64,000 bases of DNA from Gammaproteobacteria bacterium (GTDB lineage Bacteria > Pseudomonadota > Gammaproteobacteria > Xanthomonadales > SZUA-36), in the NCBI GenBank assembly GCA_030426265.1, contig JAUHYP010000007.1:1-64000 (forward strand). Direction: 5' to 3'. Shown here piece after piece: positions 1 through 64,000 of the stretch. The position numbers and the translations under genes were made by a program. Numbering within the stretch: the first letter of the stretch is position 1; every line of letters starts with the position of its first letter. The notes beneath the pieces are model-generated. The model did no database searches and was not told the origin of the DNA. It saw only the letters and a list, made by a program, of their open reading frames with translations.

Positions 1-183
1 CTCTCCATGGAAATCTCCATGAGCTGCGGTTTCGCTACCGTGTTCGTGCTGGATTCTGCTGGGTATGAAGTGATCAGCTTCGACAACGTGAAGGTCAAAG
101 GCGCGAGCACCTGCGCCGGTGACCGTGGTGCTATCGACAACGCCGGTTACATCTTTGCACCGGCCGAGAGCATCCAGCACTGA
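1..183 (+). CDS. C-terminal end of an unidentified protein
   Basis: The window opens inside an open frame that runs from base 1 to a TGA at 181-183, leaving 60 visible residues. They include two cysteines (in MSCGF and STCAG) and end in APAESIQH. I do not recognise a family. The frame is closed by a strong intrinsic terminator 43 bases downstream, which supports a real gene ending here. The pair of cysteines and small-residue composition would fit an exported or pilin-like protein, but that is only a guess because the N-terminus lies outside the window. Confidence 0.55.
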   Translation, partial: LSMEISMSCGFATVFVLDSAGYEVISFDNVKVKGASTCAGDRGAIDNAGYIFAPAESIQH

Positions 184-225
184 GCGAGCTGACGGTTACT
201 TAGGTTGCGTTTTACCAACGAGTTT

Positions 226-256
226 GGCCCCTGCGTTCGCGCAGGGGCCCTTTTCT
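226..256 (+). terminator. Intrinsic terminator of the upstream gene
   Basis: A perfect 10-bp stem (GGCCCCTGCG at 226-235, CGCAGGGGCC at 240-249) closes a TTCG tetraloop and is followed by CTTTTCT. This is a canonical Rho-independent terminator on the plus strand, placed just after the stop codon at 183. Confidence 0.9.
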
Positions 257-323
257 CGTCACTGACCGTAAAACCGTTGGCCGCATGGCCGTGACCCGTT
301 AAGGGTCGCCCTTAGTACAGTCA

Positions 324-345
324 GCCGGAGGCAGGAGCCTCCGGC
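324..345 (+). other. Isolated perfect hairpin
   Basis: GCCGGAGGC (324-332) and GCCTCCGGC (337-345) form a 9-bp perfect stem with an AGGA loop. No T-run follows it directly. It sits between two plus-strand terminators and could be part of a small transcript ending at the second one. Confidence 0.5.
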
Positions 346-357
346 GATGGTTTTCGA

Positions 358-376
358 GGCCCGCAGGGCCTTTTTT
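358..376 (+). terminator. Second plus-strand intrinsic terminator
   Basis: GGCCC (358-362), loop GCA, GGGCC (366-370), then six T residues (371-376). The T-run is on the plus strand, so it does not serve hinT, which is on the minus strand and ends at 381. It either backs up the terminator at 226-256 or ends a short unannotated transcript from 257-376. Confidence 0.7.
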
Positions 377-380
377 CGTT

Positions 381-725
381 TCAGCCGGGCGGCCACGTCA
401 ACCCGCGTCCACCCAGCAGGTGCAGATGGATGTGGAACACGGACTGCCCTGCCCCTTCGTTGCAGTTCATCACCACGCGGTAGCCATCCTCGGCGACCCC
501 TTCCTGTGCGGCAATCTCCCTGGCCGCCGTGAACAACTTGCCCACCAGCGCCTCGTGCTCCTGTTCGATGTCGTTGATGGTTCGGATGTGTACCTTCGGA
601 ATGATCAGCACATGCACGGGCGCCTGGGGGTTGATGTCCCGGAATGCGAGCACGTCTTCGGTCTCAAAAACGATATCCGCCGGAATCTGGCGGTCGATAA
701 TCTTCAGGAACAGGTCTTCGGACAT
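381..725 (-). CDS. hinT: HIT family purine nucleoside phosphoramidase (HinT-like)
   Basis: The 114-residue product is a histidine-triad hydrolase of the HinT type, which splits adenosine 5'-phosphoramidates and aminoacyl-adenylates in the cytoplasm. The signature HIHLHLLGG (residues 98-106) holds the catalytic histidines, and the fold-defining segments LAFRDINPQAPVHVLIIPK and GYRVVMNCNEGAGQSV are intact. The start at MSEDLF (ATG at 725) is preferred because a GGGGG run lies 5-9 bases upstream and homologues begin there; a longer upstream frame is out of register with the family. It is a single gene, not obviously in an operon. Confidence 0.93.
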   Translation of the reverse strand: MSEDLFLKIIDRQIPADIVFETEDVLAFRDINPQAPVHVLIIPKVHIRTINDIEQEHEALVGKLFTAAREIAAQEGVAEDGYRVVMNCNEGAGQSVFHIHLHLLGGRGLTWPPG

Positions 726-829
726 GGGGCACCCCCGTATCGACAGGCCCAAGAGTCTAACCCACGGCCTCTCATTCGATGGCACAGGAATCGGGTGGTC
801 ACTGCAGCTGCGACGACTAGAATGTCGCC

Positions 830-1651
830 ATGGACGCACACTACGACATGGTGGCCGAGGCACTGCGATACCTGGTCGAGCACCAGGCGGAGCAACCCAG
901 TCTCGGTGAACTGGCCCGTCACCTCGGCCGCAGCGAAGCCCACGTGCAGAAGCGATTCCAGGCCCAGGCCGGCTTGTCGCCCAAGCAGTTCGTCAAGGCG
1001 CTGACCCGCGATCGCGCCCTGGCGCGCCTGCGCGCGGGTGCAACGGTCCTGGATGCTGCGCTGGACAGTGGACTGTCGGGACCGGGACGCCTGCACGACC
1101 TGCTGATTTCGACCGATGCGGTCACTCCCGGCGAAGCCCGACGCCTCGGGGCCGGTGTGACGCTCCATCGCGGTATCGGGCCCACCCCCTTCGGCCCGGC
1201 ACTGCTGGCCTGGACCGAGCGCGGCATCACCTTTCTCGGCTTTACACGGGATCTCGGCCGGGAGGCTTCGATCGCGGAACTGGAGGCCCAGTGGCCCGAC
1301 GCCGGGTTCCAGGATGATGATCGCGGCGCGGCATTGCGACTCGCGGAGATCTTCGACGAGGCCCGCACCCGCCCCCTGCCCGTCTGGCTCCGTGGCAGCC
1401 CGTTTCAGCTGAAAGTGTGGGAGGCCCTGCTGGCCATTCCGCCTGGACATCACGCCAGCTACGGCCACCTGGCGTCGCGACTCGGCCAGCCCAGCGCGAG
1501 CCGGGCGGTCGGTACAGCCATCGGTCGCAACCCGGTGTCATGGTTGATTCCCTGCCACCGGGTCATTACCGGGGCGGGCACCCTGGGCGGTTACCGCTGG
1601 GGTCTGGCCACCAAGCAGGCGATGATCGGCGTGGAGTCCGCCCTGGCCTGA
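830..1651 (+). CDS. AraC-HTH / methylated-DNA-protein cysteine methyltransferase (Ada-like)
   Basis: This 273-residue protein joins an AraC-type helix-turn-helix (about residues 1-90, SLGELARHLGRSEAHVQKRF) to an O6-alkylguanine-DNA alkyltransferase domain (about 105-270). The acceptor cysteine is Cys242 in the PCHRV motif, preceded by the conserved NPVSWLIPCHRV helix. It transfers methyl groups from O6-methylguanine to itself irreversibly. Compared with E. coli Ada (about 350 residues), the N-terminal four-cysteine phosphotriester-repair domain is absent, so the usual methylation switch for activation is missing. A TAGAAT hexamer ends six bases before the ATG and no ribosome-binding site is visible, so a leaderless message is possible. 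Its stop is two bases from that of the convergent SDR gene. Confidence 0.9.
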   Translation: MDAHYDMVAEALRYLVEHQAEQPSLGELARHLGRSEAHVQKRFQAQAGLSPKQFVKALTRDRALARLRAGATVLDAALDSGLSGPGRLHDLLISTDAVTPGEARRLGAGVTLHRGIGPTPFGPALLAWTERGITFLGFTRDLGREASIAELEAQWPDAGFQDDDRGAALRLAEIFDEARTRPLPVWLRGSPFQLKVWEALLAIPPGHHASYGHLASRLGQPSASRAVGTAIGRNPVSWLIPCHRVITGAGTLGGYRWGLATKQAMIGVESALA

Positions 1652-1652
1652 T

Positions 1653-2336
1653 TCAGGTGCTCACCGCCAACAGGGCGTCGGCGATGCGATGCGCCGCCGC
1701 CGCGGGTTCGGGCACGGATTCCGGGTCCTCGCCGAGATAGGCCGCCGCGCGCAGGTCGGTTCTCAAAGGTCCCGGCTCGATCACCAACACCTCGCAACCC
1801 GAGGTCTCCAGCTCGTCACGCAGGATCGCGGCCAGCGATCGCAATGCCCCCTTGCTCACGCCGTAGCTGCCCCAGTAGGCACTGGCCTCGGCGTCCGGGT
1901 CGGTGACGAAGGCAATCTTGCCACGGCGCTCGCGCAGGCTCGGGAGACAGTAGACGGTGAGCAGCCAGGCGGCGTTGAGATTGACCTGCAGATCCAGCAA
2001 CCACTCTTCGGGCGGCACCTGGTCCAGCGGGCGAAGCGCCTGGAAGCGAGCGGCGCAGTGGACCAGTGCGTCGATGCCGCCATAGGCTTCAACCAATCCG
2101 GTCACGAGATCGGAAAGCCCTTCCGGCCCCACCTGGGACAGGTCCGCCTCGACATAGCCCGGCGCCGGCGCGCCCAGCGCCTCGATCTGTCCGCACAGCG
2201 CCTCCAGCGGCCGACGTTTGCGGTCCAGCAACACCACCCGAGCGCCACGCCCCGCGCACTCCAGGGCCAGGGCACTGCCCAGGCCGCCGGTGGCGCCGGT
2301 GATAAGGATGGTCCGTACTTGTTCCTGGGTGGCCAT
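1653..2336 (-). CDS. Short-chain dehydrogenase/reductase, YciK-like
   Basis: The 227-residue protein has a Rossmann NAD(P)-binding motif TGATGGLG (residues 13-20), a NAG-equivalent segment VHCAARF and the YxxxK pair Tyr158/Lys162 in SYGVSKGA. The WGSYGVSK context and the ending around EPGPLRTDLRA resemble the YciK subgroup, which often lies beside ubiG in gammaproteobacteria; here ubiG is about 2.3 kb away. The residue 13 positions before the catalytic Tyr, normally Ser, is Thr145 in FVTDP, a conservative but unusual change. The ATG at 2336 is chosen because GAGGAG lies just upstream. Substrate unknown. Confidence 0.85.
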   Translation of the reverse strand: MATQEQVRTILITGATGGLGSALALECAGRGARVVLLDRKRRPLEALCGQIEALGAPAPGYVEADLSQVGPEGLSDLVTGLVEAYGGIDALVHCAARFQALRPLDQVPPEEWLLDLQVNLNAAWLLTVYCLPSLRERRGKIAFVTDPDAEASAYWGSYGVSKGALRSLAAILRDELETSGCEVLVIEPGPLRTDLRAAAYLGEDPESVPEPAAAAHRIADALLAVST

Positions 2337-2433
2337 ATCGGGCTCCTCGCGGGGAGGGCGGATTTTAACGACCCCGGCCCCGGGGCGAAAGTCGGCCTTC
2401 TGCGGATACGGCTCGATCTGGGATAATCGCACC

Positions 2434-2718
2434 ATGCCGACCTATGTCTACGAACCCAGCGGTGAGGACCATTGCCGCTACTGCATGAACACCTTCGAGC
2501 GCAGGCAGCGGGTCAGTGACCGGCGCCTCGAAACCTGTCCCGAGTGCGGCTCAGCGGTGCGACGGGTCATCACCGCGCCGTCGCTCGCGAGACCCGCGCC
2601 CAACCTCGCGGAAAAGAACATCGGCGACAAGGGCTTCACCCAGTACCGCAAGGTGGAAAAAGGCGTCTACGAAAAGACCGTGGGCAAGGGGCCGAAGGTC
2701 ATCACCGACAAGGACTGA
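2434..2718 (+). CDS. FmdB-type zinc ribbon protein
   Basis: The 94-residue protein starts with MPTYVYEP, the hallmark of the FmdB/putative regulatory zinc-ribbon family. Two CxxC pairs (HCRYCM and TCPECGS) form a zinc ribbon in the first 50 residues; the rest is a basic tail with the family-typical KGVYEKTVGKG. Function is unknown in the family despite the historical link to amide regulation. A GATAAT hexamer ends six bases upstream of the ATG and there is no clear Shine-Dalgarno sequence, so it may be translated from a leaderless message. It converges on the GFA gene with eight bases between stops. Confidence 0.88.
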   Translation: MPTYVYEPSGEDHCRYCMNTFERRQRVSDRRLETCPECGSAVRRVITAPSLARPAPNLAEKNIGDKGFTQYRKVEKGVYEKTVGKGPKVITDKD

Positions 2719-2726
2719 TTCCAGCG

Positions 2727-3131
2727 TCAGTTCACGATGTCACGAATCTCGCCGATGTGGGCCTCCCAATCGGCGCCATCGAAGTCTCCCCAATTCACCT
2801 CCACGCCGTCCGGTAATTCGACGCAGGCCAGGTGCACGCTCCAGGCCTCCGGATGAGATCGCGGAACGTAGAAGGACTTGATGCCGCAACGGCGGCAGAA
2901 CAGGTGGCGGGCCACGCCGGTATTGAATCGGTATTCGACCAGGTCGTCGCTTCCCTCAAGCAGCTCGAAATCCGCCTGTGCGACGGTGAGGTGCTGGTAG
3001 CCGGTCATGCGGCAGATCGAGCAATTGCAGCGACGGACCTCGATCCGGGGCGGCAAGGCGAGCCGGAAGCGCACGGCGCCACAGTGACAGCCGCCTTCGC
3101 ATTCAATCCGGTCCTTCTGCGATGGGTTCAT
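2727..3131 (-). CDS. GFA family (glutathione-dependent formaldehyde-activating-like) protein
   Basis: The 134-residue product carries the GFA/CENP-V zinc-binding cysteines in three clusters: GGCHCGAVRF near the N-terminus, RRCNCSICR, and LFCRRCGIKSF. Family members bind zinc and sometimes glutathione; most are uncharacterised and the formaldehyde activity is doubtful outside the founding enzyme. The ATG overlaps the stop of the upstream squalene/phytoene synthase-like gene by four bases, so it is the last gene of the efp operon and probably translationally coupled. Confidence 0.88.
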   Translation of the reverse strand: MNPSQKDRIECEGGCHCGAVRFRLALPPRIEVRRCNCSICRMTGYQHLTVAQADFELLEGSDDLVEYRFNTGVARHLFCRRCGIKSFYVPRSHPEAWSVHLACVELPDGVEVNWGDFDGADWEAHIGEIRDIVN

Positions 3132-4003
3132 CCGCTGGTTCCTTCGCGCTGATAGAGTCGCCGGGCGGCACGCCAGGCTGTGAAGACATCGCCAATACGC
3201 GGCGCATGGCCCGCCCCCAACCAGGCTGCAGGGCGGCGGGCCGCATGCTGCAAACGGCGAGAAACCAGCGCATCCCTCAGCGCCAGGTACCGCCAGCCCG
3301 GACTCGATGCCGAGCCGGACCCCAGTGGATGGGAAGCACGGATCGATTGGGCCCAGTGCGCCAGGTCTCCCACCAGGGCGGCCCGCGCGGTGTCGGATGC
3401 CTCCACACCCCGTTCGAATCGGTGGCGCGCCACCAGGTCCAGGGGAAGCCAGTCGAGACGGCCACCTGGTCGAGCCAGGGTTCGCAGCAATTCCGACAGT
3501 CGCGCTGCGATGCCGGCGGCTTCGATGGCGTTCAGCGGATTCGCGTCGAGTCCGGCCAACAGCTGCGCTTCCCGTCCCGCCGTGTGCCGCAACCGTGCCT
3601 CGAGTGCTCCCAGGTCGCTGATGCTCTCATCCTGCAGGCCCAAAACCAGTGCGTGGAGGTAGTCGTGGAAGGCATCGCTCCGCACCCGCTCGATCATGTC
3701 CGTGGACCGCAGGGCGTTCACCACGGGATGCTGCGAGCCTTCATCCGGCGCACGGGCCAGTTCGCGCTGCCACCAGGCCAGCTTCGCTGCACCCACGGAG
3801 GGATCACTGACCGTGAGCGGGATCTCACGCAAGGATTTGAACAGGGCCTCCAGTGCGAGCAAGCCATCGAGCTCGTGCCCGGGTATGAAGCGTCGAATGA
3901 CTTCGAATTCGCTACCGGGCGCCGCGGCAAGCTCTTCGCAAGCCGCGCGGTCGGACTCACCCAGGGGCACTTGAATCGCCGGTCCGCCGACCGGCATCCC
4001 CAT
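3128..4003 (-). CDS. Squalene/phytoene synthase family protein (NDUFAF6-like)
   Basis: The 291-residue protein aligns by eye with the trans-isoprenyl diphosphate synthase fold of squalene and phytoene synthases. The best-preserved stretch is VSDPSVGAAKLAWWQREL followed by HPVVNAL, the pattern seen in NDUFAF6-like members. The aspartate-rich DxxxD metal sites of true head-to-head synthases are not evident, so catalysis is doubtful. It overlaps the HAD phosphatase gene by 47 bases, so the start is uncertain, although the residues from ACEELAAAPG onward match the family N-terminus. A role in complex I assembly or isoprenoid binding is only an analogy. Confidence 0.75.
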   Translation of the reverse strand: MGMPVGGPAIQVPLGESDRAACEELAAAPGSEFEVIRRFIPGHELDGLLALEALFKSLREIPLTVSDPSVGAAKLAWWQRELARAPDEGSQHPVVNALRSTDMIERVRSDAFHDYLHALVLGLQDESISDLGALEARLRHTAGREAQLLAGLDANPLNAIEAAGIAARLSELLRTLARPGGRLDWLPLDLVARHRFERGVEASDTARAALVGDLAHWAQSIRASHPLGSGSASSPGWRYLALRDALVSRRLQHAARRPAAWLGAGHAPRIGDVFTAWRAARRLYQREGTSG

Positions 4004-4652
4004 CGAGCCAGTGCAGCAACTCGGCCGGGTGTTCGACAGTGGCGTACAGATTGCCGCCCGCCGCCCTGGCCTCTTCCACTCCGTAACCCCAGGCCGCGAG
4101 CACCGGCAAGGCGCCGGCTGATGCTCCTGCTTCGATGTCCCTGCGATCGTCTCCCACCATCATCGTGAAGGCTGGATCGGCACCCGCCAGTTCGCAGGCC
4201 AGCCGCACAGGGGCCGGATCGGGCTTGTTGACGGCCAGTGTGTCGCCACAGACCACACAGGCGGCGCGGACGCTCCAGCCGAGGGCGTCGAGAATCGGCA
4301 GGGTCAGAAAGGTGGCCTTGTTGGTGACCACGCCCCAGGGGATTCCACGTGACTCCAAAGAAGCCAGTGTGTCCTCGACACCTTCGAAGGCGCGGCTGTG
4401 TACCATGCTGTTGCGGGCGTAGTGGTCCAGGAAGCGCAATCGGCGCTCTTCCCTGATGGCCTCGCCCTGATCCGGAAGGCCTTCGCGGATCAGGCCTATG
4501 GCGCCACGCGAGACGAAGCGTCGGTAGGTTTCGACGGGCGCCACCGGCAGCCCTTCGGCCACCCGCAAGTGGTTCAGCGTCCCGACCAGGTCGGGCGCGG
4601 TATCGAGCAGGGTGCCGTCCAGGTCGAACAGCACGGCGGCGATCCGGCTCAC
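3957..4652 (-). CDS. HAD phosphatase, phosphoglycolate phosphatase / MupP type
   Basis: The 231-residue enzyme has all HAD motifs: DLDGTLLDT (nucleophile Asp and acid Asp), VVTNK, KPDP and GDDRRDIEAG. Generic annotation would be phosphoglycolate phosphatase. However, the gene lies directly after ubiG, the position of mupP in Pseudomonas, and segments such as MVHSRAFEGV and IPWGVVTNK recall MupP, the MurNAc-6-phosphate phosphatase of peptidoglycan recycling. I cannot separate the two without a phylogeny. The start is GTG at 4652 and overlaps the ubiG stop by four bases. Confidence 0.88.
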   Translation of the reverse strand: MSRIAAVLFDLDGTLLDTAPDLVGTLNHLRVAEGLPVAPVETYRRFVSRGAIGLIREGLPDQGEAIREERRLRFLDHYARNSMVHSRAFEGVEDTLASLESRGIPWGVVTNKATFLTLPILDALGWSVRAACVVCGDTLAVNKPDPAPVRLACELAGADPAFTMMVGDDRRDIEAGASAGALPVLAAWGYGVEEARAAGGNLYATVEHPAELLHWLDGDAGRRTGDSSAPG

Positions 4653-5419
4653 GGCGACCCCGGTTTGACGGCATGCACCAGGTAGTTGACGGCCACGTTG
4701 CCGCCGGTGCGCGCGGTTCGGGTCAGGGGGTTGTAGTGCAGCCCCTCGATCGCGCGGACTTCCAGGCCGGCTCCGCGCAGTCCCGCCGCCAGTTCCGACG
4801 GCCGGATGAAACGGTCATAACGATGCGTGCCGACCGGCAGCAGCCGCGCAATATGCTCGGCGCCGACGATGGCCAGGGCGAAGGCCGCCGGTGTGCGGTT
4901 GATGGTGCTGAAAAAGGCGTGCCCACCCGGGCGCAGCATGGCGGCGCAGGCATTGATCACGGACTGCGGCTCGGGGACGTGCTCCAGCATCTCCAGGCAG
5001 GTGACCACGTCGGCCGCACCCGGCTCGGCGGCGGCGTGCGCCTCCGCCGTGGTCTCCAGGTAGCGCACTTCGAGCCCGGACTCGTGCAGGTGGAGTCGGG
5101 CCACCGTGAGTGCGCGTGTGGCCACGTCCAGTCCGGTGACCCGCGCCCCGCTGGCCGCCAGGGCCTCGGAAAGAATGCCCCCACCACAACCCACGTCGAC
5201 CACCACCCTGCCCCCGAGCTCGCAGCGTTCGCTGATGAAGCGCAGGCGCGCGGGGTTGAGTTCGTGCAGTGGCCGGGACTCTCCCTCGGGGTCCCACCAG
5301 CTGGCCGCCAGCCGGTCGAAACGCTCGCGTTCAGCGGGATCGACGTTGGCGGACAAGGTCCCGGCATCGGGCGCCACGCCGGCGGGCTCGTCGATGGACT
5401 CGTCCATGCTCGGGCTCAT
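4649..5419 (-). CDS. ubiG: Ubiquinone biosynthesis O-methyltransferase UbiG
   Basis: The 256-residue SAM-dependent methyltransferase contains VVDVGCGGGILSEALA (motif I), GLDVA and the UbiG signature region DRLAASWWDPEGESRPLHELNPARL. UbiG performs both O-methylations of the ubiquinone ring in the cytoplasm. The gene starts four bases after the mtaD stop, and its own stop overlaps the next gene, so it is within one operon. A second in-frame ATG lies 12 bases later (MDESID) and could be the true start. The presence of UbiG indicates ubiquinone-based respiration, consistent with the oxidase locus further on. Confidence 0.95.
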   Translation of the reverse strand: MSPSMDESIDEPAGVAPDAGTLSANVDPAERERFDRLAASWWDPEGESRPLHELNPARLRFISERCELGGRVVVDVGCGGGILSEALAASGARVTGLDVATRALTVARLHLHESGLEVRYLETTAEAHAAAEPGAADVVTCLEMLEHVPEPQSVINACAAMLRPGGHAFFSTINRTPAAFALAIVGAEHIARLLPVGTHRYDRFIRPSELAAGLRGAGLEVRAIEGLHYNPLTRTARTGGNVAVNYLVHAVKPGSP

Positions 5420-5423
5420 CCTC

Positions 5424-6740
5424 TCAGGCCACCTTCATGCGCGCATTCCAGGCTTCGGCCGAAGCCAGGATGCCGGGCAGGTCGAGCGTGGTCGGCGCTC
5501 CCGCTTCGAGCAAGCGCCGACCACCGACCCACACATCGCTGACCTGGCGCGAGGCGGCACTGTAGACCACCTGCGCGTGCACCCGGTGTACCGGCTGAGT
5601 TTCCGGCCAGTCCAGGTCGAACGCGCACAGGTCGGCCAGCTTGCCGGGCTCGATGGTTCCGAAATCGCTTTCGCGCCCCATGGCCCGGGCGCCATTGATG
5701 GTCATCAGGTCCAGGACCTTCCAGGCGTCCAGGGCCTCCGGATCGCCGGAAAACCCCTTGGCGACGAGCGCCGCGGTGCGCGCTTCCCCGAGCAGGTCCA
5801 GGTCGTTGTTGGAAGCGGCGCCGTCGGTGCCGAGGGCCACGTTGACCCCGGCTTCCAGCAGCGCGGGGACGGGGCAGACGCCATTGCCCAGCTTGAGGTT
5901 GGATTCCGGGCAGTGGATGACGTGGGTGCCCGTCTCCACCAACAGCGCGATGTCGGCCTCGTCCAGGTGCACCATGTGCACCGCCATGAACTCCGGGCCC
6001 AGCAGGCCATGACCGTGCAGGCGCTGCAGCGGCCCTTTGCCGAACTGTTCGCGGCTGTGCCGGATCTCCCAGGCGGCCTCGAGGACGTGCATGTTCACGC
6101 GCACCCCGGTCTCCTCGGACAAGGCTTTCACGGCGGCGAGTCCGGCCTCGTCCACGGTGTAGGGCGCATGCGGCGCCAGGGCCACATCGATCCGCTCGGT
6201 TGCAGCGAAGCGGTCGACCAGTTCGCGAGAACGCTCCAGGCATTCGGCAATCCCGGAAGCCCATGGCGTCGGCACGTCGATGACGGGCGCGCCGATCACC
6301 GCCCGCAGTCCGGCCTCGTCGGCCGTCTCGGCAATCACCTCGGGAAAAAAGTACATCTCGTTGAAACAGGTCACGCCGCCACGAAGCATCTCGACCAGTG
6401 CGAGTTGCGTGCCTTCGCGGACGAATTCCGGGCTCACCCAGCGCTGTTCGGCCGGCCAGATGTGTTCGCGCAGCCAGGCGTCCAGCGCCAGGTCGTCGGC
6501 ATAGCCGCGCAACAGGCTCATGGGGGAATGGGTGTGCGCGTTGACGAAACCCGGCAGCAACGCGTGCCGGCCAAGGTCGACGCGGTCATCGTCCGGGTAG
6601 CGTACCGCCGCCTCATCGGCCGGCAGAATCGCGTCGATGCGGCCGTCGAGCAGGCGCACGGCGTGTTCGCGCAGGACCGTGCGTTCAGGACGCACGGGCA
6701 ACACGAACCGTGGCAGCAGCAGGGTGCCGATCGAACCCAC
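5424..6740 (-). CDS. mtaD: 5-methylthioadenosine/S-adenosylhomocysteine deaminase (TRZ/ATZ amidohydrolase)
   Basis: The 438-residue amidohydrolase has the metal-binding HTHSPMSLLRG, the HAPYT segment, VNMHVLEA, HCPESNLKLGNG and GTDGAASNNDLDLL. These are characteristic of MtaD/SAH deaminases, which deaminate methylthioadenosine or SAH. Placement directly before the SAM-dependent methyltransferase ubiG fits removal of SAH. The start is GTG at 6740, five bases after the efp stop. In many gammaproteobacteria mtaD and ubiG are neighbours, which supports the call over chlorohydrolase names such as AtzA. Confidence 0.88.
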   Translation of the reverse strand: MGSIGTLLLPRFVLPVRPERTVLREHAVRLLDGRIDAILPADEAAVRYPDDDRVDLGRHALLPGFVNAHTHSPMSLLRGYADDLALDAWLREHIWPAEQRWVSPEFVREGTQLALVEMLRGGVTCFNEMYFFPEVIAETADEAGLRAVIGAPVIDVPTPWASGIAECLERSRELVDRFAATERIDVALAPHAPYTVDEAGLAAVKALSEETGVRVNMHVLEAAWEIRHSREQFGKGPLQRLHGHGLLGPEFMAVHMVHLDEADIALLVETGTHVIHCPESNLKLGNGVCPVPALLEAGVNVALGTDGAASNNDLDLLGEARTAALVAKGFSGDPEALDAWKVLDLMTINGARAMGRESDFGTIEPGKLADLCAFDLDWPETQPVHRVHAQVVYSAASRQVSDVWVGGRRLLEAGAPTTLDLPGILASAEAWNARMKVA

Positions 6741-6745
6741 CCCGT

Positions 6746-7315
6746 TCAGTCCTTGACGCGGGAGACGTACTCGCCGGTGCGCGTATCGACCTTGATCACC
6801 TCGCCTTCCTGAACGAACAGCGGAACACGCACCACCGCTCCGGATTCCAGCGTTGCGGGCTTGCCGCCACTGCCGGAGGTGTCGCCCTTGAGGCCCGGAT
6901 CGGTCTCGACAATCTTCATTTCAGTGAACTTTGGAGGCAGAACGCTGATCGGACGTCCATCGAGCAGGGTCACGTTGCACAGGTCCTCTTCTTTCATCCA
7001 CTGCGCGCCGTCACCCACCATGTCCTTGCTGATGGCGTATTGCTCGAAGGTTCCGGGGTGCATGAAGTGCCACTCCGTGCCGTCGTTGTAGAGATATTGA
7101 ACGTCGGTCTCGAACACATCCGCGGCCTGCACGGACTCGCCGGACTTGAACGTGCGTTCGATGACCCGACCGGTGAGCAGGTTGCGAACCTTGACCCGGT
7201 TGAAGGCCTGGCCTTTGCCGGGTTTGACGAACTCGTTTTCGACGATGTTGTAAGGATCGCCATCGATGATGATCTTCAAACCGCCACGAAATTCGTTAGT
7301 ACTGTATGAGGCCAT
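6746..7315 (-). CDS. efp: Elongation factor P
   Basis: EF-P relieves ribosome stalling at polyproline. The 189-residue protein has the usual three-domain length, and the tip of domain I reads KPGKG with Lys34 in the position that EpmA/EpmB beta-lysylate in E. coli. The Lys34 version, rather than Arg32, predicts an EpmAB-type modification system elsewhere. The start MASYSTNEF (ATG at 7315) is fixed by homologues; the frame continues upstream but that part is intergenic. It heads a minus-strand operon with mtaD and ubiG, an uncommon partner set for efp. Confidence 0.96.
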
Positions 7316-7509
7316 GAAAAGCTCCGCTGAATCGGCTGTTGCACCCCCGGCGTCGGTTCGGTGACTGGACCCTGGGGCCGGGGAATATCCGCGCATCATA
7401 GCGTGAAGCCCGTTTCGGTTCAGCCTGTCATACCAAGGAACGGCGGCTTGGGTCATAATTCGCGTTCCGGCCCGCCGGAACCAACTTAGGTAAGTTATCA
7501 ACTAATTTA

Positions 7510-7539
7510 TTTATATTATTGATTTAAAGTGATTATCAA
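7510..7539 (-). promoter_or_regulatory. Candidate sigma-70 promoter for efp in an AT-rich patch
   Basis: On the minus strand TTGATA (7539-7534) and TATAAA (7515-7510) are 18 bases apart in a strikingly AT-rich stretch (about 7495-7545) of an otherwise GC-rich window. It would give a leader of about 190 bases for efp. The plus-strand gene at 7572 must also find its promoter in this stretch; TTGATT at 7519-7524 is a weak candidate. Confidence 0.45.
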
Positions 7540-7571
7540 TTCTGAAAACATCCAGTGTTCCGGAGCGGATC

Positions 7572-9752
7572 GTGCCGCCTGACAGTCCGTACCTGTTGGT
7601 CGTCGACCCCCACCCGGAGAGCGCGGCTCGCATCAACAGCCTGCTGCGCAATTCAGGAATTACTGTTCACGTGTTGCACGCGGACAATGAACCTGAGGCG
7701 CAACGCCTGGCCGGCGAGTACGCGCCGTTCCTGATCTATTACCTGCCGGCCAGCCAGGAGCGCTTCCCCGTGGATGCCGCCGCGCGCCTGGCGGAATCAC
7801 GCCAGACCTTTCTCGGTGTGTCCCTTCCCGAGGGAGGCGATGCCCTCTTCGCCGAGGCCGCAGGCTCAGCCGCCTGCATCGGCATCGGCAGTGAAGAACA
7901 GTTACCGGCCATTGCCCAGCGGCTCCAGAGCCTGGGCCAGGCGGTACGCGAGCAGGATCGGCTGAAGGCCCAGGAAGCCGAACTCGAAGACCGGTTGCAT
8001 CTGCTGCTCAACAGCACGCGCGAACCGATCGCCTATTTCCATGAAGGGCTGCACGTCGCGGCCAACCAGGCCTATCTCGAACTGATGGGCGCTGCCGATT
8101 TCGAGACGCTCGCCAGCGTCTCCCTGCTGGAAATCCTCGAAAAGGACGGCTGGGACCTCAAGGCCATGGTGCGCGGATTCAGCCGCGAGGAATATCCGGC
8201 AGATGGCGAGACCTTCCGCCTGCGCCCGCCCGGCCGGGAGCCCATGACTGCGCCGCTGGTGTTCGCTCCGATCCGCTACGAGGGCGAGGCCTGCGTGCAG
8301 ATGGTCGTGCGCCAGGCGAGCGCGCCGGCGAACATGCCCGAGACCACTGCCCAGGGTTCCAGCGAATCACCATCGACCGGCGCTCCCCGGGAGGAAGGCG
8401 AGGCGTCCGAGGTTCGGGCGGACCAGGAAGCCGCGGCAGCCGCAGAGCCGTCGAACGACTCCCCTGCAACGGTGGCTGCAACGAATGCCCCGTCCTCGGC
8501 CGGATCTTCCAGCCCCGACACCGACCCCCTGACCGGCATGCTCTGGCGCGGCGCCTTCCTGCGGCGACTCAATGAGCGTCTGAACCACATGCCGGACGAT
8601 GGCCGCGCCGGTGTCCTATTCGTGGGTCACGACGGCGCCAACGAGCAGCTCGACGAATTGCTGGTCGCCGACTTCGACCGCTACGTGCGCTTTGCGGCCG
8701 ATGAAGTGCTGAGCTGCCTCGACGACGACGACGAAGTCTGCCGCATCAATGACTGGAGCTTCGCCGTGTTCGCCGTTCGCCCGGACAAGCCCAGCCTGAA
8801 GCGGCTCGGCGAGAAGCTTTGCGCCGGCGTTTCCCGCCAGGCGCAGGACCGCCCCGACGAGCCCCTGCCCCGCAGCGCCAGTGTCGGACTGGTTTTGCTG
8901 GACCGCGCGCACCACGATGCCGACCACACCCTCGAAAACGCCCGTGCCGCCTGGCGCGTCGCCGCGAAAACCGGCAACACCGTCGTGCGCTTCAAGCCGG
9001 CGCGCTTCGCGGGCATTTCCGAAGACGAGGAAACCCGTTGGCGCGACCGTTTGCGCTACGCGCTGGACAACGAGGATTTCTTCACCGTCCAGCACTCGAT
9101 CATGAATCTGGACGGCGGCCTGGAAGGCCTGGTGGAAAACCGCACCTTCATGCACGAGGACGACGGCGACGTCGCCGCCCCGGAGTACCTGCCCGCCGCC
9201 GAGCGCAACCAGCTCGCCAGCCAGGTCGACCGGCTGGTGATCCCCGGTCTGCTCCGGGCCGTGGCCGGGGGCGAAGACCGCCAGATCATCGAGATCAGTG
9301 GCAACTCGGTGCAGGATTTCAGCTTCCCGACCTGGTTCCACCGCACGCTGCAGGAAACCCGCATCCCGGGCCAGCGCGTCGTGCTCCAGTGGCCGGCATG
9401 GGCGGCCCGTCAGCAGACCAAGGCGGCCCGGCGCCTGATCGAGGAACTCGCGCCCCTGGGCGTGAAATTCTCGCTGTCAGGCTTCGATGCCGAAGCCCGG
9501 ACCCTGGAATTGCTGACAGAATTGAAGATCCAGTTTCTCACCCTGGACCGTGAGCTGACCGACGACCTGGAACGCGATCCCACCCGGCTCGACCAGATTC
9601 GCGACATCGTGCGCGCAGCGGACGAACTCGAGGTGCTGACCGTCGCCAGCGAGGTCGCAACACCGGGCGACCTGGCCATACTCTGGCGAGGTGGCGTGAA
9701 GCTGGTTTCCGGCGAATTCCTGCAGGACACGCCCCGCGTCATCGGCCAGTAG
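7572..9752 (+). CDS. FimX-like degenerate REC-PAS-GGDEF-EAL protein
   Basis: The 726-residue protein has the FimX domain order: receiver-like (about 7-120), short coiled coil, PAS (about 142-245), an Ala/Ser/Glu linker (246-317), a GGDEF-like domain starting DPLTGMLWRGAF (318-478) and an EAL-like domain (about 485-720). Every catalytic signature is lost: the receiver lacks the phosphoacceptor Asp (LIYYLPA), GGDEF reads NDWSF (393-397), EAL is replaced within LVENRTF, DDFG reads SGFD, and AEGVE reads ASEVA. FimX proteins bind c-di-GMP without turning it over and control type IV pilus extension with PilZ/PilB, so I infer a receptor role. The start is GTG with GGAG upstream. Confidence 0.82.
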   Translation: MPPDSPYLLVVDPHPESAARINSLLRNSGITVHVLHADNEPEAQRLAGEYAPFLIYYLPASQERFPVDAAARLAESRQTFLGVSLPEGGDALFAEAAGSAACIGIGSEEQLPAIAQRLQSLGQAVREQDRLKAQEAELEDRLHLLLNSTREPIAYFHEGLHVAANQAYLELMGAADFETLASVSLLEILEKDGWDLKAMVRGFSREEYPADGETFRLRPPGREPMTAPLVFAPIRYEGEACVQMVVRQASAPANMPETTAQGSSESPSTGAPREEGEASEVRADQEAAAAAEPSNDSPATVAATNAPSSAGSSSPDTDPLTGMLWRGAFLRRLNERLNHMPDDGRAGVLFVGHDGANEQLDELLVADFDRYVRFAADEVLSCLDDDDEVCRINDWSFAVFAVRPDKPSLKRLGEKLCAGVSRQAQDRPDEPLPRSASVGLVLLDRAHHDADHTLENARAAWRVAAKTGNTVVRFKPARFAGISEDEETRWRDRLRYALDNEDFFTVQHSIMNLDGGLEGLVENRTFMHEDDGDVAAPEYLPAAERNQLASQVDRLVIPGLLRAVAGGEDRQIIEISGNSVQDFSFPTWFHRTLQETRIPGQRVVLQWPAWAARQQTKAARRLIEELAPLGVKFSLSGFDAEARTLELLTELKIQFLTLDRELTDDLERDPTRLDQIRDIVRAADELEVLTVASEVATPGDLAILWRGGVKLVSGEFLQDTPRVIGQ

Positions 9753-10649
9753 GTGCCCCGCGGGTCCTACACCGGGCGATTCGCCCCCTCCCCCACCGGC
9801 GACCTTCATTTCGGCTCCCTCGTGGCGGCCGTGGGCAGTTTCCTGCAGGCCCGCGCGCACGGCGGGCGCTGGCTGGTTCGTATCGAAGATCTGGACCCGC
9901 CGCGCGAGGTGCCCGGCAGCGCGGAGCGCATCCTCGAAGACCTTGAACGCTTCCAGCTTTCTCCCGACGAGACCGTGGTCTGGCAGGGAACGCGACGCGC
10001 GGCGCACGAGGCGGCGCTGGACCAGCTCGCGGCCGCCGGCCTGCTGTTTCCCTGCGCCTGTACCCGGGCCGAGCTGCCCCCCGGACCCTATCCCGGCACC
10101 TGCCGCGAGGGCCTTCCGCCGGGCCGGAAAGGACGAGCGCTGCGGGTCCGCGTACCGGGTGACCCCATCCGCTTCGTCGATGGCGTCCAGGGCCCGGTGT
10201 CCGAGTCGCTCGCTGAATGTTGCGGCGACTTCGTGGTTCGCCGGGCCGACGGGCTGGTCGCCTACCAGCTGGCCGTGGTGGTCGACGACGCCTGGCAGGG
10301 CGTGACGGAAATCGTGCGTGGCGCCGACCTGCTCGATTCAACGCCGCGCCAGGTGTTCCTGCAGCGCGCCCTGGGGCTTCCCACGCCCAGCTACCTTCAC
10401 CTGCCACTGGCACGGGACCCGGAGGGACGCAAGCTGAGCAAATCCCTGGGCGCCGATCCCGTGCGCTCGATGCCCCCGCTCGACGCGCTCGGCGCAGCCC
10501 TGGCCTTCCTGGGTCACGCGCCCCCGCCGCACGGGGACCTGGAAGCACGCTGGGCCTGGGCGCGCGAGCACTGGGACGCCGGACGCGTACCCCGCGAGGG
10601 CGGCGCCGTTTTCGGCGCCGACGGGCAGGCGGTATACTCCCCCGCGTGA
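9753..10649 (+). CDS. gluQ: Glutamyl-Q tRNA(Asp) synthetase
   Basis: The 298-residue protein is a truncated glutamyl-tRNA synthetase catalytic core, matching GluQRS, which attaches glutamate to queuosine in the anticodon of tRNA-Asp. [17 protein letters not shown] contains the HIGH-type motif, the zinc ligands appear in PCACTR and GTCRE, and KLSKS is the second class I motif. The anticodon-binding domain of GluRS is absent, as expected. The GTG start directly abuts the TAG of the FimX-like gene, so the two are probably co-transcribed. Confidence 0.93.
10633..10638 (+). promoter_or_regulatory. Possible -10 element before accA
   Basis: TATACT lies inside the last codons of gluQ. No good -35 is visible at the standard distance (the best is weak). 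A start point about seven bases on would fall at 10645-10646, giving accA a leader of about 40 bases. Inference from sequence only. Confidence 0.3.
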
Positions 10650-10687
10650 ACGCCCCCAGCGGGCCGGCCCGAAGCGGAACAACGTGA
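10646..10687 (+). CDS. Possible 13-codon bridging ORF between gluQ and accA
   Basis: A GTG at 10646 overlaps the gluQ stop in a GTGA motif and opens a 13-residue frame ([13 protein letters not shown]) whose TGA overlaps the GTG start of accA in a second GTGA. It therefore links the two genes by exact 4-nt overlaps at both ends. It has no recognisable product and could serve only to carry ribosomes to accA, or be chance. Confidence 0.25.
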
Positions 10688-11640
10688 ACCCCAATTACCT
10701 CGACTTCGAACAGCCGATCGCCGAGCTGCAGGAAAAGATCGACGAACTGCGAAACGTCGGCTCGGACAACGCCCTGAACCTGGAGGAGGAGATCCAGCGC
10801 CTCCAGGCCAAGATGCAGCAGAAGGTCGAAAGCATCTTCAGCAATCTCGACGCCTGGCAGGTATCCCAGCTCAGCCGGCACCCCCAGCGCCCCTACACGC
10901 TGGACTACGTCGACCTTCTGTTCGACGAATTCCACGAACTGCACGGCGACCGCGCCTTTGCCGACGATCACGCCATCGTCGGTGGCCTCGCCCGGTTCCG
11001 TGGCAAGGCGGTGATGGTGATCGGTCACCAGAAGGGTCGCGACACCAAGGCCAAGGTATTCCGGAATTTCGGCATGCCCCGCCCGGAGGGCTATCGCAAG
11101 GCGCTGCGCCTGCTGCGCATGGCCGAGCGCTTCAGCCTGCCCGTGCTGACCTTCATCGACACGCCCGGCGCCTACCCGGGCGTCGGCGCCGAGGAACGGG
11201 GACAGTCCGAGGCCATCGCCCGTAACCTGGCGGTGATGTCCACCCTCGCCACGCCCATCATCTGCACCATCGTCGGCGAAGGCGGCTCTGGCGGCGCACT
11301 CGCCATCGGCGTGGGCGACAAGGTCAACATGCTGCAGTACAGCACCTACTCGGTGATCTCTCCCGAGGGCTGCGCGTCGATCCTCTGGAAGGACGCCGGC
11401 AACGCACAGGAAGCCGCTTCGGCGCTTGGCATCACGTCCGGCCGTCTGCTCGAACTGGGGCTGATCGACGAGGTCATCGCCGAACCCCTGGGCGGGGCGC
11501 ACAAGGACGCGCACGCCGTGGCTGAAAGCATCGGCGCGGTGCTGCATCGGCAGATGGAGGAACTCGGCCTCATGACCCGCGATGAACTGGTCGAGCGCCG
11601 CTACCAGCGCCTGCTGTCCTACGGCCAGTTCAAGGACTGA
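10684..11640 (+). CDS. accA: Acetyl-CoA carboxylase carboxyltransferase subunit alpha
   Basis: The 318-residue protein is the alpha half of the carboxyltransferase that, with AccD, makes malonyl-CoA for fatty acid synthesis. The N-terminal coiled helix ([19 protein letters not shown]), the oxyanion-type glycine segments [15 protein letters not shown] and the [18 protein letters not shown] loop are all present, and the length equals that of E. coli AccA (319). The start is GTG at 10684. It lies between gluQ and tilS; an accA-tilS pair is common in proteobacteria. Confidence 0.97.
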
Positions 11641-11645
11641 CGCCT

Positions 11646-13007
11646 TTGGGGCGCAGCCCCGACCCGTTCCGGCCCGAAGCCCTGCTGCCATTCCTGGCAG
11701 CGCTGGCGTGCCGCGGCCGTCTGCTCGTCGCCTTCAGTGGCGGCGGCGACTCAACCGCCCTGCTGCTCGCCCTGCAATCCCTTCGCGGGCATCTGGACGC
11801 GCCGTTGGGCGCGCTGCATGCCAACCATGGCGTTCACCCGGACGCCGATCGCTGGGCCGAGCATTGCCGGTCCCTGTGCGCCCGCCTGGGCGTCCCGCTG
11901 GAGATCATCGGCCCGCCCGCAGATGGACTGCCGCCCGGCAGCCCGGAAGCCCGCTTGCGTGACTGGCGCTATGGGGCGTTCACGGAGCGCCTGCGTCCCG
12001 GCGACGTCGTCTGCACCGCACATCACCTCGAAGACCAGGCGGAAACCCTGCTGCTCGCCCTGCTGCGCGGAAGCGGGCCGGCCGGCCTGGCGGCCATGCC
12101 GCGATGGCGCGATCTGGGGCCCGGCCGGCTGGCCCGACCCCTGTTGGACACGCCGCGCGCCGCTCTGCTCGCCTGGCTCCGGTCACAGGACGAGGCATGG
12201 ATCGAAGACCCTTCGAACGAAGACCCCGGCCCGGACCGCAACTACCTGCGTCGCGACGTCCTGCCCTTGCTGCGCGCACGCTGGCCGGCAGCGGATCGCA
12301 CCCTGGCGACCAGCGCCTCCCTCTGCGCCGAGGCGGCCTTATTGGTCGACGACGCCGCGGCGCTGGCCCTGGCCGGCCGCCGGCCCAGACCGGACGTTTT
12401 GTTCATCGACGGGCTGACGCAGGAACCGGCGGCCCTGCGTGCGGTCCTGCGTCACTGGTTGTCGGACCTGGGCTGTGCGCCCCTGCCCCGGGAGCAGCTC
12501 ACGACCCTCGTGACGCAACTCGCCGAGGCGGCGCCGGATGGGGCCATTCGCATGGCCTGGTCCGGGCACGACCTGCGCCATCACCGTGGCCGCCTGTGGC
12601 TGGACAGCGCCGATTCGCCCCCCTGCCCCGGGCTCGATGCCTGGGACGGCCACGGCGCGGCACAGCTCGGCCAGGCCGGCGAATTGCGCCTTGAGCCGGC
12701 CCTATCCCTGACACAAACGTACATCACAGCCCGGGCCGGTGGAGAGCGTTTCCGGTCCCGCCCGGACGGTCCATCACGCTCACTCAAGCAATGGCTGTCC
12801 GGCCTGCCCCTGCCCCCCTGGCTGCGCCCCGCCGTTCCACTGGTCTTCGAGGGAGAGCGGTTGCTCGCGGCCGGTGACATCGCCCTCGATGGGGCCTTTT
12901 CGCGCCGGCTTCGCGAAGAAGGGGCGACCCTGTGCTGGAAACCCGTCGATCCAGCCCTGCAATGGGCCTGGGACGAGTGCAGGGTCAGCGCCCAACAGGT
13001 AAAATGA
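11646..13007 (+). CDS. tilS: tRNA(Ile)-lysidine synthase
   Basis: TilS converts C34 of the tRNA-Ile CAU anticodon to lysidine with ATP and lysine. The 453-residue protein has the PP-loop SGGGDS (31-36), the LHANHGVHPDA and CTAHHLEDQAETLLLALLRGSG segments, then the C-terminal domains of the gammaproteobacterial form. The start appears to be TTG at 11646, five bases after the accA stop; no ATG or GTG lies close enough before the PP-loop to replace it. The last codons contain TAAAAT (13000-13005), a possible -10 for the xseB group. Confidence 0.94.
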   Translation: MGRSPDPFRPEALLPFLAALACRGRLLVAFSGGGDSTALLLALQSLRGHLDAPLGALHANHGVHPDADRWAEHCRSLCARLGVPLEIIGPPADGLPPGSPEARLRDWRYGAFTERLRPGDVVCTAHHLEDQAETLLLALLRGSGPAGLAAMPRWRDLGPGRLARPLLDTPRAALLAWLRSQDEAWIEDPSNEDPGPDRNYLRRDVLPLLRARWPAADRTLATSASLCAEAALLVDDAAALALAGRRPRPDVLFIDGLTQEPAALRAVLRHWLSDLGCAPLPREQLTTLVTQLAEAAPDGAIRMAWSGHDLRHHRGRLWLDSADSPPCPGLDAWDGHGAAQLGQAGELRLEPALSLTQTYITARAGGERFRSRPDGPSRSLKQWLSGLPLPPWLRPAVPLVFEGERLLAAGDIALDGAFSRRLREEGATLCWKPVDPALQWAWDECRVSAQQVK

Positions 13008-13062
13008 CCTGCTGCATGCTCCTCCGCGCGAATTCGCCAACGCTCGCCGTAACCAGGACACC

Positions 13063-13302
13063 ATGACGAACGAAAACGACCCGAAGCCGGATTTCGAAAC
13101 GGCCCTCGATGAATTGGAAGCGCTGGTGCGCAAGCTGGAGTCCGGGGACCTTCCCCTTGACGAGTCGCTGGAGGAATTCCGGCGTGGCGTGGCGCTGACC
13201 CGCATGTGCCAGGAGGTGCTGGATCGCGCACAGCTCAGTGTCGAGCAACTGATGAACGTGGACGATGAATCCTCAGCCGAACCGTTTGAACCCGACGCCT
13301 GA
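13063..13302 (+). CDS. xseB: Exodeoxyribonuclease VII small subunit
   Basis: The 79-residue protein has the XseB helix-turn pattern [34 protein letters not shown]. It forms the coiled-coil stalk of exonuclease VII with XseA, which is not in this window. The xseB-ispA-dxs order is widespread in gammaproteobacteria. Its last 38 bases overlap the start of ispA. Confidence 0.96.
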
Positions 13303-14185
13303 AGCCCGGGCGACCGTCGAAGCCTGGCAGGCGGAATTCGAGCAACGGCTCGAAGCACAGCTCGCCGTGGACTCGGGCACCCCGGGAGAACTCCTCGAGT
13401 CCATGCGCTATTCGGCCCTCGCCGGCGGCAAGCGCATGCGCCCGATGCTGGTGTACGCCGCCGGATTGGCACTGGACGTGGAGTCTTCGAGGCTGCACGC
13501 CATCGCCATGGCCATCGAACTGATTCACACCTACTCGTTGATTCACGACGATCTGCCGGCGATGGATGATGACGACCTCCGCCGCGGCCGACCGACCAAC
13601 CATCGCCGTTTCGGCGAGTCGACCGCCATCCTGGCCGGGGACGCCCTGCAGGCCCTCGCGTTCGAGGTGCTCGCGGCCGACGAAGCCTTGTCACGCCAGC
13701 CGGCGGCACAGGTCCGCATCCTGCGGGACATCGCCCGAGCCTGCGGCGCCGGCGGCATGGCCGGTGGCCAGGTGCTCGACCTGGCGGCGGTCGACCAGGA
13801 GATCAGCTTTGACGAACTGGAAACCATGCACCGCCTGAAGACCGGCGCCCTGATCCGCGTGTCGGCCACGGCCCCGGCGCACCTCGCGCTGGCCCAGCCC
13901 GAGCTGTTCGCTCGCCTCGACCGTTTCGGCGAGTGCGTCGGCCTGGCCTTCCAGATTCATGACGACGTGCTGGACGTGACCGCCAGCAGTCAACAGACCG
14001 GCAAACCCGCGCAGGCAGACGCCGCGCGCAACAAGCCGGCCTTTCCTTCCGTGATCGGCGTGGAGGCCTCGCAGCGGCGGGCCGAAGCCCTGTGCGCAGA
14101 GGCCGTGGATGCCCTGCAGGGCTTCAGCGGCGACACGCGCATGCTGCGCTGGCTGGCGGAATACGCCATTGCACGGCAGAGCTGA
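13265..14185 (+). CDS. ispA: (2E,6E)-farnesyl diphosphate synthase
   Basis: The 306-residue polyprenyl synthase has the first aspartate-rich motif in [15 protein letters not shown] and the second in HDDVLD, with the chain-length residues before the first motif ([10 protein letters not shown] type) being small enough for a C15 product. It condenses IPP with DMAPP and GPP to make farnesyl diphosphate for ubiquinone, undecaprenyl phosphate and heme A. The start overlaps xseB by 38 bases, so the two are coupled; dxs follows after 12 bases. Confidence 0.95.
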
Positions 14186-14197
14186 CGGGACCCGAAC

Positions 14198-16099
14198 ATG
14201 AGCTCACAAACCCCGTTGCTGGACACCATCGACACCCCCGCGGACCTGCGCTCCCTCGACGAAGCGCAGCTGCCGCAGGTCGCCGATGAACTGCGACACT
14301 TTCTCATCGACTCGGTGGCGAGCGCCGGGGGGCACTTCGGCGCCGGCCTGGGCTGCATCGAACTCACGGTCGCCCTGCACTACCTCTATGACACGCCTTT
14401 CGACCGGATCGTCTGGGACGTCGGACACCAGGCCTATCCGCACAAGATCCTCACGGGCCGCAAGGACCGCATCACGACCATCAAGCGCAAGGACGGGCTG
14501 GCACCTTTCCCGAAACGTCAGGAGAGCGAGTACGACACCTTCGGCGTCGGCCACTCCTCCACCTCCGTGAGTGCAGGCCTGGGGATGGCCCTGGCAGCGG
14601 ACCGCACCGGCGTGAACCGACGCGTCGCGGCAGTGATCGGCGACGGCGGCATGACCGCCGGCATGGCTTTCGAGGCGCTGAACCACGGCGGGGACATCGA
14701 CCCGAACATCCTGGTGGTGCTCAACGAGAACCAGATGTCCATCAGCCCGAACGTGGGCGGGATGACCAAGATGCTGGGGCGCCTGATGAGCGGCCCGACC
14801 ATGACCGGCATCCGCGAGCGCAGCAAGCGGCTGATGCAGCGCGATTCGGCCACGTGGCGGTTCATGAGCCGCTGGGAAGAGCACGTCAAGGGCATGGTCA
14901 TGCCCAGCACGCTCTTCGAGGAGCTGGGGTTCAACTATCTCGGCCCGATCGACGGCCACGACCTCAAGGCCCTGCTGACCACCATCCGCACGGCCCAGTC
15001 GGTCGCAGGGCCCAACCTGCTGCACATCATAACCACCAAGGGCAAGGGCTACGCGCCCGCCGAGGCCGACCCGGTGAAGTATCACGCCGTGGGCCCCTTC
15101 GACCGTGACAAGGGCGTGCAGCCCAAACCCAAGCCGGAGACGCCGTCCGCCCCGGACTACACGAAGGTATTCGGGCAGTGGATCTGTGACATGGCGGCGG
15201 CGGACCCCCGCCTCCTGGCGATCACGCCCGCCATGCGGGAAGGTTCCGGCCTGGTCGAGTTCGAGCAGCAGTTCCCGGAACGCTATTTCGACGTGGGCAT
15301 CGCCGAACAGCACGCGGTCACGCTGGCGGCGGGCATGGCCTGCGAGGACACCCACCCGGTCGTGGCCATCTACAGCACCTTCCTGCAGCGTGCCTGGGAC
15401 CAGTTGATCCACGACGTGGCGCTGCAGAACCTGCCGGTGCTGTTCGCCATCGATCGCGCCGGCCTGGTCGGTCCCGATGGGCCCACGCACGCGGGCTCCT
15501 TCGACCTGACCTACCTGCGCTGTGTGCCCAACATGGTGGTCATGGCCCCATCCAACGAGGACGAGTGCCGCATGATGCTGAGCACCGGCTACCATCACGA
15601 TGGCCCCGCCGCGGTGCGCTACCCGCGCGGCAAGGGCCCGGGCATCATGCCGGGCCCCGGCCTGGACACCCTGCCCCTGGGCAAGGCCGAGATTCTGCGC
15701 GAGGGCCGTGGCGTGGCGCTGCTGGCGTTCGGCAGCATGGTCGAACCCTGTCGGGCGATCGCCGAGCGGCTGGACGCCACCCTGGTGAACATGCGCTTCG
15801 TCAAGCCGCTGGACACGGCGCTGATCGAGCAACTGGCCGAACGCCATCAGCTGCTGGTGACCGTCGAGGAGAACGCCGTGGCCGGCGGTGCCGGCAGCGG
15901 TGTGAACGAACACCTCGCCGCGGTCGGCCGGACAGTTCCGATGCTCAATATCGGCCTGCAGGACGGTTACATCGAGCATGGCAGCCGCGAGGAATGCCTG
16001 TCCGAGGCCGGTCTGGACGAGGCCGGCATCGAGCGCCAGCTGCGCGCCCGGCTCCAGGCGCTCGACCTGTCGACGAACCTGCGCAGCGCCACCCTGTAA
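14198..16099 (+). CDS. dxs: 1-deoxy-D-xylulose-5-phosphate synthase
   Basis: DXS makes deoxyxylulose 5-phosphate from pyruvate and glyceraldehyde 3-phosphate with TPP, the first step of the MEP pathway. The 633-residue protein has the TPP motif [18 protein letters not shown] ending near NENQMSIS, the [17 protein letters not shown] segment and the transketolase-like C-terminal domain. It follows ispA by 12 bases, so precursor and prenyl chain synthesis are co-transcribed. It converges with alkB. Confidence 0.97.
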
Positions 16100-16153
16100 G
16101 GCCATCGCCCCATTCCACCGAACGTACGATCGGCGCGCGCACAAGGCCGGTCT

Positions 16154-16723
16154 TCAGCCGGGGGGTGACAGCACCTCCCGGAATGTCAGATTGATGCGCG
16201 GATCCACCGGGCGACGTGTTTTCGGCAGGGAATGCTGATAGTCCACCTGGCTGCGTCCGCTCATGACCAGCAGACTGCCTGGCGACAGTTCCAGGCGAAT
16301 CGATTTCCCTCCTCCGCGCGGCCGAATCAGGAAACGCCGTTCGGCGCCCAGGCTGATGGAAGCGATCACCGGCTCCGGCCCGAGTTCCTGTTCATCGTCC
16401 GCATGCCACCCCATGGAGTCGGCGCCATCCCGATACAGGTTGCAGAGCGCTGAGTTGAAGGAGCGCGAGGCGGTTTCGCCGGCACGACGCCTGAGTTCTT
16501 CCAGAAACGGCGGCCAGGGCTTCGCCCGGAGTTCCAGGCCACTGTAGCGATACCGGATCCCCGGGTCGGCGTACCAGTCCACGAGGCGCGGCTGGGCCAC
16601 GCGGCGGCCGAACAGGAGAATGTCCCGAGCGGCCCATTCCAGGCCTTCGTACAGCCTTCGGAACCATTCATCCGGCGCATCCAGCCAGCCCGGCCGGTAC
16701 TCGAATCCCGGCGGCAGCTTCAT
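16154..16723 (-). CDS. alkB: AlkB-type Fe(II)/2-oxoglutarate dioxygenase
   Basis: The 189-residue protein resembles ALKBH2/3-like bacterial AlkB homologues that oxidatively demethylate 1-methyladenine and 3-methylcytosine. Iron ligands are His107 and Asp109 in GWHADDE and His164 in YQHSLPKT; Arg176 and Arg182 in RINLTFR bind 2-oxoglutarate. NLYRDGADSMGWH and ASISLGAERRF are typical of the group. The ATG overlaps the DUF2238 gene by four bases, so it is the last gene of the minus-strand operon starting near 20548. Confidence 0.92.
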   Translation of the reverse strand: MKLPPGFEYRPGWLDAPDEWFRRLYEGLEWAARDILLFGRRVAQPRLVDWYADPGIRYRYSGLELRAKPWPPFLEELRRRAGETASRSFNSALCNLYRDGADSMGWHADDEQELGPEPVIASISLGAERRFLIRPRGGGKSIRLELSPGSLLVMSGRSQVDYQHSLPKTRRPVDPRINLTFREVLSPPG

Positions 16724-17346
16724 TCACCACCCGCCACTCGCGCCAGTTGCCGGTCATGAAACCGGGACAGCAGCAAAAGGGCGCTCAGCGCGCCGACCAG
16801 CGCCCAGAGCATGTCTGACTGCGTATCCCAGACATAGCCCTGTGTGCCCAGGAAGGACTCCGCCGCGGTCGCGCTGAGCAATGCCGCCCACCATTCGATC
16901 AGCTCGTAGAACGCGCTGAAGGCCAGGCAGAAACAGACGCAGAGGAAGCCCAGCCAGCCCCGACGGCCCACCACGCCGAGACGCAGGAAGACCTCGCGGG
17001 CGACCATCGCCGGAACGAACCCCTGTGCGAAATGCCCGAGCTTGTCGTAATTGTTGCGCTCGCCACCCACCCAGTCCCGCACCCAGTCACCGGCCGGGAC
17101 CTCAGCGTAGGTGTAGTGTCCGCCGACCATGAGAATCACGCAGTGCGCCAGGATCAGGAAGTAGACCAGGGGCGTGAGCGGGAAGTGCCGGCGCGTCAGG
17201 GCGAGCACGACCAGGGCGATCAACGCCGGCACCACCTCGAGCCACCAGGTCAGACGGTCATGAGGCCCGATGGCCGACCAGGCCAGCACGGCGAAAAACA
17301 CCGCCAACCAGGCATACACCCGGGGGCTCGCGGTCGGTGTCGGCAC
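16720..17346 (-). CDS. DUF2238 (YjdF-type) membrane protein
   Basis: The 208-residue protein has about six hydrophobic segments and the DUF2238 markers NNYDKLGHFAQGFVPA, FYELIEWWAA and YVWDTQSDMLWALVGA, where acidic and His residues sit at membrane edges. Function is unknown. The start is GTG and directly abuts the uspA-like stop, and its own stop overlaps alkB, so it is translationally coupled on both sides. A diverged relative lies at 53995-54600. Confidence 0.85.
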   Translation of the reverse strand: MPTPTASPRVYAWLAVFFAVLAWSAIGPHDRLTWWLEVVPALIALVVLALTRRHFPLTPLVYFLILAHCVILMVGGHYTYAEVPAGDWVRDWVGGERNNYDKLGHFAQGFVPAMVAREVFLRLGVVGRRGWLGFLCVCFCLAFSAFYELIEWWAALLSATAAESFLGTQGYVWDTQSDMLWALVGALSALLLLSRFHDRQLARVAGGE

Positions 17347-17799
17347 TCAGTCCTTCTTGCCGACGCGAACGGCCAGCACGTCGCAACTGGCGCCGTGCAG
17401 TACCGAGTTGGCCGTGGAACCCAGCAACAGCTGGACGCCTTTTTGACCATGCGTGCCGATCACGATCAGGTCGACGTCGTTCTCTTCGGCGAATCGGTGA
17501 ATCTCACGCGCGGGATTTCCGCTCAGGAAATGAGTCCGGTCGTGGGGAATGCCATGGGCATCCGCCCACTGCTCCAGCTTTCCCTTCAACTCCTTCTGCA
17601 GCCGGTCTTCCACCTGGTCCATGCCCACGAACACCGGGCCGTAGGGAACCACACCCATGTACACCGCCTCCATGGGCTCCTGCACGAAGGCCAGGTGCAC
17701 TTCCGCGCTGTCGGGCGCGATCTTCAGCGCCCGGTTCACGATGGCGCCGGATTCCTCGCTCAGGTCGACGGCGACCAGGACCTTGCCGTACTCACTCAT
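17347..17799 (-). CDS. Universal stress protein (UspA family)
   Basis: The 150-residue protein has the Usp alpha/beta fold, starting KVLVAVDLSEES and ending with the ATP-binding pattern GTHGQKGVQLLLGSTANSVLH (G-x2-G-x9-G-S), so it should bind ATP. The start MSEYGKV (ATG at 17799) overlaps the stop of the RidA gene by four bases and has GGAGG upstream. It is a cytoplasmic stress protein of unknown exact role; it sits between an exported RidA protein and a membrane protein. Confidence 0.92.
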   Translation of the reverse strand: MSEYGKVLVAVDLSEESGAIVNRALKIAPDSAEVHLAFVQEPMEAVYMGVVPYGPVFVGMDQVEDRLQKELKGKLEQWADAHGIPHDRTHFLSGNPAREIHRFAEENDVDLIVIGTHGQKGVQLLLGSTANSVLHGASCDVLAVRVGKKD

Positions 17800-18251
17800 T
17801 TCGGAACCTCCTCCACGGTTGCGATGCACTCGATTTCCACCCGGCTGTCGAGCGCCAGGCCGCTGGAACCCAGCGCGCTTCGGGCAGGCTTGTTGGTCGG
17901 GAAATAGGCCACGTAGACCTCGTTCATGGAGGCCCACTCGGCGATGTCGGCCAGGAAGACGGTGCATTTCACGACGCGGTCCATGGAGGAACCGTAGCGC
18001 TCCAGGACCGCCTTGATGTTCTCCATGGTCTGGCGGGTTTCACCCTGGATGCCACCCTCGGCCAGTTCCAGGGTGCCGGGAATGTTTCCGATCTTGCCGG
18101 ACAGGTACAGCATGTTCCCCACCCGGACGGCGTCCGAGAACGGCAGGGCCGGGTTGCCTCCCAGGTACTCCGGTTCGCCGGCCGCAGCCTGGACAGGGAG
18201 GAGAAAACTGGCGAAGGCCGCGAGGGCCAGTGGGCGGATGGTTCGATGCAT
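17796..18251 (-). CDS. Exported RidA/YjgF family protein
   Basis: The 151-residue protein has an N-terminal signal peptide (MHRTIRPLALAAFASFLLPVQAAAG, in two parts of hydrophobic core and AXA site) followed by a complete RidA domain. The Arg of ARSALGSSGL and the VEIECIATV ending match the enamine/imine deaminase pocket. Most RidA proteins are cytoplasmic and hydrolyse reactive 2-aminoacrylate; a periplasmic form beside periplasmic dehydrogenase subunits suggests detoxification of an oxidation product, but that is inference. A longer start (MTRPRS, 18278) is less likely because it would mask the signal. Confidence 0.87.
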   Translation of the reverse strand: MHRTIRPLALAAFASFLLPVQAAAGEPEYLGGNPALPFSDAVRVGNMLYLSGKIGNIPGTLELAEGGIQGETRQTMENIKAVLERYGSSMDRVVKCTVFLADIAEWASMNEVYVAYFPTNKPARSALGSSGLALDSRVEIECIATVEEVPK

Positions 18252-18290
18252 GGTCGATGGGCTCCGTGGTCGTGTCATTGAAACTCGTGT

Positions 18291-19970
18291 TCAGATTTCA
18301 CCGCGCCGGGCGAAACCGGCGATGTGCTCGGCCGCGCGGAAGGCCAGCGCCTGGATGGTCAGGGTGGGTTGTCCCCGGCCCGATGACACCATGCTGGACC
18401 CGTCACAGATGAACAGGTTGGGCACCTCGTGGCTGCGATGAAAGCGATCGACCACCGAGGTCGCGGGGTCATCTCCCATGCGACAGGTGCCGAGCAGGTG
18501 CGCATGAAAACCCTGTGGCCCCACCGGCTCTCGCCAGGTGCGCAGTGCGCCGGCGGCGTCGAGTATCTCCTGGCCACGGTCCTGCAGGAACTGCATCATG
18601 GCCAGGTCGTCGTCGTGGTCGCGGTAGGTCATGCGGATGGCCGGCCGGCCATGGGCATCCTTCAGGTTCGGGTCCAGGCTGATGTTGTTGCGGGCCAGGG
18701 GAACGGACGTGGTGCTGGACAGGATTCCCATGTGCCGATTGAAACCGCTGCGCACGTCCCGCTTGTACTCCCTGCCCCAGCGCAAAGGTCCCGAACCGGC
18801 TTCCGTGAGCGCATGGAGGGCCGGCATGGCATTGACCAGCGGCCGCCCATCCATCCCGCCGCCCCCGTAAAAACCTCGCTTCGGATCGGTCTCGTAGAAG
18901 TCGTGCACGATGCGCGTGACCTGGATGCTCTTCCAGTCGTTCAATTCATGTTCGAAGTATCCGTGGATGACGGAGTGCCCGTTGCCCATCAGGTACTTGC
19001 CCACCAGGCCCGAGCCGTTGCCCAGGCCGTCCGGGTGCGCGGAGGACTCCGACATGAGCAGCAGGCGCGGCGTCTCCGCGCCATTGGCCGCCAGCACCAC
19101 GGCGCGCGCCTTCTGGGCGTGCTGCTGACCCTGGGCGTCGAGGTAGGCGACTTCCTCCACCCGACCATTGGCGCCGGTGACGATGCGGTAGACCGTCGAC
19201 ATCGGTCGTACTTCGCAGCGTCCGGTGGCTTCGGCCTCCGGGATCATGGTCACCAGCGTGGAGGACTTGGCATTCATCTCACAGCCGAATCCGATGCAGA
19301 AGCCGCAATGGCTGCAGGGCGGGCGACCGCGATAGGGCTGTGACAGGATCGCCACCGGCGCCGGCTGGGCATGCCAGCCCATGGCCGACGCCCCGCGTTC
19401 GAGCAGCACGCCGGAACCCTTCACGGGCATGGGCGGCAATGGGTAGGGCTTCGAGCGCGGCGGGTCGAAGGGGCCCGGTGTTCCGGAAACGCCGATCTCC
19501 CACTCCGCTTTCGAGTAGTAGGGCTCCAACTCCTCGTAGCTGATCGGCCAGTCGACGAAGCCCGTTCCCTCCATGGGCCCCAGCAGGCTGCGCTCCTTGA
19601 AGTCCAGGGGGCGCATGCGCCAGTAGTTGCCCGAGAAATGGACGCTGGAGCCACCCACGGTCCGGGCATAGAGGGCCGGCGGCAAACCGCCACCCGGCGC
19701 CGTGGCGGTTTCGCCCTCGTCGCGTCGGAACGTCTGCGGGTCGGGCCATGACGGGTGACCGGTGAGTTCGCCACCGAACATGGTCTTGAACTCGTCGTGC
19801 CCGAAATCACGGGCCGTGCGCCGGGGCCCTTGCTCCAACACGACCACGTCGAATCCCGCCTGGGATAACTCGCGCGCCAGCACGCCACCGGAGGCGCCGG
19901 AACCGACGATGACGAAATCGACCGGCTTGCGCGTATCGAAGCAGGCGGGGGCGTCAGGGGCGCACATCAT
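18291..19970 (-). CDS. GMC family oxidoreductase (membrane-bound dehydrogenase large subunit type)
   Basis: The 559-residue flavoprotein has the FAD motif GSGASGG (23-29) after VDFVIVG, a VGGSSVHFSGNYWRM substrate-loop region and the C-terminal GMC catalytic stretch HLLGTCRMGDDPATSVVD. A four-cysteine patch (CSHCGFCIGFGC) resembles the extra cysteines of gluconate 2-dehydrogenase and sorbitol dehydrogenase large subunits. It is paired by a four-base overlap with a subunit-3-type gene. Substrate is unknown, probably a sugar, sugar acid or alcohol. No signal is evident, as in relatives carried out by the Tat-signal partner. Confidence 0.88.
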   Translation of the reverse strand: MMCAPDAPACFDTRKPVDFVIVGSGASGGVLARELSQAGFDVVVLEQGPRRTARDFGHDEFKTMFGGELTGHPSWPDPQTFRRDEGETATAPGGGLPPALYARTVGGSSVHFSGNYWRMRPLDFKERSLLGPMEGTGFVDWPISYEELEPYYSKAEWEIGVSGTPGPFDPPRSKPYPLPPMPVKGSGVLLERGASAMGWHAQPAPVAILSQPYRGRPPCSHCGFCIGFGCEMNAKSSTLVTMIPEAEATGRCEVRPMSTVYRIVTGANGRVEEVAYLDAQGQQHAQKARAVVLAANGAETPRLLLMSESSAHPDGLGNGSGLVGKYLMGNGHSVIHGYFEHELNDWKSIQVTRIVHDFYETDPKRGFYGGGGMDGRPLVNAMPALHALTEAGSGPLRWGREYKRDVRSGFNRHMGILSSTTSVPLARNNISLDPNLKDAHGRPAIRMTYRDHDDDLAMMQFLQDRGQEILDAAGALRTWREPVGPQGFHAHLLGTCRMGDDPATSVVDRFHRSHEVPNLFICDGSSMVSSGRGQPTLTIQALAFRAAEHIAGFARRGEI

Positions 19971-20548
19971 GACGTTTCCCCGGGATTGGCATCATAGAAA
20001 CCGAACGGCGGCAGCCAGGCGTGACGACGGTCGAAACCGATCTGGGCCCAGCCTTGATGGTCTCGATTTCCGCCGTACTCCGGCAGGCAGAAGCAGCCGA
20101 GCAGCGTCAGGAAATGCGCGATGCTGAAGAAGGGCGTGTCCTCGACCCCGGCCAGAACTGCGGTCTGCGTGTCGAAGTCGAGGTCCGCGAAGTCCGCCTC
20201 ATGGGCCTCACGGGAACGACGGTCCAGGTCGGCGATTCCTTCGCGCACCATGGGCCAGGCGCCGGCCATGAAGCCGCCTGCTGCGAAATCCATGAAATGG
20301 ACGGCGCCCAGTTCGCGGCCACCGGCCGTGTCGTCCGGCGGCCAGACCTGGTCGGCCACGGCGCCCAGAGTCAGAGCGTCGCCGGGTTCGATGTGGGACA
20401 GCGGCGCACCCTGCGCCTCGAGTTCACGGGCTGCTTCCGCAGCGGCGACCAGTGCCGTTGGGGTCAGCCCCAGCCAGGCGCCGCCCAGGAGCACGCCGGT
20501 GTCCTTGATGAAGTCGCGGCGGGAAGCGGGTCGTGTCGTTCTTGTCAT
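19967..20548 (-). CDS. Gluconate 2-dehydrogenase subunit 3 family protein, Tat-exported
   Basis: The 193-residue protein has a twin-arginine signal (SRRDFIKDTG at 9-18, followed by a Gly/Leu/Ala hydrophobic core) and the conserved body of dehydrogenase small subunits: GDALTLGAVADQVWPPDDTAGG, HFMDFAAGGF and GCFCLPEYGGNRDHQGW. It presumably carries the GMC subunit to the periplasm in folded form. The usual third partner, a multiheme cytochrome c, is not beside it. The ATG at 20548 is preferred to one 36 bases upstream because of the Tat motif spacing. Confidence 0.87.
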   Translation of the reverse strand: MTRTTRPASRRDFIKDTGVLLGGAWLGLTPTALVAAAEAARELEAQGAPLSHIEPGDALTLGAVADQVWPPDDTAGGRELGAVHFMDFAAGGFMAGAWPMVREGIADLDRRSREAHEADFADLDFDTQTAVLAGVEDTPFFSIAHFLTLLGCFCLPEYGGNRDHQGWAQIGFDRRHAWLPPFGFYDANPGETS

Positions 20549-20617
20549 GGATGCGCTCCGGAGGACCTTCTCCGAGCATAGCACCCGATTGGGGATGCGC
20601 CCTGCCCGTCGCGGGAC

Positions 20618-21049
20618 TCAGTCGTCCCGGGGAAGACCCGTGAACGCTCCTGGCAGGAGGTCCTCGACATCCCAGCGGTGAAACCCGTCACCGTCGCACA
20701 CGGAAAGCACCTGCGCCCCCGGAGCGAGCAGTTCCAGCATCACCTGCCGGCAGGCGCCGCAGGGCGGCAAGGGTCGATCGCCCGGCAGATAGACCAGCAG
20801 CGCCGTCACCGAACCCGGCGCGACGCCCTCGGCGATCGCGGTACCGAGCGCGTTGCGCTCGGCGCACTGGGTCAGCCCGAAGGAGGCGCTTTCCACGTTG
20901 CAGCCGGAGATGACCGACCCGTCGCCCGTGAGCAGGGCCGCTCCGACCTTCAGTCCGCTGTAGGGCGAATGGGCGTTTGCAGACGCACGCCTCGCCGCGG
21001 GCAGGAGGCGGTCCCGCAAGCCGGGCGCCTGCGCGTCCTCAGGCGCCAT
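20618..21049 (-). CDS. cdd: Cytidine deaminase
   Basis: The 143-residue enzyme is of the small tetrameric zinc type. The zinc site is formed by the Cys and catalytic Glu of LTQCAERNAL and the two Cys of PPCGACRQVMLEL; YSGLKVGAALLTGDG is the substrate loop. It deaminates cytidine and deoxycytidine to uridine forms. The start is either ATG at 21049 or at 21055; both overlap the deoD end. The order deoA-deoD-cdd is a nucleoside salvage operon. Confidence 0.94.
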   Translation of the reverse strand: MAPEDAQAPGLRDRLLPAARRASANAHSPYSGLKVGAALLTGDGSVISGCNVESASFGLTQCAERNALGTAIAEGVAPGSVTALLVYLPGDRPLPPCGACRQVMLELLAPGAQVLSVCDGDGFHRWDVEDLLPGAFTGLPRDD

Positions 21050-21761
21050 CGACATCTTCCAGCAAGGCTCCGAGCACCAGGTCCGCCACCGTCCCGAAGG
21101 CCGCCTGGCGCTCGGCCGGCGAGAAGTGCAGGCCGCGGGGCAACACATCGCTGACCGTGAGGACCGTCGCGGCACGGCGGCCGTGGAATCGGGCCAGCGC
21201 GTAGAGCGCGGCGGTCTCCATGTCCAGGGCGAGGATGCCCTGGCGGCTCACCCGGTCCACGAAGTCGGGATCGGGATGATAGAAATAGTCGGTCGAAAAC
21301 ACCTCGCCCACGTGCACGAGCACCTCCGCACCGCGCGCCCGGGCTTCCAATGCCTGCAACATCGCGAAGTCACCCGCCGGGGCATAGTCCCAGCCGGCGA
21401 GGCGCTGGCGGTTCATCGCCGAATCAGTGCTCGCCGCCGTGGCGAGCACCAGGGATCCAAGCTCCATGTCGGCGCGCAGCGCTCCGCAGGTGCCGACGCG
21501 AACGATGCGCTGAACGTCGTAGTCGGCGAACAGTTCGTTCGCGTAGATGCTGATCGAAGGCATCCCCATACCAGAACCCATGACGGACACGGGCCGCCCC
21601 CGCCAGGTCCCGGTGAACGCGAGCATGTTGCGCACGGCATTGACCTGCCGGACGTCGTCCAGCGCCCGTTCGGCCAGCGCCTTCGCGCGCAGCGGATCGC
21701 CGGGCATGAGCACCAGTTCGGCGAAATCGCCGGGTGCTGCTTCGATGTGCGGTGTGCTCAT
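21039..21761 (-). CDS. deoD: Purine-nucleoside phosphorylase, DeoD type
   Basis: The 240-residue protein matches the hexameric bacterial PNP family: MPGDPLRAKALAE, the phosphate-binding VGTCGAL segment, LDMETAALYALA for nucleoside binding, and TVSDVLPRG with the catalytic Asp. It phosphorolyses purine (deoxy)nucleosides. It overlaps the deoA stop by four bases and cdd by about 11, so expression is tightly coupled. Confidence 0.95.
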   Translation of the reverse strand: MSTPHIEAAPGDFAELVLMPGDPLRAKALAERALDDVRQVNAVRNMLAFTGTWRGRPVSVMGSGMGMPSISIYANELFADYDVQRIVRVGTCGALRADMELGSLVLATAASTDSAMNRQRLAGWDYAPAGDFAMLQALEARARGAEVLVHVGEVFSTDYFYHPDPDFVDRVSRQGILALDMETAALYALARFHGRRAATVLTVSDVLPRGLHFSPAERQAAFGTVADLVLGALLEDVDGA

Positions 21762-23146
21762 GGAACCTCCTCGTTCCCTACTGATCGGCCGTCGCCACCT
21801 GGCGCCAGTCGATCGAAGACGGCCGCCCGTAACCGCTCAGGCGGCACGTCATCGAACGTCAGCGCGGCCCGAAAGCGACGTTCGGCGTCTTCGGCGTCGT
21901 CGGCGGTCGCGGCATGGATCTCGCACAAGGGCTCGTCCGCTTCGACCCATTCTCCCACCGTCCGCAGTCCGCTGACACCGACGGAGGGATCGATGGCGTC
22001 CTCCAGGCGCTCCCTGCCGCCGCCCAGGGCATGCACCACGAGGCCCACGGCCCGCGTATCGACACCCACCAGGAACGCGTCCCGTTCCGCGGTGACGGTG
22101 CGCCGCACCGGGGCTTCGGCCAGGTACCGCGCAGGTCGCTCGACCAGGTCTGCCGGACCGCCCTGGAGCGCCACCATGCGGCCGAATCGCTCCGCGGCGG
22201 CCCCGGTCTCGATGGCCCGGCGCAGCAGGTCCTGCGCCCGCTCGGGATCCGCCTCGATGCCACCGGTGCTCAGCAATTCGCGGCACAGGCCGTAGACCAC
22301 CTCGGCCAGTCGTGGCTGGGGGCGCTCCCCTCGCAGAAAGGCCAGGGCCTCGCCCATCTCGAGGGCGTTGCCCGCGCTGCGGGCCAGGGGCTGGTTCATG
22401 TCAGTGAGCAGCGCAGTGCAGCGCAGGCCCGCGGCGGCTGCCACCTCGCACAGTGACTGGCCGAGTTCGCGGGCAGCATGCGCGTCGACGAGGATGGCGC
22501 CGTTTCCGGTCTTGATGTCCATGACCAGTCCGTCCAGGCCCTCGGCCAGCTTCTTGGACAGGATGGAGGAAACGATCAGCGGCCGGCAGTCCACGGTCGC
22601 GGTCACGTCGCGCACCGCGTAGAAGCGCCGGTCGGCGGGCGCCAGGCGGGCGCCCTGGCCGATCATGGCGAAACCCGCCTCACGCACCGTTCGGCGAAAC
22701 CGGTCCCGGGCCGGGTTCACGTCGAATCCGGGAATGCTTTCGAGCTTGTCGAGCGTACCCCCCGTGTGACCCAGCCCCCGCCCCGAAATCATGGGCACGT
22801 AGCCGCCGCAGGCGGCCACCAGCGGCGCGAGGACCAGGCTGACCAGGTCGCCGACACCCCCGGTGGAATGTTTGTCCAGGATGGGTCCGTCCAACTCGTC
22901 CCAGCGCAGGACCTCGCCGGAATCGCGCATGGCCAGGGTGAGCGCGGCCTGTTCGGCGTCGCTCAATCCCTTCAGGAACGCCGCCATGAGAAAGGCGCCG
23001 AGCTGTGCGTCGCCGACCAGTTCCCCGGCCACGCCGGCGACGAAGGCCTGCAGTTGCTCAGGGGACAAGGATCCGCCGTCGCGCTTGATCCGAATCAATT
23101 CCGCCGGTGACAGGTCCACCGGTCCCGTGTCGGATGGGGTGTTCAA
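21758..23146 (-). CDS. deoA: Thymidine phosphorylase
   Basis: The 462-residue enzyme has the phosphate-binding KHSTGGVGD, the SGRGLGHTGGTLDKLESIPGF signature and the Lys-rich SSILSKKLAEGLDGLVMDIKTG segment. It splits thymidine and deoxyuridine to the base and deoxyribose 1-phosphate. deoB and deoC, which would process the sugar phosphate, are not in the window. The ATG overlaps the end of the membrane-protein gene at 23143. Confidence 0.95.
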   Translation of the reverse strand: MNTPSDTGPVDLSPAELIRIKRDGGSLSPEQLQAFVAGVAGELVGDAQLGAFLMAAFLKGLSDAEQAALTLAMRDSGEVLRWDELDGPILDKHSTGGVGDLVSLVLAPLVAACGGYVPMISGRGLGHTGGTLDKLESIPGFDVNPARDRFRRTVREAGFAMIGQGARLAPADRRFYAVRDVTATVDCRPLIVSSILSKKLAEGLDGLVMDIKTGNGAILVDAHAARELGQSLCEVAAAAGLRCTALLTDMNQPLARSAGNALEMGEALAFLRGERPQPRLAEVVYGLCRELLSTGGIEADPERAQDLLRRAIETGAAAERFGRMVALQGGPADLVERPARYLAEAPVRRTVTAERDAFLVGVDTRAVGLVVHALGGGRERLEDAIDPSVGVSGLRTVGEWVEADEPLCEIHAATADDAEDAERRFRAALTFDDVPPERLRAAVFDRLAPGGDGRSVGNEEVP

Positions 23147-23568
23147 GGCCCCTGCCCTGCCTCGTACTCACCCCACTGCCGACGCGTCGACGGCAGGTGC
23201 GCCCAGCCGAGCAAACCCAGGTTGGCGACCATGGCGAGCAGGAACACCAGGGCGAGCGCAAGGTCCAGCCCGGCATCGTGATTGAGGCGGTACAGGCCGA
23301 AGCCCAGAACCGCCAGGCTGAGCGCCACCGTGCAGACCGGCACCCAGGGCCGCATCCTCCACACACCGCGCGCCAGAAGGAACGTGGCCAGTCCGATCAG
23401 GCACAGCACCACGACGGAGACCTCCCAGCCTTCCAGTTCACCCCGGAAATGACCGATGAGCCATTTCGAGCCGGCCGACATGAACTCGAGCAGGCCCACC
23501 AGTACCAGCACCATGGCTGCCACGCCGCGGCCGGTGGGCGCTTCGGCTTCAGGCAGCAGGTCGGCCAT
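23143..23568 (-). CDS. Hypothetical four-helix membrane protein
   Basis: I do not recognise this 141-residue protein. It shows four hydrophobic segments (beginning GVAAMVLVLVGLLEFM, VSVVVLCLIGLATFLLA, VPVCTVALSLAVLGFGL and LALALVFLLAMVANLGLL) with short loops, so it is an inner-membrane protein. It overlaps both neighbours (20 bases with the upstream membrane protein, four with deoA), which suggests it belongs to the nucleoside salvage operon or to its upstream partner. Transport of nucleosides is a possibility, but it is much shorter than known nucleoside carriers. Confidence 0.6.
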   Translation of the reverse strand: MADLLPEAEAPTGRGVAAMVLVLVGLLEFMSAGSKWLIGHFRGELEGWEVSVVVLCLIGLATFLLARGVWRMRPWVPVCTVALSLAVLGFGLYRLNHDAGLDLALALVFLLAMVANLGLLGWAHLPSTRRQWGEYEAGQGP

Positions 23569-24163
23569 CGTCCGCCTGTCTGCGCTGGATGAGCAATTCG
23601 ACCACGCCCGCCGCGATCAGGCCCAGGGCGAACAATTCCACGCCCTCCTCCGCGGCATTCTTCACGTCCCGCAGGAAGGCATCGCCCATGAGGGTTTCCC
23701 AGAGGGTTCCGCGACCGAACAGCCGGGAAAAGACCAGGGCCGTGAAGCCGGCCAGGAGCACGCCGAAAGCCGGGGTGCGCGACAGGTTCCGCAGGGATTC
23801 GAGCACGGCCAACCGGTGGCGGAAAAAGGTGACAGCGAGCCAGATCAGCAGCGCCAGGGCGGGCCATTTCCAGACCCCATGGGGCAGGAACAGTTCCAGG
23901 ACCTGGTCGTTCTCACGAACGAGCAGGATGGCGAACCCGATCGCGAAGCATTGCAACATCGGCTCCGGACGGGGACTGCGAAGCACCGCGATGAACAGGA
24001 TCAGCACCATGGCCGCGAGCAGCACCGACTGCCCCAACTCGACGTAGCCGAACTCGGAAAAGCGTTCCAGGGGTTCGAGCTGCCGGACCTCGAACATCGA
24101 GACTTCCGCCAGGAGCAGCGCCAGCAACACGTAGGCGACGCCGCGTATCCACACCGATTTCAA
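23549..24163 (-). CDS. Hypothetical polytopic membrane protein
   Basis: The 204-residue protein has about five or six membrane segments, a polar stretch with ERFSEFGYVELGQS after the first helix and VRENDQVLELF before the third, and a late FLRDVKNAAEEGVELFALGL. Acidic residues at the membrane edges are notable. I do not know the family. It heads the minus-strand group ending in cdd and starts about 60 bases from the terminator of nrdJb. Confidence 0.6.
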   Translation of the reverse strand: MKSVWIRGVAYVLLALLLAEVSMFEVRQLEPLERFSEFGYVELGQSVLLAAMVLILFIAVLRSPRPEPMLQCFAIGFAILLVRENDQVLELFLPHGVWKWPALALLIWLAVTFFRHRLAVLESLRNLSRTPAFGVLLAGFTALVFSRLFGRGTLWETLMGDAFLRDVKNAAEEGVELFALGLIAAGVVELLIQRRQADDGRPAA

Positions 24164-24223
24164 AATCCTGTCGCCTTTGCAGCGGGAAGGGGCGCCAGTT
24201 TAAATCCCCGGGCGGCCGGGAAC

Positions 24224-24248
24224 AAAAAAAGCGCGGCCGGAGCCGCGC
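24224..24248 (-). terminator. Intrinsic terminator of the nrdJab operon
   Basis: On the minus strand GCGCGGC, loop TCCG, GCCGCGC is followed by seven T residues (complement of the A7 at 24224-24230). It lies about 40 bases after the nrdJb stop and separates this operon from the downstream membrane-protein and deo genes. Confidence 0.9.
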
Positions 24249-24285
24249 TGTTCTGGGGGTCGCAGGGCTGCGACTCCGGGCGGTC

Positions 24286-25029
24286 TCAGCCGCACTTGCT
24301 ATAGCCGCAGGACAGGCAGGTGGCGCAGTTGTCCATGACCACCACCGCCTTGGTGTGGCACTTGTGACAAAGCGTCGCCGAGGCCGGGTACCCCGAATCC
24401 TCTCCCTCCGCCGCCTGGATCTTGGTCAGCGATTCAGCCGGGTTTTTTTTTTGGCTGGAGGCCTCGGCCTCGGCGCGCTTCTGGTCGAGCAGGAGCTGCT
24501 GTTGTTCCGACAACTGCTCCTTTTCCATCAGCCCGATCTTCTGCAGGTGATGTTCGATCACCGCTCCGATCTCGGCGATGATGGACGGCATGAACTTGCC
24601 GCCCGGTTTGAAGTAGCCGCCCTTCGGATCGAACACCGCCTGCAGTTCCTCGGACAGGAACGTGACGTCGCCGCCCTTGCGGAACACCGCCGACATCAGT
24701 CGCGTCAGGGCCACGATCCACTGGAAGTGGTCCATGTTCTTCGAGTTGATGAAGATCTCGAAGGGTCGGCGCTGTTCATGCTCCGTGCCCGGATTGAGAA
24801 TGATGTCGTTGATGGTCACGTACATGGCGTGATCGTCCAGCGGGGTCTTGATCTTGTACGTGGACCCCTCCAGCGCCTCGTATCCTTCCGGGCGCTTGAC
24901 CTGTTCGGTCATGCGGATCACCTTCGCGGTCGCACGCTCCTCCTTGACGGGAGCGGCTTCCGCCGGCTTCTTGTCTTCCGGCTTCGCCACTTCGTAGCCG
25001 ACGATCTTGCGGTCGATGGTTATGGGCAT
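24286..25029 (-). CDS. nrdJb: Class II ribonucleotide reductase, NrdJb (C-terminal part)
   Basis: The 247-residue protein equals the C-terminal region of B12-dependent ribonucleotide reductase that is encoded separately in Pseudomonas as NrdJb. Residues about 55-165 are a TSCPD-like domain (YVTINDIILNPGTEHEQRRPFEIFI). The tail has four cysteine pairs or singles, LCHKCH and CATCLSCGYSKCG, the redox-active and zinc-binding end that re-reduces the active site. Between them lies a charged linker encoded by an A10 tract. The gene follows nrdJa by 89 bases with only a modest GAGAG ribosome-binding site. Confidence 0.9.
   Translation of the reverse strand: MPITIDRKIVGYEVAKPEDKKPAEAAPVKEERATAKVIRMTEQVKRPEGYEALEGSTYKIKTPLDDHAMYVTINDIILNPGTEHEQRRPFEIFINSKNMDHFQWIVALTRLMSAVFRKGGDVTFLSEELQAVFDPKGGYFKPGGKFMPSIIAEIGAVIEHHLQKIGLMEKEQLSEQQQLLLDQKRAEAEASSQKKNPAESLTKIQAAEGEDSGYPASATLCHKCHTKAVVVMDNCATCLSCGYSKCG
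24443..24452 (-). other. A10 homopolymer inside nrdJb
   Basis: Ten consecutive A residues on the coding strand encode Gln193-Lys194-Lys195-Asn196. Such a run is very unusual in this GC-rich window, and synonymous AAG codons would have avoided it. Gain or loss of one A, in DNA or by polymerase or ribosome slippage, would end translation three to seven codons later and remove the cysteine tail. Confidence 0.85.
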
Positions 25030-25118
25030 ATCACTACTCTCATGCGGGCCCGGGTCTTCGGCCCTGGTTCGTTGTAGACCCTATTGCCTTGCCTGCAATT
25101 CCTTGGGGACCACGGGAG

Positions 25119-27266
25119 TCAGAACTTCCCGTAGTAGCCTTCCTTCAGGGCGTCGTAGAGGTTGGCGGCGGTATGCGTCTCGCCGTCGTACACCACCTCC
25201 TCGTTGCCCTTCACTTCCACCACCTTGCCGTCGTCGAGCACGAAGCGATAGGTGGTGTTCTCCAGGTCCTTTTCCTTCACCAGCACACCCTGGAAGGCCT
25301 CGGGATTGAAGCGGAAGGTGGTGCAGCCCTTCAGCCCCTTCGAGTGCGCGTAGGTGTAGATGTCCTTGAAGTCCTCGTAGGGATACTCCGTGGGAACGTT
25401 GGCGGTCTTGGAAATGCTCGAATCCACCCAGGTCTGCGCCGCCGCCTGGATGTCCACGTGTTGTTTCGGCGTGATGTCGTCCGCGGCGATGAAGTATTCC
25501 GGCAGCTGCGCCTCCGCGTCCTCGGCGAAGGGCATTGCGTCCGGATTCACCAGGTGCCGATAGGCGAGCAACTCGAAGCTGTAGACCTCGACCTTCTCCT
25601 TGGTCTTGCGCCCCTCGCGAATGACGTTGCGGCTGTAGTGGTGCGCGAAACTCGGCTCGATGCCGTTGGAGACATTGTTGGCCAGCGACAGGGATATCGT
25701 ACCCGTGGGCGCGATCGAGGTGTGGTGCGTGAAGCGCGCCCCTTCCTCGGCCAGCGCGTCCACCAGTTCCGGAGCGTGCTCCGCCACGCGGCGCATGTAG
25801 CGGCTGTATTTCGCATGCAGGATGCGACCGGGCACCTTGTCTCCGAGCTGGTAGCCGTCCTCGGCCATCTCGGGACGCTTGCGCAGCATGTCGCCGGTGA
25901 CCGTGAACTCTTCTTCCATGATCGGGGCGGGGCCCTTCTCACGGGACAGTTCCAGGGCCTCTTCCCACCCGGCGATGGCCATCTCGCGGGAAATACGGTC
26001 CGTGAAGTCGACGGACTCGGGCGAGCCGTACTTCATGCCCAGCAGGGTCATGGTCGAGCCCAGTCCGAGGAAGCCCATGCCGTGCCGGCGCTTGCGTTCG
26101 ATCTCGTCACGCTGCAGCTCCAGGGGCAGACCGTTGATCTCGACCACGTTGTCCAGCATGCGGGTGAAGATCTTCACCACCTTGCGGTAGTTGTCCCAGT
26201 CGAAACGGGCTTCGTCGCTGAAGGGCTGCTTCACGAAACGGGTCAGGTTCACCGACCCCAGCAGGCAGGCGCCGTAGGGCGGCAACGGCTGTTCGCCACA
26301 GGGGTTGGTCGCGCGGATGTTTTCGCAATACCAGTTGTTGTTCATCTCGTTGATGCGGTCGACGAGGATGAAGCCCGGCTCGGCGAAGTCGTAGGTGGAG
26401 GTCATGATCATGTCCCACACCCGTCGCGCCGGAATGGCCTTGAAGATCCGGCAGGCCACCAGTCCGTCCTCGCGGGTCACGTATCCGTCCGTGACCGGCC
26501 ATTCCCGCCACAGCACCTGTTCCGGATCGTCGAGGTCGACCTCGCCGGCCTCCGCCTCCGCGAGCGGGAAGACCAGGGGCCAGTCGGCGCCGTCGCGCAC
26601 GGCTGCCATGAATTCGTCCGTGATCAGCAGCGAACAGTTGAACTGGCGCAGGCGGCCGTCCTCGCGCTTGGCGCGGATGAATTCCATCACGTCCGGGTGG
26701 CCGACCTCGAAGGTGGCCATTTGCGCGCCGCGGCGGCCGCCGGCCGAAGACACGGTGAAACACATCTTGTCGTAGATGTCCATGAAGCTCAGCGGCCCGG
26801 ACGTGTAGGCGCCGGCGCCGGAGACGTAAGCGCCCTTGGGCCGCAGCGTGGAGAACTCGTAACCGATGCCGCAGCCGGCCTTGAGGGTCAGGCCCGCTTC
26901 GTGCACCTTGTCCAGGATGCCGTTCATGGAATCGTGGATGGTGCCGGACACCGTGCAGTTGATGGTGGAGGTGGCCGGCTTGTGCTCCTGCGCGCCTGCG
27001 TTGGACGTGATTCGTCCCGCGGGGATCGCGCCGTGGCGCAGCGCCCACAGGAACTTCTCGTACCAGGCTTCCCGGTTCTGCTTCGACTTCTCGACATCGG
27101 CGATGGCTCGCGCGACGCGCTGATAGGTATCATCGATTTCCGTGTCGATGACGTCCCCGTTCTTGGTTTTCAGCCGGTATTTCTTGTCCCAGATGTCCAG
27201 GGACGCGACCTGCATCGGAATCGCGTCGGGATCGGCTACCGAGGCCTCGACTTGAACGCTGCTCAT
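25119..27266 (-). CDS. nrdJa: Adenosylcobalamin-dependent (class II) ribonucleotide reductase, NrdJa
   Basis: The 715-residue catalytic subunit reduces ribonucleotides to deoxyribonucleotides with a cobalamin-generated thiyl radical, independent of oxygen. Key segments are PAGRITSNAG, STINCTVSGTIHDS (first active-site Cys), GCGIGYEFSTLRP, ATNPCGEQPLPPYGACLLGSVNL with the radical Cys and Glu, and TIAPTGTISL-type SIAPTGTISLSLANN. The enzyme lacks the cysteine tail, supplied by NrdJb. Splitting of NrdJ in this way is known from Pseudomonas. Two NrdR boxes lie just upstream. Confidence 0.95.
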   Translation of the reverse strand: MSSVQVEASVADPDAIPMQVASLDIWDKKYRLKTKNGDVIDTEIDDTYQRVARAIADVEKSKQNREAWYEKFLWALRHGAIPAGRITSNAGAQEHKPATSTINCTVSGTIHDSMNGILDKVHEAGLTLKAGCGIGYEFSTLRPKGAYVSGAGAYTSGPLSFMDIYDKMCFTVSSAGGRRGAQMATFEVGHPDVMEFIRAKREDGRLRQFNCSLLITDEFMAAVRDGADWPLVFPLAEAEAGEVDLDDPEQVLWREWPVTDGYVTREDGLVACRIFKAIPARRVWDMIMTSTYDFAEPGFILVDRINEMNNNWYCENIRATNPCGEQPLPPYGACLLGSVNLTRFVKQPFSDEARFDWDNYRKVVKIFTRMLDNVVEINGLPLELQRDEIERKRRHGMGFLGLGSTMTLLGMKYGSPESVDFTDRISREMAIAGWEEALELSREKGPAPIMEEEFTVTGDMLRKRPEMAEDGYQLGDKVPGRILHAKYSRYMRRVAEHAPELVDALAEEGARFTHHTSIAPTGTISLSLANNVSNGIEPSFAHHYSRNVIREGRKTKEKVEVYSFELLAYRHLVNPDAMPFAEDAEAQLPEYFIAADDITPKQHVDIQAAAQTWVDSSISKTANVPTEYPYEDFKDIYTYAHSKGLKGCTTFRFNPEAFQGVLVKEKDLENTTYRFVLDDGKVVEVKGNEEVVYDGETHTAANLYDALKEGYYGKF

Positions 27267-27308
27267 GAGTTTTCTCGTTTCGTTGTTTGCTGTTATGCCG
27301 CCTCAGAA

Positions 27309-27324
27309 ACACCAGATTTAGTGC
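27309..27324. promoter_or_regulatory. NrdR box 2 (start-proximal)
   Basis: ACACCAGATTTAGTGC matches the known NrdR operator pattern ACAC-W-ATAT-W-GTGT imperfectly but symmetrically. Its centre is 32 bases, about three helical turns, from that of the second box, the standard spacing for paired NrdR boxes before ribonucleotide reductase genes. Confidence 0.75.
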
Positions 27325-27340
27325 CTCTGCCCCAAGAGCG

Positions 27341-27356
27341 ACACAAGATATTGTGT
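27341..27356. promoter_or_regulatory. NrdR box 1 (distal, near-perfect)
   Basis: ACACAAGATATTGTGT is a near-perfect inverted repeat matching the NrdR operator. NrdR is an ATP/dATP-sensing zinc-ATP-cone repressor. The site lies 75-90 bases upstream of the nrdJa ATG, so it should overlap the promoter and repress when dATP is high. Confidence 0.85.
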
Positions 27357-27577
27357 CGGCGACGATCAACGATACGCCCGCCACCGGGGCGAGTCAAATG
27401 CGCCATGACGCCTTCGGGCACCGGTGCGGATCAGGTGATTTTTCAAGAAAATTTCGTGACTTGCAGACGCCTGCGACGTTTTCGGAAGCCCCCGCGTCAG
27501 AGTGACAAGGCCGCAAAGCCGCGTAGCGCCGTGCTTTCGGTTTGTCGCAAATTTCACATCCAGAGGAGACCCACACC
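27357..27577. other. Divergent intergenic region between nrdJa and an exported protein
   Basis: Together with the NrdR boxes this is about 311 bases without a gene. It holds an AT-rich near-palindrome around TTTTTCAAGAAAATTTC (about 27440-27457), a possible control site, and the AGGAGA ribosome-binding site of the plus-strand gene at 27562-27569. No terminator or known riboswitch is visible. A GCCGCAAAGCC at 27510-27520 recalls one piece of a c-di-GMP riboswitch but nothing else of it is there. Confidence 0.5.
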
Positions 27578-28171
27578 ATGAAACACCGCATCCCCCCCTT
27601 CGCGCTCGTCCCTGCCCTGCTGCTGGGCGCCGCCCTGGGCTCCGTGACGGCGTTGGCCGGCCACCAGGAAACGAAGACCGAAGTGGTCGCCCTGCGGACC
27701 GGCGAAGGCGAACTCATCGAGGCGGATGTGTCCGACCTCACCCTGGGAGAATCACGCAGCTACGTCACCGATTCGGGAAGCGTGGTCGACATCATCCGGG
27801 CAGCGGAAGGGCTCGAGATCTGGCTGGATGGTGAGTTGCTCGAAGGTCCCGGCGACCAGGAAGCCGTGCACGCACACGTGGAACGGCTGCACGAAGAAGT
27901 GATGGTCGAATGCGAATCCTCGGACGCCGGAGCGTGCGAGAAGCACTTCGTCTATGCCTACGACACTGACGTGGATGTCGACCACGACGTAATGGTGATG
28001 CGCAAACACGTTGAATTCGCCTGCGACGAAGGCGAGGACTGCGACACGATGGTGTGGGTGTCCGGTGATGACGACGAAATGTCGTTCGGTGACCTGGACG
28101 GCCTGCACGCGGACGATGATCGCAAGGTCGTGATCATCAAGAAGGAACACCGCGAGGTCATCCAGGACTGA
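27578..28171 (+). CDS. Hypothetical exported acidic protein
   Basis: The 197-residue precursor has a signal peptide (hydrophobic core FALVPALLLGAALGSVTALA, cleavage near ALAGH). The mature part is strongly acidic and rich in Asp, Glu, His and Val, with patches such as VDVDHDVMVM, DEGEDCDT and GDDDEMSFGD, and four cysteines. I recognise no family. The acid/His patches would suit metal or calcium binding in the periplasm. A clear AGGAGA lies nine bases before the ATG. It is alone, divergent from nrdJa and convergent on gpsA. Confidence 0.75.
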   Translation: MKHRIPPFALVPALLLGAALGSVTALAGHQETKTEVVALRTGEGELIEADVSDLTLGESRSYVTDSGSVVDIIRAAEGLEIWLDGELLEGPGDQEAVHAHVERLHEEVMVECESSDAGACEKHFVYAYDTDVDVDHDVMVMRKHVEFACDEGEDCDTMVWVSGDDDEMSFGDLDGLHADDDRKVVIIKKEHREVIQD

Positions 28172-28213
28172 GTGGTCCCAGGCGCGTCGGACCGAACCGT
28201 CCGGCGCGATACG

Positions 28214-28243
28214 GGTAAGGCGGAACGAACGTTCCGCCTTACC
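28214..28243. terminator. Perfect 13-bp hairpin between convergent genes
   Basis: GGTAAGGCGGAAC (28214-28226), loop GAAC, GTTCCGCCTTACC (28231-28243). It overlaps the gpsA stop codon at 28239-28241 and lies 42 bases past the other gene. There is no T-run on either side, so it may act as a bidirectional mRNA 3' end stabiliser or a weak terminator. Confidence 0.6.
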
Positions 28244-29261
28244 TCGGTTCGTCCTCGTATTCGGGCTTCTGCTCGCGCGCGAGGAGCCGACGCACACCTT
28301 CGTACGGATCCCAGCCCTCGTGCAGGATGCCATGCACCTGGCGGGAGATCGGCATGCTGACTTCGTGCTGGACCGCCAGCCGGCGTACTTCCGCGGCGGT
28401 GCCCACGCCCTCCACCACCTGGCCGATCTCGGCCACGGCCTCGCTCACGGACTGACCCCGTCCCAGGGCCAGGCCCAGGCGCCGGTTGCGTGACTGGTCG
28501 CCGGTACAGGTCAGGACGAGGTCGCCCATGCCGGCCAGGCCCATCAGCGTCTCGGAGCGCGCACCCAGTGCGGCCCCCAGGCGCATCATTTCGGCGAGCC
28601 CACGGGTCACCAGGGCGGCCCTCGCGTTGTCCCCCAGGCCCATGCCGTCACCAATGCCGGTGGCGACGGCCAGTACGTTCTTGACCGCTCCGCCGAGTTC
28701 CGCCCCCACCATGTCACTGCTGGTGTAGGCGCGAAAACTGCCGCCATGCAGGCACCGGGCAATGGCGGCGCCGAAGGCTTCGTCGGTGGCCGCCACGGTC
28801 ACGGCCGTGGGCAGGTCGCGCGCAACCTCGGTGGCGAAACTGGGGCCGGTGACCGCGGCCAGGGCATGCCCGGAGCCGAGCGCATCGGCCGCCACCTCGT
28901 GCAGGAAGCGCCCGGTACCGGGCTCGAAACCCTTACAGGCCCAGGCGATGCCGGGATACCGGCCCAGCAGCGGCGCGATGCGCGCCACGAGGCCGCCGAA
29001 GGCGTGGCTGGGTACGGCCAGCAGGACCTGCGCGCTGTCATCCAGCGCCTGTTCGATGTCGCCGGTGACCTCGAGGCCATCGGGAAAGGGAATACCGGGC
29101 AGGAAACGCCGGTTCTCACGGCGTTCGATCATCTCCGCCGCCTGCTCCGGGTTTCGGGCCCAGAGCAGGCAACGGCATCCATTGCGCGCCAATTGCATGC
29201 CCAGCGCGGTTCCCCAGGAACCGGCGCCGAGCACCGCGATGGCGCGCCCGGAGTCAGGCAT
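28239..29261 (-). CDS. gpsA: Glycerol-3-phosphate dehydrogenase [NAD(P)+]
   Basis: The 340-residue enzyme reduces dihydroxyacetone phosphate to sn-glycerol 3-phosphate for phospholipid synthesis. The NAD-binding motif [10 protein letters not shown] lies at the N-terminus, [12 protein letters not shown] and [33 protein letters not shown] are the catalytic and substrate regions with the active-site Lys. It starts three bases after the secB stop; gpsA-secB is a conserved pair in proteobacteria. Confidence 0.96.
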
Positions 29262-29264
29262 GGA

Positions 29265-29783
29265 TCAGGCGGTGCCCTGAACTTCCATGCTTTCACCCAT
29301 CTCCTGCTGCTTGGCCTGAGCCTCGCGCAGGCGCTGCTGGTACACCTGGTCGAAGCTGATGGGCTGCAGCACCAGCGGCGGGAAGCCGCCGTCGGCCACC
29401 AGGCCGGTGATGGTACGCGAGGCGTACGGGAACAGCGCGTGCGGGCACAGCGTGTTCAGGACGGCGTGCTGCTGGGCAGCCTCCAGGCCGGAGATGGTGA
29501 ACAGGCCGGCCTGGTGCACTTCCGCCAGGTAGGCGGTCTTTTCGCCGGAGGTGGCCGTCACGGTGACCGTGAGCACCACTTCGAACACCTGCTCCTGCAC
29601 CTGGTTCACGCGCTGGGAGAGGTTCATCTTGATCTCGGCAGCGCCTTCGGCCTGGAAGATCTGCGGTGCACCCGGCACCTCGAAGGACACGTCCTTCACG
29701 TAGATCTTCTGCAGCTGGAAACGGCCGCCCGCGGGCGCCTGAGCCTCGGCGGCGCCGGTGATTTCGTTCTGTTCTTCAGACAT
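29265..29783 (-). CDS. secB: Protein-export chaperone SecB
   Basis: The 172-residue chaperone has the SecB beta-sheet core FQLQKIYVKDVSFEVPGAP and the ending LCPHALFPYASRTITGLVADGGFPPLVLQPISFDQVYQ. It holds precursors unfolded and passes them to SecA. A GATAAT (minus strand, 29874-29869) about 90 bases upstream may be its -10, but the -35 is poor. A rhodanese gene lies 151 bases upstream on the same strand; grxC, often between them, is absent. Confidence 0.96.
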   Translation of the reverse strand: MSEEQNEITGAAEAQAPAGGRFQLQKIYVKDVSFEVPGAPQIFQAEGAAEIKMNLSQRVNQVQEQVFEVVLTVTVTATSGEKTAYLAEVHQAGLFTISGLEAAQQHAVLNTLCPHALFPYASRTITGLVADGGFPPLVLQPISFDQVYQQRLREAQAKQQEMGESMEVQGTA

Positions 29784-29934
29784 GTTGCACTACTCGTTTC
29801 GGTTGGGGGTACTGATTGCTGGGGCGGGCCCTTGGCCCGGGACCGGGTTCGCCCGGTCCAAACGTTGAATTATCGCACCAGGCCCGGCGTTGGGCCAGTT
29901 GATGCCTTTTGGGCGACATCGCCCGGGGTCCGGT

Positions 29935-30360
29935 TCACGCGCGGGTGACCGGAAAATTGTCGCTGCTCCACTGGGCCATTCCGCCCTTGAGCACCGCCAC
30001 GTCGCCTGCGCCCTGGCGCAGCAGTTCGCTGGCGGCGGCGCCGGCGCTCTGCCCTGTCCGGCAGCTCACCAGCAGAGGCTTTTCCAGCAGCTTCTTCAAT
30101 TCCGGGTCCGGATCCTTGATGCGCGACAGCGGAACGTTCTTCGCGCCGATGATGTGGCCCTTGCGGAATTCGGCCGCCGGGGAAACGTCGATCACGCGCG
30201 CCCCTTCGCGGTTCATGAAGGCCACGGCCTCGCCCGGGCTCAGTGACTTCCAGCCAAGGCCGCGTCGCCGCACCTCCGTGACGATGAGCGCGAGCAGCAC
30301 GGCGGCGAAACCGCCGGCCAGCAGCGGGTGGTTGCCGACGAACTCCATCAATTGCTGCAT
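29935..30360 (-). CDS. Membrane-anchored rhodanese-like protein (YibN type)
   Basis: The 141-residue protein has one N-terminal membrane helix (about 12-28) and a rhodanese domain whose active-site loop is CRTGQSAGAA, with Asp of VIDVSPAAEF and the GHIIGAKNVPLS segment. This matches YibN, which sits by secB and grxC in E. coli. The catalytic Cys is present, so sulfurtransferase activity is possible. AGAGGGA precedes the ATG. It is divergent from envC. Confidence 0.9.
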   Translation of the reverse strand: MQQLMEFVGNHPLLAGGFAAVLLALIVTEVRRRGLGWKSLSPGEAVAFMNREGARVIDVSPAAEFRKGHIIGAKNVPLSRIKDPDPELKKLLEKPLLVSCRTGQSAGAAASELLRQGAGDVAVLKGGMAQWSSDNFPVTRA

Positions 30361-30457
30361 TCCGGTCCCTCTGTGATAATGCGTCGTGCGACGCCTGCTG
30401 GTCGCTCATGTTGTGGCGACCGGTGGCATTTCAAGTCACGCGGCCATCTTTCACACC

Positions 30458-31633
30458 ATGTACACGCCGCATTTCACCGGACGCTTTGTGCATCGCAAAA
30501 CCTTCGCCCTCCTCGTCCTGGGGTTGGTACTCCTACTGACCGACCGGACGGTTGGCGCCGACGAAAGGGACGCGGCGGAGACCCGTCTGGCCGAGGTCAA
30601 ACGCGAGATCGAGGCCCTGCAGCGCGATCTCGAGCAGGACCGCGGCGCCCTCTCCCGCGAACGGGAAGCCCTGAAGTCTCTCGATTTCGAGATCCAGGAC
30701 ACGGTGCGCACCCTCGAGGACGTGACCGCAGACCTGGCGACCCAGGAAGCGGAGGTCGACCGGGTGCGGGCCGAACGCGACGCCTTCATCGAGCAACTCG
30801 ACGATCGCCAGGATGAATTGGGCCAGCAGGTACTGGCGGCCTGGAAGATGTCCCGGGAATCCCGCCTCAAGCTGGTCCTGAACCAGGACGATCCCGCGCG
30901 CCTGGGTCGCATGCTGGCCTACTACGAGTATTTCGGCGAGGCCCAGGCCGAACGCATCCACACGCTGCGCGAAGCGCTGGCCGGCCTGGCGACGGTACAG
31001 GACGAACTCGACGCCGAGCTTCGTGCGCTGGCCGGAATCCAGGACGAACATGAACGCCGTCGCGCCAACCTGGAAAGCCAGCGGGACGAACGCCTCACGC
31101 TGGTGGCGGGCCTGGAGGAAGGGCTGGCCAGCGACCAAGCGCGCCTGGAGGAACTGGCCCGCAACCAGCGCGACCTGGAAACCCTGATCGAGCGTCTTGG
31201 CGACGCGCTGGCCGATATTCCCGCCGACCTGGGCAGCCGCCGTCACCCGGTCGATCTGCGCGGCCAGCTGCCGATGCCGGTCGACGGGCGGGTTCTGGAG
31301 GCGTATGGCCGGCCCCGTGCCGCAGGCCTGGCCTGGCAGGGCTGGCTGATCGAGGCCGCCTCGGGCACGCCCGTGCGCGCAGTGGCCTATGGCCGCGTCG
31401 CCTATGCCGACTGGCTGCGCGGCTATGGGCTGCTCATGATCCTCGACCATGGGGACGGCTTCATGAGCCTGTATGGACACAACGAGAGCCTGCGCGCCGA
31501 GGTCGGCGAGTGGGTGGAGCCCGGCGAGGCCATTTCCTCGGTGGGCCAGGGCCCCGAGCGCCGCCAGGGGCTGTATTTCGAATTGCGCCGCAACGGCAAG
31601 GCGATCGACCCCGCCGGCTGGCTGCGACGCTGA
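30458..31633 (+). CDS. envC: Murein hydrolase activator EnvC
   Basis: EnvC activates the amidases AmiA and AmiB at the division septum with FtsEX, whose genes are at 58-60 kb. The 391-residue protein has an N-terminal signal or membrane segment (TFALLVLGLVLLLT), a long coiled coil (about 35-250) and a C-terminal LytM fold. The LytM zinc ligands are lost: the HxxxD position reads WQGWLIEA and the HxH position reads LYFEL, while YGH remains, as expected for a non-catalytic activator. The start could instead be GTG at 30488 (VHRKTF). ctpA follows by 17 bases. Confidence 0.88.
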   Translation: MYTPHFTGRFVHRKTFALLVLGLVLLLTDRTVGADERDAAETRLAEVKREIEALQRDLEQDRGALSREREALKSLDFEIQDTVRTLEDVTADLATQEAEVDRVRAERDAFIEQLDDRQDELGQQVLAAWKMSRESRLKLVLNQDDPARLGRMLAYYEYFGEAQAERIHTLREALAGLATVQDELDAELRALAGIQDEHERRRANLESQRDERLTLVAGLEEGLASDQARLEELARNQRDLETLIERLGDALADIPADLGSRRHPVDLRGQLPMPVDGRVLEAYGRPRAAGLAWQGWLIEAASGTPVRAVAYGRVAYADWLRGYGLLMILDHGDGFMSLYGHNESLRAEVGEWVEPGEAISSVGQGPERRQGLYFELRRNGKAIDPAGWLRR

Positions 31634-31650
31634 CACTGGAACCCAAGCAC

Positions 31651-32955
31651 ATGCAGCGAAACCCGCACCGCACATTCAAGGCCCTGGCCCTGTTCCTGGT
31701 CGTGTCGACCCCTCCCGCCAGCCTGGCCGTGGAGACCGCGCCTGAGACCGCCGGCGCGACGGATGCCCGCAGCCTGACCCTGGACGAGCTGCGCACTTTC
31801 ACCGATGTGTTCAACATCGTGCGCAACAACTACGTCGACGAGGTTCCGGGTCCCGACCTGCTCGACCTGGCCCTGCGCGGCATGGTGAAAGGCCTGGACC
31901 CCCATTCGGCCTTTCTCGGCCCGGACGCCTACCGCGCCCAGACCGACGACTCGCGCGGCAGTTACGGCGGCATCGGCGTCGAGCTGGACACACCCGAACA
32001 GCGACTGGTGGTCGAACGCGTGATCGAAGGCGGGCCCGCCTGGATCGCGGGCGTCCGGGAAGGCGAACGGATCCTGGCCGTTGACGGAAAGCGGGTGAAG
32101 GGCCGGCCGCTGGCCGAATCAATGAACGCGCTGCTCGGGGAGCCCGGGACGACGGTGAAGGTCCGCTTTCGAAACGGGGACCTGCCGGCCCGCGACCTCG
32201 AACTCGTCCGCGAGACCATCCCGGTGCCGAGCGTCGAGGGCAGCCTGCTGCCTGGCGGCATCGCCCTGCTCCAGGTCAGCCACTTTCACCTTGAAACAGC
32301 GACGGAGTTCCGGCGGCGCCTGGAGTCCCTGGCCGCGGAGGCGGGAGGCGAACTCCCCGGTATCGTCGTCGACCTGCGGGACAATCCCGGTGGCGTCATC
32401 CGGTCGGCCGCCCAGATCGCCGACGGCTTCCTGAAGGAGGGCCTTGTCGTCTACACCCGCGGACGCTATCCCGCCAGCTACCTGGAGTACCATGCCGAGC
32501 CCGGCGAGTGGGCGCCGGGAATCCCGCTGGTCGTGCTGGTGAACGGCGGCAGCGCTTCGGCATCCGAGATTCTCGCCGGGGCCCTGCAGGATCACGGCCG
32601 GGCGACGGTCATCGGCAGCGAAACCTTCGGCAAGGGTACGGTGCAATCGGTGCTCCAACTGCGCAACGGTTCCGCCCTGAAGCTGACGACGGCTCGCTAT
32701 TTCACTCCTTCCGGCCGCTCCTTCGACCAGGCGGGCATCACGCCCGACGTCGACGTCAAGGCGATCGCCGAATTCGGATCAGAGGCGGCGGAGGGCGTGG
32801 AAACCGGCGACACCGGGGAGGTCGACGCAGTCGTCGTGCCGGAACTGGATTTCGACCGTGGCTTTCCGGGCATTCACGCGCCGGATCCGGCCCTGCGTGC
32901 CGCGTTGGAGGCCTTTCGTGAAGGACGCGTCCTGGCGGGCGCGCCCGCGGGCTGA
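31651..32955 (+). CDS. ctpA: S41 family C-terminal processing peptidase
   Basis: The 434-residue periplasmic protease has a signal peptide (FKALALFLVVSTPPASLA), an N-terminal helical part ending in GLDPHSAFLGPD, a PDZ domain (about 95-180, with GGIGVEL and GGPAWIAGVREGERILAVDG) and the S41 core. The catalytic Ser lies in GSASASEILAGAL (near residue 302) and Lys in FGKGTVQSV. The envC-ctpA pair is conserved. It converges on the DUF1820 gene. Confidence 0.93.
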   Translation: MQRNPHRTFKALALFLVVSTPPASLAVETAPETAGATDARSLTLDELRTFTDVFNIVRNNYVDEVPGPDLLDLALRGMVKGLDPHSAFLGPDAYRAQTDDSRGSYGGIGVELDTPEQRLVVERVIEGGPAWIAGVREGERILAVDGKRVKGRPLAESMNALLGEPGTTVKVRFRNGDLPARDLELVRETIPVPSVEGSLLPGGIALLQVSHFHLETATEFRRRLESLAAEAGGELPGIVVDLRDNPGGVIRSAAQIADGFLKEGLVVYTRGRYPASYLEYHAEPGEWAPGIPLVVLVNGGSASASEILAGALQDHGRATVIGSETFGKGTVQSVLQLRNGSALKLTTARYFTPSGRSFDQAGITPDVDVKAIAEFGSEAAEGVETGDTGEVDAVVVPELDFDRGFPGIHAPDPALRAALEAFREGRVLAGAPAG

Positions 32956-32972
32956 TTCCGCGACGCTCGACC

Positions 32973-33302
32973 CTACCCGCCTGACCGGCCGGGCGGCGTC
33001 AACGGAAAGGGCGTGACCTTCTCACCGCTCTCGCGGTCACGAATCGAAGCCTGGCCCTTGCGCCGGACCTGCTCCACCCGGATCACGCCGTGCATCGGGA
33101 CGTGCAGGACTTCGACGTCGGCGAACTCGTCGCGAATCCGCTCTTCCGAAGGATCCACCACCACGCTGTCACCACTGTCGAACACCATCCCGCTCACCTC
33201 CAGGAAGCCCCACAGGGCACTGGTGCTCACGCCGGTGCAGTAGATCTCGTACACCTTGCCACGGTTGTGAAAGGCGACGCGGTAGAGGGTTTCCTTGGCC
33301 AT
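32973..33302 (-). CDS. DUF1820 family protein
   Basis: The 109-residue protein matches DUF1820, a small gammaproteobacterial family with the start LYRVAFHNRGKVYEIYCTGV and the segment MFDSGDSVVVDPSEERIRDEF (here VFDSGDS). Homologues lack a known function; the beta-rich N-terminal half may bind RNA or protein. The gene is alone on its transcript or shares it with the rhomboid gene 28 bases upstream. Confidence 0.88.
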   Translation of the reverse strand: MAKETLYRVAFHNRGKVYEIYCTGVSTSALWGFLEVSGMVFDSGDSVVVDPSEERIRDEFADVEVLHVPMHGVIRVEQVRRKGQASIRDRESGEKVTPFPLTPPGRSGG

Positions 33303-33330
33303 ATCGTTTCCAGTCGGGCTCGGTGCGGGT

Positions 33331-34038
33331 TCAGTCCCGGGCTTCCAGCGAACCCCGGCGCCGGCCGCTCCAGGCGGTTTCGAACGCCCGGGCCAGGAAG
33401 GCGTACATCAGGCCGAGTGCGAAGCCGGCCAGGTGGGTCCACCAGGCCATGGCTCCCGAAATGGGGCCCAGCAGGGAGTAAACCAACTGCAGCGCGAACC
33501 AGGACCCCACCACCAGCAACGCCGGCACCCGGACGAACTCCACCACCAGGCCGAGCGGCAGGTACAGGCCGATGCGGCGCCGCGGGTGCAGTCCGGCGCT
33601 CGCGCCGACGACCGCCGACACCGCCCCGCTGGCGCCGATCACCGGCAGGTCGAGTTCGGGCAGGCGCAGCGCCAGGATCACGTGCGCCAGTGCGCCGCCG
33701 ACGATGAACACGATGGCCAGGGAGAGCGGACCCTTGTTGCGCTCCAGGGGCATGCCGAACACCCACAGGTAGGCGAGATTGCCCACGAGATGCAACCAGC
33801 TGGAATGGAAGAACAGGGACAGGAACAGCACGTTCCAGCCTGTCCCGCCACCCGCGTCCAGCAGGGCGGCCACCCGCGCCGGGCTGGCGCCCACGGCCTG
33901 GATCACCACGCGCTGCTGCAAGGGGTCCATGAAGGTGTACAGCACGCCCGTGGCCAGGCAGGTCACGCACAGCGTGAGCGTCATCCAGGGGAAGCCCCCG
34001 GGCCGGGATGACCGGCGCCGTTCCGCGCCGAAGCTCAT
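33331..34038 (-). CDS. Rhomboid family intramembrane serine protease
   Basis: The 235-residue protein has six membrane segments. The catalytic Ser138 is in GASGAVSA, the partner His202 in WWTHLAGFALG, and HLVGNLAYLW holds the oxyanion Asn87. All rhomboid catalytic parts are thus present. The N-terminal arginine-rich stretch (ERRRSSR) is cytoplasmic. Substrates are unknown; in the neighbourhood lie gspB and gspA of type II secretion. Confidence 0.92.
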   Translation of the reverse strand: MSFGAERRRSSRPGGFPWMTLTLCVTCLATGVLYTFMDPLQQRVVIQAVGASPARVAALLDAGGGTGWNVLFLSLFFHSSWLHLVGNLAYLWVFGMPLERNKGPLSLAIVFIVGGALAHVILALRLPELDLPVIGASGAVSAVVGASAGLHPRRRIGLYLPLGLVVEFVRVPALLVVGSWFALQLVYSLLGPISGAMAWWTHLAGFALGLMYAFLARAFETAWSGRRRGSLEARD

Positions 34039-34066
34039 GGCGCGCGTTTTCCGGCGGCCATCCCCT

Positions 34067-34993
34067 TCATCGTGTCACGTAGAAACGATAGGGCCCGCTC
34101 TGGAACACCACCCGGTCACGCCGCACTTCCTGCAGCAGCAGGCGGGGCGTGATCTGCTCCCCTTCCCGGTAGCGCTTGCCGCCCATGATGATGAACCGGG
34201 ATTCAGGGACTTCGTCCCAGACCATCACGTTGATCTTGAAGGCCGGCAGGTCGGCCCGCCGTTCCTGCGGCAATTGCCAGTAGCTGACCAGGCCGGTGTC
34301 GTCCGTGGTGTTCGCGGCACTGCCCGGCGCTGGCGCTGCCCGAGTGGGCGCGTCCGAGCTTGTGCGAGCCGGCGTGCCCGTCGTGCTCGCGGCGGGATCT
34401 GAACCGGTCGCCTGCCGAGCGCCGGTTTCGTTTCGAGGCGTGGCCCGGGAGGGCGGTTGCCCGTCCAGCACCGCGGACTCCAGGGCGGCGACTTCACGCG
34501 CCATGCCGGCGGCCGGATCGCCTGCGGCCGGGTTCGCGGCCTGGCGCCCCGCCGAGGAATCCGCGGCCGTCGCCGGGCCGGCGGCTCCGGATGTGGCCGG
34601 ACGCGACGCCGCCTGGTAGGGCCGTTCGCCGCTGAGGGACTCCACCGGTGAGCGCGGCTGCCGGTCCAGCCGCACCGTATTCGACGGCGGCGCAGAGGCG
34701 GACTGGGGCGCCGTGCCTGTCGGCGCCGCCGTCGTGGCCGGCTCGGCCGGCGCCGTGGAGGATACGCTCCGGGTCAGCTCTGGCGGCGCGACGGGCACTT
34801 CGTAGCGGGTCCAGGTACGCCAGCCCAGCCACCCCGCCAGCAGGACCAGGGCCAGCGCCAGGACGGCGACCGCCGGCCAGAACCAGCGCGGCCGGCCTCG
34901 TTCCGCCTGGAAGTCGGAACCGTGGATGTCGGGGACCGCGCCGAGCCGTTCCTCGCGTTCCGATTTGCGCAGGGCGTCGAGCAGAATGGACAT
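34067..34993 (-). CDS. gspB: Type II secretion assembly protein GspB
   Basis: The 308-residue protein begins MSILLDALRKSEREERLG, the GspB/ExeB start, has one membrane helix (about 38-57), a long Ala/Pro/Ser/Thr-rich periplasmic linker (about 70-225) and a conserved C-terminal domain (SYWQLPQERRADLPAFKINVMVWDEVPESRFIIMGG). With GspA it helps assemble the secretin in the peptidoglycan. It starts three bases after the gspA stop. The main T2SS operon is not in the window. Confidence 0.9.
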   Translation of the reverse strand: MSILLDALRKSEREERLGAVPDIHGSDFQAERGRPRWFWPAVAVLALALVLLAGWLGWRTWTRYEVPVAPPELTRSVSSTAPAEPATTAAPTGTAPQSASAPPSNTVRLDRQPRSPVESLSGERPYQAASRPATSGAAGPATAADSSAGRQAANPAAGDPAAGMAREVAALESAVLDGQPPSRATPRNETGARQATGSDPAASTTGTPARTSSDAPTRAAPAPGSAANTTDDTGLVSYWQLPQERRADLPAFKINVMVWDEVPESRFIIMGGKRYREGEQITPRLLLQEVRRDRVVFQSGPYRFYVTR

Positions 34994-34996
34994 GGC

Positions 34997-36871
34997 TCAG
35001 CTCCCCAGGTCCAGCGCCGTGAGCAGGCGGGGTTCTTCGATGGAATCTCGCATGAGGTACAGGAGGGTCTTGGGGCCCACGATGCCGTCAGGCGCCAGGC
35101 CGTTGCGTTGCTGGAAATCGGTGAGCCAGCGTTCGAACTCGACGCCGAACTCGGCGCGGCCGCCGTAAGGCGCCGCCGTCCGCGTGGCCAGTTCAAGGAC
35201 CCGGTCCACGGCTTCGCCGGTATCACCGCGGCCGATCTCGCGCGGCCACTGGGGGGACTGGGGCCAGGCCACCAGGTAGTCGCCGTACCAGCGCGACTCG
35301 ATGACCCGGCGATCGACCGTGCGACGGTCCTGGCCATGTCCGACCATCAGGCGCTCGCCTTCCATGCCGGCCAGGAGCAGGTGGCCGGGACGCTCACCCT
35401 GCAGGACCAGCACCACCGGCAGGCCCAGTTGGCGGATGCGCAGCCAGGTGCCCTGCTCCTGCAGGCAGGCGAAACCCAGTCCGCCACGGCCGAGACAGCT
35501 CGACGCCATGAGGGCGCCGTCGCCGGGTTTGCCCCAGGCGGCGGCGAGTCCGGACCAGGCCCGCAGGTTCTGTTCCTCGAACCAGGCCGGCGTGGGCTCG
35601 AACGAGGTCGCGGTCGGCGCGGCCACCGGGACCGGGTCGACACCTGCCGGCGCCTCGGGGCTCCCCGTCGAATCGACGGCCACGACGGACGACTCCTGTC
35701 CGCTGTCCGGGCCGCCGTTGGCGCGGTCCGGGCCTTCCGCCGAATCCGCCACATCGGCGGACGCGGGACCTTGTCCGATCGGAGGCTCAGAGGCTGGTGT
35801 GGCAGGGCTGGCGCCGGGACGGGTTTCGGGGCCGGTGTCGGCGCTCGCCGGGAGCCGTGAAGCGCCCGTCGCCCCGGATTCGGGCGACGCCGCAAGGGCA
35901 TTCGCGGAGTCGGACGCCGTCGGACCGGCGTCGGCGGGTGGGCCGTCCGGGCGGTCGCCGAAGCGTCCCACCACCAGCCAGGTGACCGTCACCAGGGCCA
36001 GCGCCGCCGCCGCGGCCAGCGCGAAACGCGGCCATTGCAGGCGCCCGACCCCGGGTTCGCCGAGCTGCACCTCGTTGGCCGCGGCATTGACCATCCGCGC
36101 GTCGACGCGGTCCGACTCGGCGGCGTAAGCCGCGGCCAGGGAGCGGTCGGCAATGATGTTGATCAGGCGCGGCACGCCCTGAGATCGCCGGAACAGCGCC
36201 TTGAGGCCGGACCGCGTGAACGGGTCGCGCTTGGCGCCGGCCACGGCCAGGCGATGGCCGACGTAGCGCGCCGTGTCGTCCGGCCCCAGGGGCGTGAGGT
36301 GGTAGCGGGCGGTGATGCGCTGTGCCAGCTGTCGCAGGCTGCGCCGCCGCAGCAGTTCCCGCAGTTCAGGCTGCCCCAGCAGGATGATCTGCAGCAGCTT
36401 TTCCTTGCTGGTCTCCAGGTTGGTGAGCAGGCGCACCTGTTCCAGCGATTCCGGGCTGAGGTTCTGCGCCTCGTCGATGACCAGCACGACGCGTTCACCG
36501 AGTTGGTGGGCATCGAGCAGGAAGGCGTTCAGCCGGTCGACCAGGCCCTTGGGGCTGCCCTCGACGCCGGCCGTCGGGATACCGAGTTCCTCGCAGATGG
36601 CGGCCAGCATTTCCACCGGCCCCATCAGGGGATTGAGCACCAGGGCGATGTGCGTTCCTGGCGGCACCTGCTCGAGCAGTGCGCGGCACAGGGTGGTCTT
36701 GCCGGTGCCCACCTCGCCCGTGAGCTGCACGAAACCACCACTGCCACCCTGCCCCACCCCGTAGAGCAGGTGCGCCAGGGCGTCCCGGTGCCGCCCACTC
36801 AGGTAAATGAAGGTGGGGTCGGGCGTGATGGAAAACGGCGCTTCGTCGAGGCCGAAATAATCGAGGTACAA
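34997..36871 (-). CDS. gspA: Type II secretion ATPase GspA/ExeA
   Basis: The 624-residue protein has an AAA+ ATPase domain (about 1-270) with the start MYLDYFGLDEAPFSITPDP, Walker A GEVGTGKTT and Walker B VVLVIDEAQN, a membrane helix (about 283-303), a long Asp/Pro/Ser/Ala linker (about 305-425), a globular part (LPVVLVLQGERPGHLLLAG) and a C-terminal peptidoglycan-binding domain (DFQQRNGLAPDGIVGPKTL). ExeA uses this to remodel peptidoglycan for secretin insertion. It is one base from putA, so it may be co-transcribed. Confidence 0.92.
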   Translation of the reverse strand: MYLDYFGLDEAPFSITPDPTFIYLSGRHRDALAHLLYGVGQGGSGGFVQLTGEVGTGKTTLCRALLEQVPPGTHIALVLNPLMGPVEMLAAICEELGIPTAGVEGSPKGLVDRLNAFLLDAHQLGERVVLVIDEAQNLSPESLEQVRLLTNLETSKEKLLQIILLGQPELRELLRRRSLRQLAQRITARYHLTPLGPDDTARYVGHRLAVAGAKRDPFTRSGLKALFRRSQGVPRLINIIADRSLAAAYAAESDRVDARMVNAAANEVQLGEPGVGRLQWPRFALAAAAALALVTVTWLVVGRFGDRPDGPPADAGPTASDSANALAASPESGATGASRLPASADTGPETRPGASPATPASEPPIGQGPASADVADSAEGPDRANGGPDSGQESSVVAVDSTGSPEAPAGVDPVPVAAPTATSFEPTPAWFEEQNLRAWSGLAAAWGKPGDGALMASSCLGRGGLGFACLQEQGTWLRIRQLGLPVVLVLQGERPGHLLLAGMEGERLMVGHGQDRRTVDRRVIESRWYGDYLVAWPQSPQWPREIGRGDTGEAVDRVLELATRTAAPYGGRAEFGVEFERWLTDFQQRNGLAPDGIVGPKTLLYLMRDSIEEPRLLTALDLGS

Positions 36872-36872
36872 A

Positions 36873-39800
36873 TCAGTCTTCCATGGCCAGCAAGCTGGCG
36901 TTGCCTCCGACCGCCGCGGTGTTGACGGTCAGCGTACGCTCTGTGGCGAACTTCAACAGGTAATGTGGACCACCGGCTTTCGGACCGGTTCCCGAAAGGC
37001 CCTCGCCGCCGAAGGGCTGAACGCCCACCACGGCGCCGGTCATCGAGCGGTTAATATAACAGTTGCCCACCCGCACCTTCGCCGCGATGCGCTTCTGCGT
37101 GGTCTCGATGCGACTGTGCACTCCGAGGGTCAGGCCGTAGCCCGTGGCGTTGATCCCGTCCAGGACCTTGTCGAGGTCCTTCGCCCGGTAGCGCACCACG
37201 TGCAGGATGGGGCCGAACACCTCCCGGTCCAGCGAGGCGATGTCGTCGATGACGAATGCCGCCGGCGCGAAGTAGTGGCCCGGCAGGGCCGGGTCCAGCG
37301 GCGCGCGCGCGACCAGGCGGCCCTGGGTTTCCAGGCGTTCGGCGTGGGCTTCGAGCACCTGCAGGGCGGGATCGTCGATCACCGGCCCGATGTCGGTCGA
37401 CAGCCAGCCCGGCGGTCCGATCACCAGCTCCGCCATCGCGCCGGCCAGCATTTCCAGGATCCGGTCCGCCACATCCTCCTGCAGGAACAGCACGCGCAGC
37501 GCCGAGCAGCGCTGCCCTGCGCTGAGAAAGGCGCTGCCGACCACGTCCCGGACCACCTGCTCGGGCAGCGCGGAGCTGTCCACCAGCATGGCGTTCTGAC
37601 CGCCGGTCTCCGCGACCAGGGCGGCCAACGGCCCGTCCCGGCGCGCCAGTGACAGGTTGATCAGGCGCGCGGTCTCGGTGGAACCGGTAAAAGCGACGCC
37701 GTCGACCTGCGGATGGCTGGACAGGCGCGCGCCCACCGTCCCGCCGTCACCCGGAAGCAACTGCAATGCCGCGCGCGGGATGCCGGCGGCGTGCAACAGT
37801 TCGGTGGCCCGGGCCGCGACCAGCGGCGTCTGTTCCGCGGGTTTGGCCAGCACGGCGTTGCCGGCGGCCAGGGCCGCCGCCACCTGGCCGGTGAAGATGG
37901 CCAACGGGAAATTCCAGGGGCTGATGCAGGCGAACACACCGCGCCCGTGGAGGCTGAGCTGGTTGGTCTCTCCGGTGGGGCCGGGCAACTGCAGCGGGGC
38001 GCCGAAGCGGCGCCGCGCCTCGGCGGCGTAGTAACGCAGGAAGTCCACCGCTTCGCGCACTTCCGCGACCGCGTCGTTCACCGTCTTGCCCGCCTCCCGG
38101 GCACATAGCGCCATGAACTCCGGCAGGGCCTCCTGGAAGGCATCGGCTGCCTTCTCCAGGGCCGCGGCGCGCTCCTCCACCGGCGTCGCGTCCCAGGTGG
38201 GCGCAAAGGCGAGAGCCGTGGCTACCGCCCGGTCGGTCTGTTCCAGGGTGGCAGCGACCACTTCGCCCACAATCCGGGTGGGATCGGCCGGATCGCGCAC
38301 GGGCTCCGCCGGTTCACCGGGTCCCGAATCGCCCGCCAGCATCGGCCCGGCCCGCCACTGTTGATCGGCGAAGGGTTCCATGGCCGCGGCCAGTTCGCGC
38401 AGGGCGAGTTCGTCGGCGAGATTCACACCACGGGAATTGGCGCGCTCCGCCCCGTACAGGTCGACCGGCTGGGGAATGGCCGGGTGCGCCCGGGGCCGAT
38501 TGCGCTTCGCCTTGGCCACCGGGTCCTCGACCACCTGTTCCACCGGCAGGCGCTCGTCGACGATGCGGTTGACGAACGATGTGTTGGCGCCGTTTTCCAG
38601 CAAACGGCGCACCAGGTAGGGCAGCAGGTCCTCGTGGCTGCCCACCGGCGCGTAGACGCGGCAGGCGGAGTTGAATTCCTCGCCCTTCATGACCTCCGTG
38701 TACAGGTCCTCGCCCATGCCGTGGAGGCGCTGGAACTCGTAGTCCAACCGGTCCCCGGCCAGCTCGGTGATGATCGAGATGGTGTGGGCGTTGTGCGTGG
38801 CGAACTGTGGGTAAAAGGCTTCGCGCAGAGCCAGGGCCTGGCGCGCGCAGGCGATGTAGGAGACATCGGTGTTCGCCTTGCGGGTGAACACCGGGTAGCC
38901 CGCCAGGCCCTCTTCCTGGGCGTGCTTGATCTCCGAATCCCAGTACGCCCCCTTGACCAGGCGGATGGGGATGCGGTGCCGGGTGCGCTTCGCCAGCTCG
39001 GCCAGCCAGTCGATCGCGGCGGGCGCGCGCTTGGAATAGGTCTGCAGCGCCAGGCCGAATCCGTTCCAGCCTTCCAGGGCCTCGCTCTCCAGCACCCCGG
39101 CGATGACGTCCAAGGACAGCAGCAGGCGCTCGGCTTCCTCGGCGTCGACCGTGAGCGCCACGTCCCGCTCCCGGGCCATGGTGGCCAGTTCGAGCACGCG
39201 TGGGATCAGCTCGCGCAATACGCGGTCGCGCTGGCCGATTTCGTAGCGCGGGTGCAGGGCCGAGAGTTTCACCGAGATGCTGGGCGCGGCGAAGATGTCG
39301 CTTTCGCCGCGCCGCTTGCCCACGGCCTCGATGCCGTTGCGATAGGCCTGCAGGTAACGTTCAGCGTCCGGCCAGGTCAGGGCCGCCTCGCCGAGCATGT
39401 CGAAGGAGTAGCGATAGGCGCGGTGACGCTTTTTCACCGCGCGCTCCAGGGCCTCGTCGATGGTCCGGCCCATCACGTACTGGTAGCCCATGATGCGCAT
39501 GGCCTGGCGGATGGCCGTGCGCACCACCGGTTCGCCGCCCCGGTTGACCAGGCGTCGCAGCACCGAGCGGAAATCCCGTTGGGTGTCCTTGCCCAGCTTG
39601 ACCAGCTGGCCCGTGAGCATCAGCCCCCAGGTCGAGGCATTGACGAAGATTGAACTGCTCCGGCCCAGGTGCGATTCCCAGTCCGCGGCCTGCAATTTGT
39701 CGGCGATCAGCTTCTCCGCCGTGTCGGTATCAGGGATGCGCAGCAGCGCCTCGGCCAGGCACATGAGCACCACGCCCTCCTCCGAGGACAGGTCGTACTC

Positions 39801-40037
39801 CTGCATGAAGGCTTCCAGGGCGCCCTGTTCCTCACGGCGGCTCCGCACCGCGCTGACCAGGCGACCGGCGCGCAACTGCACCCGGCGACGGGCGTCGCGA
39901 TCCAGTTCCACCGTGCCGAGCAGGTGGTCGACGATCTCGTTCTCGTCGGCGTGGTACAGGCGGTTGACCGCGTCGCGTCCCGTCGTGCGGGCCGGCGGTT
40001 CCGGAACCAGGAAGGAGAAGGTTTCGGCTTGGCTCAT
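36873..40037 (-). CDS. putA: Bifunctional proline dehydrogenase / L-glutamate gamma-semialdehyde dehydrogenase
   Basis: PutA oxidises proline to glutamate in two steps at the membrane, passing electrons to quinone. The 1054-residue protein has the PRODH barrel (about 140-490, with RIPIRLVKGAYWDSEIK) and the ALDH domain (about 560-1040; Glu in VAETGGQNAM, Cys in AGQRCSALR). It lacks the N-terminal ribbon-helix-helix of E. coli PutA (1320 residues) and the C-terminal domain, so it is not an autorepressor. The start at MSQAETF is favoured over one 57 bases upstream. It is divergent from coxB. Confidence 0.96.
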   Translation of the reverse strand: MSQAETFSFLVPEPPARTTGRDAVNRLYHADENEIVDHLLGTVELDRDARRRVQLRAGRLVSAVRSRREEQGALEAFMQEYDLSSEEGVVLMCLAEALLRIPDTDTAEKLIADKLQAADWESHLGRSSSIFVNASTWGLMLTGQLVKLGKDTQRDFRSVLRRLVNRGGEPVVRTAIRQAMRIMGYQYVMGRTIDEALERAVKKRHRAYRYSFDMLGEAALTWPDAERYLQAYRNGIEAVGKRRGESDIFAAPSISVKLSALHPRYEIGQRDRVLRELIPRVLELATMARERDVALTVDAEEAERLLLSLDVIAGVLESEALEGWNGFGLALQTYSKRAPAAIDWLAELAKRTRHRIPIRLVKGAYWDSEIKHAQEEGLAGYPVFTRKANTDVSYIACARQALALREAFYPQFATHNAHTISIITELAGDRLDYEFQRLHGMGEDLYTEVMKGEEFNSACRVYAPVGSHEDLLPYLVRRLLENGANTSFVNRIVDERLPVEQVVEDPVAKAKRNRPRAHPAIPQPVDLYGAERANSRGVNLADELALRELAAAMEPFADQQWRAGPMLAGDSGPGEPAEPVRDPADPTRIVGEVVAATLEQTDRAVATALAFAPTWDATPVEERAAALEKAADAFQEALPEFMALCAREAGKTVNDAVAEVREAVDFLRYYAAEARRRFGAPLQLPGPTGETNQLSLHGRGVFACISPWNFPLAIFTGQVAAALAAGNAVLAKPAEQTPLVAARATELLHAAGIPRAALQLLPGDGGTVGARLSSHPQVDGVAFTGSTETARLINLSLARRDGPLAALVAETGGQNAMLVDSSALPEQVVRDVVGSAFLSAGQRCSALRVLFLQEDVADRILEMLAGAMAELVIGPPGWLSTDIGPVIDDPALQVLEAHAERLETQGRLVARAPLDPALPGHYFAPAAFVIDDIASLDREVFGPILHVVRYRAKDLDKVLDGINATGYGLTLGVHSRIETTQKRIAAKVRVGNCYINRSMTGAVVGVQPFGGEGLSGTGPKAGGPHYLLKFATERTLTVNTAAVGGNASLLAMED

Positions 40038-40180
40038 GGCGCGGTCGGCTCCCGGCGCTGGGCCCGGGCGAAGCCCGGGATGGAAGGGAGGCACAGTGTA
40101 GTCACCCGCCGCCGCCCCGCCAAGGTTGTCACACGCCGGTCATTCGCCCGAATTTCTTGCCGATGGACCGCATTGCCAAC

Positions 40181-40209
40181 TTGTCCCGCAGTGGCTGCGA
40201 AACTAAAAT
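40181..40209 (+). promoter_or_regulatory. Sigma-70 type promoter of the cox operon
   Basis: TTGTCC (40181-40186) and TAAAAT (40204-40209) are separated by exactly 17 bases in the divergent putA/coxB region. A start near 40216 would leave a leader of about 75 bases before the coxB ATG. Confidence 0.65.
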
Positions 40210-40290
40210 AGCGGGCTGTCGAATCTTCCCCGGACCCGCGCATTCCAACTGGACCCATCCGGTGACGCTGCACGAGGCAAAAACCACCCC

Positions 40291-41451
40291 ATGAAAAAGC
40301 AGAACACCTTCATCGTCGGCCTGGCCGTTCTCGTGGCCGTCTGCGTCGCTTTCTGGCTGTTGCTCGTCGCGCCCATGTACACCGGCAACGAGATCAACAT
40401 GACCCGCGGGGTCTCTTCCCTGGCCGCGACACACTACGACCTGCACATGATCATCCTGTGGATCTGCGTGGTCATCGGCATCCTCGTGTTCACCGCGATG
40501 TTCATCTCCATCGTGCTGCACCGCAAATCGCGGGGCCACGAAGCGGCCCAGTTCAGCCACAGCACCAAGGCGGAGATCGCCTGGACGGTCATCCCGGTGC
40601 TGATCCTCATCGCCATGGCCATTCCGGCGACCAAGGCACTGGTCGAGATGGAATCGCCTTCGGGGACCGAAATGACCGTGAAGGTCATCGGCTTCCAGTG
40701 GAAGTGGAAATACGAGTACCTGGAAGACGACATCGAATTCGTCAGCACCCTGGCGTCCGACTCCAACGCTGCCCGTCAACTCGGCTCGGGCATCGACCCC
40801 ACCACGGTCGACAACTACCTGCTCGCCGTGGACAAGCCGCTGGTGCTGCCGGTGGGCCGCAAGATCAAGTTCCTGATCACGGCGGACGACGTGATCCACG
40901 CCTGGTGGGTCCCGGCCTTCGGCTGGAAACGCGACGCCGTCCCGGGGTTCATCAACGAGGCCTGGGTGAAGATCGACGAGCCCGGCACCTACCGCGGCCA
41001 ATGCGCTGAACTCTGTGGCAAGGACCACGGTTTCATGCCCATCGTGGTCGAGGCCGTTTCCCAGGAGGACTACGACGCCTGGGTCCAGACGCAGACCGCC
41101 GCGGGCGTCGCAGCCGCCGAGGATGCCGAGCGCACCTGGGACTTCGAGGAGTTGATGGATCGCGGCGAGTCCGTCTACGCCAGCCAGTGCGCCACCTGCC
41201 ACCAGCCGGACGGCGAGGGCCTGGGCGAGGCGTTCCCCGCCCTGGCGGGCAGCGAAGTGGCCACCGGGCCGCTCAACGAGCACATCCGCGTGGTCCTCGA
41301 GGGCCGCGAAGGCACGGCCATGCAGGGCTTCGGCGAGCTGCTGACGCCCTCCGACATCGCCGCCGCCCTCACCTACACCCGCAACGCCTTCGGCAACGGG
41401 ACCGGCGACCTGATCCAGCCGTCCGACATCGCCGGCATCAACAAGGGATAA
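40291..41451 (+). CDS. coxB: Cytochrome c oxidase subunit II with fused cytochrome c domain
   Basis: The 386-residue protein has two N-terminal membrane helices (about 8-28 and 52-74), the CuA cupredoxin domain with ligands Cys238, Cys242, His246 and Met249 in CAELCGKDHGFM, and a C-terminal class I cytochrome c domain with CATCH near residue 299 and a later Met in AMQGF. The fused heme domain makes it a caa3-like or heme-tethered aa3 oxidase. No lipobox is seen. It is first in the cox operon. Confidence 0.95.
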   Translation: MKKQNTFIVGLAVLVAVCVAFWLLLVAPMYTGNEINMTRGVSSLAATHYDLHMIILWICVVIGILVFTAMFISIVLHRKSRGHEAAQFSHSTKAEIAWTVIPVLILIAMAIPATKALVEMESPSGTEMTVKVIGFQWKWKYEYLEDDIEFVSTLASDSNAARQLGSGIDPTTVDNYLLAVDKPLVLPVGRKIKFLITADDVIHAWWVPAFGWKRDAVPGFINEAWVKIDEPGTYRGQCAELCGKDHGFMPIVVEAVSQEDYDAWVQTQTAAGVAAAEDAERTWDFEELMDRGESVYASQCATCHQPDGEGLGEAFPALAGSEVATGPLNEHIRVVLEGREGTAMQGFGELLTPSDIAAALTYTRNAFGNGTGDLIQPSDIAGINKG

Positions 41452-41455
41452 GTCC

Positions 41456-43099
41456 ATGAGCAGCATCACCGGCGAAGACGTCACGATCGGCCACGACGAC
41501 GCCCACGGGCACGACGATCACGATCACAAGCCCGAGGGGTTCCTCGCGCGCTGGGTGTTCACCACCAACCACAAGGACATCGGGACCCTGTACCTGGTGT
41601 TCGCCCTACTGATGTTCTTCATCGGCGGCAGCATGGCGATGGTGATCCGCGCCGAGCTGTTCATGCCCGGCCTGCAACTGGTGGAGCCCGACTTCTTCAA
41701 CCAGATGACCACCATGCACGCGCTGATCATGGTGTTCGGGGCGGTCATGCCGGCCTGGGTGGGCTTCGCCAACTGGATGATCCCGCTGATGGTGGGGGCG
41801 CCGGACATGGCGCTGCCGCGCATGAACAACTGGAGCTTCTGGATCCTGCCCTTCGCCTTCACCATGCTGCTGAGCACGCTGTTCATGGATTCCGGTGGCC
41901 CGGCGGCCGGCTGGACGCTGTATCCGCCGCTCAGCCTGCAGACCGGCGACAGCTTTGCCTTCGTGGTGTTCTCCGTCCACATGATGGGTATCAGCTCCAT
42001 CATGGGCGCCATCAACATCATCGCCACGATCCTGAACATGCGGGCCCCGGGCATGACCCTGCTGCGCATGCCCCTGTTCGTCTGGACCTGGCTGATCACG
42101 GCCTATCTGCTGATCGCCGTGATGCCCGTACTGGCCGGGGCGGTGACGATGCTGCTCACCGACCACTTCTTCGGCACCAGCTTCTTCAACGCCGCCGGCG
42201 GCGGTGACCCGGTGATGTTCCAGCACATCTTCTGGTTCTTCGGGCATCCCGAGGTCTACATCATGATCCTGCCGGCCTTCGGCGTGGTGTCGGAAATCCT
42301 CCCGACCTTCAGCCGCAAGCCGCTGTTCGGCTATGCCGCCATGGTGTACGCCACCGCCTCCATCGCCTTCCTGTCCTTCATCGTGTGGGCGCACCACATG
42401 TTCACGGTCGGGATGCCGCTGGAGGGCGAGCTGTTCTTCATGTACGCCACCATGCTGATCGCCGTGCCCACCGGGGTGAAGGTGTTCAACTGGGTGAGCA
42501 CCATGTGGAAGGGCTCCATGACCTTCGAAACACCGATGCTGTTCGCGATCGGCTTCGTGGTGCTGTTCACCATCGGCGGCCTGTCCGGCCTGATGCTGGC
42601 CATCACCGCCTCGGACCTGCAGTACCACGACACCTACTTCGTGGTCGCGCACTTCCACTACGTGCTGGTGCCGGGCGCGGTGTTCACGCTCATGGCGGGC
42701 GCGTACTACTGGCTGCCCAAGTGGAGCGGCAACATGTACTCCGAGCGCTGGGGCAAGATTCACTTCTGGCTCTCGACGATCTCGGTGAACGTGCTGTTCT
42801 TCCCGCAGCACTACCTCGGCCTGGCCGGCATGCCGCGACGCATCCCGGACTACGCGCCGCAGTTCGCGGATTTCAACATGTGGTCCTCGCTGGGCGGCTT
42901 CGCTTTCGGCGCCAGCCAGCTGATCTTCGTGGGCGTGGTGATCCACTGCGTGTTCTTCAGCAAGGTCAAGGCCACGGCCCGGGTCTGGGAAGGCGCGAAG
43001 GGCCTGGAGTGGACGGTGCCCTCCCCGGCCCCGCACCACACCTTCACCCATCCGCCGACCGTGACCGCCTCCATGGTGGCCCACGGGGAAGATCATTGA
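41456..43099 (+). CDS. coxA: Cytochrome c oxidase subunit I
   Basis: The 547-residue protein has 12 membrane helices and the heme-copper residues: HALIMVFG (low-spin heme His), FWFFGHPEVYIMILP (CuB His with cross-linked Tyr), VWAHHMFTVGM (CuB His pair) and VVAHFHYVL (heme a3 His). The GHPEVYI Glu and the N-terminal D-channel region mark an A-type enzyme. A His/Asp-rich N-terminal tail (HDDAHGHDDHDH) precedes the first helix. It lies four bases after coxB. Confidence 0.97.
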   Translation: MSSITGEDVTIGHDDAHGHDDHDHKPEGFLARWVFTTNHKDIGTLYLVFALLMFFIGGSMAMVIRAELFMPGLQLVEPDFFNQMTTMHALIMVFGAVMPAWVGFANWMIPLMVGAPDMALPRMNNWSFWILPFAFTMLLSTLFMDSGGPAAGWTLYPPLSLQTGDSFAFVVFSVHMMGISSIMGAINIIATILNMRAPGMTLLRMPLFVWTWLITAYLLIAVMPVLAGAVTMLLTDHFFGTSFFNAAGGGDPVMFQHIFWFFGHPEVYIMILPAFGVVSEILPTFSRKPLFGYAAMVYATASIAFLSFIVWAHHMFTVGMPLEGELFFMYATMLIAVPTGVKVFNWVSTMWKGSMTFETPMLFAIGFVVLFTIGGLSGLMLAITASDLQYHDTYFVVAHFHYVLVPGAVFTLMAGAYYWLPKWSGNMYSERWGKIHFWLSTISVNVLFFPQHYLGLAGMPRRIPDYAPQFADFNMWSSLGGFAFGASQLIFVGVVIHCVFFSKVKATARVWEGAKGLEWTVPSPAPHHTFTHPPTVTASMVAHGEDH

Positions 43100-43257
43100 T
43101 GGCGCCTGAGCGCGACCTGTCGAACGACGACGCCCCGGACGCCGCCGAACTCGAACGGCGGCGTGCCGGCGCGCGGCGCACGGCGCTGATCCTGGCCGGG
43201 ATCGCGGTGGTCATCTTCGTGGCCTTCCTGGTCACGGGCGTCACCGGGCGCGGATGA
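43099..43257 (+). CDS. Small single-helix protein of the cox operon
   Basis: A 52-residue frame begins with an ATG overlapping the coxA stop and ends in an ATGA overlap with ctaG. It has an acidic/basic N-terminal part (MAPERDLSNDDAPDAAELERRRAG) and one membrane helix (TALILAGIAVVIFVAFLVTGV). The exact 4-nt style overlaps on both sides and the position match small oxidase assembly proteins seen between coxA and ctaG in other proteobacteria. The precise role is unknown. Confidence 0.7.
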   Translation: MAPERDLSNDDAPDAAELERRRAGARRTALILAGIAVVIFVAFLVTGVTGRG

Positions 43258-43820
43258 TGGACAAGCGGCGCGGCGACAATGGCAGGCTGGTGCTGAAGCT
43301 CCTGGGCGTGGCCGTGGCCATGTTCGGCTTCGGCGTCTTCGTCATGCCGCCGCTGTACACCACGTTCTGCGAGCTGACCGGCCTGAACCAGGCGGGCATC
43401 AAGCGGGCGAAAGCGACGCCCGAAGGCGCGAGCGGCGAGGCGACCGCGGCCCGCACCGTTAAGGTCCGATTCGACGCGAACACCAACTCGGCCCTGGACT
43501 GGGACTTCGGCCCGCTGGAGCGGAGCCTCGAGGTGCCGGTCGGCGCGCCCGCCGAGGCGCTGTATTTCGCCCACAACCGCGAGGACGCCGACGTGGCGGG
43601 CATGGCGACCTTCAACGTGGCGCCGCCCAGCGCCGCGCGCTATTTCGTGAAGGTCGAGTGCTTCTGCTTCTCACGCCAGGTGCTGGCCGGCGGGGAGCGC
43701 CGGGAAATGCCCGTGTACTTCTTCGTCCAGCCGGACCTGCCGGAAGACGTCGAGGAACTGACCCTTTCCTACACCTTTTTCAGGAATGACGACCCGGAAC
43801 TCGCGCAGAACGCGCGTTGA
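43254..43820 (+). CDS. ctaG: Cytochrome c oxidase assembly protein CtaG/Cox11
   Basis: The 188-residue protein has one N-terminal membrane helix (about 12-32) and a periplasmic domain with the copper-binding VECFCFSRQ motif, plus the first conserved Cys in YTTFCELTGLNQ. Cox11 inserts CuB into subunit I. ATGATG at the start gives two possible start codons. It overlaps the small upstream gene by four bases and precedes coxC. Confidence 0.94.
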   Translation: MMDKRRGDNGRLVLKLLGVAVAMFGFGVFVMPPLYTTFCELTGLNQAGIKRAKATPEGASGEATAARTVKVRFDANTNSALDWDFGPLERSLEVPVGAPAEALYFAHNREDADVAGMATFNVAPPSAARYFVKVECFCFSRQVLAGGERREMPVYFFVQPDLPEDVEELTLSYTFFRNDDPELAQNAR

Positions 43821-43846
43821 CCGGGACGACCCAAGAGAGACAAGCG

Positions 43847-44716
43847 ATGGCTGAACACGCGGAAGGCACCTACTACGTTCCCCACGGCACCCGTTGGCCG
43901 ATGACGGGGTCCATCGGACTGGCGACCATGCTGGGCAGCGCCGGGTTCTGGCTGAACGGTTCGGACACCGCCATGTGGACCTTCTACGTCGGCGTCGCGA
44001 TCATCATCTACATGATCTTCGGCTGGTTCGGCCAGGTCATCCGGGAGAGCGAGTCGGGCATCTACAACGCCCAGGTCGACACTTCCTTCCGCATGGGCAT
44101 GGCCTGGTTCATCTTCTCCGAGGTCATGTTCTTCGCCTGCTTCTTCGGCGCCCTGTTCTACGCGCGGGCGCTGGTGGTGCCCTGGCTGGGCGGGTCGAGC
44201 AACAACGCGAGCACGAACGAGATCCTGTGGCAGGGCTTCATGGCGCACTGGCCGACCAACGGTCCGGGCGAGGTCGGCGGCGACTTCGGCACCATCCCGG
44301 CCTTCGGGATCCCCTTCCTCAACACGCTGATCCTGCTGTTCTCCGGGGTGACCATCACCATGGCCCACCATGCCCTGAAGGACGGCAAGCGCCGTGCGCT
44401 GGTCCTCTGGCTGGCCGCCACCGTGGCCCTGGGCGCCCTGTTCCTGTTCTACCAGGTCGAGGAGTACGTCCACGCCTACCGCGACCTCGGTCTGACGCTG
44501 GGCTCGGGCATCTACGGCTCCACCTTCTTCATGCTGACCGGTTTCCACGGCCTGCACGTGACCCTGGGCGCCATCATGCTGACCGTGATCCTGTTCCGGT
44601 GCATGGCCGGACACTTCAAGCCCGACAGCCACTTCGGATTCGAGGCCGTGGCCTGGTACTGGCACTTCGTGGACGTGGTCTGGCTGGGGCTGTTCATCTT
44701 CGTCTACGTGCTCTGA
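43847..44716 (+). CDS. coxC: Cytochrome c oxidase subunit III
   Basis: The 289-residue protein has seven membrane segments, starting with MAEHAEGTYYVPHGTRWPMTGSIGLATM and ending FEAVAWYWHFVDVVWLGLFIFVYVL, the subunit III signature. It stabilises subunit I during turnover. The ATG at 43847 has AAGAGAGACAAG upstream and is preferred to a TTG 30 bases earlier. Confidence 0.95.
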   Translation: MAEHAEGTYYVPHGTRWPMTGSIGLATMLGSAGFWLNGSDTAMWTFYVGVAIIIYMIFGWFGQVIRESESGIYNAQVDTSFRMGMAWFIFSEVMFFACFFGALFYARALVVPWLGGSSNNASTNEILWQGFMAHWPTNGPGEVGGDFGTIPAFGIPFLNTLILLFSGVTITMAHHALKDGKRRALVLWLAATVALGALFLFYQVEEYVHAYRDLGLTLGSGIYGSTFFMLTGFHGLHVTLGAIMLTVILFRCMAGHFKPDSHFGFEAVAWYWHFVDVVWLGLFIFVYVL

Positions 44717-44740
44717 GACAGCGCACTCAGGGCACGGTCG

Positions 44741-44769
44741 GACGCCGCCCTCGGGGCGGCGTCGTCTTT
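44741..44769 (+). terminator. Intrinsic terminator after coxC
   Basis: GACGCCGCC (44741-44749) pairs with GGCGGCGTC (44755-44763) with a short CTCGG loop, then GTCTTTC. The stem is strong; the T-run is short. It lies 24 bases past the coxC stop and separates the structural genes from SURF1 and the rest. Confidence 0.65.
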
Positions 44770-44788
44770 CAGGCGCTGCAGCAGGGCA

Positions 44789-45037
44789 TCAGTCGCCGGC
44801 GTCCTGGGTGGCCTCCGGCTTCAGGCCGATGGGGCCACGGGACGAAGGTTCGATCCAGCCCAGCCGGAAGAACAGGTAGAGCAGCAGGAACAGGGCCAGG
44901 GACAGGCTGACGCGCCAGGTCAGGCGGCGCACGGCGCGCTTGCCCTGGCCCTTGTCGCGCACGAGGAAGTAGAACGAGGACAGCAGGGTCCAGGCAATGG
45001 CCAGCAGGATGACGATGATGAGCAATTTGGACAGCAA
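44789..45037 (-). CDS. DUF2909 family twin-helix membrane protein
   Basis: The 82-residue protein has two helices (LLIIVILLAIAWTLLSSFYFLV and VSLSLALFLLLYLFFRLGWI) joined by the conserved RDKGQGKRAVRRLTWR loop, which matches DUF2909, a family regularly found in cytochrome oxidase loci. It has no ATG in frame; TTG at 45037 with GGGAG seven bases upstream is the best start. It is on the opposite strand to all other cox genes. Confidence 0.75.
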   Translation of the reverse strand: MLSKLLIIVILLAIAWTLLSSFYFLVRDKGQGKRAVRRLTWRVSLSLALFLLLYLFFRLGWIEPSSRGPIGLKPEATQDAGD

Positions 45038-45109
45038 GACGACACTCCCGGCGCGCGATTCTGGACGCGGCACGGGCGTGCGTGCGCGCTGTTTCGATGG
45101 GCGCTCATC

Positions 45110-45844
45110 ATGGCGAGGCCACCGGTGAAGTTCAAGTTCCCCCGTTTTCGCACGCACCTCGGCCTGACGGCAGTCCTGGCCGCGCTGGCGATCGGCTTCG
45201 TGCTGCTCGGCAACTGGCAGCGGGAACGGGCCCACGCGAAGCACGCCGAACAGGCGGCATTCGATTCGGCGCCGGTCGTGGCATCTCTCGAGGACGCCCT
45301 GCCCGACTGGACCCGCACGGTGCTCGACGGCCGGCTGGACCCGGTGCGCCACGTGCTGCTGGACAACAAGCTGCACGGCGGGCGGCCTGGTGTGCACGTG
45401 TTGACACCTTTCGAGCTGGCGAGCGGTGGCGACACGCTGCTGGTGAACCGCGGCTGGCTGCCGCTGCCACCGGACCGGTCCTCCCTGCCGGACGTCCAGA
45501 CACCAACGGGCCCGGTGACCCTGGCGGGACGACTGGCGCCGCTGAGCCGGCCGGGTGTCGTGATCGGTGAGCCGGTACAACTGGACAAGGACACCTGGCC
45601 GCAGCTGGTGGTCTATCCGGAACACGACCGCATCGAAGCGGCACTCGGCACTTCGCTGTACCCCAAGGTGCTCTATCTCGACGCCGACGCCGCAGGCGGC
45701 TTCTCCGGACGGGATTGGACACCGTTCACCATGGGACCGGACCGGCACCGCGCCTACGCGGTACAGTGGTACGGACTAGCCCTGGCCGCCGCCACGACCT
45801 GGCTGGTGCTGGGCTTCAATGCCGGACGCAAGGCACACCGATGA
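45110..45844 (+). CDS. SURF1 family oxidase assembly protein
   Basis: The 244-residue protein has two terminal membrane helices, with LGNWQRERAHAK following the first, and the conserved periplasmic segments VLLDNKLHGGRPGVHVLTPFEL, LLVNRGWLP and HRAYAVQWYGLA. SURF1 aids insertion of heme a into subunit I. It overlaps the Sco-like gene by four bases. Confidence 0.92.
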   Translation: MARPPVKFKFPRFRTHLGLTAVLAALAIGFVLLGNWQRERAHAKHAEQAAFDSAPVVASLEDALPDWTRTVLDGRLDPVRHVLLDNKLHGGRPGVHVLTPFELASGGDTLLVNRGWLPLPPDRSSLPDVQTPTGPVTLAGRLAPLSRPGVVIGEPVQLDKDTWPQLVVYPEHDRIEAALGTSLYPKVLYLDADAAGGFSGRDWTPFTMGPDRHRAYAVQWYGLALAAATTWLVLGFNAGRKAHR

Positions 45845-46425
45845 ACCCGAGCCGACGCAACCGCCTGGTCCTCATCCTGATCTTCGCGCTGTTCCTGGCG
45901 CCGCTGGTCGCCGCCGTGCTCCTGCAATCGGACTGGGCCGACTACGCGCCGGAGGAGACGGTGAACCGCGGCGAACTCCTGGAACCACCCGTGGCCCTGG
46001 CCTTCGAGCGAGTGGGTACCATCACCGGAACGACGGACGCCGACGACGATCGGAACCGCTGGCGTGTCGTCCAGGTGGAATCCACGCCCTGTGACGCCGC
46101 CTGTGAACAGCGGGTGACCGACCTGCGCCAGGTCCACCTGGCGACCGGGCGCCACCAGGACGAGGTTGCCATCGTCCTGGTGGGCGTGAGTGGGCCCGAA
46201 GTCCGGAACCGGATGCTCGAGATTTACGGCCGATTCCAGCTCGCCACCGATACGGGAGGCGAGTTCGAGGCCTCGCTGGCGACGGCCAACGGGGCGCCCC
46301 CGCTCCCGGGCACCGCCCTGATCGCGGACCCCGAAGGCAACGCCCTGTTGCGCTACGCCCCCGGCTACGACCGCGGCGATCTCAACAAGGACCTCACCAA
46401 GCTGCTCAAGTGGAGCGGACGGTAA
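45841..46425 (+). CDS. Sco-like thioredoxin-fold protein of the oxidase locus
   Basis: The 194-residue protein has a membrane anchor (about 9-28) and a periplasmic domain with Cys84 and Cys88 in STPCDAACEQ, the CxxxC arrangement of Sco copper chaperones. However, the downstream His that completes the copper site in Sco1/SenC is not seen where expected; that region reads PPLPGTALIADPEG. A thiol-disulfide role is thus more likely than copper delivery. Such proteins are common between SURF1 and ctaA. Start and end overlap neighbours. Confidence 0.75.
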   Translation: MNPSRRNRLVLILIFALFLAPLVAAVLLQSDWADYAPEETVNRGELLEPPVALAFERVGTITGTTDADDDRNRWRVVQVESTPCDAACEQRVTDLRQVHLATGRHQDEVAIVLVGVSGPEVRNRMLEIYGRFQLATDTGGEFEASLATANGAPPLPGTALIADPEGNALLRYAPGYDRGDLNKDLTKLLKWSGR

Positions 46426-46430
46426 TCACC

Positions 46431-47435
46431 ATGCAGGCACGACTCCACCGACTCGCCGTCATCGCGACCCTCGTCACGCTCTGCGTGATCGTGCTGGGCG
46501 CCTGGGTGCGCCTGTCCCACGCCGGACTGGGCTGTCCGGACTGGCCGGGCTGCTACGGCGAACTGACCTGGCCGGACGCCGCCCACGAAATCGAAGCCGC
46601 GAACCAGGCCTTCCCGGAGCGTCCGGTGGAGGTGGACAAGGCCTGGCGCGAAATGGTGCACCGCTACCTGGCCGGCGCCCTGGTCCTGCTGGTGGTAGCG
46701 ATCAACTGGGTCGCCTGGCGCGGCAGTCGCGCGACCGCGCGCTTCCGCACCCTGGCCGCCATCATCCTGGGGATTATCCTGTTCCAGGCCGCCCTGGGAA
46801 TGTGGACCGTGACGCTGAAGCTCAAGCCCATCATCGTGATGGCGCACCTGCTCGGCGGCATGACCACCCTGGCCCTGTTGTCCTGGCTGGCCTTTCGCGC
46901 GCGCCCGACCCCCTTTGGCCAGGTCGAGCCGGTGGCGCCGCTGACCCGCGCCCGCCGGCCCTGGGTGGTGGTCGCCCTGGTGGTGCTGGTGGCCCAGATC
47001 GCCCTCGGCGGCTGGACCAGCGCCAACTATGCCGCGCTGAGTTGCCCGGACCTGCCGCGTTGCACCGGACAATGGTGGCCACAGACCGATTTCAGCGAGG
47101 GATTCACCCTGGTGCGCGAAATCGGCGTGGACTACGAAGGCGGCATCCTCGACCAGCCGGCGCGGGCCGCGATCCACCTGGCCCACCGCATCGGCGCCGT
47201 GGTGACCCTGCTGGTATTGCTGGTCACGGCCTTTTCGCTGCGCAGCCGCCCCACCCTGCGTTACGGGGCGACGCTGTTGCTGCTCGGCGTGTGCCTGCAA
47301 TTCACCCTGGGGGTGCTCAATGTCCTGCTCGGCCTGCCTCTGCCCAACGCGGTGGCGCATAATGGCATGGCCGCGCTCCTCGTCGTGATCCTGATATGGC
47401 TGCTGAACCGGACCTCCCAGCCGACGCCGGCATGA
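46431..47435 (+). CDS. ctaA: Heme A synthase (COX15/CtaA)
   Basis: The 334-residue membrane protein has eight helices in two repeated halves and the conserved sequences [53 protein letters not shown] and [10 protein letters not shown] with the heme-binding histidines. It converts heme O to heme A. The ATG at 46431 is preferred; a GTG at 46410 inside the preceding gene is possible. The next gene begins within its stop codon. Confidence 0.94.
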
Positions 47436-48316
47436 GCCGCATCGCCTGGCGCCAGTACTTCGAGCTGACCAAGCCGAAGGTGGTGGCGTTGATCGTGTTC
47501 ACCGCGGTGGTGGGCATGCTGCTGGCCGTCACTACGCTGCCCCCCCTGGACCTGCTGCTCGCCGGAACCCTGGGGATCGGCCTGGCGGCCTCTTCCGCCG
47601 CGGCGATCAACCACCTTCTGGACCAGCGGATCGACGCCATCATGGCGCGCACCAAGGACCGTCCATTGCCCAAGGGCACGCTGTCGGAGGCGAAGGTCCT
47701 GGTCTTCGCGCTGGCCCTGGGCATGGCTTCCATGCTGATCCTGGTGGCCTTCGTGAACACGCTCACGGCCGTGCTGACCTTCATTTCGCTGATCGGCTAC
47801 GCCATCGTCTACACGGCCTGGCTCAAGCGCGCCACACCGCAGAATATCGTCATCGGCGGCGCCGCCGGCGCCGCGCCGCCCGTGCTGGGCTGGACCGCCA
47901 TCACCGGCCACGTCGACCCGGACGCGCTGCTGCTGTTCCTGATCATCTTCGTCTGGACGCCGCCCCATTTCTGGGCCCTGGCCATCTTCCGACGCGCCGA
48001 CTACGCGGCCGTGAACATCCCGATGTTGCCGGTGACCCACGGCGTGAACTTCACGCGCTGGCATATCTTCTTCTATACGATCCTGCTGGTCATCGTCACC
48101 ACTCTGCCCTGGCTGACGGGCATGAGCGGCCCGCTCTACCTGGGCGGCGTGACGGTGCTCAACCTCGGATTTCTCTGGTACGCCTGGCGGCTGCTGCGCA
48201 GCGACGATGTGATGCTGCCCATGCAGACCTTCGCGTACTCCGTGACCTACCTGATGGTGTTGTTCGCATTCCTGATGGTGGACCATTACCTCATGGCCCT
48301 GGCGACCCGGGCCTGA
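47432..48316 (+). CDS. ctaB: Protoheme IX farnesyltransferase (heme O synthase)
   Basis: The 294-residue UbiA-superfamily enzyme attaches farnesyl to heme [20 protein letters not shown] opens the first helix, [23 protein letters not shown] is the first Asp-rich motif, and [24 protein letters not shown] the second conserved loop. The ATGA overlap with ctaA couples heme O and heme A synthesis. Also named cyoE. It uses farnesyl diphosphate, the product of ispA. Confidence 0.95.
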
Positions 48317-48342
48317 AATTCATCGATAGAGGCGCACGACCC

Positions 48343-51267
<2,925 letters not shown>

Positions 51268-51298
51268 GCCGGCTCGAACATCGGCAGTGCGGGTGAGC

Positions 51299-51330
51299 GG
51301 GCGGATCTTCGGGTCCGCCCTGTTCCGTTC
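51299..51330 (+). terminator. Probable terminator of gcvP
   Basis: GGGCGGA (51299-51305) and TCCGCCC (51314-51320) form a stem around CTTCGG-rich loop bases, followed by TGTTCCGTT. The T content is low, so this is probable rather than certain. It lies in the 74-base gap between convergent gcvP and cls. Confidence 0.5.
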
Positions 51331-51341
51331 AGGGTTTCAGC

Positions 51342-52787
51342 TCAGAGTATCGGCGCCAGCAAACGCGAGAGCCGGACGCCAAAACGCCAGTACCAGGGCT
51401 GCTCATCGAAGGTTGCCGGATCGATGCGCGTCGCGTTGGCGAAGTCCCGTTCGAGCATGGCCTCGACGTCCCGGGCGAAGCCCTCGTCGAACACCACCGC
51501 CGCGACCTCGAAGTTGAGCCGGAACGAGCGGTTGTCGAAGTTGTGCGTGCCGATGGAACTGACCTCGTCATCGACCAGCATGACCTTCTGGTGCAGGAAA
51601 CCCCTGTCGTATCGGTAGAATGCGACATCGGACCCGGCCAGCAGGTCGACGTAGTGGTACGCCGCCAGTTTCGTGGGCAGGCTGTCGGAGATGCCCGGCA
51701 GCAGGATGCGCACCTCCACACCCCGGAGGGTGGCCAGCATCAACGCCTTGATGACCGCCTCGTCGGGCACGAAGTACGGTGCGGTGATCCAGATGCGCTC
51801 GGTGGCGGAATTCAGGGCATGCACGAAGTACATGCCGGCCGTTTCCAGTGGATCGGCCGGGCCCGTGGCCACCACGATGGCTTGCATGTCTCCCTCTGGC
51901 GCCGGTTCGGGCGTCCACTCGTAGCCCTCCAGCAACAGCTCACGCTGCGCCCAGTACCAGTCCGCCGCCACGACACCCTGGGCCTGGATGGCGACCGGGC
52001 CGTCGAGGCGCACATGGGTGTCCCGCCAGGGAGACAGCTCGGGGTCCAGGCCCAGGTAATCGTCACCCACGTTGTGACCGCCGATCCAGGTCGTGCGCCC
52101 GTCGACGACGACGATCTTGCGGTGGTTGCGGAAATTGAGCTGGAACTTGTTGCGCCAGCCCTGGGTGGTGTTGAAGGCGGAGACCTTCACGCCGGCGATC
52201 TCGAGATCCTGCAGGTAGGTCCGTGTCAGTCCGGCGCTGCCGACCTCGTCGTACAGGAACACGACCTCCACGCCCGCCATGGCCCGCTCGATCAGGGCCT
52301 GGGCCAGGCGTCGGCCCAGACCGTCGTCACGCACGATGTAGAACTGGACCAGGACATGACGTTGCGCGTTGCGAATGCCCTCGATGATGCTGTCGAAGGT
52401 CGCTTCACCGTCGACCAGCAGCTCGGCGCGGTTGCCCCGCAACAGTCGCGCGTTGGACAGCTCCGTCAGCGCATCCCATTTCGGGTGGCGGCCCTCCAGG
52501 TCCACCGCGGCGCGATCGAGCCGATTGGTGATCGCATCCCGGGCCGCGTAGAACGCGCCCTGGTGCTCGCGGCGCGCTTCGATATAGCCCTCGAACTGGC
52601 TGCGACCGAAGACCCAGTAGGCCGGCACGGCCACCACCGGGGCGCCCAGCAGACCGATGGTCCAGGCCACGGCGCCCTGGTCGGTGCGGGTCGAATTGAT
52701 GGCGTCAATGGCGGACACGACGCCCAGGACCTGGAACACGAGCAGGGTCCAGGCGACGAGCTTTCCCTTGCGACGCAGGATTTTCAT
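51342..52787 (-). CDS. cls: Cardiolipin synthase
   Basis: The 481-residue phospholipase D family enzyme makes cardiolipin from phosphatidylglycerol. Two N-terminal membrane segments precede two HKD motifs: NHRKIVVVDGRTTWIGGHN and HQKVMLVDDEVSSIGTHNFDNRS. The spacing and length fit ClsA-type synthases. It converges on gcvP and is divergent from the TerC gene. Confidence 0.94.
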   Translation of the reverse strand: MKILRRKGKLVAWTLLVFQVLGVVSAIDAINSTRTDQGAVAWTIGLLGAPVVAVPAYWVFGRSQFEGYIEARREHQGAFYAARDAITNRLDRAAVDLEGRHPKWDALTELSNARLLRGNRAELLVDGEATFDSIIEGIRNAQRHVLVQFYIVRDDGLGRRLAQALIERAMAGVEVVFLYDEVGSAGLTRTYLQDLEIAGVKVSAFNTTQGWRNKFQLNFRNHRKIVVVDGRTTWIGGHNVGDDYLGLDPELSPWRDTHVRLDGPVAIQAQGVVAADWYWAQRELLLEGYEWTPEPAPEGDMQAIVVATGPADPLETAGMYFVHALNSATERIWITAPYFVPDEAVIKALMLATLRGVEVRILLPGISDSLPTKLAAYHYVDLLAGSDVAFYRYDRGFLHQKVMLVDDEVSSIGTHNFDNRSFRLNFEVAAVVFDEGFARDVEAMLERDFANATRIDPATFDEQPWYWRFGVRLSRLLAPIL

Positions 52788-52894
52788 GCGGCATCCCCAC
52801 CCGGCGATGCACCGAGCCTACCGGACTGGCCTTCGCCACGCCAATGGCGTGGGAGCGGTCCCGACGCTTCACCCCTCCCGCGAGCGGTCGGTCG

Positions 52895-52900
52895 TATAAT
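52895..52900 (+). promoter_or_regulatory. Perfect -10 hexamer before the TerC gene
   Basis: TATAAT lies 33 bases upstream of the ATG at 52933. No good -35 is seen at 17 bases. There is no space for a manganese-sensing yybP-ykoY riboswitch between this promoter and the gene. Confidence 0.5.
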
Positions 52901-52932
52901 CGGCGCCTCCTCGACGGGCTGGCGGTGGCACG

Positions 52933-53943
52933 ATGACGTTCACGGTTCTGGTGTGGCTGGGCTTCCTGGCGCTGATCGGCGTGGTCATCGCCCTGGACCT
53001 GGGCGTGTTCCACCGCGAGCCACGCACGCCCACCCTGCGCGAGGCCCTGGGCTGGACCGGGGTCTGGGTTGCCCTGGCGCTCGCTTTCAACGTCGGCGTC
53101 TTCTATCTCTACGAACTCAACCCCCAGGGCTGGGACATGGACACCGACCAGCTCACGGGACGCCAGGCAGCCCTGCAGTACCTCACGGGCTACCTCGTGG
53201 AAAAGTCCCTGTCCGTGGACAACATCTTCGTGATCGCGATGATCTTCGCCTATTTCCAGGTACCGGCGGCGTACCAGCACCGGGTGCTATTCTGGGGCAT
53301 TCTCGGGGCGGTGGTGCTGCGCGGAATCATGATCGTCGGCGGCCTGGCCCTGATCGAGCGCTTCGAGTGGCTGACCTACCTGCTCGGCGCGCTGCTGATC
53401 TACTCCGCCGCCAAGATGATGCTGATCCGGCACGACAACGTGGATGTGGCCGGCAGCCCGGTGATTGGCCTGGTGCAGCGCTACCTGCCCGTTACGCCGG
53501 ACTTCCACGGAGACCGCTTCTTCGTGCCGGTGAACGGCGTGCGCCACGCCACGCCGCTGTTCGTGGCCCTGGTGCTGGTGGAATTTTCCGACGTGATGTT
53601 CGCGGTGGATTCGATTCCGGCGATCTTCGCGGTCACGCGCGACCCCTTTATCGTCTTCACCTCCAACATCTTCGCCCTGCTCGGCCTGAGGTCACTGTAC
53701 TTCGTGCTCGCCGGCCTGATGGGCCGCTTCCGTTACCTGAAGACCAGCCTGGTGTTCCTGCTGGGCTACATCGGCGTGAAGATGTTGCTGGTACACCACC
53801 ACCCGATTCCGACCCACGTGTCCCTGGCCATCATCGCCGGCATCCTGTCCGTGGGCATACTCGCTTCCCTGCAGGCGCACCACGACACGGCGCCATTGCG
53901 TTCTCCGCTGGGTGAACCGAAAGACGAGGAGCACAAGGGCTGA
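52933..53943 (+). CDS. TerC family membrane protein (Alx-like)
   Basis: The 336-residue protein has about nine membrane helices with the TerC signatures EKSLSVDNIFVIAMIFAYF, EFSDVMFAVDSIPAIFAVTRDPFIVFTSNIFALLGLRSLYF. The intramembrane aspartates suit metal transport; E. coli Alx and Bacillus MeeF/MeeY relatives export manganese. Tellurite resistance is an old name and not supported here. It is monocistronic. Confidence 0.92.
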   Translation: MTFTVLVWLGFLALIGVVIALDLGVFHREPRTPTLREALGWTGVWVALALAFNVGVFYLYELNPQGWDMDTDQLTGRQAALQYLTGYLVEKSLSVDNIFVIAMIFAYFQVPAAYQHRVLFWGILGAVVLRGIMIVGGLALIERFEWLTYLLGALLIYSAAKMMLIRHDNVDVAGSPVIGLVQRYLPVTPDFHGDRFFVPVNGVRHATPLFVALVLVEFSDVMFAVDSIPAIFAVTRDPFIVFTSNIFALLGLRSLYFVLAGLMGRFRYLKTSLVFLLGYIGVKMLLVHHHPIPTHVSLAIIAGILSVGILASLQAHHDTAPLRSPLGEPKDEEHKG

Positions 53944-53994
53944 ACGGACGAACGATGGCGCACTGGCCGGATCGGAGGAATCGCCCTGCGGCGC

Positions 53995-54600
53995 TCAGCG
54001 AGTGGACGATCCCAGCCGGATCAGCACCGCGGCAATCACTGAACCCAGGGTGTTGTACACGAGGTCCATGGCGGTGTTGACGTAACCGCCGACGTTGGTC
54101 TCGGGCACGAGCAGGGTGATGGTGAACTCAATCACCTCGTTGAGCGCCCCGAAGCCCATGCCGGCCGCCACGCAAAGCGTCAGGGCGCCCAGCGTCGGCG
54201 ATACCCCCGGCGAAAGGGACCGCAGTCCCCGCCAGCACAGCCAGGTCGTGGTGCCGAATCCGAACGCGTGCACCACCTGGTCGTACTTGAACCCCGGGCC
54301 TGCGATGTGCCAGTTGTACAGCACCGAAGTGCCGTCACCGACCGGCCAGCCGGGTGGCAGGAGAACCAGCCCGCCCGCCATGTGCAGGGCGCCCCAGGCG
54401 CTCAGGCACCAGAGCAGCCCATGCGGCAGGCCGATGCGCCGGTGCACCCACCAGACCACGCCGGCCAAAACCAGGAGAATGAGGATGTAGGCCAGGAACT
54501 CGTAGTTGCCCACGTGGACGATCCAGACTGCGGCCGCCACGAGGTAGGCGGCGGTGAACAGGATCAGAGGCTTCAGTCCGTCGAGCGTGCCCTCTCTCAT
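53995..54600 (-). CDS. DUF2238-like membrane protein
   Basis: The 201-residue protein has six hydrophobic segments and, in the second half, YDQVVHAFGFGTTTW, ALNEVIEFTITLLVP and VNTAMDLVYNTLGSVIAA. These align by pattern with the KLGHF, YELIEW and TQSDMLWALVGA segments of the DUF2238 protein at 16720-17346, so the two are probably diverged relatives. The start at 54600 is chosen from homology of the first helix. Function unknown; it lies 22 bases after lysAC and may be co-transcribed. Confidence 0.7.
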   Translation of the reverse strand: MREGTLDGLKPLILFTAAYLVAAAVWIVHVGNYEFLAYILILLVLAGVVWWVHRRIGLPHGLLWCLSAWGALHMAGGLVLLPPGWPVGDGTSVLYNWHIAGPGFKYDQVVHAFGFGTTTWLCWRGLRSLSPGVSPTLGALTLCVAAGMGFGALNEVIEFTITLLVPETNVGGYVNTAMDLVYNTLGSVIAAVLIRLGSSTR

Positions 54601-54622
54601 TCCGGGTTTCCCCTGTGTCCGT

Positions 54623-57193
54623 TCAGCTTCCCAGCACCACTTCGCGCGCCGGAGCCCGCAGGTTGTAGTCCGAGGACATGACACGGCCATACGCGCCCGC
54701 ATTTGCGATCAGCACCACGTCACCTTCCCGGCTCTCGGGCAGGAAACGGCTGTTGCCGAGGATGTCGCCGGATTCGCAGATAGGGCCGACCACGGTGTAG
54801 CGGCGGTTGGCGGGCTCGCCGTGCCGGTCCAGGTTGACGATGTCGTGATAGGCCCCGTACAGCGCCGGGCGCATCAGCGTGTTCATGCCGATCTCGATGC
54901 CCAGGTAGGCCTGCTCGCCTTTGGACTTGGTCTGGCACACCCGCGCCACCAGCACGCCGGCCTCGGCCACGATGTACCGGCCCGGTTCCAACCAGAGTTC
55001 CACGCCGTCGGGCACCGGCAGCGCACCCAGCAGGGCGTCCATCGCCGCCAGGTCGAAGGGCGCCTGGTCGCGCCGCTCGGGCACGCCCAGGCCGCCGCCC
55101 AGGTCGATGACCTTCACATCCGGAAAATCCTTCAGCAGCTCGAGGAAACGCTCCAGCTGGAGCTTCCACACCTCCGGCTCGGTGACGCCGCTGCCGGTGT
55201 GGGCATGCAGGCCACCGATCACGATCCCATGCTCGCGCGCGATGGCCAGGACCTGCTCGAGCTGGTGCAGCGGGATGCCGAACTTGGAGGCAGCGCCGGA
55301 GGTGACGACCTTGCGGTGATGGCCGAAGCCGGCGTCCAGGTCCAGGCGCAGGAAGATCTCCTTGCCGGCGAACACTTCGGGCCAGGCCTGCAGCGGGTAG
55401 AGGTTGTCGACGGTCAGGTGCACGCCACGCTCCAGGGCCGCCGCGTACTCCTCGCGGGGCGCGAAATTGGGCGTGAACAGCAGGTCCGCCGGCGTGGCGC
55501 TCGGCACTTCCCGCAGCACATGCTCGATTTCGCCGGGCGACACGGTCTCGAAACGCACACCCTCGGCGAACAGGGCGCGCAGGATGTCGGGGTGGTTGTT
55601 GGCCTTGACCGCGTACAGCACTCGGCCCAGCGAGCGCAGCGCCTTCAGGCGGCGCGCCGCCTGGCGCACGCTGTCCAGGTCGTAGACGTAGGCCGGGCCT
55701 TCGTGCGCCACCGCACGCAATTCCTCGGTGCGGCTTTCCCACCAGCCTCGCGGACGGCCCTCGCCGGGCGCCGTGAGTTCGGACCAGCTGGTGCCGAACT
55801 CCTCGCGGTGGTCGGCGATGGGCGCGATCAGCTTGGCGTGAAGCTTCTTCACCAGGCGGTCGGCCTGGTCCGCGTCCACGACCAGGGTGAAGTTCAGGTC
55901 GTTGGAGGACTGGGTCACCATGTAGATGGTGCTGTCCTCGAACGAATCGAGGGCGTCAGAGAGGCGGCCCAGCAGCGTGCGGATGGCGTTACCCACCAGG
56001 CTGATGGCCACCAGGCCCGTCTTGACCTTGACGTCGCAGAGTTTCGCCAGTTCTTCCAGGCAGGGCTCGAGGCCCTGTTGCGGACCCCGACCGGGACGGC
56101 GCGGGTCCAGGCTGACGGTCACGCTGGATTCGGAAGTGGACACCAGGTCGATGGAGATCCCGTGCCGCTTGAACACGCCGAAGGCATCGGCCAGGAATCC
56201 CGGCTGGTGCCACATGGCCACGCTCTCCATCGAGATCAGGGTGATGCCGTCCCGGCTGATCACGCCTTTCACCAGGCCCTCGGTGGCGGCCGAGCGAGGC
56301 CCGACGGAGGTGTGCTCCTCGTCAGGACGGTTGGTGTCGCGAATGGTCAGCGGAATGGCATGGCGTCGCACCGGCCCGATGCAGGGAGGATGCAGCACCT
56401 TGGCGCCCATGGCCGCGAATTCCTGGGCTTCGCTGTAGCTCAGCCGGCGCAGCAGGCGTGCGCCGCGCACCACGCCCGGGTTGGCGCTGAACACCCCGGG
56501 TACGTCGGTCCAGATCTGCAGGTCCGCGGCGTGCAGGCGTGCGGCCAGCAGGGCGGCGGACGTGTCGGAACCGCCCCGCCCCAGCAGCCAGGGATGCCCT
56601 TCCGGCCCCCGGGCCATAAAGCCCTGGGTGATGTGCAGCGGGCCGGCTTCGGCCAGCCGCGCCGACAATTCCGGATCGGTCTCCTCGCTGCAGTAGGCCG
56701 AGAGCGGGCCGGCGCTCGCGTCCGGGTCCACGACCAGCAGGTCCGTGGCCGAGTCCAGGATCGCGGCTTCGCCGAGGGCGGTGAGAATCTGCGCGCCCAG
56801 GGCCGAGGACAGGCGCTCGCCGAAACTCTGCAGCGCGGCCAGCCAGGCCTCGCCCTCGAGCCCGGAGGCTTCGGGTTGGTCGAGTAGCGCACCGAGGCGT
56901 TCGCGTTCCGCGAGGAAGGCCTCGCCCGGTTCGATGTCCAGTGACTCGGCGAGGGTGGCGTGGCGTGCGTCCAGGTCACGAAGCAGTTCCTCGCGCACCT
57001 CGCCCGGCGGCGCCTCGGCGAGGCGCAGCAGCAGGTCGGTCACGCCGCTCATGGCGGAGACGACGACGAGCACATGGTGGCCATCCGCGCGCTCCACCGC
57101 GCAGCGCCGGGCAATGGTGCGCCAGCGTTCCGCGGTGCTCACGCTGGTGCCGCCGAATTTCATGACCACCCAGGAGGGTTTTTCCTTGTTCAT
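54623..57193 (-). CDS. lysAC: Bifunctional aspartate kinase / diaminopimelate decarboxylase
   Basis: The 856-residue fusion carries an aspartate kinase (about 1-300: VVMKFGGTSVSTAERW, GRGGSDTSAALLAARL), ACT regulatory repeats (about 310-450), and a PLP diaminopimelate decarboxylase (about 475-856: YAVKANNHPDILRALF with the PLP Lys, GLHAHTGSG, ICESGDILG). It joins the first and last steps of lysine synthesis in one chain, known from Xanthomonas and relatives. The ACT domains should confer lysine feedback. A hairpin 18 bases upstream of the ATG could attenuate it. Confidence 0.95.
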   Translation of the reverse strand: MNKEKPSWVVMKFGGTSVSTAERWRTIARRCAVERADGHHVLVVVSAMSGVTDLLLRLAEAPPGEVREELLRDLDARHATLAESLDIEPGEAFLAERERLGALLDQPEASGLEGEAWLAALQSFGERLSSALGAQILTALGEAAILDSATDLLVVDPDASAGPLSAYCSEETDPELSARLAEAGPLHITQGFMARGPEGHPWLLGRGGSDTSAALLAARLHAADLQIWTDVPGVFSANPGVVRGARLLRRLSYSEAQEFAAMGAKVLHPPCIGPVRRHAIPLTIRDTNRPDEEHTSVGPRSAATEGLVKGVISRDGITLISMESVAMWHQPGFLADAFGVFKRHGISIDLVSTSESSVTVSLDPRRPGRGPQQGLEPCLEELAKLCDVKVKTGLVAISLVGNAIRTLLGRLSDALDSFEDSTIYMVTQSSNDLNFTLVVDADQADRLVKKLHAKLIAPIADHREEFGTSWSELTAPGEGRPRGWWESRTEELRAVAHEGPAYVYDLDSVRQAARRLKALRSLGRVLYAVKANNHPDILRALFAEGVRFETVSPGEIEHVLREVPSATPADLLFTPNFAPREEYAAALERGVHLTVDNLYPLQAWPEVFAGKEIFLRLDLDAGFGHHRKVVTSGAASKFGIPLHQLEQVLAIAREHGIVIGGLHAHTGSGVTEPEVWKLQLERFLELLKDFPDVKVIDLGGGLGVPERRDQAPFDLAAMDALLGALPVPDGVELWLEPGRYIVAEAGVLVARVCQTKSKGEQAYLGIEIGMNTLMRPALYGAYHDIVNLDRHGEPANRRYTVVGPICESGDILGNSRFLPESREGDVVLIANAGAYGRVMSSDYNLRAPAREVVLGS

Positions 57194-57210
57194 TCTGTTG
57201 TCCTGTAACG

Positions 57211-57236
57211 AAAACGGCCTCCGCGAGGGAGGCCGT
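57211..57236 (-). terminator. Intrinsic terminator or attenuator between rpoH and lysAC
   Basis: On the minus strand ACGGCCTCC, loop CTCGC, GGAGGCCGT is followed by TTTCG. The hairpin is 25 bases after the rpoH stop and 18 bases before the lysAC ATG, so it can end the rpoH message and set the level of readthrough into lysAC. Confidence 0.75.
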
Positions 57237-57261
57237 CATTGTGACACGTTATCCGAAGAAA

Positions 57262-58167
57262 TCAGGCGTTCAGGCTGGCCCGGAGTTTCTTCATCGCGTT
57301 CGCTTCGAGCTGGCGAATGCGCTCGGCGGAAACGCCGTAAACGTCAGCCAGTTCCTGCAGCGTGGCCTTGTCCTCCACCAGCCAACGGCGGCGGATGATG
57401 TCCTGGCTGCGATCATCGAGTTCGTCGATGCCGCGGTACAGCAGGCCGTTGTTGTGCTCGGACTCATCGAGTTCCGCGGCGGTGACCTCGGGGTCGTCCA
57501 CGTGGCTCTCGAGATAGGCGGCCGGGGCCACCTGCGGACGGTCGTCGTCCTCGGCGGCCGTGAGGTCGAAGCCGATGTCCTGGCCTGACAGGCGCGACTC
57601 CATCTCGAGCACGGTCTCGGGCTTGACGCCCAGGTTCTCGGCGACGGTGTTCACCTCGTCCATGCTCAGCCAACCCAGGCGCTTCTTGGACTTGCGCAGG
57701 TTGAAGAACAGCTTGCGCTGGGCCTTGGTCGTGGCGACCTTGACGATGCGCCAGTTGCGCAGGATGAACTCGTGCATCTCGGCGCGGATCCAGTGCACGG
57801 CGAAGGACACCAGGCGCACTTCGCGGTCCGGGTCGAAACGCTTCACGGCCTTCATCAGGCCGATGTTGCCTTCCTGGATCAGGTCGCCCAGGGCCAGGCC
57901 GTAGCCGGTGTAGCCCTTGGCCACGTGCACCACGAAGCGCAGGTGCGCGAGCACCAGGCGGCGAGCCGCGTCGATGTCTTCGTCATCGCGGTAGCGCGCG
58001 GCGAGTTCCTGCTCCTCTTCGAGGGTCAGGACGGGAATCTTGTAGACCTCCTGGATGTAGGCATCCAGATTGCCGGTGCCGGCCGGGGCCAGCAGGTGGC
58101 TGGGGACCAGGGCGGTGCCCGGATTGGCCTCTGCGGCCTTCGCGGCCGCGGGGGTTGAATGGCTCAT
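57262..58167 (-). CDS. rpoH: RNA polymerase sigma factor RpoH (sigma-32)
   Basis: The 301-residue sigma factor directs heat-shock transcription. Region 2 reads [40 protein letters not shown]; the RpoH box is [21 protein letters not shown]; region 4 ends [28 protein letters not shown]. The start MSHSTPA (58167) has GAGGAGG upstream. It follows ftsX with its own promoter; ftsE-ftsX-rpoH is the common gammaproteobacterial order. Confidence 0.96.
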
Positions 58168-58192
58168 CGAACCTCCTCGATTCAAGCGCACC

Positions 58193-58201
58193 ATTATAGC
58201 A
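58193..58201 (-). promoter_or_regulatory. Extended -10 promoter of rpoH
   Basis: On the minus strand TGCTATAAT (58201-58193) is a perfect extended -10 element about 26 bases upstream of the rpoH ATG. The -35 is poor (GGGAAC), as tolerated with an extended -10. An AT-rich stretch further up (58320-58375) may hold a second promoter. Confidence 0.65.
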
Positions 58202-58373
58202 GGATTGCCGGGACGGTTCCCTTTCGGCGAACCTCCCTGATGGTGCCTCAGTGCCCTGTTTTCCCCCGCTGTGCGGCAGGAATACGGGCGGTTTAGGGAA
58301 CACTTTGTGAGACCAGTTTACGGGGCTTTGGTTCAAATTTCAGTGAACTTTTTTATTCTTGTCTATCAATAAG

Positions 58374-59333
58374 TTATCGCCTTCCTAACGTACCGCCCGG
58401 CTGCAATTCGCGCAAATGCCGCTGCACCGCGATCCATGCCCCTGCCAGGCCGAGCACGCCGCCGACGCCGAGCAGCGCCAGTGTCTCGCCAAGGCCCAGC
58501 CCGGCCAGGGCCGTGTCCTCGCCGTAACTGGCCAGCAAACGGCCCAGCGGACCGTCCAGGTACTCGAGCCCGAGATTGACCAGCACCATCGCGGTGACCC
58601 CGCCCAACAGCCCGTACCAGAGGCCCGAATAGAGGAACGGCTGGCGGATGAAGGCCGGCCATGCGCCGACCAGGGCCAGCACTTCGATCTCGTCGGCGCG
58701 GGCCGCCACGTCCAGTCGAATGGTGTTGGCAACGACCACGACCACGGCCACGCCGAACAGCAGGGTGAGCACGGTCACCGCCGCGCGGCCGAGGTCCAGG
58801 AACCGCTCGAGCCGCTCGAGCCACTTGCGGTCGTACTCGACCCGCTCGACCACGGCACGGCCGCGTAGGGCTTCGGACAGGGCCTCCACCCTGCCCTCCA
58901 GGCCTTCGCCCGGCGCGGGCACCACGCTCAGGACCCACGGCAAGGGGTTGATCTCCAGCAGTTCCAGGGCGCCGAGCCCGGAGTGCGCGCGAAACTCGGT
59001 CAGGCCCTGCTCCGGCGAGACCGCGGTCACCTCGATGACCGTGTCCAGGCTGCCCAGTTCCTCCGCCAGGGCGTCCACCTGGGCCTGCGTCGTGTCCGGC
59101 GCCATGAACACGCTCAGGGCGCCCCAGCGCTCCTCCCCCAGCTCCAGGCGGTCGAGGTTGAGCAGGGTGAGGTGCAGCCCGAGCGGCAGCAGCATGGCGA
59201 TGCCCAGCACCAGGACCGTCATCAGGGTGCCGACCCGGTGCGACATCAACGCCCCGAGACTGGAGAAGAAGCTGTAGCTGTGGCGCCGGACCGTGGCGCG
59301 CCAGCGCTGGCGAATGCGGCCCAGCAGGCTCAT
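58374..59333 (-). CDS. ftsX: Cell division protein FtsX
   Basis: The 319-residue ABC-type permease has an N-terminal cytoplasmic part, a first membrane helix (GTLMTVLVLGIAMLLPLGL), a periplasmic domain (about 60-190) that binds EnvC, and three more helices. With FtsE it drives amidase activation at the septum; envC is at 30458. The ATG overlaps the ftsE stop by four bases. Confidence 0.94.
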   Translation of the reverse strand: MSLLGRIRQRWRATVRRHSYSFFSSLGALMSHRVGTLMTVLVLGIAMLLPLGLHLTLLNLDRLELGEERWGALSVFMAPDTTQAQVDALAEELGSLDTVIEVTAVSPEQGLTEFRAHSGLGALELLEINPLPWVLSVVPAPGEGLEGRVEALSEALRGRAVVERVEYDRKWLERLERFLDLGRAAVTVLTLLFGVAVVVVVANTIRLDVAARADEIEVLALVGAWPAFIRQPFLYSGLWYGLLGGVTAMVLVNLGLEYLDGPLGRLLASYGEDTALAGLGLGETLALLGVGGVLGLAGAWIAVQRHLRELQPGGTLGRR

Positions 59334-60010
59334 CGGGCCGGGGCCCCCGGCACGAGATCATCCACCAGCCTGCCCTTCGAGAGCACCAGGACGCGCTGGC
59401 GCATGCGGCGGACGAGTTCGAGATCGTGGCTGGCGATCAGCACGGTCACGCCACGCTGATTGAGCGTGCGGAACAGGCCGAAAAGCTCCCAGGACAACTC
59501 CGGGTCCAGGTTGCCGGTGGGCTCGTCCGCGAGCAGCACCGGGGGCATGCCCACGACGGCGCGGGCCACGCCCACGCGCTGTTGTTCGCCACCGGACAGG
59601 GCCAGTGGCCACGAACGCTCACGGTCTTCCAGGCCCACCATCTTCAGGGCGGCGCGCACCTTCTTGCGGATGTCCGCGTAGCGCTCCCCGGCGATCATCA
59701 GCGGCAGGGCCACGTTGTCGAACACAGTCTTGTCCGCGAGCAGCTTGTGGTCCTGGAAGATCATGCCCACGCCCTGGCGCACGGCAGGGGCGTGGCGGTC
59801 GGGGGTCTGGCTGAGATTGCGCCCGTCCAGCACCACCTGTCCGCGGGTGGCGCGTTCGAGCAACAGGAGCAGGCGCAGCAGCGTGCTCTTGCCGGCGCCG
59901 GAGTGGCCGGTGAGGAAGGCCATCTCGCCGCGGCCGATTTCGAAGCTGAGTTCGTTGAGCGCGGTGGTGCCGCTCTCATAGCGCATGCTGACCCGGTCGA
60001 AGCGGATCAT
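59330..60010 (-). CDS. ftsE: Cell division ATP-binding protein FtsE
   Basis: The 226-residue ABC ATPase has Walker [16 protein letters not shown], signature [16 protein letters not shown], and Walker [13 protein letters not shown], with the FtsE start [25 protein letters not shown]. It energises FtsX. The gene follows rhlB by about 100 bases, with a TATGAT hexamer in between. Confidence 0.96.
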
Positions 60011-60061
60011 TCAGCGGGGTTCCGGGAGGAGTGGGAATCGGGTTGCACCATGCCGGCGCGT

Positions 60062-60067
60062 ATCATA
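60062..60067 (-). promoter_or_regulatory. Probable -10 element for ftsEX
   Basis: TATGAT on the minus strand (60067-60062) is about 52 bases upstream of the ftsE ATG. The hexamer 17 bases further (TCGGAC) is a weak -35. It may start an ftsEX transcript independent of rhlB. Confidence 0.4.
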
Positions 60068-60112
60068 CCCGAGGGTCGGGGCGAGTCCGATACCCGCCCC
60101 GAGGATTGGCGA

Positions 60113-61573
60113 TCAGCTTTCCTGTGCCGCCTTCTGGCGGGGCCGCCGACGGCGACGGCGGCGCTTCTGCGGCGCATCCCCATCGGTCGCCGACGCGCCC
60201 GGATTCGGGCCCGGGGTCTCCGATGAATCACCACCCCCGGACGCCTTCGCGGAGGACGAACGGCCGCCGGAGGATCGCGAGGACGAGGAACGCCCACCGG
60301 AACCGCCACGGCCCCGGCCGTTGCCACGCCCGCGACCTCCAGCACCACCCGGGCCATCCCGCCGTTTCCGCGGGGGCCGTGGCGGCGTGACGATGTCGGG
60401 CAGCGCGTCCAGGTCCAGTTGTTCCATCGGGATCGGGTAGCCGATGTACTCCTCGATGGCCGGCAGCGAGAAGGCGTAGTCCTCGCAGGCGAAACTGATG
60501 GCTTCGCCGCGCGCACCCAGTCGGGCCGTGCGGCCGATGCGGTGAACGTAGTCCTCGGCATCGTGCGGCAGGTCGAAGTTCACCACGTGCGTCACGTCCG
60601 GGATGTGCAGGCCGCGCGCGGCCACGTCGGTGGCGACCAGGATCTTGATCTCGCCGTCATGGAACCTCTTGAGCAGGCTCTGGCGCTTCTTCTGGTGCAC
60701 CCGTCCGGAGATGACGGCGGCATGAAGCTCGTTGGCGTTCAGCGTGCGGCCGATGCGGTCGGCGCCTTCACGGGTGTTGGTGAAGACGATCACCCGACCG
60801 TCCACGTCCCGCAGCAGCTGGACCAGCATCGGCAGTTTCTCCGAGTTGGCGGGGTAGTACACCCGCTGTTCCACGTTGTCGGCGGTGACCTGGTCGGTTT
60901 CCACCTTGAGCTCTTCCGGCTCGTTCATGTGCTCGTAGGCGAGTTCCATGACGCGGTGCGAAAGCGTCGCGGAGAACATCAGGGTCTGGCGCTCGCTGAC
61001 GTCCGGCATGCGGCGCAGCAGGTAGCGGATGTCCTTGATGAAGCCGAGATCGAACATGCGGTCCGCCTCGTCCAGCACGGCGACCTGGATGTGGTCGAGG
61101 CTGTACACGCGCTGCTTGAAGTAGTCGATCATGCGGCCCGGCGTGCCCACCAGGATGTCGACGCCATTCTGCAGCTGCGTGCGCTGCTTGTCGTAGTCGA
61201 TGCCACCGTAGGCCAGGCCCAGGGTCAGGCCCGTGCCCTTGCCCAGGAGTTCGGCGTCCTTGTGGATCTGCAGGGCCAACTCACGCGTGGGCGCGATGAC
61301 GATGGCGCCGGGGTTCGATCCCCGCTTTTCACGCGTGTCCTGCTGGAGCAGGCGCTGGAAAATGACCAGCAGGAAGGCGGCGGTCTTGCCGGTGCCCGTC
61401 TGGGCCTGGCCCGCGACGTCCTTGCCCGCGAGGGCCGGTGGCAGGGTCAGGGCCTGGATGGGCGTACAATGGGTAAAGCCCGCGCCCTCGATCCCTTCCA
61501 TGATGGCGGGGTCGAGGCCGAGGCCTGCGAAGGCCACATCCGACAGGGGGCCTTTCGTTTTCGTTTCGGACAT
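60113..61573 (-). CDS. rhlB: ATP-dependent RNA helicase RhlB
   Basis: The 486-residue DEAD-box helicase has Q motif [14 protein letters not shown], Walker [14 protein letters not shown] in [13 protein letters not shown] in MFSATLS, and [10 protein letters not shown]. The tail (after about 395) is very long, Gly/Arg/Ser-rich, ending [17 protein letters not shown], an RNA-binding extension. RhlB works with the RNA degradosome. The order rhlB / trxA / rho matches E. coli. The ATG at 61573 has AAGAGGA upstream. Confidence 0.93.
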
Positions 61574-61836
61574 GAAATCCTCTTGTTCCCGCACGGCGGG
61601 AAGCGTCACACTTCGGGTTCGTGTCAGGAGCGTTCGGCTGGTCTTGAAAACCGGGGGACGCGCCCAAACTTCGTCAGGCAGTCCAGCTTGGGAAGACGGA
61701 TCCTGCGGATTGGGTGAGCCGATTCGCACGCGTTGATCGCGTTGGTGGAACCGACCCGGCCCAAAAACAGTATTTTAGCGATGACGACGCCCCGGTACCA
61801 GTCGCGGGCGCCACAAACAGAACCAGGAGAGTCACT
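61574..61836. other. Divergent rhlB/trxA promoter region
   Basis: The 263-base gap between rhlB and trxA has TATTTT on the plus strand (61771-61776) overlapping TAAAAT on the minus strand (61777-61772), so both genes may start from overlapping -10 elements. The rhlB leader would be about 190 bases. No other feature is visible. Confidence 0.4.
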
Positions 61837-62163
61837 GTGAGCGAACACATCATCCACGTCACCGACGCCGATTTCGAGGAAAAGGTCCTGAACGCCGAAG
61901 GCCCGGTGCTGGTGGATTTCTGGGCCGAATGGTGCGGCCCGTGCAAAATGATCGCCCCTGCCCTGGACCAGATTGCCGACGAACTGCAGGGAAAGATCAC
62001 GGTGGCGAAAGTCGACGTGGACTCCAGCCCGGTAACGCCGAACCAGTACGGCGTGCGCGGCATCCCGACGCTGATGATCTTCCGCGACGGCAACATCCAG
62101 GCCATGAAGGTCGGCGGCATTCCCAAGGGCGCCATCCAGTCCTTCATCGAAGAGAACATCTGA
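61837..62163 (+). CDS. trxA: Thioredoxin
   Basis: The 108-residue protein is thioredoxin 1, with WCGPC at 32-36 (Cys33, Cys36), the cis-Pro of GIPTLMIF and the E. coli-like length. It reduces disulfides, including those of ribonucleotide reductase. The start is GTG at 61837 with AGGAGA upstream. Confidence 0.97.
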   Translation: MSEHIIHVTDADFEEKVLNAEGPVLVDFWAEWCGPCKMIAPALDQIADELQGKITVAKVDVDSSPVTPNQYGVRGIPTLMIFRDGNIQAMKVGGIPKGAIQSFIEENI

Positions 62164-62189
62164 AGGGCTTGACGCCCTGAGCTCCACGC

Positions 62190-62214
62190 GGGCGCCCGGG
62201 CTTCCCGGGCGCCC
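62190..62214 (+). terminator. Strong hairpin after trxA, no T-run
   Basis: GGGCGCCCGGG (62190-62200), loop CTT, CCCGGGCGCCC (62204-62214). It is 27 bases past the trxA stop. Without a U-tract it may act as a 3' end stabiliser with a Rho-dependent stop behind it. Confidence 0.5.
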
Positions 62215-62235
62215 GTGACGCACGTCCCCCGGCGC

Positions 62236-62264
62236 TGGACGCTGGGAGTGTTCCATGCTAATTT
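62236..62264 (+). promoter_or_regulatory. Candidate rho promoter
   Basis: TGGACG (62236-62241), a 17-base spacer, and TAATTT (62259-62264) preceded by TGC as in an extended -10. A start near 62271 would leave a leader of about 225 bases. Confidence 0.5.
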
Positions 62265-62495
62265 CTTCTCATCTCCAGCGGGTGTCCTACTCGGCCCGAG
62301 CGTCTTCCCGGTCACGATAACAGCGAACAAGAGTCCGCAAACCGGGATTGAGCGCGGCCACAACAACGCCAAAAGATCGAGGCGACACTCCACGGGCGAC
62401 CGCTGGCCCTGAAGACTTTCCCTGAGCAGGACCGACACCGAAGACCTGTTGACCTTCCCCGCCGGGCGTACGCCCGCATCATTCGACCAAGAATC
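62265..62495 (+). other. Long 5' leader of rho
   Basis: About 230 bases lie between the candidate promoter and the rho ATG. In E. coli the rho leader is a site of Rho-dependent autoregulation, so a similar role is likely. I see no terminator hairpin, and a 65-codon frame across 62215-62412 lacks a ribosome-binding site and does not look real. Confidence 0.45.
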
Positions 62496-63752
62496 ATGAA
62501 TCTCACCGAACTGAAGCAAAAACCGATTGCCCAGCTGTTGGACATCGCCAACGAGATGAACCTGGAGAACGTCGCGCGTTCCCGCAAACAGGACATCATC
62601 TTTTCCATCCTCAAGGCCCATGCCAAGAGCGGCGAAAGCATCTACGGCGAAGGCGTACTGGAAATCCTGCAGGACGGCTTCGGCTTCCTGCGCTCGGCGG
62701 ACTCGAGCTACCTGGCAGGCCCGGACGACATCTACGTCTCGCCCAGCCAGATCCGGCGCTTCAACCTGCGCACCGGCGACATGCTCACCGGCAAGATCCG
62801 GCCCCCGAAGGACAGCGAACGCTACTTCGCCCTGCTGAAGGTCGAAACGCTCAACTACGAGTCCCCGGACGCGGCCAAGTCCAAAATCCTGTTCGAGAAC
62901 CTGACGGCGGAGTTCCCGACCAAGCAGGCGAAACTCGAGCGCGGCAACGGCAGTACGGAAGACATCACCGCGCGCATCATCGACCTGGTGGCGCCCATCG
63001 GATTCGGCCAGCGCGGCCTGGTGGTCTCGCCGCCCAAGGCGGGCAAGACCATCATGCTGCAGAACATCGCCACCAGCATCCGGGCGAACCACCCGGACGC
63101 CAAGATGATCATCCTGCTGATCGACGAGCGTCCCGAGGAAGTGACCGAAATGCAGCGCTCGGTGGATGCCGAGGTGATCGCCTCCACCTTCGACGAGCCG
63201 GCCTCGCGCCATGTCCAGGTGGCGGAAATGGTCATCGAGCGGGCCAAGCGCCTGGTCGAGCACCAGAACGAGGTGGTGATCCTCCTCGATTCCATCACCC
63301 GCCTGGCCCGCGCCTACAACACGGTGGCCCCCTCTTCCGGGAAGGTACTCACGGGCGGCGTGGATGCCAACGCCCTTCAGCGCCCGAAGCGATTTTTCGG
63401 TGCGGCGCGCAACGTGACCGAGGGCGGCTCCCTGACGATCATCGCCACCGCGCTGGTCGATACTGGCTCGAAGATGGACGAGGTGATCTACGAAGAATTC
63501 AAGGGCACGGGCAACATGGAGGTGCACCTGAACCGCCGCGTGGCGGAACGGCGCATCTATCCGGCCATCGACATCAACCGCTCCGGCACGCGTCGCGAGG
63601 AACTGATGATCGATCAGGCCATGCTGCAGAAGGTCTGGATCCTGCGCAAACTGCTGCACCCCATGGATGAAGCCCAGGCCATCGAGTTCATGCTCGACAA
63701 GCTCAAAGCGACGAAGACCAACGAGGAATTCTTCCAGTTCATGAAGCGCTGA
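62496..63752 (+). CDS. rho: Transcription termination factor Rho
   Basis: The 418-residue hexameric RNA helicase/ATPase has the N-terminal RNA-binding domain ([18 protein letters not shown]), Walker [14 protein letters not shown], Walker [15 protein letters not shown] and the C-terminal [11 protein letters not shown]. Its length equals that of E. coli (419). The ATG at 62496 is fixed by [15 protein letters not shown]. Confidence 0.98.
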
Positions 63753-63790
63753 GGCACTTCATTCCCTGAAGAACCATCCGCATTCCTTAC

Positions 63791-63816
63791 GAGGCCCGGC
63801 CACCCTGGCCGGCCTC
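63791..63816 (+). terminator. Weak terminator-like hairpin after rho
   Basis: GAGGCCCGGCCA (63791-63802) pairs with TGGCCGGCCTC (63806-63816) with one bulged C and a CCC loop. No T-run follows, so it may only shape the 3' end. The rest of the 168-base gap to the next gene is plain. Confidence 0.35.
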
Positions 63817-63920
63817 GCAAAAGCCACGCCACCCCGGCGGGCCGGCAACGCCTACGAGACTTGACGTACGCCCTTCCGGCGACAATGCTGGACGGGTGAC
63901 TCACGACAAGGAGCGATGCC

Positions 63921-64000
63921 ATGCAGCTTGGCGCTTTCTCCGTCAGCCTGGCCGTAAAGGACCTGGCGGCGTCCCGCGACTTCTACGCCAAACTGGGCTT
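63921..64000 (+). CDS. VOC (glyoxalase/bleomycin resistance) family protein, N-terminal part
   Basis: The window ends 26 codons into a gene starting [27 protein letters not shown], the first beta strand and helix of VOC superfamily metalloproteins. AAGGAG lies nine bases upstream. The rest lies beyond the window, so substrate and function cannot be judged. Confidence 0.75.

Follow-up and report, generated by a model that had tools for sequence, protein, structure and literature searches.

The gene at positions 7572 to 9752 of the window (the whole stretch of 64,000 nucleotides that was analysed) is, as judged from its matches and its locus, a true orthologue of fimX. It is found in a family that appears, from the domain content of its genomes, to have lost the machinery for synthesis and breakdown of c-di-GMP. 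We consider it fairly probable that this FimX is independent of c-di-GMP and has a structural role within the PilB-PilZ complex for pilus extension. The features on which the argument draws are as follows.

6746..7501, minus strand: presumably efp (named from its sequence), conserved divergent upstream neighbour (synteny)
7572..9752, plus strand: fimX orthologue, 726 aa, REC-PAS-linker-GGDEF-EAL (Pfam, PDB matches, synteny, model, fold match)
7572..7922, plus strand: receiver-like domain without phosphoacceptor Asp, aa 1-117 (alignment, model)
7980..8336, plus strand: PAS domain, aa 137-255 (profile alignment with FimX, model secondary structure)
8322..8510, plus strand: disordered linker between PAS and GGDEF, aa 251-313, pLDDT below 50 (AlphaFold2 model)
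8520..8975, plus strand: degenerate GGDEF domain, aa 317-468 (Pfam, GGDEF searches)
8748..8762, plus strand: NDWSF replacing GGDEF, aa 393-397 (alignment)
9021..9731, plus strand: EAL domain, aa 484-720 (Pfam; fold match to 3hv8, TMt 0.85, Z 28.6)
9039..9041, plus strand: Trp490, equal to W445 of X. citri FimX (PilZ contact), invariant in the family (alignment)
9135..9149, plus strand: ENRTF replacing ExLxR, aa 522-526 (alignments including profile-profile)
9477..9488, plus strand: SGFD, aa 636-639, equivalent of the DDFG loop (alignment)
9645..9659, plus strand: ASEVA, aa 692-696, with Glu694 at the position of the guanine-stacking Phe652 (alignments, PMC3527489)
9753..10649, plus strand: gluQ (tRNA glutamyl-Q synthetase), conserved downstream neighbour (NF004314, E 7.9e-111; synteny)

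The open reading frame has a GTG start that aligns with those of its relatives. Pfam placed an EAL domain at residues 492-717 (E 3.6e-30) and a weak GGDEF domain at 317-468 (E 1.9e-7); Response_reg gave no match in the window protein itself and matched three of 20 family members, and the PAS model matched seven of the 20. The REC-PAS-GGDEF-EAL architecture of about 700 residues is present, and the profile alignment with FimX extends over 675 columns (E 3.2e-131). The top four PDB sequence matches by E-value were FimX (4f3h is titled FimXEAL). In an AlphaFold2 model of the window protein, built from 20 family sequences (mean pLDDT 82.2), the EAL part matched the P. aeruginosa FimX EAL domain with c-di-GMP (3hv8) with an rmsd of 2.5 over 235 residues; the EAL domain of RbdA ties with it as a fold match (Z 29.0). 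A match to phrog_11823 (PHROGs, unknown function) adds nothing. At 726 aa the window protein exceeds most of the family (674-700 aa) by about 50 aa, and its long disordered linker lies at 8322-8510.

The first-pass annotation had called the protein FimX-like, and the PDB matches and the conserved efp/fimX-gluQ-accA synteny bear this out. Its observation that fimX is joined to gluQ was also right: the TAG stop is followed without a gap by the GTG of gluQ at 9753. However, gluQ is not the odd partner it was taken for. In all sufficiently long loci of the family, and in Wenzhouxiangellaceae loci, efp lies divergently upstream and gluQ-accA-tilS downstream of fimX. A functional partnership with gluQ was rejected, since gluQ is a conserved neighbour that is spaced about 0.6-1 kb from fimX at loci L051 and L144 and at the family locus L045. 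A guess that this gap holds a dksA gene found no support. At loci L046 and L047 (genus g8) a lysine-aminomutase-like frame, which we take to be EpmB, lies between efp and fimX. In a FimX tree of 64 of the 90 rows from the order (26 dropped, P. aeruginosa and X. citri left out, contact columns masked), the window's family (24 rows, support 96) and Wenzhouxiangellaceae (24 rows, support 95) are sister groups, with the other families outside. Both synteny and tree agree with vertical descent, and the window gene can be regarded as the ancestral fimX at its ancestral position.

The joint loss of four signatures had been considered unusual in this protein, a view that found no support. It is correct that the receiver is without phosphoacceptor Asp and that the GG[DE]EF motif of active diguanylate cyclases is replaced by NDWSF. 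However, a missing receiver Asp and a degenerate GGDEF domain are common to all aligned FimX rows, and the former is stated for the FimX receiver in PMC11656802. The losses in REC and GGDEF were thus rejected as something unusual, and only the EAL change is special.

GGDEF, EAL, HD-GYP and PilZ domains were counted by six-frame searches, independent of annotation. In the window's family, 34 of 39 genomes had exactly one GGDEF, G061 had two and four had none; the single matches were FimX-sized frames at FimX match positions in the genomes covered by both searches. Exactly one EAL was present in 34 of 37 genomes and none in the other three. HD-GYP was found in none of the 37 family genomes and, in the same search, in 21 of 24 other genomes of the order. 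Twenty-three of these 24 carry 19-47 GGDEF and 7-25 EAL, the exception being G054 with one of each. Across 398 genomes of the order (98 genera), with the GGDEF-rich ones scored on nine candidates only, two or fewer GGDEF occurred only in the 39 family genomes and in nine of 43 Wenzhouxiangellaceae; all others have at least four. We infer that the cells of the window's family contain no c-di-GMP. The second GGDEF of G061 (L238, G061:C77), the only one among the 39 family genomes, is an intact GGEEF in a 1766-aa frame with a GC of 0.533, like the bin's own contig; the bin has 6% contamination.

Similar situations were seen elsewhere. Five of the nine low-GGDEF Wenzhouxiangellaceae genomes (low-GGDEF meaning two GGDEF or fewer) keep FimX (G054, G069, G070, G071 and G072), G070 together with a second GGDEF, and no FimX was found in the remaining four. 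In the Wenzhouxiangellaceae genomes G102 and G103 (98 and 95% complete), and also in G099 and G101, there was no GGDEF match and the FimX profile matches were weak and partial; by their domain content, these four are cases of total loss of the c-di-GMP network with its pilus receptor. A sample of 370 genomes of the class, each at least 90% complete, was scanned for GGDEF only, and it held one GGDEF in 21 genomes besides the window's and two in seven. Among these 28, FimX was full-length in G434, G528 and G626; in G562 (L248/L273) it is split over separate frames and apparently broken. Pfam confirmed the EAL domain in L247, L251 and L253, with GGDEF above the cut-off in L247 and below it in L251 and L253. 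Some Wenzhouxiangellaceae and two additional lineages (G434; the family of G528 and G626) therefore also have FimX without other GGDEF proteins. G434 (L247) has one GGDEF match and a FimX in which EALLRL is still present; its congener G560 (genus g135) has 35 first-look GGDEF candidates. The loss in G434 looks recent, as if this genome stood at an early point on the same route.

In the EAL domain, the strand E475-V-L-L-R479 of P. aeruginosa FimX corresponds to E522-N-R-T-F526 in the window protein, and SQFG, VPFVE and QG have become SGFD, ASEVA and SG. An independent profile-profile alignment placed the EAL residues identically. For P. aeruginosa FimX, PMC3527489 names L477, R479, D507, E654 and Y673 as contacts of c-di-GMP and describes F652 as stacked against guanine. 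At these five contacts the window protein has R, F, D, A and E, and at 652 it has E, so that D507 alone is kept among the five, along with the EAL glutamate. It also carries Q461H and K616T. The earlier statement that EAL is lost is thus right for ExLxR, which reads ENRTF, and wrong for its glutamate, and the reported changes of the DDFG and AEGVE loops are real, although S636 is kept. The suspicion that the c-di-GMP-binding features are gone applies to the key contacts but not to every EAL feature, because E522, D553 (D507 in P. aeruginosa), Q606 (Q565) and S636 (S595) are kept. The overlay on the FimX EAL-c-di-GMP complex, run as fold match and residue alignment, likewise found the key contacts changed but D507 kept. 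Neither ExLxR, which is called determinative for c-di-GMP binding in PMC10333796, nor an aromatic residue at 652 is present, and the protein is therefore classed as FimX by descent and not as an established c-di-GMP receptor. The features of an EAL phosphodiesterase (EAL motif, DD(F/G) metal site, other catalytic residues) are absent, with ENR, SGFD and ASEVA in their place.

These changes are not peculiar to the window gene, because R479 (P. aeruginosa numbering, used from here on for the pocket) is absent in all 35 FimX of the family. Among 116 FimX rows, it was found in none of five from low-GGDEF Wenzhouxiangellaceae, 31 of 32 from GGDEF-rich Wenzhouxiangellaceae, 16 of 18 from other families of the order and one of three from low-GGDEF genomes of the class (G434). 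In the same order of groups, beginning with the window's family, an aromatic residue (F, Y, W or H) at 652 was found in 0/35, 0/5, 0/32, 18/18 and 2/3, and ExLxR in 0/35, 0/5, 0/32, 14/18 and 1/3. R479 is present in 19 of 21 named FimX from elsewhere, taken irrespective of c-di-GMP-enzyme status, and both solved FimX have R479 and an aromatic 652. Within the family, E475 and D507 are kept in 35/35, Q565 in 34/35, Q461 in 29/35 and K/R616 in 31/35.

Taken as a set, the contact columns show no greater loss in the family than the remaining conserved columns of EAL (kept 0.556, n=7, versus 0.539, n=64; permutation p 0.54, with eight near-identical rows of 49 dropped from the reference set), so the case rests on positions 479, 652, 654 and 671, which were chosen for their function. 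For loss of R479 against loss of the network, just two independent pairs are available on the tree, and this link is therefore unable to reach significance. Since FimX of GGDEF-rich Wenzhouxiangellaceae has likewise lost the 652 aromatic and ExLxR (0/32 each), the pocket change does not require network loss. As reconstructed from the alignment, the loss of the 652 aromatic probably preceded the split between the family and Wenzhouxiangellaceae, in a lineage still with cyclases, and that of R479 probably came later, in cyclase-less lineages.

Purifying selection on the EAL domain is strong. Over 11 pairs and four domains, pN/pS was lowest in EAL in seven pairs and in PAS in the other four; EAL dN/dS was 0.04-0.13 in the eight of 11 pairs where it was computable. 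New residues have become fixed in the family, such as Q460 (34/35) and P512 (35/35), both 0/18 in other families. The change is patterned: Arg479 has mostly become Phe/Tyr and Phe652 mostly Glu, and Phe/Tyr-479 is paired with Glu/Asp-652 in 25 of the 35. The fixed residues and the 479/652 pair speak for a rebuilding of the pocket, and by its substitutions the EAL domain of the family is a case of maintenance plus change, not of decay.

The surroundings expected of a pilus complex are present in the host genome and incomplete across the family. The PilZ-contact Trp is found in 35/35 FimX of the family, 5/5 from low-GGDEF and 32/32 from GGDEF-rich Wenzhouxiangellaceae, 15/18 from other families and 1/3 from low-GGDEF genomes of the class. 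In X. citri, FimX binds PilZ and PilZ binds PilB (PMC8389850). The host PilZ matches X. citri PilZ with E 9.9e-43 and keeps both faces, with equivalents of I10, F49, L51, W69 and M117 (FimX- and PilB-facing positions from PMC8389850); pilB (811 bits), pilC and the prepilin peptidase gene lie side by side. Exactly one PilZ domain was found in 32 of 37 family genomes and none in five. PilB was above the curated cut-off in 23 of 37, namely 13 of 15 with up to 130 contigs and 10 of 22 with more. In the window's genus, G002, G003 (100% complete) and G004 have FimX and no PilB above the cut-off, with PilZ in G002 and G003 and none in G004; this may be an assembly gap or a real loss.

We therefore propose, by way of a model, that FimX was inherited vertically in a family that lost c-di-GMP synthesis and breakdown, and was retained because its structural job would need no ligand. 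The EAL barrel would dock via its conserved Trp face on a pilus PilZ that does not bind c-di-GMP, PilZ would hold PilB, and the complex would drive or place pilus extension; the REC/PAS/GGDEF part may provide dimerisation, positioning or another input. Since the old guanine site has changed in a pattern and was not left to decay, FimX is probably fixed in its working state, or switched into it without c-di-GMP. The absence of c-di-GMP binding, the PilB-PilZ-FimX complex and the pilus role in these bacteria are what we infer. Work on two other species bears on this model. In the X. citri complex, ATPase activity was unchanged by added c-di-GMP (PMC11656802). For P. aeruginosa, PMC12533971 proposes that FimX stimulates the extension driven by PilB, and a mutant with EVL changed to AAA neither binds c-di-GMP nor is active (PMC5595344), so the ligand matters there. 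The earlier idea of a c-di-GMP-free scaffold gains support from a family without nearly all c-di-GMP enzymes and from a tightly constrained EAL domain. More tentatively, FimX may have persisted after the loss of the other GGDEF proteins in no fewer than four separate lineages (the window's family, part of Wenzhouxiangellaceae, G434, and the family of G528 and G626), and in the window's family the pocket may have been rebuilt as a self-filled or new-ligand site (Phe/Tyr 479, Glu/Asp 652), turning a second-messenger receptor into a pilus-motor component that is constitutive or gated in another way.

The main rival is that the EAL pocket was re-tooled for another small molecule, either a metabolite or a nucleotide other than c-di-GMP, that now switches the pilus complex. 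The near-complete retention of E475, D507 and Q565 (35, 35 and 34 of 35), the family-fixed new residues with the 479/652 pair in 25/35, and the strong constraint on EAL would suit this. However, a structural role could account for the kept residues, the window protein has diverged still more (Q461H, K616T) and no result points to any ligand, so we regard it as unlikely. It is somewhat less likely still that c-di-GMP is bound in an altered mode and comes from a rare or undetected cyclase or from neighbours. The EAL domain of X. citri FimX, in which the motif is QAFLR, gave crystals with c-di-GMP (according to the titles of 4foj, 4fok and 4fou), D507 and E475 are kept, and an intact GGEEF occurs in one of the 39 genomes; on the other hand, R479 and the 652 aromatic, kept in both solved FimX, are gone in 35/35, and 38 of 39 genomes have no second GGDEF.

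A role in a process other than pilus extension is very improbable. Thirteen family genomes with FimX lack a PilB above the cut-off, but these are mostly fragmented assemblies, the Trp of the PilZ face is invariant and PilZ occurs in 32/37. Least credible of all is that the protein is a functionless relic in decay. Residues for catalysis and several for the ligand have been lost, no FimX match was obtained in three of 37 family genomes, and all GGDEF are gone in four Wenzhouxiangellaceae genomes. However, no internal stop occurs among the family FimX matches listed, and decay was rejected on the EAL dN/dS of 0.04-0.13.

The closest known counterparts of the window protein are two kinds of FimX, CsrD and LapD. 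FimX of Xanthomonas citri and X. campestris (7lkq, 4foj, 4f48, 4fou) shares the REC-PAS-GGDEF-EAL order, the degenerate GGDEF, the PilZ-contact Trp and the EAL fold (TMt 0.77-0.81), but has been crystallised with c-di-GMP and keeps Arg481 and a Phe matching F652, which in the window protein are replaced by Phe and Glu. P. aeruginosa FimX (3hv8, 4j40) shares the fold (Z 28.6), the EAL Glu, D507 and the missing receiver Asp, but keeps L477, R479, F652, E654 and Y673, has Val at the PilZ-contact Trp, and works in a c-di-GMP-using cell. An E. coli cell with CsrD still makes c-di-GMP. CsrD is also a GGDEF-EAL protein of the degenerate kind and, according to PMC10333796, works without c-di-GMP. It differs in its N-terminal domains and in its task, sRNA turnover. 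LapD is a degenerate GGDEF-EAL receptor that differs in controlling a periplasmic protease and has ExLxR listed as its binding motif (PMC10333796).

In the accessible parts of the open-licence PMC literature, no statement was found on FimX in bacteria without c-di-GMP enzymes, and the novelty is only as good as that search. The role of FimX in pilus extension beyond c-di-GMP sensing, and the cause of the difference in behaviour between the FimX proteins of X. citri and P. aeruginosa, are described as unclear (PMC11656802, PMC12533971). Bacteria with FimX but without the enzymes of the messenger would offer a natural separation of c-di-GMP sensing from the other role of FimX. What selection still keeps in them, the Trp of the PilZ face and the EAL and PAS cores, may point to the function that FimX performs without ligand.

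Follow-up and report, generated by a model that had tools for sequence, protein, structure and literature searches.

The window that we analysed, a 64,000-nucleotide stretch of DNA from a Gammaproteobacteria bacterium (GCA_030426265.1, JAUHYP010000007.1:1-64000), carries on its minus strand six side-by-side genes encoding a Gluconate_2-dh3 small subunit (G3), a GMC flavoprotein, an exported member of the RidA family, a UspA-like universal stress protein (Usp), a DUF2238 membrane protein and an AlkB-like dioxygenase (Table 1). The first-pass annotation of this stretch had named the same six families, and the open reading frames, the sequence and a Pfam match for each family bear this out. The junctions that it described are likewise present: overlaps of 4 nt of the ATGA type are found for G3/GMC, RidA/Usp and DUF2238/AlkB, the start of DUF2238 abuts the stop of Usp, and GMC and RidA are separated by a gap of 39 nt. 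An alternative in-frame start of RidA (ATG at 18278) would reduce this gap to only 12 nt; the ATG at 18251 is preceded by GGAG and opens a clean signal peptide.

The proposal that the run starts at 20548, with G3, did not hold, since deoA, deoD and cdd adjoin the six genes directly upstream on the same strand. The six genes therefore make up the 3' portion of a run of about eleven genes on one strand, which is convergent with dxs. The end of cdd lies 69 nt from G3, deoA and deoD also overlap by 4 nt, and deoA is preceded by two small genes without a Pfam match. The candidate upstream limit is the first terminator-like site upstream of the run, found in a pattern scan that showed no excess of such sites (nine observed versus 7.4 +/- 2.8 in shuffled sequences); a promoter scan of the DNA gave no useful result.

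Table 1. Features of the same-strand run in the window, in positions of the whole stretch
Feature	Position	Strand	Match or remark
terminator-like hairpin + T-run	24230..24249	minus	pattern scan; candidate upstream limit of the run
deoA, thymidine phosphorylase	21758..23146	minus	NCBIfam TIGR02643, above cutoff
deoD, purine nucleoside phosphorylase	21039..21761	minus	NCBIfam TIGR00107, above cutoff
cdd, cytidine deaminase	20618..21055, exact start not fixed	minus	NCBIfam PRK05578, above cutoff
G3, Gluconate_2-dh3 small subunit	20548-19967	minus	Pfam PF13618, 63 bits; Tat signal SRRDFIK
GMC flavoprotein	19970-18291	minus	Pfam PF05199/PF00732; without a signal of its own
RidA, exported family member	18251-17796	minus	Pfam PF01042, 114 bits; R124 and E139 present
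RidA predicted signal peptide MHRTIRPLALAAFASFLLPVQAAA	18180..18251	minus	from the sequence and from orthologues with Sec/lipobox signals
Usp, UspA-like universal stress protein	17799-17347	minus	Pfam PF00582; neighbour, outside the trio
DUF2238 (YjdF-like) membrane protein	17346-16720	minus	Pfam PF09997, 204 bits; neighbour
AlkB-like 2OG-Fe(II) dioxygenase	16723-16154	minus	Pfam PF13532, 127 bits; neighbour

Gene order and co-occurrence in the family

We compared gene order and co-occurrence across 39 genomes of the same family and found all six genes contiguous in the window genome only. Three genomes of the same genus that carry the trio of G3, GMC and RidA (G016, G019 and G020; in G019 a contig break cuts through RidA) lack DUF2238, and AlkB is absent from G015, G029, G030 and G024. 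In G029, G030, G037, G038 and G024 the interval between RidA and Usp is filled by 1-8 kb of other genes (3-8 kb in G037 and G038), including those for DUF2891, DUF1800 and DUF1501 proteins, and in other relatives the overlap of RidA and Usp gives way to a gap of about 15-24 nt. The order in G018, of the same genus, is cdd, AlkB and dxs with nothing between. Between cdd and dxs lies a slot of variable content. The tight junctions in the window are weak evidence for a functional unit, because in relatives gaps or other genes take the place of the RidA/Usp overlap.

Co-occurrence with GMC (Fisher tests over the 39 genomes, not corrected for relatedness) was strongest for RidA, present in all 12 GMC-bearing genomes versus 8 of the 27 others (p 4.5e-5), followed by Usp (p 0.04, to be read with the fact that almost every family genome has Usp and that it goes with DUF2238), AlkB (p 0.18) and DUF2238 (p 0.73). 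Usp adjoins DUF2238 in 21 of the 24 family genomes that bear DUF2238, with or without GMC, and several genomes contain Usp-DUF2238-AlkB and no GMC of the window's clade. Two modules abut here by chance, namely the trio and a Usp-DUF2238(-AlkB) block beside dxs; Usp, DUF2238 and AlkB are loosely attached neighbours of the trio. AlkB contains the HxD...H...R iron/2OG motif (WHADD, QHSLPK and RINLTFR) and, to judge from its sequence, is assignable at the family level only, as it scores below the AlkB equivalog cutoffs.

The first annotator had proposed that all six genes act as a single oxidation system coupled to stress, in which a reactive carbonyl made by GMC is cleared outside by RidA, and Usp and AlkB limit damage inside the cell. 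The common strand and the tight junctions speak for it. Against this stand the contiguity in a single genome, the occurrence of DUF2238 and AlkB independently of GMC, the ties of Usp to DUF2238 and the inserts between RidA and Usp, and we consider such a system highly improbable. We reject a six-gene functional unit on the family-wide gene order and co-occurrence, and since the unit splits in relatives, the outcome that the first annotator had named as refuting it, the protective role proposed for Usp and AlkB lacks comparative support.

Recurrence of the G3-GMC-RidA trio

The part of the earlier proposal that survived is the pairing of an exported dehydrogenase with an exported RidA, which recurs in several phyla, in three gene orders and with two kinds of export signal. 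A collection-wide search yielded 80 loci of the window's GMC clade, assigned by their record titles to Gammaproteobacteria, Gemmatimonadota, Bacteroidota and others. In 33 of the 78 loci that could be scored for adjacency, RidA is the same-strand neighbour of GMC or G3, downstream in 29, between G3 and GMC in two (L082 and L101) and upstream in two (L077 and L092), and G3 precedes GMC in nearly every locus whose flanks are intact. All three genes are present, for example, in the cultured Thioalkalivibrio sp. XN8 (L038). That RidA occurs in three gene orders speaks against a single inherited accident as the origin of its link with GMC. None of 16 GMC paralogue loci from this family, five of them in the window's genome, has an adjacent exported RidA. 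The conserved recurring module consists of G3, GMC and RidA only. At one paralogue locus (L237) a single weak and distant RidA match lies about 5 kb away.

Each partner is also found on its own. Eight family genomes have RidA but no GMC. Settings of such a RidA are a place beside cdd with neither GMC nor G3 (G004, G026 and G027), beside an 85-aa remnant of G3 (G014) or beside an M20 amidohydrolase gene (G007-G009). GMC occurs without RidA in 5 of 15 loci with a purine cluster and in most Pseudomonadales loci. A class-wide sample of 229 genomes, in which GMC was matched at E 1e-140 in the window genome only, too few matches for statistics, yielded one further genome (G205) with RidA inside a purine cluster that lacks G3 and GMC. 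RidA does not depend on GMC, and as either is kept without the other the two are not obligate partners; for the same reason they more probably share a pathway in which some of the steps can be replaced than form a closely coupled two-step route.

Properties of the encoded proteins

The structure predicted for GMC (pLDDT 89, pTM 0.92) is closest among PDB folds to the large subunits of fructose dehydrogenase (FDH) and FAD-glucose dehydrogenase (FAD-GDH), with TM 0.82-0.87 and 27-29% identity; the top nine Foldseek matches all belong to these two enzymes, and phmmer scores were 200-205 bits. The likeness to FdhSCL and to the gamma-alpha-beta FAD-GDH extends from the fold of the large subunit to its four-Cys Fe-S region and to the gene arrangement, in which a Gluconate_2-dh3 small subunit with a Tat signal directly precedes a large subunit without signal. 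The predicted Fe-S site of GMC has the form CxxCxxCxxxxC (C219, C222, C225 and C230; written out CxxCGxCxGFGC), and among 36 GMC orthologues C222, C225 and C230 are invariant and C219 is kept in at least 90%. By analogy, the Tat signal of G3 likely carries the signal-less GMC out of the cell. The active site differs from that of FDH (N1146-H1147, N1190): the catalytic His is kept, but the position of N1146 is mostly occupied by Ala and that of the second Asn by Gln. Also unlike in FdhSCL and FAD-GDH, no multi-haem cytochrome c subunit was recognised when genes up to four away from GMC were scanned for CXXCH, and an exported RidA is present as a third gene. The complex would therefore resemble FDH and FAD-GDH in outline only, with a different active site and the cytochrome partner missing.

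RidA proteins have been studied as cytosolic guards against enamines. The RidA of the trio has the Ribonuc_L-PSP domain, scores above the TIGR00004 cutoff and shares with the RidA/YjgF/UK114 imine deaminases the fold and the catalytic Arg and Glu, which (R124 and E139, equivalent to Arg105 and Glu120) do not vary among 27 aligned sequences of exported RidA. In its PYSQA motif Phe replaces the Tyr of PH0854. The other difference from these deaminases is its predicted export: judged by eye and hydropathy, the N-termini are of the Sec type in most members of the window's family and Sec-like in the loci with RidA upstream, and those from Woeseiaceae and Bacteroidota carry a lipobox, whereas the other, cytosolic RidA copies in the family genomes start without any signal. 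With such N-termini on its orthologues, a cytosolic location of the trio RidA is not supported.

In the Rid proteins studied, replacement of the carboxylate-binding Arg by Ala nearly abolishes imine hydrolysis, and the main text of that survey of the Rid family does not contain the words periplasm or signal peptide (PMC4433059). Two other Rid proteins, OngD of chitin oxidation (PMC9537276) and a Rid6 protein of nicotine breakdown (PMC7688666), are cytosolic. We found neither a pairing of G3 with RidA nor a description of an exported RidA paired with a dehydrogenase in the literature searched. The trio is a variant within known dehydrogenase and RidA families. A RidA clade that is consistently exported and accompanies one particular flavin dehydrogenase of the periplasm suggests chemistry of the imine, enamine or enol type in the envelope.

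Nucleoside and purine context and possible function

The best clue to the function of the trio, one that the first-pass annotation did not mention, is its association with nucleoside and purine genes. In genomes of the window's family it lies behind the nucleoside-breakdown genes deoA-deoD-cdd, with cdd beside it wherever the flanks are intact. In a clade of mostly Woeseiaceae, hiuH is divergent from the trio (15 loci, all with hiuH; the purine tags of L060, L072 and L097 were weak molybdenum-hydroxylase matches and were excluded), and on contigs that extend far enough it is accompanied by xdhA, xdhB, xdhC, puuD, puuE, uraD and the genes for allantoicase (alc) and ureidoglycolate lyase (allA), together a full pathway from xanthine to glyoxylate. 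Four Pseudomonadales loci, which lack RidA, have an NCS2 xanthine/uracil permease gene downstream. Such genes were found near none of the 16 GMC paralogue loci. About half of the loci of the GMC clade have no purine or nucleoside genes, and each context corresponds to one syntenic clade in the tree of loci, so that independent associations number three at most. A gluconolactonase-like gene was seen near some distant GMC members.

A RidA-fold protein at a nucleobase-related locus is also known from RutC, which is part of cytosolic uracil degradation. An identity of the trio RidA with RutC was rejected (63.1 bits versus a cutoff of 169.1 for the RutC model). The compartments do not match, for the products of deoA, deoD and cdd work in the cytosol, as do the purine enzymes, and the trio in the periplasm; PuuD, for instance, has been argued to oxidise urate at the cytosolic side (PMC4562309).

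Anatomy, recurrence, export signals, motif conservation and genomic context are direct observations, and we read them, with a probability of roughly 0.55, as most likely reflecting a periplasmic enzyme like fructose or glucose dehydrogenase together with RidA, next to a separate Usp-DUF2238(-AlkB) block, so that the six genes are not one system. The Tat-tagged G3 would take the FAD protein GMC to the periplasm, as in the fructose and FAD-glucose dehydrogenases, where GMC may oxidise a hydroxyl group of a metabolite derived from a nucleoside, a pentose or a purine. Electrons would pass through the Fe-S site of GMC to an acceptor encoded elsewhere, and the exported RidA may hydrolyse or rearrange a labile product of the imine, enamine or enol type in the same compartment. 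The context offers a concrete substrate class, and it is because this makes the trio testable that we regard it as of moderate interest.

Some of the observations could also be accommodated if G3 and GMC were simply a sugar or alcohol dehydrogenase of the usual kind and RidA were an independent envelope protein (e.g. a holdase, or a scavenger of imines of various origins) that repeatedly shares loci with them. The closest solved relatives of GMC, the gluconolactonase-like genes and the RidA genes found without GMC (in 8 family genomes, beside M20 genes and among the purine genes of G205) fit this, but GMC implies RidA throughout the family (12 of 12), and the three gene orders and the specificity of RidA for the window's GMC clade are hard to reconcile with independence, so that we hold it to be rather unlikely. 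Simple hitch-hiking, with the trio landing in the variable slot between cdd and dxs without any functional tie to nucleosides and the purine and permease contexts being coincidental, appears unlikely to us: while relatives have further genes in this slot, DUF2891 and DUF1800/DUF1501 among them, and the independent contexts number only three, the three clades are separate and each lies by nucleoside, purine or nucleobase-transport genes, versus none of the paralogue loci, and RidA was kept at both main contexts after loss of GMC.

A more specific idea, which we think improbable, is that the trio is a periplasmic system for the oxidative cleavage of nucleosides, in which G3-GMC would oxidise the ribose of an external nucleoside to a keto form, the Arg/Glu site of RidA would promote release of the base, and the free base would then be taken up or passed on to xanthine dehydrogenase and urate breakdown. 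If true, it would allow the use of nucleosides without a phosphorylase or hydrolase and give RidA a non-deaminase, extracytoplasmic role. Nucleoside oxidase (EC 1.1.3.28/39) is a flavoprotein that acts on nucleosides, and its likeness to GMC would lie in this activity, with no claim of family membership.

Genes upstream of deoA

Two small overlapping genes (clusters 112 and 45), kept in part of the genus to which the window organism belongs, are placed in the window between deoA and the ribonucleotide reductase genes, where the TSCPD domain is found on a gene of its own downstream of NrdJ. Across the family, the deo genes are preceded by this NrdJ and TSCPD-domain gene pair.

Genes upstream of deoA and downstream of the Woeseiaceae purine/GMC cluster
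Feature	Location	Strand	Remark
Two small overlapping genes, 141 and 204 aa	window 23143-24163	-	no Pfam match
NrdJ (adenosylcobalamin-dependent ribonucleotide reductase) and TSCPD-domain gene	window 24286-27266	-	
Two protein families	L045:14191-15285	+	no Pfam match
	L053:14618-15613	-	

The Usp-DUF2238 pair

Usp and DUF2238 form a tight pair (16720-17799 in the window) in 21 of the 24 family genomes that bear DUF2238, mostly adjoining dxs and frequently with AlkB. In several relatives RidA and Usp were found separated by an inserted DUF1800 and DUF1501 pair (L036:3830-5851, L228:10512-11957).

Purine clusters and RidA without GMC

The two Pfam-less families that follow the Woeseiaceae purine/GMC cluster are accompanied by a metallophosphoesterase, DUF4956 and a PfkB-type kinase. 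In the class-wide sample, one purine-degradation cluster (L250 of G205, 657-10344) includes a lipoprotein RidA, flanked by hiuH and a metallophosphoesterase, and has neither GMC nor the small subunit. We also observed a decayed trio (L219 of G014, 2849-3582), in which GMC is gone and the small subunit, reduced to a remnant of 85 aa, adjoins an intact lipoprotein RidA. At three further loci (L216, L217 and L218, of G007-G009) an M20-family amidohydrolase is directly followed by the exported RidA, with the deo locus elsewhere.
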